Below, in pieces: positions 1 to 32,256 of a stretch of 32,256 nt of DNA. The DNA is from a bacterium (GTDB taxonomy: Bacteria; Zhuqueibacterota; QNDG01; JABMRT01): positions 1 to 32,256 of the forward strand of contig DSAP01000139.1 of NCBI GenBank assembly GCA_011046415.1. The letters are read 5' to 3'. Position 1 is the stretch's first letter. Every line of letters begins with the position of its first letter. The translations under genes were made by a program, and so were the position numbers. The notes under the pieces are model-generated. The model worked only from the letters and a program-made list of their open reading frames with translations, was not told where the DNA came from and searched no databases.

Positions 1-102
1 AAATTGAGCCGTGTTATCAAGGATTTCTTTCTTCTGACCAAAATTCGGGGGCCTTCAAACAGGAAGAATATCAACCCTGCGCAACTTGTTCCGGCAATTT
101 AA
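1..102 (+). pseudogene. 3' end of a histidine-kinase-like gene, probably truncated
   Basis: An open frame runs from the window edge to a TAA at 100-102 and encodes 33 residues. The peptide contains LSRVIKDFFLLTK followed by a polar stretch and NPAQLV. This resembles the second helix of a histidine-kinase dimerisation (HisKA) domain and the linker after it. In a complete kinase an HATPase domain of more than 100 residues would follow, but the frame stops here and I see no continuation in the other frames before the par operon. It is therefore either a broken kinase gene or an unrelated protein whose C terminus happens to look like HisKA. The upstream part lies outside the window, so the assignment is tentative. 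Confidence 0.4.
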
Positions 103-138
103 TGATTTTTGGGGGATACCCTGCATTCTGTTTGTTGC

Positions 139-167
139 TTGCATTTCGGGTGAATTGATTGTATATT
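139..167 (+). promoter_or_regulatory. sigma70-like promoter before parA
   Basis: TTGCAT at 139-144 and TATATT at 162-167 are separated by exactly 17 bases. Transcription would begin near 174. That leaves only about 13 bases before the first possible parA start (TTG 187) and about 34 before the alternative TTG at 208, which favours the later start. The same TTGCAT -35 hexamer occurs in the promoter before the tRNA-Thr(GGT)-tuf unit. Confidence 0.6.
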
Positions 168-186
168 TACTACTTAATCTTTTGGT

Positions 187-972
187 TTGATTAAAACGGA
201 TTGGACGTTGGGGAAAATCATCGCCATCGCAAATCAGAAGGGCGGAGTCGGCAAGACAACGACCGCAATCAACGTGTCTTCATGCATCGCGGTCGCCGAA
301 AAGCGCACCCTGCTGATCGATATGGATCCGCAATCCAATGCAACGAGCGGCCTGGGTGTCGACCACAAGAACATAGAAATCAGCACCTATGAGGTCATTT
401 TAAAGAATGCGGACATCACGCAGGCGATCATCCAGACCGACATCAGATGTCTTCGGTTATTTCCCGGGAGCATCCGGCTTGTGGGGGCGGAAATCGAACT
501 GGTCAACCTGATGGGCCGGGAAAAGGCATTACGGGACGTCCTCATCCCCATCCGGGATGAATACGATTATATTTTCATCGATTGTCCGCCTTCGCTCGGT
601 CTGCTCACAATCAACAGCCTGACCGCCGCGGATTCCGTCCTGATTCCCATTCAATGCGAATATTACGCGCTGGAAGGTTTGAGCCAGCTTCTGAATACCA
701 TCCGGCTGGTTCAAAAAAACCTCAACCCTCCCCTGGAGATCGAGGGGGTGTTGCTGACGATGTTCAACAACCGTCTCAACCTGTCACATCAGGTGACCGA
801 TGAGGTCCGGAATTATTTCGGAGACCGGGTTTACAAGACGGTGGTGCACCGCAACGTGCGGCTGAGCGAGGCGCCGAGCTTCGGGAAGCCGGTTATCCTG
901 TATGATGCCGTGTGTACGGGATCGGAACAGTATATGAATCTCGCGGAGGAGATCCTGCGGAATGAAAACTAA
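187..972 (+). CDS. parA: ParA/Soj chromosome-partitioning ATPase
   Basis: This is a Walker-type ATPase that, with ParB and parS sites, segregates newly replicated origins by binding non-specifically to the nucleoid. The deviant Walker A motif [13 protein letters not shown] starts at about residue 18. The second motif (DMDPQSNAT) and Walker B ([14 protein letters not shown]) are also present. The 261-residue length is usual for chromosomal Soj/ParA proteins. The frame opens with TTG at 187, but a second TTG at 208 would give an N terminus reading M-G-K-I-I-A-I, which matches most family members and suits the promoter position. I think 208 is the more likely start. The gene overlaps parB by 11 bases, so the two are translationally linked. 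Confidence 0.97.
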
Positions 973-1828
973 CCGCCTCGGGAGAGGCCTCGAAGCCCTG
1001 ATTCCGCAGATACCTCCTGAAGCGGAGGGGCGCCGCGCCGAGGATCTGTTTCAGATCGATGTGGCCCTCATTCGCGTGAATCCCCATCAGCCCCGCGTGG
1101 TTTTCGATCCCGACCGGATGATGCAGCTCAGGCAGTCCATCGAAGAACATGGCGTGATCCAGCCGATCACGGTTCGAAAGCATGACGGCGGGTACGAATT
1201 GATTTCCGGTGAAAGGCGGCTCCGCGCCGTTATAGACCTGGGATATGAAAGAATCCCCGCCTATGTCATCAAAGTCGAGTCCGAGGACGGGCTGCTTGAA
1301 CTGGCATTGATCGAGAACATCCAGCGGGAAGACCTGAATGCGGTCGAGGTGGCCCATGCCTATCAGCGCCTTCAGAAGGAGTACGGACTCACCCAGGAAG
1401 AGGTGGCCCGCAAGGTGGGCAAGGACCGTGCGACCGTCGCCAATTTTGTCCGGATTCTCAAGCTGCCTGAACAAGTCCAGAATGCGATTCAGCGCGATGA
1501 GATTTCAATGGGTCATGCGCGGGCCCTGATGGGACTCGAATCACGGGACGAACAGATCCGGCTCTGCCGGAAGATCATCCTGCAGCAGTTGAATGTCCGA
1601 CAGGTCGAAGACCAGGTGCGTAAGCTTTCACAGGCGGATGCGAAAAAAACCGACCAGTCCCGGAAGAGAAATCCCGATCTGGAGGCGATCGAAGACCGTT
1701 TCAGGACTGCACTGGGGTGTCAGGTGAAAATCAGGCCGTCCGTCCGGGGCGGTAAAATCGAGATTGTCTATTATTCCAAAGACGATCTCGAACGGCTAAC
1801 GGAACTGATCGATGGTGTGTCGGGTTAA
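962..1828 (+). CDS. parB: ParB/Spo0J chromosome-partitioning protein
   Basis: ParB is a CTP-dependent DNA clamp that loads at parS, spreads along the origin region and stimulates ParA. The N-terminal ParB/sulfiredoxin-like domain shows NPHQPR and the GERRLRA box (arginine-rich CTP-binding loop). A central helix-turn-helix ([20 protein letters not shown]) and the [10 protein letters not shown] segment follow, and the short C-terminal dimerisation domain is present. The length of 288 residues is normal. ATG 962 lies inside the end of parA, with a GGAGGAG ribosome site a few bases upstream. I found no good parS palindrome in the window. Confidence 0.97.
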
Positions 1829-1834
1829 TCAAAG

Positions 1835-2716
1835 ATGAAAAAAAGGGCGGGAAAACGGTTTTTTTCGTTGATGTATGTCCCCGATCAGGAAGGGGATCCC
1901 AAGTCCATTTTGCTGAGTTACGCTCAGGGGAGAATGCTGTTTATCCTGCTGATCCTTCTCGGTATCCATGTCCTTCTCGGCATGGCGGGATATTTTTATG
2001 CCGGAACCTTGCGCAAGGAACGGGCGGTCCTGACCGATACAGTCGCCGCGCTCGAAGCCGAAAACAAGCAAATCGAAAGGATCGTCCAGGAATTCCAAGA
2101 AATTCGCGCACGGGACCAGCGTATTCGTCAGGCATTCGGCAGTACGCTCGGCGTCAAGCCGGACACACCCGAGGAATGGGCCAAGGTACTCGCCGAGGCG
2201 GAACAGGCCGTTCAGTCTTTTGCCGAGATCCGTGAACCCGCGTCCGAACCGGATATACGGCCGAAGCGCGTCCGCGACGGCCTCTATTTTCTCACACAGA
2301 AAGAAACCGGATACAACGGACCGGAATACCTGCCGACACTTCTTCCCGTGGGGGGATATCTCACCACCCACTTCCAGAAAGGCGGAGGATACCGGGGAAG
2401 GGATCATTTCGGAATCGACATCGCGGCTCAGAAAGGGGCGGTCATCCATGCTGCGGGCGCGGGAGACGTGCTTTTCGCCAACTGGACGCCCGATTTCGGC
2501 AACATGATTATACTCGGCCATGGAAACGGTATTTATTCCTATTACGGGCATGCCATGCGCCTTCTGGTGGAGCAGGGCACGCACGTACGCAAGGGACAGG
2601 CAATCGCGCTTCTCGGCAGTTCGGGTATCAGTTCTGCGGCGCATTTGCATTTTGAAATCTGGAAGGACAACCAGCCACATGATCCGGAAGATTTTCTCTT
2701 TGCCATTCGAAAATAA
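1835..2716 (+). CDS. membrane-anchored M23 (LytM) peptidoglycan endopeptidase
   Basis: This is a probable periplasmic zinc endopeptidase that cuts peptide cross-links in peptidoglycan. A short basic N terminus is followed by one membrane segment at about residues 33-55 and a coiled coil at about 57-97. The LytM domain occupies about 165-290. The metal ligands are visible as HFGID (His191, Asp195) and HLHFE (His272), with His270 as the catalytic partner, so the enzyme appears intact rather than a degenerate LytM activator. The gene starts 6 bases after parB and precedes the bactofilin gene. M23 peptidases next to bactofilins are known in several bacteria (for example Helicobacter Csd1 with CcmA), where the pair controls cell shape. 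Confidence 0.92.
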   Translation: MKKRAGKRFFSLMYVPDQEGDPKSILLSYAQGRMLFILLILLGIHVLLGMAGYFYAGTLRKERAVLTDTVAALEAENKQIERIVQEFQEIRARDQRIRQAFGSTLGVKPDTPEEWAKVLAEAEQAVQSFAEIREPASEPDIRPKRVRDGLYFLTQKETGYNGPEYLPTLLPVGGYLTTHFQKGGGYRGRDHFGIDIAAQKGAVIHAAGAGDVLFANWTPDFGNMIILGHGNGIYSYYGHAMRLLVEQGTHVRKGQAIALLGSSGISSAAHLHFEIWKDNQPHDPEDFLFAIRK

Positions 2717-2738
2717 AATCAGACGAATCGGAAGCACG

Positions 2739-2744
2739 AAGGAG
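2739..2744 (+). promoter_or_regulatory. ribosome binding site that fixes the bactofilin TTG start
   Basis: AAGGAG sits 6 bases before TTG 2751. No ATG or GTG in the frame has comparable spacing near the start of homology. The same frame remains open upstream to 2520, but that part is a shadow of the M23 gene. Confidence 0.8.
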
Positions 2745-2750
2745 ACTCAT

Positions 2751-3140
2751 TTGAAGACAAATGATGATTTCGGTCGCAGCGGCGAACTGAATACCATAGT
2801 CGGGAAAGCGAGCGTTCTCGATGGGGATATCCGGGTTCAGAACAGCATGCGGGTGGATGGACGGATCAAGGGGAATGTCGTGTGCAGTGATACGGTGTTT
2901 ATCGGCAAGGAAGGAGAAGTCGTCGGCGAGATCAGGGCACGAAACGTCCTCCTCGCCGGAAAACTGGTCGGAAAGATCCTGGCCGAAGGCAAGGTCTATC
3001 TCGAATCCAAGGCCTCCATTCGGGGCGATGTTCAGGCATCGCGTCTGGTCGTCGATGAGGGCGCCGTGTTTGACGGAAATTGTGTCATGAACGGGAAAGA
3101 ATCAGTAACCAAGCGCGAGGATCAGAAAACGTCCAAATAA
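2751..3140 (+). CDS. bactofilin, polymer-forming cytoskeletal protein
   Basis: Bactofilins form nucleotide-free filaments made of a right-handed beta-helix, usually on the inner face of the membrane. They recruit cell-wall enzymes or, in Myxococcus, position the ParABS system. The 129-residue product starts from TTG 2751 with a perfect ribosome site. A short polar N terminus is followed by the family pattern LNTIVGKASVLDGDI, then VDGRIKGN and repeated turns with G-X-V/I-X-G spacing up to about residue 112, and a polar C-terminal tail. The gene is the fourth of the par cluster, 34 bases after the M23 peptidase gene. Family assignment is clear; which process it serves here is inferred from the neighbours. 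Confidence 0.93.
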   Translation: MKTNDDFGRSGELNTIVGKASVLDGDIRVQNSMRVDGRIKGNVVCSDTVFIGKEGEVVGEIRARNVLLAGKLVGKILAEGKVYLESKASIRGDVQASRLVVDEGAVFDGNCVMNGKESVTKREDQKTSK

Positions 3141-3283
3141 ATCGGATCCAATCTCATTCAGCACGAACAGAATCCCAGTCAATTGACCGGGGAGTTTTCA
3201 GTTTGTTCCGGAGGTTCTCATTCTTTTTTATCGCAGCATTCTTTCCTGTTTACGGCTGAATCCAGATGAAACATGCGTGTATC

Positions 3284-3334
3284 ATGGCCGGCCCGGGATT
3301 CCTGAAATAGCAGTGAGGATCCTTTCCCGGTCAT
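3284..3334 (+). promoter_or_regulatory. inverted repeat in the leader of the V/A-ATPase operon
   Basis: The arms 3284-3291 (ATGGCCGG) and 3327-3334 (CCGGTCAT) can pair over 8 bases including one G-U, and further pairing (GGATTC with GGATCC) is possible inside. There is no T run after it, so it is not an intrinsic terminator. The 239-base gap 3141-3379 holds no convincing gene; a 14-codon frame at 3266 is not credible. I see only weak promoter-like hexamers. A leader structure is possible but unproven. Confidence 0.2.
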
Positions 3335-3379
3335 AATCAGTCAGGGAATGGGTGTATCCAGTATAGGGGAAATGAAAAT

Positions 3380-3982
3380 ATGGATGTCCAGTTAGACAGT
3401 CTGATTGAAAAACTGAAAAAAGAAGGCGTCGAAGAGGGTCAAGAGAAGGCGGCGCAGATGATCCGGGATGCCGAGAAGAAATCCGCCTCGATCCTGGAAG
3501 AGACCGGCAGGAAAGCGGAACAGATTATCGACGATGCGCAGAAAAAGGCCGCACAGTTTCAGTCGAACAGTGAATTGGCCCTGAAACAGGCCGCCCGCGA
3601 CACGGAGCTCCTCCTCAAAAGCCGGATTACCGCCCTTTTCGACCGGGTTTTCAAGCAGGAAATCTCTGAGACGATGACCCCTGAATTCTTGAAAGATCTG
3701 ATCGGGAAATTCCTCGACCGGTGGGGCGCGGATGCGGGTGCAGAGATTGTACTGAAAGAAGCAGATCTGAAGAAACTGGAGGCCGCGCTTCACGGCGGCG
3801 TCCGGAAAGCCCTGAAGGAGACGCTGACACTCCGTCCCGGCAGTGAAATCAGCGGCGGATTCCGGATCCGACTCCAGGGCGAAGATGTCTATTATGATTT
3901 CACGGATGAGGCCATCGCGGATGCGCTCAAACTTTTTCTCAAACCGAGACTGAAAGAGATCCTGGACGGTCAGGATGGATAA
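3380..3982 (+). CDS. atpE: V/A-type ATPase subunit E (peripheral stalk)
   Basis: Subunit E is part of the peripheral stalk that holds the catalytic A3B3 head against the membrane sector. The 200-residue product has the expected architecture: a long charged coiled coil (about residues 5-75, rich in Glu, Lys and Ala) and a globular C-terminal half with hydrophobic strands ending near GFRIRLQGEDVYYDFT. It is the first gene of a seven-gene operon whose later members are unmistakable V/A-ATPase subunits, which supports the call more than sequence alone does. A ribosome site (AGGGGA) lies about 10 bases before ATG 3380. The 3' end overlaps the next gene by 8 bases. Confidence 0.88.
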   Translation: MDVQLDSLIEKLKKEGVEEGQEKAAQMIRDAEKKSASILEETGRKAEQIIDDAQKKAAQFQSNSELALKQAARDTELLLKSRITALFDRVFKQEISETMTPEFLKDLIGKFLDRWGADAGAEIVLKEADLKKLEAALHGGVRKALKETLTLRPGSEISGGFRIRLQGEDVYYDFTDEAIADALKLFLKPRLKEILDGQDG

Positions 3983-4472
3983 ATATTATTATCTGGTCGC
4001 CCAACTCCCCTCGCTCGTGTTCGACCGCGAGAATCCGATCTCCGTCCAAACCTTCCTCGAAGAAGCGGAAAAATGGCTTTCGGTTTCCGATTTTAGGGCG
4101 CTTAAACAGGCACGGCTCGACGATCCGGAAAATCGTTCCGGGGGCCCCGGCGTATGGCGGAGATACGGGGAATTCGAAAGCCGGTTCCGCAGGGAACTGG
4201 GACAGTGGCGACAGGCCCTCCGCGACGGATCCGAGACACGGCCCGATACCTTCTCACCCTCCCTCGTCAAAGAGGGAAATCCGCTCGAGGTCGAGAAAAA
4301 ACTCCTCGCCAGGCGCTGGGAGGTTATCGCAGAGGAAGAGAAGGACCATCACTTCGATCTCGGCTTCCTGGTCCTGTATTACCTCAAACTCCAGATTCTC
4401 CAGAGGCTGTCTGTTTTTGACAAAGAAAAAGGCATGGAACACTTTCAAACGATGAGCAGGGTGACTGTATGA
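3975..4472 (+). CDS. DUF2764 protein of the V/A-ATPase operon
   Basis: This is a 165-residue soluble protein whose N terminus (YYYLVAQLPSLVFD) matches my knowledge of the DUF2764 family, which sits between atpE and atpA in spirochaete, chlamydial and Bacteroidetes V/A-ATPase operons. It has no membrane segment and is mostly helical and charged. Its biochemical role is not established. Because operons of this type have no recognisable subunit C gene, it may take the place of the C/d-type socket protein, but that is inference. It overlaps atpE by 8 bases and atpA by 4, indicating coupled translation and fixed stoichiometry with the complex. Confidence 0.82.
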   Translation: MDKYYYLVAQLPSLVFDRENPISVQTFLEEAEKWLSVSDFRALKQARLDDPENRSGGPGVWRRYGEFESRFRRELGQWRQALRDGSETRPDTFSPSLVKEGNPLEVEKKLLARRWEVIAEEEKDHHFDLGFLVLYYLKLQILQRLSVFDKEKGMEHFQTMSRVTV

Positions 4473-6199
4473 CGCAACAGAGAGGGACGATAACCGGCAT
4501 TAACGGCAATATGCTGACCGTCGAATTCGAAGGAACCATCACGCAGAACGAGGTGGGATATACGGTGCGGGGTGATGAACGGCTGAAGTCGGAGGTGATC
4601 CGGATCCAGGACAACCGGGCATTTCTTCAGGTTTTCGAGAGCACCAAGGGACTCGCCGTCGGCGACACAGTGGAATTCACGGGCGAACTGCTCTCCATTC
4701 AGCTCGGCCCGGGGTTGCTGGGCCAGATTTTCGACGGACTCCAGAATCCGCTTCCTGAACTAGCAGAGGCGCACGGATTCTTCCTCCCACGCGGTGTGAT
4801 CCTCGATCCGCTCGGCGAACGCAGGTGGCAGTTTACGCCCGATGCCCGGAAGGGGGATGTGGTCCGCGCCGGAGATGTGCTCGGTTCCGTTCCGGAGACC
4901 CAGTTCACCCATCGCATCATGGTCCCTTTTGATTTTCAGGGTGAATTTACGATCGAGTCGATTCAAGACGAGGGTGAATATTCAGTCCGCGATGAGATCG
5001 CGACGCTCAAAGGGCCCCGAGGCCAGACGCACTCGCTTTCGATGCAGTTCAGCTGGCCCGTCAAACTGCCCGTCCGTGCGTACCGGGAAAAGATTTTGCC
5101 CACCGAGCCTCTGGTGACCCGGGTCCGGATCATCGATACCTTCTTCCCCGTGGCAAGAGGCGGCACGTACTGCATCCCCGGTCCCTTCGGGGCGGGCAAG
5201 ACCGTGCTTCAGCAGATTACCAGCCGCTATGCCGAGGTGGACATCGTGATCATCGCGGCGTGCGGCGAACGCGCGGGCGAGATCGTGGAGACGATGCGGG
5301 AATTTCCTGAACTGATTGATCCGAGGACCGGGCGGTCGCTTATGGAGCGGACGATCATCATCGCCAACACCTCGTCCATGCCGGTGGCGGCGCGCGAGGC
5401 CTCGGTATACACCGCGACCACGCTGGGTGAATACTATCGCCAGATGGGTCTCGACGTCCTCCTGCTTGCCGATTCGACTTCCCGCTGGGCACAGGCCATG
5501 CGCGAGCTCTCCGGAAGGCTCGAAGAGATACCCGGAGAAGAAGCTTTTCCCGCCTATCTTGAATCACGCATCGCGGAGTTTTATGAAAGAGCCGGTCTCA
5601 TTCAGTTAAATGACGGCGGGCAGGGAAGCCTGACCATCGGTGGAACCGTGTCTCCCGCAGGCGGCAACTTCGAAGAACCGGTAACCCAGGCCACGCTGAA
5701 GGTGGTGGGCGCGTTCCACGGCCTTACGCGTGCGCGATCCGATGCGAGGCGTTATCCGGCGATCGATCCGCTCGATTCCTGGTCCAAATACGAGAGCATC
5801 GTGCCGGCCGAAACGATCCGGATTTCCCGGGAGTTTCTCGAGAAGGGATCCGATGTGCGCCAGATGATGATGGTCGTCGGTGAGGAGGGGACCTCTCTAG
5901 ACGATTTCATTGTGTATCTGAAATCCGAATTTTTCGATGCGGTTTATCTCCAGCAGAACGCCTTCGATAAGGTGGATGCCGCGACGAGTCCCGACAGGCA
6001 GAAGTACAAAATGGAAAAGATCCGGGAGATTCTCACCACGACATTCCATTTCAAGGACAAGGAGACGGCCCGGACCTTCTTCTACGATCTGAGACAGAAA
6101 TTCATCGACTGGAATTACATCGAATGGAAATCGGATGAATTCAAGAAACAGGAAAAAGAGATTGACGCACTGATAAAAGGAAATGCCGAACATGCGTAA
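4469..6199 (+). CDS. atpA: V/A-type ATPase catalytic subunit A
   Basis: The catalytic subunit hydrolyses or makes ATP in the A3B3 head. The 576 residues include the N-terminal beta barrel (about 1-70) and the long non-homologous insert typical of V/A-type A subunits (about 110-190). The P-loop GPFGAGKT is at 238-245, followed by the GER motif with the catalytic glutamate at about 266-268. Walker B is [16 protein letters not shown] at about 331, and the C-terminal helical bundle completes the protein. All catalytic motifs are intact. ATG 4469 overlaps the DUF2764 gene in an ATGA-type junction, and the end overlaps atpB by 17 bases. Confidence 0.98.
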
Positions 6200-7523
6200 A
6201 GTTTACAACAAGGTGCTCAGCGTCGCAGGCAATGTCATCACCGTCAAGGCGGAGGGTGTGGGTTACGAGGAACTGGCGGAAATCACCACACGGCGCGGCA
6301 AGTCGCTTGCCCAGGTCATCAAGCTAGACGGGGACATCGTGTCGCTGCAGGTATTTGCAGGCAGCCGCGGAGTCTCGACGTCCGACGAAGTGCGGTTTCT
6401 CGGCCATCCCATGCAGGTGGCATTCAGCGACGACATGCTGGGCCGGATTTTTACCGGCTCCGGCGTGCCGCGCGACGGAGGACCCGAAATCACGGAAAAC
6501 CTGATTCCCATCGCCGGTCCTTCGGTGAATCCCGCCAAGCGGATCATACCCAAACGCATGATCCGCACCAACATTCCCATGATCGACGTGTTCAATTCGC
6601 TCGTCGGATCCCAGAAACTGCCGATCTTTTCCGTCTCCGGCGAACCGTACAACGAACTGCTCGCCCGTATCGCACTGCAGGCCGAGGTAGACATGATCAT
6701 CCTCGGCGGGATCGGCCTGAAATTCGACGAATACATGCGGTTCCGGAACCGTCTCGAGGAGGGCGGCGCACTGGGCCGTTCCATTTTCTTTATCCATACG
6801 GCGGCAGACCCGGTGGTCGAGGGCCTCATGGTCCCCGACCTGGCTCTGGCTGTGGCCGAGAAGTTCGCGCTCCAGGGCAAGGAAGTCCTCGTCCTACTCA
6901 CCGACATGACCAACTTCGCCGACTCCCTGAAAGAGATTGCGATCACGATGGAGCAGGTGCCTTCCAACCGGGGATACCCCGGCGATCTGTACAGCCAGCT
7001 CGCGTCGCGCTACGAGAAAGCGGTGGACTTCGAAGGCGCGGGCGCCATCACCATCCTGGCCGTGACGACCATGCCGGGCGACGACGTCACGCATCCGGTT
7101 CCCGACAATACCGGTTACATCACGGAGGGGCAGTTTTACCTGCGAAACGGACGGATCGAACCCTTCGGCTCCCTTTCGCGCCTGAAACAGCAGGTCAACG
7201 CGGATACGCGCAAGGATCACCGCGCCATCATGGACGGCATGATCCAGCTTTACGCCCAATATCTCGAGAGCCAGGAGAAACGGTCGATGGGTTTCCGGAT
7301 GTCGCCCTGGGACGAGAAACTCCTCAAGTACGGCAACCTGTTTGAATCCGGGATGATGGATCTGTCCGTCAATATCCCGCTCGAAGAGGCGCTGGAGAGG
7401 GGCTGGTCCATTCTGGCGCAATGTTTCAAGCCGGAAGAAACAGGACTGCGGTCCGAACTGGTCAAGGAGTTCTGGCCGAAGACGGTCAAAGCGGAAGAGG
7501 AATCCGAAGCCGTGGAGGCATAG
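6183..7523 (+). CDS. atpB: V/A-type ATPase subunit B
   Basis: This non-catalytic nucleotide-binding subunit alternates with A in the head. At 446 residues it is of normal length. In place of a P-loop it has the degenerate [18 protein letters not shown] region that marks B subunits, followed by [17 protein letters not shown] and [16 protein letters not shown]. The ATG at 6183 has its purine-rich sequence (AAAGGA) too close. A second in-frame ATG at 6192 has that sequence about 9 bases upstream and gives the N terminus MRKVYNKV, so 6192 may be the real start. Unlike its upstream neighbours the gene is followed by a 138-base gap before atpD. Confidence 0.97.
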
Positions 7524-7661
7524 TCAGGCGTGGAACGAGAGGCAGGCGGCAAGCAAAAGGTCCGCGGTGCGGGGTACTGGGTGGGAGGCAGCCGGTTCGA
7601 TATTCGCAAAGTTTGGTGTTTTGAAATCAGTGTCATGTAATTCCAGAGAACGTGGTTTCTT
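7524..7661 (+). other. unexplained spacer inside the V/A-ATPase operon
   Basis: This 138-base stretch separates atpB and atpD in an operon whose genes otherwise mostly overlap. It has no credible gene, promoter or terminator. It contains G-rich tandem-like wording (GGTGCGGGGTACTGGGTGGG at about 7566) and an AT-richer second half, which looks like decayed intergenic repeat material rather than coding sequence. That reading is a guess; only the absence of a gene and the compositional break are seen directly. Confidence 0.3.
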
Positions 7662-8273
7662 ATGGCTAAAGTCAGACTGACAAAGAATGAACTGAAGAAG
7701 CAGAAGGATAATCTCAAGCGATTCACCCGGTATCTTCCCACACTTGAATTGAAGAAAACGCAGCTTCTCATGGAGATCCGGCGGATTCAGGGCGAGATCG
7801 ACAGGCTTCAGGAGGAGAACCGGCGGGTCGAGAATGAGGTGTCCCGGTGGGTGGATGTCTTCGCGGAAGAGGTCGACCTGGAATCCTATGTCCAGGTCAA
7901 AGAGATCGTCACCGGCGAAGGGAACATCGCGGGCATCGAGATTCCCCTTTTTAAAGATGTGATTTTCGAAGACGTCCTGCCCGACGTGTACGACACCCCG
8001 TTCTGGGTGGAAGCAGGCATACGAGTCCTGAGAGAACAAATCCGGCGCCAGGCCGAATGGCGGATCGCGGAGAAACAGCAGGAGATCGTACGCAACGAAT
8101 TGCGGACCACCATACAGCGGATCAAGCTGTTTGAAGAAGTCAAGATTCCGGAATCCCGTGAAAATATCCGTATCATCCAGATTTTCATGGGCGATCAGAT
8201 GACTGCCGAGGTGGTTCGCGGCAAGATTGCGAAGGCCAAGATTCAGCGTAAGAAAGAGATGAACGCCGCATGA
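7662..8273 (+). CDS. atpD: V/A-type ATPase subunit D (central rotor shaft)
   Basis: Subunit D is the long coiled-coil axle that rotates inside the A3B3 head, the counterpart of F-type gamma. The 203-residue product begins with the family pattern LTKNELKKQKDNLKRF and TLELKKTQLLMEI. A long N-terminal helix is followed by a central region (about 70-125) and a C-terminal helix rich in basic and acidic residues. Length and layout are normal. The stop overlaps the start of atpI by 4 bases. No separate subunit F gene, which normally pairs with D, is found in the operon. Confidence 0.95.
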   Translation: MAKVRLTKNELKKQKDNLKRFTRYLPTLELKKTQLLMEIRRIQGEIDRLQEENRRVENEVSRWVDVFAEEVDLESYVQVKEIVTGEGNIAGIEIPLFKDVIFEDVLPDVYDTPFWVEAGIRVLREQIRRQAEWRIAEKQQEIVRNELRTTIQRIKLFEEVKIPESRENIRIIQIFMGDQMTAEVVRGKIAKAKIQRKKEMNAA

Positions 8274-10042
8274 TTGTACCCATGAAACAGGCCGCCCTGC
8301 TGGTCAGCATCCGGGCGCAGAAAGATGCGTTGAAGAAATTACGCAAGTTCGGTGTATTGCATCTCCGGCATGTTCAGCCGCCGCAGTCCGACGACCTCGA
8401 TGCGCTCGTAAAACGGCTGTCGCAGGCCGAACGCGCCCTGTCGGTTCTCGAAGAAGCCGTTCCTTCTGTCGAATCTCCTCCTTCCCGCGATTCATCTCAC
8501 GAAGCGGAAACGGCGGTTCGGCAGCTTCTGGAACGGGTCACGGAGAAAGTGTCTTTGGGGGACCGGCTTGATGAGAAACGTGACATCCGGCGCTGGTTTA
8601 CGACCTGGGGCGCCGTGAGTCTTGCGTCCGTCGAGGTGCTGGAGGCCGCCGGCGTGAAGATGCGCTGTTATCAGACCGACAGGGGCGCACTCAAAAAATT
8701 ACCCGAAGGTGGCGATCTCCACATCCTCGGTGAAGAGAAAGGCGCGGTCTTTGCCGTGCTTTTCACGGAAGATCCTGAACAAGAACTTGATCTGAAAGAA
8801 GATATCATGCCGCGCGTCGAGGTTTCCGCACTGGATGCCGAAATCGCTTCGCTCGAGAAAAAAATCATGACACTCGAAACGGAGATCTCCAGATTCGCCG
8901 ACCGGAAACAGGCCATCCGGTCCCATATCGCGGCCCTGAAAAAAGAAAAGGAATTTCACGCCGCCCTCGCGGGCATGGGCGCATCAGAAGGGTTTGTCTA
9001 TCTCCGGGGATTCCTTCCCGAAGACAAAACGGATGCCCTGAAATCACTGGCCCGTTCCGAAGGCTGGGGGGTCATTCTTTCCTCTCCCGAAGACCCGGCG
9101 GAGGTGCCGACACTGCTCAGGAATCCGAAAGTTCCGCGCATCATCGAACCCCTGTTCCGTTTCATGGGCACCCTTCCCGGATACCATGAAGTGGATGTCA
9201 GTTTTGTGTTCCTTCTGTTTTTTAGCCTGTTCTACGCCATGATCATCGGGGATGCGGGTTACGGATTGATTTTCCTCGCGGCCACCGCATTCCTCAGGTC
9301 CCGGTTCAGGGATGCGCCCGCCGAGCCGTTCGCCCTGTTTTATGTGCTCAGCGTGGCCACCTTGATCTGGGGTGGACTGACCGGAACCTGGTTCGGGTCG
9401 CGGACCCTTGCCGAATGGCCTCCCCTGCGCCGACTCGTCATCGAACCGATGTTCAGTTTCGGCGTATCCGGTGAGACCACCCTGTTCATGATACGGTTTT
9501 CTTTCATACTCGGCCTGATCCATCTGCTGGTCGCCCATTTCATGGCATTCCTCAAGAAACTGCCGTCGATCAGGGCGGTTGCGGAGCTGGGATGGATGCT
9601 GATCTGTGCCGGCATGTTCTTCGTCGTCGACCTGCTTGTCCTTTCCCGGCCCTTTCCGAAAGCGGCGGGCATGCTGCTGGTCCTCGGACTTGCCGTTGTG
9701 GGACTCTTCAAGAATTTCAATAAACACCCCCTGAAAATGATCACCGGGTTCTTCGGTTCCATCGCCGGATCGATTCAGAATGTGATCGGGGCGTTTTCGG
9801 ATATCGTATCCTATATCCGGCTTTTCGCCGTAGGACTGGCGAGCGTGACCGTGGCGGCGACATTCAATGACATGGCCGGCGGTGTTTTCGCCCCGATCGT
9901 GCTGGTTCTGGGCCACGGATTGAACATCGTCCTGTGTCTGATGTCGGTCATGGTGCACGGCGTGCGGCTCAACATGCTCGAATTTTCCGGACATCTGGGG
10001 CAGGAATGGACGGGAAACCCCTATGAGCCATTCAGGGAATAG
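8270..10042 (+). CDS. atpI: V/A-type ATPase subunit I (membrane stator, a-subunit)
   Basis: Subunit I forms the ion half-channels next to the rotor ring and anchors the peripheral stalks. The first roughly 300 of 590 residues are a soluble, helical, charged arm. The rest carries several membrane segments beginning at about residue 312 (VSFVFLLFFSLFYAMIIGDA). The essential arginine that faces the rotor carboxylate is seen in SYIRLFAVGLA as Arg517. At 590 residues it is a little shorter than many archaeal homologues but complete. Translation starts at ATG 8270, overlapping the end of atpD, and a 136-base gap follows before atpK. Confidence 0.97.
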   Translation: MIVPMKQAALLVSIRAQKDALKKLRKFGVLHLRHVQPPQSDDLDALVKRLSQAERALSVLEEAVPSVESPPSRDSSHEAETAVRQLLERVTEKVSLGDRLDEKRDIRRWFTTWGAVSLASVEVLEAAGVKMRCYQTDRGALKKLPEGGDLHILGEEKGAVFAVLFTEDPEQELDLKEDIMPRVEVSALDAEIASLEKKIMTLETEISRFADRKQAIRSHIAALKKEKEFHAALAGMGASEGFVYLRGFLPEDKTDALKSLARSEGWGVILSSPEDPAEVPTLLRNPKVPRIIEPLFRFMGTLPGYHEVDVSFVFLLFFSLFYAMIIGDAGYGLIFLAATAFLRSRFRDAPAEPFALFYVLSVATLIWGGLTGTWFGSRTLAEWPPLRRLVIEPMFSFGVSGETTLFMIRFSFILGLIHLLVAHFMAFLKKLPSIRAVAELGWMLICAGMFFVVDLLVLSRPFPKAAGMLLVLGLAVVGLFKNFNKHPLKMITGFFGSIAGSIQNVIGAFSDIVSYIRLFAVGLASVTVAATFNDMAGGVFAPIVLVLGHGLNIVLCLMSVMVHGVRLNMLEFSGHLGQEWTGNPYEPFRE

Positions 10043-10178
10043 GATCATGATGCCGGGGACGGACTTGGATCACGTGCGGAGAGAACAAAAGACAGAAAGC
10101 AGACACGGACACTCAGGGAATCCCTGATCACGATTTGTTTTAGAAAATGATCACATCAAATAGGAAAGGAAATCCGCG

Positions 10179-10619
10179 ATGACTCAATTGGGCGACATGA
10201 ATCTTTCACTGGTACTGGGAGCAATCGGTTCGGCGCTGGGCACCGGCGTCGCCGGTATGGCCGCCATCGGCGCCTGGAAGAAAGCCTATCTTCAAAACAA
10301 GGCGGCCCCCTTTCTCCTCGTGGCTTTCGTGGGCGCGCCGCTGACCCAGACCATTTACGGGTTTATCCTGCGCAACCAGATTCTGGGTGCTTACTGGGAG
10401 GATGTCCCCGCGGGATGGCCGATCCTCGTCGGCGCGATCGCGGGTGTTGCGATCGGGCTGTCGGCCCTCATGCAAGGCAAGGCCGCGGCCAAAGCCTCGG
10501 ATGCACTGGCCGAGACGGGCAAGGGTTTTGCTAATTATATCATGGTGGTCGGCATCATCGAGACCGTGGCTCTTTTCACCATGATCTTCGCGATGATCGC
10601 CCTGCCACAGGCTGGATAA
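10179..10619 (+). CDS. atpK: V/A-type ATPase subunit K (rotor-ring proteolipid), probably Na+-type
   Basis: The ring subunit carries the transported ion. The 146 residues form four membrane segments from a duplicated hairpin, as in bacterial V-type K subunits. The ion carboxylate is present only in the second hairpin, as Glu128 in IIETVALF. Side-chain ligands known from Enterococcus hirae NtpK (Thr64, Gln65, Tyr68, Gln110, Glu139) align with Thr56, Gln57 and Tyr60 in PLTQTIYGF, Gln99 in LMQGKAAA, and Glu128. This suggests Na+ rather than H+ coupling; the call on ion type is inference. A ribosome site (AGGAAAGGA) precedes ATG 10179. A terminator about 130 bases downstream ends the operon. Confidence 0.95.
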   Translation: MTQLGDMNLSLVLGAIGSALGTGVAGMAAIGAWKKAYLQNKAAPFLLVAFVGAPLTQTIYGFILRNQILGAYWEDVPAGWPILVGAIAGVAIGLSALMQGKAAAKASDALAETGKGFANYIMVVGIIETVALFTMIFAMIALPQAG

Positions 10620-10636
10620 ATATCGGTCAATTCCTG

Positions 10637-10671
10637 CGAAAGAAATCGCCATTGTAATGATTTCTTGTTCG
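10637..10671 (+). terminator. hairpin just after atpK
   Basis: AGAAATC (10641-10647) pairs with GATTTCT (10659-10665), and after a two-base bulge CGAA (10637-10640) pairs with TTCG (10668-10671). There is no following T run, so it may protect the 3' end of the mRNA or simply be a weak structure rather than terminate. Confidence 0.35.
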
Positions 10672-10747
10672 TCTTCATGAAAAGTGTTGGAAAATGAGGA
10701 GTAGTCGTAAGATATTGTATTGATTAAAAATGAGCATTGCTGCAATC

Positions 10748-10791
10748 GCGGAATGCAGGGTGCCACATCCTGTATTCCGCAGCTGTTTTTT
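10748..10791 (+). terminator. strong intrinsic terminator of the V/A-ATPase operon
   Basis: A 12-base stem, 10748-10759 with 10769-10780, is complete if one G-U pair is allowed. It has a 9-base loop and is followed a few bases later by six T residues at 10786-10791. It lies between atpK and the TPR gene and marks the operon boundary. Confidence 0.85.
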
Positions 10792-10806
10792 AAGGCATGG
10801 CATTTG

Positions 10807-10841
10807 CTTGAGTCCGGGGGTCCCGAGACGCTCAGGTTTTT
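10807..10841 (+). terminator. possible second hairpin with T run
   Basis: CTTGAG at 10807-10812 can pair with CTCAGG at 10831-10836 (one G-U). A bulged inner stem (TCCGGG with CCCGA) lies between, and five T residues follow at 10837-10841. It is weaker than the terminator 50 bases upstream and could be either a back-up terminator or a leader structure of the TPR gene. Confidence 0.3.
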
Positions 10842-10902
10842 CGACAGGATTATCAAACAACGGGGATCCCTTCGATTCGAAAAACGCCACTAAGGGGGAT
10901 CA

Positions 10903-13446
10903 GTGGTCGGCCTGCACAATAGAGGGTGGTTATCGGGACAGGCGGTGAAACCGTCTGCCTTGGGTTTTTATTGTCTCTTTGTTCTCTCTCTGTTCCTTGA
11001 CCGGGGTATACTGCCGGCCCAGGAATCCAGTGATCCTGCGTACCGTCCCCGATATTACGCCCGGCTCCAGAAAGATGAGTTCACGAATCTGCTCCTTCCC
11101 AAAGAACAGATGTTGTTGATCTTTGTTCGTCAGATTCACGACGAGATGGCGCAGAGGCGCAGGGCGGGCGTTTCTCTTTCCCGGCTCGGGATCGATGACC
11201 TGGTTTCTCCCGATTCCAAAATGATGGATCTGTACACCAAAGAACTGGAAAAAGTCCAGTCGCTCACGAAAGAAATCGAGGCGCTCGAAATACGGGCCAA
11301 ACGACAATCCGATTTCGAGGTGTTAAATGCAATCGCCATGTTGAGACGCAGGATTCGGGAAATGGTAGAGACACATTCCGTGCCGGACCTGCCGGACGGG
11401 GTGTCCGGAGGAGATGGTTTTCCTCCCGACCAGGAAACCCTTGTCTTAAAGACGGCCCCCGCTTCAGCAGAAAGGAAAACGACGGATTCAGAAGACCTGT
11501 TCGAACAATGGCAGTACAACCGTCTTTTAAATTACAAGCTCAAGCTGACACAGTATGAACTGATCCATGCCAAGCTTCTTCGGGGTGGATCCGAAAGCGA
11601 AAACGAACGGATGTTCAAACGGGATATCCGGGATGCCTTTGTGGCTTATTCTGCCGGTGAATTTACCCTGTCCCGGCTCCTTTTCAGGCGGCTGCTGAGC
11701 ACCTACCCCGATCGCCGTCTGGATGACGTGCTTTTTTACGCCGGTGAATCCTCCTATGCCCTGAACTATCTGGACGAAGCCCTGGATTCTTACAGACGGA
11801 TGATTCAGCAGTATCCCGCTTCGGACTATACCGCCAGGGCACTCGTGAAGTTGTTCAATGTGTTTTATATCTATCGCGATAACAAGAAACTGAACAGGAC
11901 ATATGAGACGCTCCGGCGATTCAGGGCGCAACTGGACGATGACACCTGGAACACGCTGACCTATCTTCTCGCGTATGCGGAATTCCGGAACATGCAATAC
12001 CGGGAAGCGATCGGTCATTTCTTCGCCGTCGATCCCTCGCATGCCTATTATTATCCCGCACTGTATCTGGCGGCGACCTGTCAGGTCAACCTCGGGCAGA
12101 AGCATCAGGCAATGCGGCTCTACCAGAAAATAGCCAAAGAACTGAGCGGTCGCCGTTCCAACCCGGTGTTCGGACAGATCAGGAATAATGCCCTGCTTAA
12201 GCTGGGGCTCAGTTATTATGAAACAGGCGAGAATGACCGGGCCATCGCCATACTCGATCAGGTTTCCGAGAGCTCCGATTACTATGACCTGAGTGTGATG
12301 GCCAAGGCCTGGAGCGCCTTCCGGGCCGGCCGACCCGGGGAGACACTGATGAATGTGGATGCGTTGTTTCAGACGTCGGCCGTCTCGGATTACGTGTATG
12401 AGGCCAAATTGCTGGCCGCGAGCGCGAAGGAGCTTCTCGGTAAAAAGGAAGAGGCGCTTTCGGATCTCAGGGAACTGTACCATATCGCCCGCCAGGATGC
12501 CGTGAATCCGGTCTCTCCGTCCGGAATCACGGAAGATGCGGTACGCGCATTGATTGAACCCCTGTCGCCGGGCGAAAAGCGTAACCGGGTGCTGATGCGG
12601 CAGGCCGGAAGGATTCACGAGTTTCTGCATGGGAGGGGAGAGACCCGTCAGACGAAGGACCGTGCCGAGAAGCAGGAGATGAGCCGTTATCAGGCCCTGA
12701 ATATGCAACTGGCCAATCTCGACACCCTGGAGCGCGAGGCGAAGGACAGGGAGGATTCCGAGATGGTTTCACAGATCAGAGGTGTCCGCAGTCAATTGCT
12801 CGTCTTACTCAAAGACGAGACGGGATCACGGGAGTTTGACGACGAAACGGAACGCGATGATGATTTGATCCGCAGTCTGGGCATGACCCGATATTTGAAT
12901 TATACTTTCGAGCGGCTGAATCATGAAGTCCGCCGGGAGAAAGAATTCACGGCGGCGGCTCTTTCAGAAATCGTCGAAGCGATCCGTTCGGCCCGGGAAG
13001 AGGATCAGTACAACAGGGGGCTCAGACTTGAAATCCGTCAAACCGAACTGGAAGATTACCTGTTGAAACTCAATCAATTCGAAGTCTGGATTATCGAGAA
13101 CATCCCGCGATCCGGGCAGATGGACATTTCACAGTGGGCAAGCTTCAGCGGGTATGGTATCAGCAACATCACATTTTCACGGATCAAGGACATCGAGGCA
13201 CGCATGGAAACTCTGTCCCGGTCCGTACAGGGACTGAATACCGTCATTCAGAACAGGCAGATTGCCTTCGAGCAACGCATCCAAGGGCTGATGGACGATG
13301 TGACCCACATCGAGCTTCAGATGCGAAGAGAAGAAAGAAGGCGTGAGACTCTCGAAAAGGAACGTTTTTTCGAAACCCAATACTTTGACAGACAACCCAA
13401 GGAGACATCGGCGGGACCGGTTAGGGAGCCCGCCGCCCGGAAATAA
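10903..13446 (+). CDS. large secreted TPR and coiled-coil protein, first gene of the envelope-motor locus
   Basis: This 847-residue protein is probably exported. A basic N terminus and hydrophobic core (residues about 19-33) end near LPAQES, a plausible signal-peptidase site. A polar, helical N-terminal part follows. TPR-like helix pairs occupy about residues 245-525, for example SYALNYLDEALDSYRRMIQQ and LGLSYYETGENDRAIAILD. Long coiled coils lie at about 585-650 and 690-840, and the tail is Pro- and Lys-containing. The start is GTG 10903, supported by AAGGGGG about 5 bases upstream. The next TPR gene follows after only 8 bases. I do not recognise it as a named family; the context suggests a periplasmic or outer-membrane scaffold for the ExbB/ExbD machine. 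Confidence 0.85.
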   Translation: MVGLHNRGWLSGQAVKPSALGFYCLFVLSLFLDRGILPAQESSDPAYRPRYYARLQKDEFTNLLLPKEQMLLIFVRQIHDEMAQRRRAGVSLSRLGIDDLVSPDSKMMDLYTKELEKVQSLTKEIEALEIRAKRQSDFEVLNAIAMLRRRIREMVETHSVPDLPDGVSGGDGFPPDQETLVLKTAPASAERKTTDSEDLFEQWQYNRLLNYKLKLTQYELIHAKLLRGGSESENERMFKRDIRDAFVAYSAGEFTLSRLLFRRLLSTYPDRRLDDVLFYAGESSYALNYLDEALDSYRRMIQQYPASDYTARALVKLFNVFYIYRDNKKLNRTYETLRRFRAQLDDDTWNTLTYLLAYAEFRNMQYREAIGHFFAVDPSHAYYYPALYLAATCQVNLGQKHQAMRLYQKIAKELSGRRSNPVFGQIRNNALLKLGLSYYETGENDRAIAILDQVSESSDYYDLSVMAKAWSAFRAGRPGETLMNVDALFQTSAVSDYVYEAKLLAASAKELLGKKEEALSDLRELYHIARQDAVNPVSPSGITEDAVRALIEPLSPGEKRNRVLMRQAGRIHEFLHGRGETRQTKDRAEKQEMSRYQALNMQLANLDTLEREAKDREDSEMVSQIRGVRSQLLVLLKDETGSREFDDETERDDDLIRSLGMTRYLNYTFERLNHEVRREKEFTAAALSEIVEAIRSAREEDQYNRGLRLEIRQTELEDYLLKLNQFEVWIIENIPRSGQMDISQWASFSGYGISNITFSRIKDIEARMETLSRSVQGLNTVIQNRQIAFEQRIQGLMDDVTHIELQMRREERRRETLEKERFFETQYFDRQPKETSAGPVREPAARK

Positions 13447-13454
13447 GTCGATCT

Positions 13455-16400
13455 ATGTTTTTCCGTTTATCAATAATCATCCTGGCCTCGGGACTGGCTA
13501 TGCTCTCCACTCCCGGCCATACCTTGCAGGCCGCATCTCCGGATTCGGTTTATCGGGAGTTCTCGTTGTATGAACTGGAAACATTCAGTTCATATTACCA
13601 GCGGGAAATCGATATGCTTCAACATGAAAAAGAGATGCTGATCCGGCAGGGAATCGCTGACGGAGAGCGGCTGCTCGCCACCTCGCCCGATACAGGCGTC
13701 ATGGCGGATATTCTGATCCGGCTGGCGGAGCTCTATTATTATCGGGAAAAGGATGATTATCTCAAAAAGATGGAAGCCTTCCATACAGAACTTGGGAAAG
13801 GGGTCGCCGGTACGGATTCAGCCCTCCAAACCGAACCCCGGCCGGCATTTACCCGCGCCCTGACCCTCTATGACCAGATTATCACGATGTTTCCAAACAG
13901 TGAGATGGTGGACGACGCATTGTACAACAAAGGTTTTTTATATGAAGAGATGGGCGATTATGAAGTGGCCGTATCGACTTATTATAAGCTGATCAAGTCC
14001 TTTCCCTCCAGTTCCTACGTTCCCGAGGCGTATATGCGGCTCGGAGAATACTTCTTCAACCCTCCGAGAAACGATCTGGGAAAAGCCATCGTCAGCTATG
14101 AGATGGTGGTCAATCATCCCTCCCACGTCCGGTATTATGAGGCACTTTACAAGCTGGGGTGGAGCCATTACCGGCTGAGCCAGTACCCCGAAGCCATCAG
14201 TTATTTTACGACGCTCGTCGAAGATCATCAGATCGGGCTCTATCTCAGCCGGCCGGAAGAAGCAGAGACCATGCATTTTCGCGATGAAGCGATCGAATAT
14301 ATCGCGATCAGTTTTCTCGATTTCGGAGGTCCGCAGAAAGCCGGGGCGTATGTCAGACAGATCGGAAATCCCGCGTGGGGCCTCTCCATGCTCGAGAAAT
14401 TGGGCGATATTTATATGAAAGATAAAGAGGATTACCGGAACGCAATCGTGACCTACAGGATACTGCGGGAGCTTTCCCGGAATTCGGACGAAGCCCCGTT
14501 GATCCAGAAAAAGATCGTGGATTGTTATGTCGCACTCAACGAATTCCGGAACGCCTTTGAAGAACGGCTCACCCTTTTTCTGGAGTATCATCCGGGGAGT
14601 ACCTGGTGGGGGCAGCGCCGCAGCGAGAAAAGCAAGCTGAGAACCTACCGGCTTGCCGAAGAGGCGCTCAGGAGAAACGTGAACTGGCTTCTGAAAGAGG
14701 CTGCCGAGAAGCAATCGACCCCTCTCTACGAAATGACCGTCGATGCCGGAAGGCGTTATCTGAAGGCTTTTCCTGAAGATCTCCAAGCCTATCAGGTGCG
14801 CTGGAATCTGGCCTTCATCCTGGACACCCGGCTGAACCGTTACCAGGAGGCCCTGCAGGAATACCTGACCCTGTCCATGGTTTATCAAGATGAGGCATAC
14901 GAAACCTTCGCAAGAGAAAGAGGGCTGAATACGATTCAGGATGCCGCGGAAAACGCGATCGTGGTGGCGGACATCCTCTATCAGGAAGAACTGAAACAGA
15001 ACCCCGCGGTCCAGCACACAGAAAGGGACTTCTTCGACGATATGGTGCTCGAACCAGTGTCGCTGTCCGCTGCGGCAGGATGGCTGGCGCTGGCCTATGA
15101 TAATTTTATCAAACTTTTCCCTTTCGACGCCAAGACACCGACCATGCTCGCCAACGCGGGCGCGCTTTTTTCAGCCCACAATCAATTTGATGCCTCTTTG
15201 AAATATTTCAAGACGCTTGTCCTTTATTTCCCCGAGAGCGAACAGGCGAAGACAATCCAGTATGCCATACTCGAGAACTATTTCGGCAAACGGGACTATG
15301 ACAGTGTCGAACTCCTAGCCAAGAGAATTTTACGGGCCGATTATCCGGCTGAGATCAGGAACAAGACGGAGAGACGGCTTGGCGAGGCCATTTTCCTGCG
15401 GGCCCAGCACTGGTCCGGCAGAGGAGAACCGGAAAAGGCCGCCGAGGAATTCCTGCGGCTGACGCTCGAGGTTCCCAAGATCGCGTTTGCCGATCGTGCC
15501 CTTTTCAACGCAGCCCGGGAGTTTGAGGAGATCAGACAATATCCCCGCGCCATCCGGGCGTATGAGCAATTGCGTGCTTCCTATCCCGCATCTTCGTTGT
15601 TCCTGACGGCGACCAATAATCTGGCTATCGATTATGTGGAGATCGGGGAATACGGACGCGCCTCGGATCGTTATCTGGAATTGAGCAATTTTTCCAAGGA
15701 TTCCGTGCAGATACACGACGGATTATACAATGCATACTTCTTTGCCGACAAGGCCGGAGACTGGAACCGGGCAATCGTCTGTGCGGAACGTTATACGTCC
15801 CGGTATGCCCAGCGCCCTGAAGCGGCCGGGATCTCGTTTCGCCTGGCCGCTTATGCCGACAGTCTGGGACAGGATGCGCGGAAACGGGCTTACCGCCGTC
15901 GTTTCCTCGAACAATATTCCGGAACGGGTCTCGCGGTCGAGACGGCCTGCCGGCTCGGCAAAGAATATTTGGCCGCCGATTCCCTGGCGCAGGCCGAGGA
16001 GGCATTCAACCGGGCTCATGACCTGAACCAGGCGCTGCATCGGAATCATGGAGAAGGGAATGATTTTTACGCCGCAGAGGCATTGATGTCCGTTTGCCGC
16101 TTACTCAGAGAGAGACTGGAGGCGATTCGCATCGCAGATTCCGGCACGGCCAGGTCATCGACGGTCGATCGGCTCGTGACGCTTCGCGACGGACTCATCC
16201 GCCGGTATCGGGAAACGGTGGCCTATCAGACGATTCATGCGCCCGAGGCGCTGTTCCGGATCGGAGAGACCCAGGAGCGGTTCGCCGCTATCTGGGCGGG
16301 TCAGTCCGTTGTGGAAGCCGATCCGGCGAAGAAAGCCGTACTGGAGAAAACCCTTCTCGAGGAGACCACGCGCGTGCTGAGCGACGCGTTTCTTTCCTAT

Positions 16401-17726
16401 TCGAATGCACTCCGAATACTAAGACAATTTCAAGAGAAACAAAACAATGTCGATAATCCCGATTCCGCCGGACACGACAGCACGGCGATTGTGACGGAAG
16501 GCTGGATGACTCGTTCGGGCGAGAAGATTTCGGAGATGCTTTACCGGATCGCCGAGACCAGCGCCAAAGCGATCGACAACCTGCTGGCGGTTCCCGTACC
16601 CGCCGATCTGCGTGCGGAGGCCCGTCTCGAATACAGGAGCCAGGTCCTCCTGAAGGCCATTCGCCCGCTGCTCGATACGGTTGTCGGGGCCCATCTCCGC
16701 AATCTGTCGATTTCGGACAGCCTGGGACTGGACAATCCCTGGATGGAGGCCTCCCGACAGAAAGTATTGACATCTCTCACAATCCTGGGCCAGGCCTATT
16801 CCGACCTTTCCAGAGAAGCCCTCGCATTGTTTGAAGCGTTCCGTCTCTCCTATCTCAACGAGATGAAGACCTCCAGACCGGAGGAGGCCTCTGACACGCC
16901 GGCGGCCATGGCCACCCTGATCGAGTCGGCCAGGACGTATGCGGCGGCCGGCCTCGAATTCTATGCCTCCGGCCTCAGGCGTCTGAAAGCGGAAAAATTC
17001 ATCCCGAGGATACAGACGCAATTCAGGGATACGGTCCATGCTTTTATCGTTGACACCGATGGTCTCCTTTCATCTCTGAATCAACAGGCACTCGATGACC
17101 AGTCCCGTGCGGATTCCCTGTTCAGGGCCACTCAGGACATTCTGTATGAAAACATGCTGGCCGCTTTCGAAGACAACGTCTTTTTTATCGGTGAAAACCG
17201 GAAAGCGTTGCTGGAGTCCGCATTTCGGTTTTATACCGACGAACAAGATTCGAGGGCCGTCGCGTTCGGTCTCGATTTGTTGAGTCTGGATCCGGAACTT
17301 TACGCCGGACGTTTGGAGATTCCTCTGGACACCCTCGTCGTTCCGATGGATTCGACCTGGCTGGTCGCGTCGCAGCCCCTTACCGGCCTGGAACAAGCCA
17401 TTCCCGATTCGAACCGATGGATTCTTTTTTCCTCCTGGCGATCTCCTCAATCCGGAACCGAAACCGGACCGCTGCGTTACATCGGAAAAGGTTTCGACAT
17501 TCAGGGATATCCGGTCGGCGGACGTATCGAAACAGGGTCGTTTTCCGTACAGGGCTGTTATCTCAATGGACGACGGATCCTATTGAACAAAACGGACGGG
17601 ACTATTCAGATCAAGGATGGGCTCAGGGCGAACAGCAACTGGCTGGCCTTGCAGGTTTCAGAAGCGGAGTCCGTCTCCTTGAACGGAGAAATATGGATTC
17701 AATATGTTGCCGGGGAGGGGAAATGA
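13455..17726 (+). CDS. giant secreted TPR protein with C-terminal beta-rich domain
   Basis: This 1423-residue protein has a clear signal peptide (MFFRLSIIILASGLAMLSTP, then a cleavage region near LQAASP). TPR-type helix pairs are dense at about residues 128-258 (LYDQIITMFPNSEMVDDALY, EAYMRLGEYF), 540-625 and 655-855. A long helical region follows to about 1300. The last 110 residues look like a beta-sandwich with many aromatic and Gly residues, unlike the rest. Periplasmic TPR arrays commonly bind other proteins or peptidoglycan; the terminal domain may bind a glycan, but I cannot show that. It lies 8 bases after the first TPR gene, and its end overlaps the upstream-extended frame of the small protein that follows. 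Similarity to BamD-like or YbgF-like repeats is general only. Confidence 0.87.
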   Translation: MFFRLSIIILASGLAMLSTPGHTLQAASPDSVYREFSLYELETFSSYYQREIDMLQHEKEMLIRQGIADGERLLATSPDTGVMADILIRLAELYYYREKDDYLKKMEAFHTELGKGVAGTDSALQTEPRPAFTRALTLYDQIITMFPNSEMVDDALYNKGFLYEEMGDYEVAVSTYYKLIKSFPSSSYVPEAYMRLGEYFFNPPRNDLGKAIVSYEMVVNHPSHVRYYEALYKLGWSHYRLSQYPEAISYFTTLVEDHQIGLYLSRPEEAETMHFRDEAIEYIAISFLDFGGPQKAGAYVRQIGNPAWGLSMLEKLGDIYMKDKEDYRNAIVTYRILRELSRNSDEAPLIQKKIVDCYVALNEFRNAFEERLTLFLEYHPGSTWWGQRRSEKSKLRTYRLAEEALRRNVNWLLKEAAEKQSTPLYEMTVDAGRRYLKAFPEDLQAYQVRWNLAFILDTRLNRYQEALQEYLTLSMVYQDEAYETFARERGLNTIQDAAENAIVVADILYQEELKQNPAVQHTERDFFDDMVLEPVSLSAAAGWLALAYDNFIKLFPFDAKTPTMLANAGALFSAHNQFDASLKYFKTLVLYFPESEQAKTIQYAILENYFGKRDYDSVELLAKRILRADYPAEIRNKTERRLGEAIFLRAQHWSGRGEPEKAAEEFLRLTLEVPKIAFADRALFNAAREFEEIRQYPRAIRAYEQLRASYPASSLFLTATNNLAIDYVEIGEYGRASDRYLELSNFSKDSVQIHDGLYNAYFFADKAGDWNRAIVCAERYTSRYAQRPEAAGISFRLAAYADSLGQDARKRAYRRRFLEQYSGTGLAVETACRLGKEYLAADSLAQAEEAFNRAHDLNQALHRNHGEGNDFYAAEALMSVCRLLRERLEAIRIADSGTARSSTVDRLVTLRDGLIRRYRETVAYQTIHAPEALFRIGETQERFAAIWAGQSVVEADPAKKAVLEKTLLEETTRVLSDAFLSYSNALRILRQFQEKQNNVDNPDSAGHDSTAIVTEGWMTRSGEKISEMLYRIAETSAKAIDNLLAVPVPADLRAEARLEYRSQVLLKAIRPLLDTVVGAHLRNLSISDSLGLDNPWMEASRQKVLTSLTILGQAYSDLSREALALFEAFRLSYLNEMKTSRPEEASDTPAAMATLIESARTYAAAGLEFYASGLRRLKAEKFIPRIQTQFRDTVHAFIVDTDGLLSSLNQQALDDQSRADSLFRATQDILYENMLAAFEDNVFFIGENRKALLESAFRFYTDEQDSRAVAFGLDLLSLDPELYAGRLEIPLDTLVVPMDSTWLVASQPLTGLEQAIPDSNRWILFSSWRSPQSGTETGPLRYIGKGFDIQGYPVGGRIETGSFSVQGCYLNGRRILLNKTDGTIQIKDGLRANSNWLALQVSEAESVSLNGEIWIQYVAGEGK

Positions 17727-17730
17727 ACCC

Positions 17731-18087
17731 ATGAAACGGATGATGTTCTTTTCTCTGCTGCTTTCCTGCGGGCTGGCCGGATCGGGTTATTGCGATCCGG
17801 AAAGCATGACAAATCCGGACTCTTCGCAAGTCAAGGCACAAGACGCGGGTTCCGATGAGGGCGAACTCGTACTGGAAGCGATCGAAATCAGGGGACGCGT
17901 GGAGAGACCGGGCGTCATCATCCTGCCAAAACGGATGACGCCGCATATCAAAGAAGTCGAAATCAACCGGAGTTTTGAAGAAGAGGTGAAAAACGGTGTG
18001 GGTGATTTGCCTCAACCGGATCAGGTGTTACGACGCCTCGAACCCGTGAACAATATTAAAAAAGCGGTTGAAAAAGAACGCCAGTGA
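17731..18087 (+). CDS. small exported protein or lipoprotein of the ExbB/ExbD locus, family not recognised
   Basis: The product has 118 residues from ATG 17731, which has a GGAGGGG ribosome site about 10 bases upstream. The frame is also open from 17704, but that would put nine odd residues before the signal sequence. The N terminus MKRMMFFSLLLSC could be a short lipoprotein signal with the lipobox Cys at 13; alternatively it is an ordinary signal peptide cut after GSGYC. The mature part is acidic, then has the compact motif LEAIEIRGRVERPGVIILPK and a charged helical C terminus. I do not know the family. Its place between the TPR genes and the ExbB gene suggests an accessory part of the same machine. 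The promoter for exbB lies in its last codons. Confidence 0.72.
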   Translation: MKRMMFFSLLLSCGLAGSGYCDPESMTNPDSSQVKAQDAGSDEGELVLEAIEIRGRVERPGVIILPKRMTPHIKEVEINRSFEEEVKNGVGDLPQPDQVLRRLEPVNNIKKAVEKERQ

Positions 18088-18096
18088 TGCTATATT
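18068..18096 (+). promoter_or_regulatory. extended -10 promoter before exbB
   Basis: TTGAAA at 18068-18073 and TATATT at 18091-18096 are spaced by exactly 17 bases, and TG one base before the -10 forms an extended -10 element. It starts inside the 3' end of the small exported-protein gene. Transcription would begin near 18103, about 35 bases before the exbB start, so the motor genes can be expressed separately from the TPR genes. Confidence 0.6.
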
Positions 18097-18137
18097 CTTT
18101 TTTTCATCGAATGACAGGTATTGGGGGAGGAGATTAG

Positions 18138-18788
18138 ATGACCGAATTTTGGCAGAGTTTTACCCCGGGATGGAGCGGGTGGATATTTATGTGGATTTTA
18201 CTGGTCGCCGCAGCCTTTGTCATCGCCGTGGCGGTTGAACGATTCCGCTATGTTTTTGGAAAGGCGAATATCGATGCCGCACGATTCATGATGCAGGTCC
18301 GTCATTATGTGGAGGCCAAAGATTACAAACAGGCTATCTCAATGTGCCGGCGTCTCCAGGACAAGGCCCTTCCGCGGGTCGTCCTGTCGGCCCTTGTCAA
18401 AGCGGCGAAGAATCCGAAAGCTACATTCCGCGTTCTTCAAACGGCGGTGGATGAGGGCACGCTGGAAGTGATCCCGAAACTTCAGGCACGCACCAATTAT
18501 CTGGCGATGATGGGCAACGTGTCGACCCTCATCGGACTGATGGGCACCATCTACGGACTCATCCTGTCTTTCCGATCGGTCTCGGCGCCCGGAATCGATG
18601 TCGCCGAGAAATCCCGGCTGCTTGCCCATGGAATCGCCGTGGCTATGAATACCACGCTCACCGGGCTGGCCATCGCCATCCCGGCCATCCTTTCCTATAC
18701 CATCCTGAACAGCAAAACCACGCGGATTATCGATGAGATCGATGAGCATACCGTCAAGCTGATCAATCTGATTGCCGAAGGGGAATGA
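18138..18788 (+). CDS. ExbB/TolQ-type ion channel subunit
   Basis: This inner-membrane protein forms the pentameric stator of ion-driven motors (ExbB, TolQ, AglR, MotA family). In 216 residues the first membrane segment is at about 14-34, a cytoplasmic domain follows, and two further segments lie at about 121-145 and 165-190. Conserved threonines of the channel are present (Thr137 in LMGTIYG, Thr173 in MNTTLTGL). The Glu found in E. coli ExbB at position 176 aligns with Val168 here (GIAVAM), which is unusual. The start at ATG 18138 has AGGAG 5 bases upstream, and a promoter lies at 18068-18096. The last bases overlap the first exbD gene. Sequence alone does not say whether it powers transport, motility or outer-membrane upkeep. 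Confidence 0.95.
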   Translation: MTEFWQSFTPGWSGWIFMWILLVAAAFVIAVAVERFRYVFGKANIDAARFMMQVRHYVEAKDYKQAISMCRRLQDKALPRVVLSALVKAAKNPKATFRVLQTAVDEGTLEVIPKLQARTNYLAMMGNVSTLIGLMGTIYGLILSFRSVSAPGIDVAEKSRLLAHGIAVAMNTTLTGLAIAIPAILSYTILNSKTTRIIDEIDEHTVKLINLIAEGE

Positions 18789-19330
18789 ACGGCATGGCCC
18801 TCTTTCAGTCAAGGAGATCCCGGCACGGATTTGAGCTCGACCAACCGAATATGACCCCGATGATGAACCTGATGGTGGTGTTGATTCCGCTCCTCTTAAC
18901 ATCTGCGGAATTTGTACGTCTCGGCGTGATCGAACTCAATCTGCCTCCTGCGGCCGCGGGTCCCGAGGGAAAAGAACTGGCCGGCCTGCCGGTCGAGACG
19001 TTCCAGAAGCTGGATCTGTCCGTCACCATCACGGATCAGGGTTTTTTTATTTCGAGCGCCCTGGCCGTGCTTCGGGATCATGCGGGCGGCCCCACCCTTT
19101 CGCTTCAGAATGGACGGTATCCGTTTGCCGAGCTTTCCGAAACACTGTATGAAGTCAAACAAAAGGCGGAAGGTCAATATCCCGATACGGAACAGATTGT
19201 TCTGCTGGCCGAGCCTGAAGTCGATTACCAGACCATCGTGTCCACGATGGATGCGTCGCGGATGTTCAGAAAAAATGGCGAGTTAATTATTCTATTCCCC
19301 GAGGTTTCCCTGAGTGCAGGCATTTTGTGA
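18785..19330 (+). CDS. ExbD/TolR-like protein with Asn in place of the ion-carrying Asp
   Basis: ExbD/TolR proteins have one membrane helix inside the ExbB pentamer and a periplasmic domain. This 181-residue copy has the membrane segment PNMTPMMNLMVVLIPLLL. The Asp that E. coli ExbD carries at position 25, essential for proton flow, is Asn28 (codon AAC at 18866-18868). The periplasmic part is long and includes the typical end pattern PEVDYQTIVSTMDASR. ATG 18785 overlaps exbB by 4 bases; a second ATG at 18794 has better spacing to AAGGGG and would number the Asn as 25. It is followed by a second ExbD that keeps the Asp. It may be a partner subunit in a mixed dimer rather than an independent carrier. 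Confidence 0.9.
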   Translation: MNGMALFQSRRSRHGFELDQPNMTPMMNLMVVLIPLLLTSAEFVRLGVIELNLPPAAAGPEGKELAGLPVETFQKLDLSVTITDQGFFISSALAVLRDHAGGPTLSLQNGRYPFAELSETLYEVKQKAEGQYPDTEQIVLLAEPEVDYQTIVSTMDASRMFRKNGELIILFPEVSLSAGIL

Positions 19331-19381
19331 CACAAAACCGAAGATGAATCGACCCGAAAACAGGATTCACGGCAGCTGACT

Positions 19382-19876
19382 ATGGACTACATTCCTTTAT
19401 ATCGCAGGAAACGAAGAGAGCGGACGGGAGAAATGCGTCTCCAGCTGACCTCGATGATGGATATGTTTACCATCCTCCTTGTTTTCCTGCTCAAGACGTT
19501 TTCCACATACGGTCAGCTGATCAATCCCTCGCAGGATCTGACGCTGCCGACCTCAAGAATACAGAACCCGCCGGAAGTCGGATTGGATGTAACGGTTTCG
19601 AGAGAGTGGATTCTCGTCAACGGAAAACCGGTCGAACGCACTTCGGAACTTCAAAATCCGGAAGGCTATATCCTGACGGGTCTTCAAACGGCCCTAAATC
19701 AATACGCACGTGAGGGCAGACGCCTCGAAGAACAATACGGCACCCGGTTCTCGGGAAAGGTCACGATACAGGGAGATAAAAATCTTCCCTACCGGATGCT
19801 GATCAAGGTGCTGGCGACCTGCGGGCAGACTGATTTTCCGAATATGCGGCTCGTGGTCTATCAGGAAGAAGGATGA
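19382..19876 (+). CDS. second ExbD/TolR-like protein, Asp retained
   Basis: This 164-residue ExbD/TolR family member has a basic N terminus, a membrane helix LTSMMDMFTILLVFLL with the ion-carrying residue Asp27, and a periplasmic domain ending DKNLPYRMLIKVLATCGQTD, which matches the family C-terminal pattern. The usual Thr-Pro before the helix is Thr-Ser here. It lies 51 bases after the first exbD and 7 bases before the AgmX-like gene. With the preceding copy it makes a one-ExbB, two-ExbD set like Myxococcus AglR with AglQ and AglS. I expect it to be the copy that moves ions. Confidence 0.93.
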   Translation: MDYIPLYRRKRRERTGEMRLQLTSMMDMFTILLVFLLKTFSTYGQLINPSQDLTLPTSRIQNPPEVGLDVTVSREWILVNGKPVERTSELQNPEGYILTGLQTALNQYAREGRRLEEQYGTRFSGKVTIQGDKNLPYRMLIKVLATCGQTDFPNMRLVVYQEEG

Positions 19877-19883
19877 CATCCCG

Positions 19884-20954
19884 ATGGCCGGTACAGGACA
19901 AATGGTTTCGACGGATTTTTCACGGTTTTTCCGAAAGACGCCTTTCGGGGATCTCGACCGGATTTTCTGGGTCGCGCTAATCGCGGCGATTCTTCTCGAA
20001 TCGCTGCTCGTATTCTGGATGGCCGGACGTCACGTCGATGCCTATTCCGAGAAAGAAATCGCACGGATTCAGGAACGGTTTGCCAGTTTCATCCTCCAGC
20101 AGGAGGCGAGACAGGAAGTCCTGAGGCCGTTCACCGCACATCAGGAAACACGCACTGGAGAAGAGAGTGCGGTCGGCACACCCGAAGACGCGGCGGCGGC
20201 CGCCCCGCCTTCTGCTTCGGAGGCGGTTGCAATGACCGATGGCAGGACGGACGGGGGTGCCGAACGCCGGACGACGGCCGAAGCGGTGCGGGAATCCCGC
20301 GCACAGATCGCCCGGGAAGTCAGCGGGAAGGGGCTCCTTGCGCTCCTGACCGGCACCGGATCTGCGGCAGAAGGGGAAGCGGTTTCAGGTATTTTCTCGG
20401 GATCGGGCGGATCCGGGATCGGAACGGGTGATCTGGATGACATACTGGGCAGTGTGGGCGGACTCAAAACGCAGGGAAGACCGGGTCTTGAAGGGGACGG
20501 CGGGCCGGGTATCGCCCGCGGCGGCAGGGCGGGAGGCGCGGCGACGATCGATGACCTGGTGACGGCACGGGAGGGAATTTCCTCGGAAGCCCTCACGAGG
20601 AAAGGCGATTTACACATGGATTCACCCACGGAATTCATGGGTGGCGGCACCCGGAGTACGCATCGCAGCCCCGAGGTGATCCACGAAGTCCTTCTCGGTC
20701 ATGTAAAAGCCATCCAGTACTGTTATGAACGCGAGTTGAAACGGGATCCCTCCCTGAAGGGCAAGATGACGGTCCGTATCACGGTGGCGCCCGACGGCAG
20801 CGTCTTCAATGCGGAGGTGATCTCTTCCACCCTGGGGAACGACCGGGTTGACCGGTGCATCGTCTCGCGCATCCAGCTCTGGAAAGATTTCCCGCCGATT
20901 GATCCTGAAGAGGGAAATGTGACGTTCCGGCAGGTCTATACCTTCGGGTATTAG
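19884..20954 (+). CDS. AgmX/TonB-like periplasm-spanning energy transducer
   Basis: The 356-residue protein has a short cytoplasmic N terminus and a single membrane helix at about 27-47 that carries an acidic residue (Glu39 in ILLESLLVFW). A coiled, Ala- and Glu-rich stretch follows, then a Gly-rich flexible linker at about 148-215. The C-terminal domain at about 262-356 contains IQYCYERELKRDP, LKGKMTVRITVAPDGSV and WKDFPP, the pattern of AgmX/PglI (TonB-C-like) domains. Cys280 and Cys325 are placed as in that family and probably form a disulfide. It is the likely output arm of the ExbB/ExbD motor. A GAAGGA sequence about 10 bases upstream supports ATG 19884. TonB itself is an alternative label, but the two-cysteine pattern favours AgmX. 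Confidence 0.9.
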   Translation: MAGTGQMVSTDFSRFFRKTPFGDLDRIFWVALIAAILLESLLVFWMAGRHVDAYSEKEIARIQERFASFILQQEARQEVLRPFTAHQETRTGEESAVGTPEDAAAAAPPSASEAVAMTDGRTDGGAERRTTAEAVRESRAQIAREVSGKGLLALLTGTGSAAEGEAVSGIFSGSGGSGIGTGDLDDILGSVGGLKTQGRPGLEGDGGPGIARGGRAGGAATIDDLVTAREGISSEALTRKGDLHMDSPTEFMGGGTRSTHRSPEVIHEVLLGHVKAIQYCYERELKRDPSLKGKMTVRITVAPDGSVFNAEVISSTLGNDRVDRCIVSRIQLWKDFPPIDPEEGNVTFRQVYTFGY

Positions 20955-21113
20955 GGGATATTCGCCGTGAACGGGAAAAGAAAACGAAAATAACAGAGGG
21001 GACAACACCCTCGCATAACCGTTGCGTCTATAGAAAATTTTACGGTGTCAATCATCACTTCACGGGTTGCTTCAGAGTCGATTCACCAAACACGTCCATC
21101 ATAGATCCGAACC

Positions 21114-21842
21114 ATGATTCAGTTCCACCGGGCATACCGCCTGATCGGCGGTGTGCTGGATATTCTTTATCCGCCGCGCTGTCTGGTTTGTGAACGGATC
21201 TCCGGTAAACGCCCCTGGCTCTGCGACGGATGCATAGAAATGCTTTGCCGGAGTACAGACGTTCGTTGTCATGCCGGGCTGCCGGATTTTCAGTATCTGT
21301 CCGCCCCCTTGTATTTCGACCGGATTTACACGGTATGGCCGTACTCTCCGGAAATCGGGACACTCGTCCATCATGTCAAATATCGATCCGGCAGGCAGGT
21401 CGGTCTCTGGCTGGGGAGGTTCGTCGCCGAACGACTCCATCCGATCCTGGCCGAAGAATCCGATGGAATTCTCATCCCTGTTCCGCTCCATCCCCTGCGC
21501 AGACGCGAACGCGGCTTTAATCAAAGCGCACTCTACGCGAGAAGGCTGTCTGAACGATTCGGCATGCCGGTCCTGGAGAAAGTGTTGATCCGGTATAAGG
21601 CGACGCCTTCCCAGACCCTGCTTTCGGCCGAAGCCCGGCAGGACAATGTCCGGAATGCGTTTCGTGTCCGGTACCCGGAACAAATCCGGAGAAGGCGGAT
21701 TTATATCATAGACGATCTGGTCACGACGGGCGCAACGCTCAATGCATGTGCCCGGCGACTCAAAGAATCCGGAGTAAAAGAAGTCACGGGAATCGCCCTG
21801 GTACGGCCCCGCATTCGATTGGATATCCGTGAATTGTCTTGA
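21114..21842 (+). CDS. comF: ComF-family phosphoribosyltransferase-like protein
   Basis: ComF proteins combine an N-terminal zinc finger with a type I phosphoribosyltransferase fold and are needed for DNA uptake in competent bacteria; many occur where competence is unknown. In this 242-residue copy the zinc ligands are Cys23, Cys26, Cys37 and Cys40 (CLVC and CDGC). The middle has the family pattern VPLHPLRRRERGFNQS. The PRPP loop is IYIIDDLVTTGATL at about residues 195-208. No clear ribosome site precedes ATG 21114, and the 159-base gap upstream shows no convincing promoter. The strong gap promoter begins in its stop codon. Confidence 0.92.
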   Translation: MIQFHRAYRLIGGVLDILYPPRCLVCERISGKRPWLCDGCIEMLCRSTDVRCHAGLPDFQYLSAPLYFDRIYTVWPYSPEIGTLVHHVKYRSGRQVGLWLGRFVAERLHPILAEESDGILIPVPLHPLRRRERGFNQSALYARRLSERFGMPVLEKVLIRYKATPSQTLLSAEARQDNVRNAFRVRYPEQIRRRRIYIIDDLVTTGATLNACARRLKESGVKEVTGIALVRPRIRLDIRELS

Positions 21843-21867
21843 CTTTAGGATAAAAGTTTGTTATAAT
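21839..21867 (+). promoter_or_regulatory. near-consensus sigma70 promoter of the gap operon
   Basis: TTGACT at 21839-21844 and a perfect TATAAT at 21862-21867 are spaced by 17 bases. The -35 overlaps the comF stop codon. Transcription would start near 21874, giving a leader of about 75 bases before gap, which has an excellent AAGGAGG ribosome site at 21937-21943. Confidence 0.88.
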
Positions 21868-21933
21868 TTTAATCAATTTTGTTTTACGTGCCGACTGTGT
21901 GTAGACGATCGACACGGCGGTTCATGAGTCTGA

Positions 21934-22956
<1,023 letters not shown>

Positions 22957-22978
22957 TGGCTGCCGGAGAATTCCGACC

Positions 22979-24241
22979 ATGAAAAAGAAGACGATCAAGG
23001 ATGTCTCGCTGAAGGGGAAACGTATCCTCATGCGCGTTGATTTCAATGTGCCCATGGAGGACGGAGTCGTTCAGGATGACACCCGGATTCAGGCCGCGCT
23101 TCCGACCATTCGCTACGTCCTCGACCAGGGGGCGAAGAGCCTCGTTCTGATGTCCCATCTCGGTGATCCGAAAAAGGATATGAAAAAGGCCAAAGAGAAG
23201 GCCGAGAAGGATGACAAGCCTTTCGACGAGAAAAAATACATCGACGGAAAGCACAGGATGGCGCCGGTGGTTGCCCGTCTCTCCGAACTTCTGGACAGGC
23301 CGGTCAAGTTGTCTCCGGATTGTATCGGCGAAGAGACCCGGAATATGGTCAGGGGGCTGGCGGACGGCGAAATTCTGATGCTCGAGAATACCCGGTTCCA
23401 TCCGGAAGAGAATTCAAAAGAAGTGTCGGAACGTGAAAAAATGGCCAGGGTGCTTGCGGAGTACGGCGATATCTTCGTGAATGATGCCTTCGGCAGCGCC
23501 CATCGGGCGCATGCTTCCACCGAGACCGTCGCGCGGTTTCTTCCCGCTGTCGCGGGTTACCTGATGGAAAAAGAGCTTGAATACCTCGAGGACAAAATCG
23601 TCAACACCCCCCGGAAACCGTTTGTCGCCATCATCGGCGGCGCCAAGGTGTCTTCGAAGATCGGCGTCATCGAGAGTCTCCTGTCCAAGGTGGACCACAT
23701 CATTATCGGCGGAGGCATGGCCTATACCTTCCTCAAGGCCAAAGGCATTTCGGTCGGCAAATCGCTTGTCGAAGATGATATGATCGAAACGGCGCGGAAT
23801 GTGCTTCAAAAGGCTTATGAAAGCCATATCTATATCTATTTGCCGATTGATCATATCGTGACACGGGAGTTTTCGCCGGATGCCGAAGCACGACAGGTTG
23901 CACGGAATGCCATCGATGACGGATGGATGGGCATGGATATCGGGCCGCTGACAATCGAAAAGTATAAAGGCGCCCTGAAAGGGGTGCGGACGATATTCTG
24001 GAACGGCCCCATGGGCGTTTTTGAATACCCGAAATTTGCTGCGGGCACCAACGCCATCGCCGCGATAATCGCCGACATGAAAGACGCGGTCAAGGTGATC
24101 GGAGGGGGAGATTCCGTGTCCGCCGTCAAGAAAGCAGGCGTTGCCGATAAAATGTCCCATATTTCCACCGGCGGCGGAGCCTCACTTGAACTGGTCGAAG
24201 GCAAGGTGCTGCCCGGAGTGGCCGCGCTGAATGATGTGTAG
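22979..24241 (+). CDS. pgk: phosphoglycerate kinase
   Basis: The enzyme transfers the acyl phosphate of 1,3-bisphosphoglycerate to ADP, directly using the gap product. The 420 residues include the N-terminal substrate motif [17 protein letters not shown], the hinge region [12 protein letters not shown] and the C-terminal nucleotide motif [13 protein letters not shown] followed by [10 protein letters not shown]. After SHLGDP there is a lysine-rich insertion of about 24 residues (about 63-86), which makes it longer than the roughly 395-residue E. coli-type enzyme; several phyla share such an insertion. The gene starts 22 bases after gap. Confidence 0.98.
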
Positions 24242-24354
24242 ACGGGAGGATTCAGGAAATAGGCCGGGGTAAGCGACGAGAGGCATCCCGCATAGCCAGT
24301 TGAGATGATACCGAATGAAGAGCGGAGATCTTGAACAGAATTGGAGTTGTCGTC

Positions 24355-25113
24355 ATGCGAAAACCCTTTGTCGCCGGAAACTGGAAAATGTACACCGACT
24401 CATCGGATGCGGAGTCCTTGGTCAATGGACTCAAACCCCTGGTATCCGATGTGAAGGGGTTGGATATCGCGGTCTGTCCACCTTTCGTCTATTTGCAACA
24501 AGTGGTCAACCTGACGAAAAACAGCAACATCCGCGTGGGCGCACAGAATTGTTATGTCGAATCCAGAGGCGCGTTTACGGGCGAGGTGGCCCCGGAGATG
24601 TTGAAAGACGTGGGCTGTGATTATGTGATTATCGGACATTCCGAACGCCGGCATATTCTGGGTGAGACGGACGATCTGATTTGCCGGAAAGTCGTCAAGG
24701 CCCTTTCAGCCGGACTCGAGGTCATCCTCTGTGTCGGCGAATTGCTCGAAGAACGTGAAACAGGAAAGACCGACTCAGTGGTCGAAACCCAGTTGTCCAA
24801 CGGTCTCAAGGAGGTCGCTGCCGGCGATATGTCCCGCGTCACACTCGCATATGAACCGGTCTGGGCGATCGGTACGGGGAGGACGGCTACACCGGATCAG
24901 GCTCAGGATGTACACGCGTTTATCCGGAGATGGCTCGGCACCCGGTATTCACCGGATATTACGGACAAGGTCCGGATTCAATACGGCGGAAGCGTCAAAC
25001 CCGAGAACGCGAAAGACCTGATGGATTGTCCGGACATCGATGGTGCCTTGGTCGGAGGCGCCAGTTTAAAATCCGATAGTTTCGCCGCGATCATCAAAGC
25101 GGCCGTGCATTAA
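24355..25113 (+). CDS. tpiA: triosephosphate isomerase
   Basis: The enzyme interconverts dihydroxyacetone phosphate and glyceraldehyde 3-phosphate. From ATG 24355 the product has 252 residues and starts RKPFVAGNWKM, with the catalytic lysine in the NWKM motif. His95 is in GHSERR, Glu167 in YEPVWAIGTG, and the phosphate loop is YGGSVKPENAK. An in-frame TTG at 24331 would add eight residues, but the GGAG at about 24342 favours 24355. The 113 bases between pgk and this gene contain no terminator or promoter I can support, so it is probably in the same transcript. Confidence 0.98.
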   Translation: MRKPFVAGNWKMYTDSSDAESLVNGLKPLVSDVKGLDIAVCPPFVYLQQVVNLTKNSNIRVGAQNCYVESRGAFTGEVAPEMLKDVGCDYVIIGHSERRHILGETDDLICRKVVKALSAGLEVILCVGELLEERETGKTDSVVETQLSNGLKEVAAGDMSRVTLAYEPVWAIGTGRTATPDQAQDVHAFIRRWLGTRYSPDITDKVRIQYGGSVKPENAKDLMDCPDIDGALVGGASLKSDSFAAIIKAAVH

Positions 25114-25130
25114 ACCGAAAAGGCGGATAT

Positions 25131-25466
25131 ATGGTTGCGTTTCTTACTGTGATTCATGTTCTGGTCTGTATCCTACTGGTGATCACGATTTTGCTGCAAT
25201 CGAGCAAGGGCGGGGGAATGGCCGGAATGTTCGGCGGAGGCGGAGGCGGAATGGGAGCCGTGTTCGGCGGACGGGGCGCCGCGTCGTTTCTGTCCAAAGT
25301 GACGCTCTGGCTTGGCGTGACTTTCGGCCTGACTTCCGTCAGCATCGCCCTCCTGTCGGCGGGATCGATGCAACGGCAGACGAGTGCGGTCCAGCAGGTC
25401 CTGGAAGACGAAGGAACGATGCCGTCCGATATATTGCCCACGGTTCCCGGGGGTACGGTAGAATAA
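25131..25466 (+). CDS. secG: protein-export membrane protein SecG
   Basis: SecG is the small auxiliary subunit of the SecYEG translocon. The 111 residues show the family layout: a first membrane helix (about 3-23, ending LLQSSKGGGMAGMFGGGG), a Gly-rich cytoplasmic loop, and a second helix at about 53-75. The tail is polar. It starts 17 bases after tpiA. Here it is followed by tRNA-Leu(GAG), the same neighbour as in E. coli (secG-leuU). Confidence 0.95.
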   Translation: MVAFLTVIHVLVCILLVITILLQSSKGGGMAGMFGGGGGGMGAVFGGRGAASFLSKVTLWLGVTFGLTSVSIALLSAGSMQRQTSAVQQVLEDEGTMPSDILPTVPGGTVE

Positions 25467-25596
25467 AAAAATCGAACCGGTAAACGGATGTTATTTTAAG
25501 TGCAAGGATTGTTCAGGGATGACGATCCGATCCGCCGGGATAGGTGGATGGCGAATCCGCTTGGAACAGGATATACGCCGACATCGCCGGTTGATT

Positions 25597-25680
25597 GCCG
25601 AAGTGGTGGAACTGGCAGACACGCTGTCTTGAGGGGGCAGTGGGAGCAATCCCGTGGGGGTTCGAATCCCCCCTTCGGCA
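25597..25680 (+). tRNA. tRNA-Leu(GAG)
   Basis: The acceptor stem GCCGAAG pairs with CTTCGGC, with discriminator A at 25680. The anticodon stem CTGTC pairs with GGCAG around the loop TTGAGGG, giving anticodon GAG at 25631-25633. A long class II variable arm (GGGAGCAATCCC) confirms a leucine tRNA. The T arm is GGGGG-TTCGAAT-CCCCC. The 3' CCA is not encoded. Confidence 0.97.
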
Positions 25681-25711
25681 CAATTTTTTAAAAAATACGG
25701 AGGAACGAATC

Positions 25712-26743
25712 ATGGTCAAAAAAATCCTGAAAAGCATCATCATACTTCACATGCTTTTCTTTTGCGGGATACTCATGGCGCAGCCGGATATCGAGGCATT
25801 ACAGAAACAGATATCCGAACTTCAGAGAACACAAAAAGAACTGCGCGATCAGATGGAGGTGGAGGGAATCGGCAAGGTTCAGTACGACATCCTGCTTGAG
25901 GAGTGGAATCAAAATAAAGAGAAACTGGACGGCCTGATCTCTCAGGCTGCAGCCATACAGGCCGAGGGTGACAAGGAAAATCAGGTCAAGCATGAAATCA
26001 ATCAGGGGATCAGGAGTCTGCGCATGAGGCAGCACGAGGAGGCCATTTCTCATTTCGACAAAGCCATTGAGATGGATCCGAATGCGGCTAAGGCCTATTC
26101 CGGAAAGGCCCTCGCCCTGAAGAATCTGAGACGGTATGCCGAGGCCGAGGAGGCGTATAAGAAAGCTATCGAACTCGATACCGCCGATGCATCAACAAAC
26201 CTGAATCTGGGGACCCTTTACGGCGACCAGAACAAGTATGACCTGGCCCTGGCCCAATACCGGGTGGCGCTCGAGAAAGATCCGACGGTGGCGAAGATCC
26301 ATTATCAGATCGGAAGCGTGTATAATGCCCAGAAGGATTATTCCAGGGCGGCCGAAGCCTTTCGGAAGGCGACCGAAGTCGATCCGAATTACGCGCTCGC
26401 CTACAATGCGCTGGGTGCCGCGTTAATCGAACTGCACAAGTATACAGATGCAATCGACGCGCTTCAAAAGGCCGTTATGCTGGATCCCAGGTTCGGCCAT
26501 GCCTACTACCGGCTTGCCAAGGCGTTCAATGCCACAGGCCGTTATTCGGATGCGATCCGCAATGCCGAACAGGCGATTGAGCACAGGAGGGAACTGCATG
26601 GCCCCGCCCAGATCGAAATCGGAGAGGCACATGAAAAATTGGGTGACAAGGCCAAGGCGATGACGGCTTATACAGAAGCGGCCAAGGATCGGCGTTACAA
26701 GAATTACGCAGATTACAAAATCGAACAATTGAAAAAGAATTGA
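25712..26743 (+). CDS. secreted TPR-repeat protein
   Basis: The 343-residue protein has a signal peptide (MVKKILKSIIILHMLFFCGI, with cleavage near LMAQP) and a short coiled coil at about 30-85. About six to seven canonical TPR units then run to about residue 335. The repeats are textbook quality, for example AEEAYKKAIELD and AAEAFRKATEVDPNYALAY. A GGAGG sequence 8 bases before ATG 25712 fixes the start; the frame extends back into the tRNA gene but that part is not coding. It lies only 31 bases after tRNA-Leu. It probably acts as a periplasmic binding scaffold, partner unknown. Confidence 0.92.
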   Translation: MVKKILKSIIILHMLFFCGILMAQPDIEALQKQISELQRTQKELRDQMEVEGIGKVQYDILLEEWNQNKEKLDGLISQAAAIQAEGDKENQVKHEINQGIRSLRMRQHEEAISHFDKAIEMDPNAAKAYSGKALALKNLRRYAEAEEAYKKAIELDTADASTNLNLGTLYGDQNKYDLALAQYRVALEKDPTVAKIHYQIGSVYNAQKDYSRAAEAFRKATEVDPNYALAYNALGAALIELHKYTDAIDALQKAVMLDPRFGHAYYRLAKAFNATGRYSDAIRNAEQAIEHRRELHGPAQIEIGEAHEKLGDKAKAMTAYTEAAKDRRYKNYADYKIEQLKKN

Positions 26744-26773
26744 CCCCGGGGTTGGTTCAATTTCGGATTTGAT

Positions 26774-26803
26774 AACCCATCGGGTTGGTTCGATGGGTTT
26801 TTC
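26774..26803 (+). terminator. intrinsic terminator between the TPR gene and rnfB
   Basis: AACCCATCG (26774-26782) pairs perfectly with CGATGGGTT (26791-26799) over 9 bases, with an 8-base loop and a run of five T residues at 26798-26802. It lies 36 bases before the rnfB start codon, an unusually short distance. Confidence 0.85.
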
Positions 26804-26839
26804 TGTTTGATGTCGGCAAATGCGCAAGAGGGTTTTGGT

Positions 26840-27709
26840 ATGGATTTTTCGATGATCTGGGCCCTGGTCATCATGGGTGGATTGGGCGTGCTGTTCGGTG
26901 CAGGTCTGGCGGTCGCTTCGCGTGTATTCGCGATTCGACGGGATTCCCGTGTCGCCCAAATTGAGGCGGTGCTTCCGGGTGCCAATTGCGGCGCCTGCGG
27001 CGCACCCGGATGCGGCGGATTTGCCGAAGGCGTGGTGGAGGGGAAGTATTTGGTGAACGGATGCACCGTCGGTGGATCCGAGGTGGCCCGAAAGGTGGCT
27101 GAGATTATGGGCACTGAGGCCGGAGATACGGTTTCCGCCGTGGCGGTCGTTCGCTGCCGCGGCGACGTGAACGCCTGTCCGGACCGGGCCGTGTATCAGG
27201 GTATACACGATTGCCGGGCCGCCGTCCTGATCGATAACGGCGCGAAAGGGTGCACATACGGATGTCTCGGATACGGCACATGTGTCACCGCGTGTCCTTT
27301 CGAGGCGATGCGGATGGGCCCCGATGGTCTTCCCGTCGTCATCGAGTCGCTGTGCACCGGGTGCGGGGAGTGCGTCAGGGCCTGCCCGCGTGACATTATG
27401 GAACTCATGCCCCGTGACCAGAAAGTATTTATCGCCTGTAAATCACAGGATTTCGGGAAGGCCGTCAAGGCGGTCTGCAGCGTCGGTTGTATCGGTTGCG
27501 GCCTGTGTGCCAATCCGAAAACCGTCCGGAACGAGGTCATTACCATGGACGGCAAGCTACCCCGTATCCATTATGAAAAAGTCGAACACTCCTGGGAAGA
27601 CTTAAAGCTTGCTGTGGTGAAATGCCCCACCCGGTCTTTCGGCGTTCGGGGGGGGGTTCCCGAAGAATCGCCTGAGGAAGAACCGGTTTCGGAGGAACCC
27701 GCACGCTGA
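26840..27709 (+). CDS. rnfB: RnfB-family iron-sulfur protein, solitary
   Basis: RnfB passes electrons from ferredoxin into the ion-pumping Rnf complex. From ATG 26840 the product has 289 residues: an N-terminal membrane helix (about 6-27), an Fe-S domain with Cys50, Cys53, Cys58 and Cys75 (NCGACGAPGCGG), then ferredoxin-like clusters in GCLGYGTCVTACP, LCTGCGECVRACP and CIGCGLC. The C-terminal tail is acidic. The frame is open from TTG 26807, but the GAGGG ribosome site fits 26840. No rnfA, C, D, E or G lies next to it: upstream is a TPR gene with a terminator and downstream a convergent gene. It could serve an Rnf complex encoded elsewhere or act as a free-standing ferredoxin partner. Confidence 0.93.
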   Translation: MDFSMIWALVIMGGLGVLFGAGLAVASRVFAIRRDSRVAQIEAVLPGANCGACGAPGCGGFAEGVVEGKYLVNGCTVGGSEVARKVAEIMGTEAGDTVSAVAVVRCRGDVNACPDRAVYQGIHDCRAAVLIDNGAKGCTYGCLGYGTCVTACPFEAMRMGPDGLPVVIESLCTGCGECVRACPRDIMELMPRDQKVFIACKSQDFGKAVKAVCSVGCIGCGLCANPKTVRNEVITMDGKLPRIHYEKVEHSWEDLKLAVVKCPTRSFGVRGGVPEESPEEEPVSEEPAR

Positions 27710-27727
27710 TCCCTTACGGCCGGATTT

Positions 27728-30013
27728 TCAGCGGCAATTCCGATCTACGATTAACAGGAGAAGAACGACGGCGTTCAGGACGGCGAGGATCAGCAGCGTG
27801 TCCATCAAGCCGAAAAGCGGGATGAGCAGGGCACTCGCAATCAGTGCCCCGCCGGATGAACCGATCAGGTCGATTCCGTACAGTATGCCGGCAGCGAAGC
27901 CCGAGGATCCACTCCACATGGCGGCCAGTTGAGTCGCGAGGACGAACTGTTTGCCGCCGATGAATCCGCATAGGGCGATCAGGGAAGAAAATCCGAGGGC
28001 GATATAATCCGAATTAAGGATTCCTCCATTCAAATGATTCACACCCAGGAAAGCCATGACCATCAACGGCAGGAGGGCCATGGCCGCCTGAAGGATTGTA
28101 AACGATTTTAAACCGATGGAGGCGTCCGTGCATCGCGTCTGTCGCCAGGCTCCCATGCTGAGTCCGATCATATAGGCAGACACCATCAAAGCGACATGCG
28201 GATAGATGTGGCCGCAGATGATCTGAAAACCGAGGATGAGTGCGAATTCGAGAGAGATTTCCGTGAATCCGACACTCCATATCGATAGCGACACCAGGGC
28301 AGGACATCGTTTTCTCCATATCCCGCGGAACGCTTTCAGAGAAAGCATTCCGAGTAAGCCGAAGAGTCCTAAACCGATGAGGATATGGGACGTCCGGAGA
28401 GGCCGCAGGGCCTGGTAAAGGGATTTCGTCGCCCCCGAGAAATAAGTCGCCCAGAGGATTGCATCATAATAATAGCCGATCGGGAAGAAATCCCGGTTGA
28501 TTTCCCTGTCGGATATCGGATAGAGCCGTTCTTTGATATAGTCTATCCGGTCCGGTGCGAGACGATCGAACAGGTAATACTCTTCCACAAACCACGTGCC
28601 GAGCCGGAGGTTTCGGATTCTTTTTACGAGGGTATCCGAATGCGTTGACAGATGTCTGTCCGAGACGGATGCCACCATGCGGACGGTCTCTCCCGGCAGG
28701 ACTATGGTGTAAGGGAAGACCGATGTCAGCGTTCCGTGGATCGCGCTGAGAAAATCCGCGAGCTCATGGCCGATGACGTTTTCAGACCCCTGGAGTGCGA
28801 TGCCGAATATCCCATCTTCGGACAGATTTTGATGAACCAGTCTGAAGAATTCCTGGGTATAATAGCGATTGATCTGCGCCGTATAGGGGCTGGGCATGTT
28901 GAGCAGGACGGCATCGAAAAGGGTGTCATTGCGCGCGAGAAAACCCCTGCCGTCTTCGCTCCGGAACCGGATCCTGGGATCATCGAGCGGAAGGCTGAGG
29001 TTGGGCGGCAGGTGCATCCGGGTGAGGTCCAATAGTTTCCTGTCCGGATCCACATAGAAGGCCGATTCGATGGAGGCGTGTTTGAGGGCCTCCTGCAGTG
29101 CGCCTTCGGGTCCGGCGCCGAGCAACAGGACACGGCGCGGATCGGGGTGTTGAATGAGCGACAGATGTACCGCCTCTTCGGATGTCTCCGGATCGGGCGC
29201 AGACCAGACATGGAGACCATTTTGGTAAAGCGTGATTTGTCCGTTTTGTCTGGAAAAGGTCATGTGTCCGTAAGCCGTATTCTCCGAAAGGAACGGACGA
29301 CGGTTTCTCCAGAACACCCGGTCGCCAAGCCGTTCGAGGTTCTCCCCAGAGACGGGCAGGAGGGCGGCGGCGGACAGGATGACAAGGACGGAAGAAGGCA
29401 GCCATGAACGGACATGACGTCCTCGCCGGAAACAGAGAACCGCGCCGCTCAGCAGATTCATCGCGAGCAATGCGAGCAAAATCTCGCCGGCATCGAGACG
29501 CGGCAGGAAGAACAGACTCGCCGCGATTCCTCCGACACCGGCCCCGAAGGCTTCGAGGATGAAGGGCCGGCCGGAGGGATGCAACGTCAGTTTTTCAGCC
29601 GCAAGGCCGTGACAGACGGTCGGATAAGCGGCGCCGGACAGGAGACAGAATGGGGCCAGAAGAATCATAATGAGGAAAAACATGGGGCCGAGGCCGATGA
29701 TTTCACCGGCCGAGACACCGAAGATCGACCTTCCCGCCCTGATTCCGAGAAATGTGAGCGGCATGGCCGCGGCCAGTCCGATCTGAAGAAACAGGATTGT
29801 GAGAATCTTCGGATGTTTTTGTCTGGAGGCCAGCAGGCTTCCCAGTCCCGTCCAGATCAGCCAGGCACAGAGCAGGCTGCCGATAGCGATTTCATTGCCG
29901 TAAAAGACGGTCAGACATTCGCGCATCAACACGATCTGCGCGGAGATGCCGGAGAAGCCGATGGTCCAGATGATCAGATCCAGCCGGCCGCGTTTTCCGA
30001 ACCGGTATTTCAT
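27728..30013 (-). CDS. polytopic membrane protein with a spermidine-synthase-like domain, catalytic Asp residues replaced
   Basis: The start at 30013 gives about 761 residues. Roughly seven membrane helices come first, then a soluble spermidine-synthase/methyltransferase-like domain (about 260-500) and about eight more helices. The nucleotide-binding glycines are present (VLLLGAGPEGALQEALKH) with the acidic residue in YVDPDRK. The aspartates that catalyse aminopropyl transfer in SpeE (Asp158 and Asp161 in E. coli) align with Asn372 and Ser375 in FDAVLLNMPSPYTAQINRYY. It is therefore unlikely to be an ordinary polyamine synthase. An upstream ATG at 30031 is possible; no clear ribosome site supports either. 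It is convergent with rnfB (18 bases apart) and divergent from cysS. Confidence 0.85.
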   Translation of the reverse strand: MKYRFGKRGRLDLIIWTIGFSGISAQIVLMRECLTVFYGNEIAIGSLLCAWLIWTGLGSLLASRQKHPKILTILFLQIGLAAAMPLTFLGIRAGRSIFGVSAGEIIGLGPMFFLIMILLAPFCLLSGAAYPTVCHGLAAEKLTLHPSGRPFILEAFGAGVGGIAASLFFLPRLDAGEILLALLAMNLLSGAVLCFRRGRHVRSWLPSSVLVILSAAALLPVSGENLERLGDRVFWRNRRPFLSENTAYGHMTFSRQNGQITLYQNGLHVWSAPDPETSEEAVHLSLIQHPDPRRVLLLGAGPEGALQEALKHASIESAFYVDPDRKLLDLTRMHLPPNLSLPLDDPRIRFRSEDGRGFLARNDTLFDAVLLNMPSPYTAQINRYYTQEFFRLVHQNLSEDGIFGIALQGSENVIGHELADFLSAIHGTLTSVFPYTIVLPGETVRMVASVSDRHLSTHSDTLVKRIRNLRLGTWFVEEYYLFDRLAPDRIDYIKERLYPISDREINRDFFPIGYYYDAILWATYFSGATKSLYQALRPLRTSHILIGLGLFGLLGMLSLKAFRGIWRKRCPALVSLSIWSVGFTEISLEFALILGFQIICGHIYPHVALMVSAYMIGLSMGAWRQTRCTDASIGLKSFTILQAAMALLPLMVMAFLGVNHLNGGILNSDYIALGFSSLIALCGFIGGKQFVLATQLAAMWSGSSGFAAGILYGIDLIGSSGGALIASALLIPLFGLMDTLLILAVLNAVVLLLLIVDRNCR

Positions 30014-30074
30014 TTCGTGTTTAAGGTACATCAATCGAAACCATGAATCAAGATGTATTTGAGAAGGATAGCAC

Positions 30075-31511
30075 ATGCTCAAACTTTATAACAGTTTAAC
30101 AAGGATGAAAGAAGTATTCGAACCGCTCGGCCCTCCCTTTGTGGGCATGTATGTCTGCGGTCCGACGGTATACGATGAACCACATCTCGGTCATGCAAAA
30201 AGTTATATTTCATTCGATATAATCGTGCGCTTCCTCCGGGCCGCAGGATACCGGGTCCGTTATGTTCAGAACATCACCGATGTCGGGCACCTTCTCGACA
30301 ACGAAGCGGGGGAGGACCGGATCCTGAAAAAAGCCCGCCTGGAACGCCTCGAACCGGTCGAAGTAGCCCAGAAGTATGAAAACAGTTATTTCCGGTCCAT
30401 GGACCGGCTGAACAATTTGCGACCCGATATTTCCTGCCGGGCGACCGGGCATATTCCTGAAATGCTCGAAATGGTCCAGGCGCTGATTGAAAAAGGATAC
30501 GCCTACGAGGAAGACGGCAATGTCTATTTCGATGTTCGCAAGTTTGCCGGATACGGGAAACTGTCCGGGCGTACCCTGGACGAACTCAGAGAGGGTGTCC
30601 GGAACGAACCGGCGGAGGGCAAACGGTATTTTGCGGATTTTGCCCTGTGGAAGAAGGCCGATGCCGCACATCTGATGCGGTGGCGTTCGGTCTGGGGAAT
30701 GGGATTCCCGGGATGGCATCTCGAATGCTCGGTCATGGCCGCCAAATACCTGGGAGAAAGCATCGACATCCATGGAGGCGGCTTGGATAACCAGTTTCCC
30801 CATCATGAATGCGAGATTGCCCAGAGTGAGGCGGCGAGTGGAAAACCCTTCGTGAAATACTGGATCCATAACAACATGGTCACGGTGGAAGGCCAAAAGA
30901 TGAGCAAGTCCCTGGGTAATTTTGTGACCCTCGGCACACTTTTTGAAAGATTTACCCCGATGACCGTCCGGTTCTTCGTCCTTCAGGGACACTACCGTTC
31001 GCCCCAGGATTTTTCGGATCAGGCGCTCGAAGCCGCCGGCAAGGGATTCGGGAAACTGGCGCGGACGATTTCGGATCTCCGCGAGAAAATCTCCCGTGTG
31101 CCGGCAGAAGGAAAAGATGTGCCCGAAGGGCCCTGGGGCGAATATCGAGAACGATTTTTCGCATTTATGGAAGACGATTTCAATACGGCGGGAGCCATCA
31201 CCGTTTTGTTCGACCTGGCGAAACGGATTCATTCCGTTCTCGATACCGTCCCGAAGACGGATTTGATCCAAGCCGAACGTCTGTTTTCCTTTCTCTCAGA
31301 GGACATTCTGGGTTTTCGTTTTCAAGACGTGGAACGGTATTCGTCCGGTTCCCTGGAATCCGATCTGATCGCATTATGCATCGAATTGCGCCGGGAATGC
31401 AGGGAGCAGAAACTCTGGACGCTTGCCGATCGGATCCGCGAAGGGCTGATGACGATGGGTATTTCACTAGAGGACGGAAAAGACGGAACGCGCTGGCGGA
31501 AAAAAACATGA
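30075..31511 (+). CDS. cysS: cysteinyl-tRNA synthetase
   Basis: The class I synthetase charges tRNA-Cys. The 478 residues show the zinc ligand Cys28 in YVCGPTVYD, the HIGH-type motif PHLGHA at 36-41, HGGGLDNQFPHHECE (zinc and substrate site) and KMSKS at 275-279. The C-terminal anticodon-binding helices are complete, so the length is normal. AGAAGGA ends about 7 bases before ATG 30075. The gene is divergent from the membrane protein at 27728-30013, with 61 bases between starts. A near-consensus promoter for the tRNA cluster follows directly after its stop. Confidence 0.98.
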   Translation: MLKLYNSLTRMKEVFEPLGPPFVGMYVCGPTVYDEPHLGHAKSYISFDIIVRFLRAAGYRVRYVQNITDVGHLLDNEAGEDRILKKARLERLEPVEVAQKYENSYFRSMDRLNNLRPDISCRATGHIPEMLEMVQALIEKGYAYEEDGNVYFDVRKFAGYGKLSGRTLDELREGVRNEPAEGKRYFADFALWKKADAAHLMRWRSVWGMGFPGWHLECSVMAAKYLGESIDIHGGGLDNQFPHHECEIAQSEAASGKPFVKYWIHNNMVTVEGQKMSKSLGNFVTLGTLFERFTPMTVRFFVLQGHYRSPQDFSDQALEAAGKGFGKLARTISDLREKISRVPAEGKDVPEGPWGEYRERFFAFMEDDFNTAGAITVLFDLAKRIHSVLDTVPKTDLIQAERLFSFLSEDILGFRFQDVERYSSGSLESDLIALCIELRRECREQKLWTLADRIREGLMTMGISLEDGKDGTRWRKKT

Positions 31512-31529
31512 TAAACAGTCACTTTTCTG

Positions 31530-31558
31530 TTGACAACCGGTTTTTTTTTATTTATACT
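31530..31558 (+). promoter_or_regulatory. consensus-type promoter of the tRNA-Thr/Tyr/Gly cluster
   Basis: A perfect TTGACA (31530-31535) is separated by 17 bases, including nine consecutive T residues, from TATACT (31553-31558). Transcription would start near 31565, about 37 bases before the first tRNA. Confidence 0.9.
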
Positions 31559-31601
31559 ATGCCTTCTTGAAAAGTTCTTTTAGATCCGGTGTTGAATTCG
31601 T

Positions 31602-31674
31602 GCTGGCGTAGCTCAATCGGTAGAGCAGCTGATTTGTAATCAGCCGGTTGTAGGTTCAAGTCCTATCGCCAGCT
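31602..31674 (+). tRNA. tRNA-Thr(TGT)
   Basis: A 73-base cloverleaf: acceptor GCTGGCG with CGCCAGC, D arm GCTC/GAGC, anticodon stem GCTGA/TCAGC with loop TTTGTAA (anticodon TGT at 31635-31637), and T loop TTCAAGT. Discriminator T, CCA not encoded. Confidence 0.97.
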
Positions 31675-31708
31675 CTCATTTCATGCGGGTCATTGCACAC
31701 GGATTGTC

Positions 31709-31790
31709 GGAGGGGTTCCCGAGCGGCCAAAGGGAACAGACTGTAAATCTGTCGGCGAAGCCTTCGGAGGTTCGAATCCTCCCCCCTCCA
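31709..31790 (+). tRNA. tRNA-Tyr(GTA)
   Basis: A class II cloverleaf of 82 bases: acceptor GGAGGGG with CCCCTCC, anticodon stem ACAGA/TCTGT with loop CTGTAAA (anticodon GTA at 31743-31745), a long variable arm, and T arm GGAGG-TTCGAAT-CCTCC. Discriminator A, CCA not encoded. Confidence 0.97.
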
Positions 31791-31808
31791 CATCTCTTTA
31801 TTTTATTC

Positions 31809-31882
31809 GCGGGAATAGCTCAGCCGGCTAGAGCGTCAGCCTTCCAAGCTGAATGTCGCGGGTTCGAATCCCGTTTCCCGCT
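31809..31882 (+). tRNA. tRNA-Gly(TCC)
   Basis: A 74-base cloverleaf: acceptor GCGGGAA with TTCCCGC, anticodon stem TCAGC/GCTGA with loop CTTCCAA (anticodon TCC at 31843-31845), and T arm CGGG-TTCGAAT-CCCG. Discriminator T, CCA not encoded. Confidence 0.97.
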
Positions 31883-31902
31883 CAATCGAGAAAAAAGAAA
31901 AG

Positions 31903-31942
31903 AAAAGGTCAATATTTTTGCTTGCATATTGCCTTTTTTTTT
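31903..31942 (+). terminator. terminator of the tRNA-Thr/Tyr/Gly unit, overlapping the next promoter
   Basis: AAAAGG plus CAATAT (31903-31915, one bulged T at 31909) pairs with ATATTG plus CCTTTT (31926-31937) around a 10-base loop. The T run at 31934-31942 follows. The -35 hexamer of the next promoter lies in its loop and right arm. Confidence 0.72.
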
Positions 31943-31950
31943 GGTATACT
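31922..31950 (+). promoter_or_regulatory. promoter of the tRNA-Thr(GGT)-tuf unit
   Basis: TTGCAT at 31922-31927 and TATACT at 31945-31950 are spaced by 17 bases. The -10 is identical to that of the upstream tRNA promoter, and the -35 is identical to that of the parA promoter. Transcription would start near 31957. Confidence 0.75.
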
Positions 31951-31978
31951 TAAAAGCTTTTTAGCTGGAGGATATTTT

Positions 31979-31998
31979 ACGCCCTGTAGGCGTTTTTT
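31979..31998 (+). terminator. short terminator-like hairpin in the leader of tRNA-Thr(GGT)-tuf
   Basis: ACGCC (31979-31983) pairs with GGCGT (31989-31993) around a 5-base loop and is followed by six T residues (31993-31998). It lies between the promoter and the tRNA, so transcripts must pass it to reach tuf. The stem is short, so it may act as a partial terminator or attenuator. Confidence 0.5.
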
Positions 31999-32007
31999 GT
32001 TCATATC

Positions 32008-32080
<73 letters not shown>

Positions 32081-32139
32081 CTCCATTTCGGTCCGGAATT
32101 GGAGATGAGACAGAAAGTGGAAACTGAAGGAGAAATCTC

Positions 32140-32256
32140 ATGGCAAAGGCGAAATTTGAGCGTACCAAGGAGCATGTGAATATCGGTACGATCGGACATG
32201 TTGATCACGGCAAGACGACGCTGACGGCGGCGATCACGATGTATTTATCGAACAAG
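32140..32256 (+). CDS. tuf: elongation factor Tu, 5' part only
   Basis: EF-Tu delivers aminoacyl-tRNA to the ribosome. Only the first 39 residues fall in the window; they match the family start ([20 protein letters not shown]) and include the GTP-binding P-loop [14 protein letters not shown] at 32127-32132 lies 7 bases before ATG 32140. The gene continues past the window edge. Its position after tRNA-Thr, tRNA-Tyr, tRNA-Gly and tRNA-Thr is the same as for E. coli tufB. Confidence 0.97.

Follow-up and report, generated by a model that had tools for sequence, protein, structure and literature searches.

A conserved seven-gene envelope locus with an unequal ExbD pair and giant TPR proteins in KSB1-type bacteria

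Gene content and organization of the locus

The locus described here lies in a stretch of 32,256 nt (hereafter the window), which constitutes one entire contig (C24); the draft genome to which it belongs measures 3.11 Mb and is 92% complete. Positions 10903-20954 hold seven ORFs, all on the plus strand, in the order TPR1, TPR2, small exported protein, ExbB, ExbD-a, ExbD-b and AgmX/TonB-type transducer, and the spacing between them is 4-51 bases or gives way to overlaps. Families were assigned with Pfam and NCBIfam profile searches, which verified all the ORFs and families of an initial annotation that had described seven same-strand genes with short or no gaps. The first gene (10903..13446) codes for TPR1, an exported TPR protein of 847 aa (Pfam TPR_6, 1e-16) whose orthologues adjoin those of TPR2. 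The second (13455..17726) codes for TPR2, a giant exported TPR protein of 1423 aa (TPR_6, 1e-20) with phylum-wide orthologues. They are followed by a small exported protein of 118 aa (17731..18087), an ExbB/TolQ-type motor protein (18138..18788; PF01618, MotA_ExbB, 3e-23), two ExbD/TolR-type proteins, ExbD-a (18785..19330; PF02472, 3e-12) and ExbD-b (19382..19876; PF02472, 1e-13), and an AgmX/GltG/TonB-type transducer of 356 aa (19884..20954). The listed ORF of the small protein begins at 17704 and overlaps TPR2; an alignment of 16 orthologues and paralogues, along with the signal peptide, favours the ATG at 17731 instead. Likewise, the start of ExbD-a may be 18794 rather than 18785. A strong terminator-like hairpin on the plus strand (10748..10780), with a T run after its 15-pair stem, stands between the V-type ATPase and the block, which therefore probably forms its own transcription unit.

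The window flanks contain parB, an M23 peptidase, the V-type ATPase, comF, gapdh, pgk, tpi and cysS. No TonB-dependent receptor, tolA, tolB or pal was found within the 32,256 nt, in agreement with the gene content first reported. Elsewhere in the same genome, contig C14 carries a Ton-like ExbB-ExbD-ExbD-TonB operon whose two ExbDs both have Asp, contig C93 carries a Tol-like locus comprising ExbB, ExbD, a PD40 (TolB-like) protein and a TPR protein, and there are 22 TonB-dependent receptor barrels. Because of this separate Ton-like operon, Tol-like locus and receptor set, the seven-gene block is a third, separate energizer of the genome. In view of the dedicated loci on C14 and C93 and the 22 barrels, we reject an ordinary Ton or Tol system, and the earlier view, which held ordinary uptake or a Tol function to be less likely, has gained support. 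A tblastn search of plasmids with ExbD-a and the transducer as queries gave no match, and PADLOC, run for defence systems, reported none.

Conservation of gene order and neighbourhood

Conservation was assessed in 20-kb regions fetched around orthologues of TPR1 and TPR2, which adjoin each other throughout the KSB1-type phylum. Among named genomes, matches to the TPR2 profile come from candidate division KSB1 and Calditrichota MAGs. A full TPR2 orthologue is present in 49 of the 61 KSB1-type genomes that are at least 85% complete (count taken from the table). Since about a fifth of these 61 genomes are without this main locus, it is not universally essential. Nearly every locus of the phylum that the fetched regions cover shows the order TPR1-TPR2-small-ExbB-ExbDa-ExbDb-AgmX, and one genome (G020) has a divergent but complete version. 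In a second phylum-level group, that around G071, a TPR2 relative occurs in 21 of 39 genomes; the motor genes follow in the same order in 10 of the 12 loci fetched, and in the other two the contigs stop after TPR2. Dozens of genomes thus share an arrangement recurring far beyond chance, and the block is not a chance arrangement. The check proposed with the initial annotation, on gene order in relatives and on the company of the TPR genes with ExbB/ExbD, shows the order kept across the phylum and in the second phylum-level group, with the TPR genes mostly accompanied by ExbB/ExbD genes.

The neighbourhood is also recurrent. Upstream of the block many relatives have an ATP synthase, V-type in the window's order and F-type in other orders, and downstream they have aspS, a gene for a small coiled-coil, lipoprotein-like product, a LysM protein and phoH. 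Several loci of the G071 group similarly sit between an F-type ATP synthase and aspS. In the window genome the downstream block has been relocated, with the LysM protein (67% identical) on contig C34. Common in the phylum is a second, paralogous locus that codes for a TPR protein of ~460 aa, a TPR protein of ~970 aa, the small protein, ExbB, two ExbDs and an AgmX-type protein; none was seen in the window's order. One such paralogous locus (G037, L079) has the TPR proteins and the transducer without ExbB/ExbD between them.

The two ExbD proteins differ at the proton-binding position

The transmembrane motif reads PMMNLMVVLIPLLL in ExbD-a and TSMMDMFTILLVFLL in ExbD-b. ExbD-a has Asn28 (codon 18866..18868, plus strand; placed through alignments) at the position of the proton-binding Asp of ExbD/TolR/MotB, and Asn is found in 59 of 60 distinct homologues, the single exception (L170) having Asp. 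ExbD-b has the canonical Asp27 (codon 19460..19462, plus strand; from the ORF translation), as do all of its 60 distinct homologues. A sequencing error or local drift as the source of the Asn is ruled out by its presence in 59 of the 60 ExbD-a homologues. As a control, 48 other ExbD ORFs from loci of 11 of these genomes, other tandem pairs included, were inspected: 46 have Asp, and the remaining two are an antisense ORF and a protein with Gly. In a maximum-likelihood tree ExbD-a and ExbD-b each form one group (support 100/97 and 100/99), and each group contains sequences from the main and the paralogous locus and from the two phylum-level groups. Because each type is a single group spanning both loci, the Asn/Asp asymmetry probably predates the locus duplication, and the Asn of ExbD-a is most simply explained by a single origin.

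In E. coli and other systems the transmembrane Asp in each ExbD/TolR/MotB binds a proton (PMC9389320; PMC12215075), and the D22N variant of MotB is described as a protonation mimic (PMC9389320). We found no paper on an Asp-less ExbD partner in the open-access literature, which is weak evidence of absence, and an open-access search for KSB1 together with ExbD returned merely a tool paper. The Asn/Asp asymmetry of the ExbD pair is newly described here.

ExbB and the transducer

The solved structure type nearest to ExbB is TolQ. An alignment to TolQ (8odt) shows that the two pore threonines are retained as Thr137 and Thr173. The TM3 Glu of TolQ/ExbB (GIAEA) is absent from the window protein, which has V168 (GIAVA), and the aligned family has no acid there. 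Because of this absence, when the known motor positions are compared in ExbB and both ExbDs, the Asp of ExbD-b appears to be the sole acid.

The transducer is built of one TM segment, a G/S-rich linker and an AgmX-type C-terminus. It matches the AgmX/PglI C-terminal domain NF033768 with 83.4 bits (cut-off 40) and the TonB-type C-terminus TIGR01352 with 34.5 bits (cut-off 27.1), and the family profile recovers TonB structures in the PDB (5e-7). In many relatives the TM segment has a TonB-like SxxxH motif; in the window it is AxxxE, with Glu39 at the position of the TonB His, and this Glu is present throughout the window's order. The GltG profile matches 14 of 14 members of the transducer family, and the window protein scores 81 bits against the GltG equivalog model, whose cut-off is 650. 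An FHA domain was not detected on the window transducer; in many KSB1 genomes the transducer of the paralogous locus has a weak one.

The TPR proteins and the small exported protein

TPR1 has a TPR solenoid at ~230-530 and long C-terminal helices at 742-826. Its AlphaFold2 model has a mean pLDDT of 74, with the solenoid mostly above 90 and long flanking helices, one of ~85 residues. TPR2 has TPRs at ~130-860, then a helical domain and a C-terminal beta-sandwich; the model of residues 865-1423 shows the helical region and the beta-sandwich with a pLDDT of 87. A profile of the TPR2 C-terminal family recovers a lectin (6t0q, 1.8e-15) and a rhamnosidase (3w5m, 3e-14) and points to the sugar-binding domains of rhamnosidases and GH2 enzymes, and Pfam Glyco_hydro_2_N is detected in 12 of 31 TPR2 members. 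In the window copy this module (17307..17723, plus strand), delineated by the family profile and the AlphaFold2 strands, is degenerate and falls below Pfam detection as Glyco_hydro_2_N. Foldseek searches with TPR1 and the C-terminal half of TPR2 gave generic helical-repeat matches alone, the beta-sandwich being unmatched when the whole model was searched. We infer from the family profile that the TPR2 end may bind sugar, least securely in the window genome; the beta-sandwich may alternatively be structural rather than glycan-binding.

The TPR parts match YbgF/CpoB-type TPR models. The GltC model gives a weak match of 18.7 bits to a TPR protein (cut-off 450), and the NCBIfam models of GltD and GltE do not match the block proteins. 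The small exported protein has a conserved core, IEIxGxVEKPxVxIxPKR...RSFxxEIK, across 16 orthologues and paralogues and finds no family match in Pfam or NCBIfam.

Relationship to known ion-driven envelope machines

Luciano et al. 2011 described a core complex comprising aglRQS, gltG and the TPR genes gltC/D/E, clustered in one region (PMC3169522); in non-deltaproteobacteria and Geobacter the core is clustered with one additional gene of unknown function (PMC3169522). The gene set of the block resembles this core: one TolQ-type gene adjoins two TolR-type genes, and a transducer with an AgmX/PglI tail above cut-off, matched by the GltG profile throughout its family, is encoded together with TPR partners. 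The second locus of many KSB1 genomes, whose transducer carries a weak FHA domain like that of GltG, also echoes the Glt/Nfs duplication. In contrast, both AglQ and AglS are reported to have a conserved TM aspartate (PMC9389320), whereas ExbD-a is without it. GltG consists of FHA, TM, linker and AgmX/PglI tail, the first of which is undetectable in the window transducer. The TPR proteins of the block are much larger, one having a sugar-binding-type end; the block further has a conserved small exported protein and, in relatives, a fixed place between ATP synthase and aspS. Scores against the GltG and GltC models lie far below their equivalog cut-offs, and a barrel or Group A gene was not recognised within the block. 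The AglRQS-type description offered in the initial annotation fits the gene set in kind but is not supported as it was worded, given the Asn of ExbD-a, the undetected FHA domain and the low GltG and GltC scores. The block appears to work like an Agl-Glt machine but is not filed as a member, because of the missing Asp, the lack of a detectable FHA domain, the distance from the GltG and GltC models and the giant TPR protein with a sugar module. The suggestion of motility found no support; the authors of the core-complex study argue that the core alone drives none (PMC3169522). In our view the block is unlikely to be a true AglRQS-Glt (or Nfs) machine, which would serve gliding or the assembly of a surface coat by moving proteins or polymers along the cell.

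A second possibility is a variant Ton system, in which uptake or export across the outer membrane would proceed via TonB-dependent barrels with the TPR proteins as accessories. TonB2-type systems and exbB-exbD1-exbD2-tonB operons offer parallels. Two-ExbD Ton operons are indeed known elsewhere, Myxococcus included (PMC6434023), and the block shares with ExbB-ExbD-TonB the ExbB and ExbD families by profile, a TonB-type C-terminus and, in many relatives, the SxxxH motif, in a genome well supplied with receptor barrels. Nevertheless, neither the block nor its conserved neighbourhood includes a receptor; its fixed partners are two giant TPR proteins, its ExbDs are unequal and its ExbB is without the TM3 Glu. 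With a dedicated operon on C14 having Asp in both ExbDs, we consider this reading quite improbable.

Still slimmer is the chance of a Tol-Pal-like system for outer-membrane constriction or integrity, with the TPR proteins replacing CpoB/YbgF. A TolQ-like ExbB, a single-pass transducer, a TPR partner, a housekeeping neighbourhood and near phylum-wide presence are in keeping with TolQ-TolR-TolA and its associates TolB, Pal and CpoB, but the block is without a TolB propeller or Pal, the YbgF matches amount to generic TPR similarity, and the Tol-like locus lies on C93. Zorya, whose ZorAB is likewise a motor of the MotA/ExbB family, is ruled out, as ExbB shows a weak ZorA match (2e-4) and no other Zorya protein (ZorB, ZorC/D or ZorE) is present.

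A proposed trans-envelope machine

The initial annotation had inferred a self-contained ExbB/ExbD motor with a TonB/AgmX transducer and TPR partners, and this set is indeed conserved as a unit. We consider it probable (roughly 0.6) that the block encodes one trans-envelope machine, with an ExbB ring, a mixed axle of ExbD-a and ExbD-b and a transducer passing force to the TPR proteins and a probable glycan load. The gene set, its conservation as a unit, the Asn/Asp asymmetry and the domain make-up are the computed part of this reading; the 5:2 stoichiometry, the heterodimer, the docking, the direction of force and the load are its inferred part. ExbB, probably as a pentamer, would enclose an axle of one ExbD-a and one ExbD-b. 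The Asn of ExbD-a would resemble a permanently protonated Asp, leaving the proton-binding Asp in ExbD-b only, and ion flow acting on this single residue would move or rotate the axle. The transducer would dock on ExbB via its single TM helix, its flexible linker passing force to the periplasmic TPR1 and TPR2 as well as to the small exported protein. Because TPR2 presents a sugar-binding-type module, the load would probably be a glycan or a glycan-bearing envelope structure, such as lipopolysaccharide, surface polysaccharide or peptidoglycan. The near-constant presence of the locus and its fixed housekeeping neighbourhood make housekeeping envelope or surface-glycan work likelier than gliding.

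Like the 5:2 rotary motors MotAB and GldLM, such a machine would combine a presumed pentamer with a dimer bearing an acidic residue on the axle. Their axles are described as one-protein dimers with an acid in each subunit, whereas the block has two ExbDs, of which one is acidic. Counting against the one-machine reading, ExbD-a could dimerize with itself or be a non-conducting partner; the ExbD-a with Asp in L170, the paralogous locus without motor genes (G037, L079), the degenerate sugar-binding-type module of the window copy, its possibly structural role and the genomes without the main locus also count against it. More tentative, and somewhat short of an even chance, is the fuller proposal that the axle is an obligate heterodimer with a single proton site, in which Asn is a fixed protonated mimic, and that the block represents a separate ancient branch, retained in both phylum-level groups, with giant glycan-handling TPR proteins.

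Rotary models of MotAB, ExbBD and TolQR presume two equivalent axle acids (PMC12215075), and whether AglRQS pairs its two different TolR homologues as a heterodimer has been stated as unknown (PMC9389320; PMC9120999). If true, the present proposal would imply a half-silent 5:2-type motor that takes one larger step per ion (e.g. 72 degrees) or runs in one direction only, single-site stepping replacing alternating 36-degree steps. The loss of the acid in ExbD-a accordingly bears on how such motors are built, and both the heterodimer and the one-acid motor can be put directly to the test with ExbB and two small genes. A largely uncultured phylum also gains a near-universal envelope machine, one that amounts to a natural experiment, with one subunit almost always Asn and its partner always Asp across two phylum-level groups.

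Variation in the block and its flanks

Among the compared loci, ExbD-a, the first of the two ExbD proteins of the block, bears aspartate instead of asparagine at the proton-binding position in a sole instance (L170, 13669-14271; motif MPFMDLCCVL), and this residue is a reversal that arose naturally inside the asparagine group. A different tandem ExbD pair, with glycine at the aspartate position in its second member, is seen in L153 (contig C3 of genome G020, 1941-2339). In the second phylum-level group, the TPR2 orthologues of L175, L177 and L181 reach lengths of about 2000 to 2700 residues.

The ATP synthase adjoining the block is V-type within the taxonomic order of the window, whereas orders other than this one, and likewise the second phylum-level group, have an F-type ATP synthase in the same place, an apparent swap in place of one ATPase type for the other (window, 3380-10619; compared loci L047-L081). 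The other identified genes of the window lie on the forward strand, in contrast to a 784-aa ORF with a spermine/spermidine synthase domain on the reverse strand (27728-30082).

The related paralogous locus

In one genome (G037, contig C56; L079, 6519-12490), the paralogous locus comprises TPR1, TPR2, the small protein and the transducer without intervening ExbB and ExbD genes, and may be a relic devoid of a motor or the user of one borrowed from elsewhere. Directly upstream of the paralogous locus is the gene for an exported protein (366 aa; L079, 12500-13600; L080, 7180-8280) that belongs to no known family and could be the outer-membrane partner of this locus.
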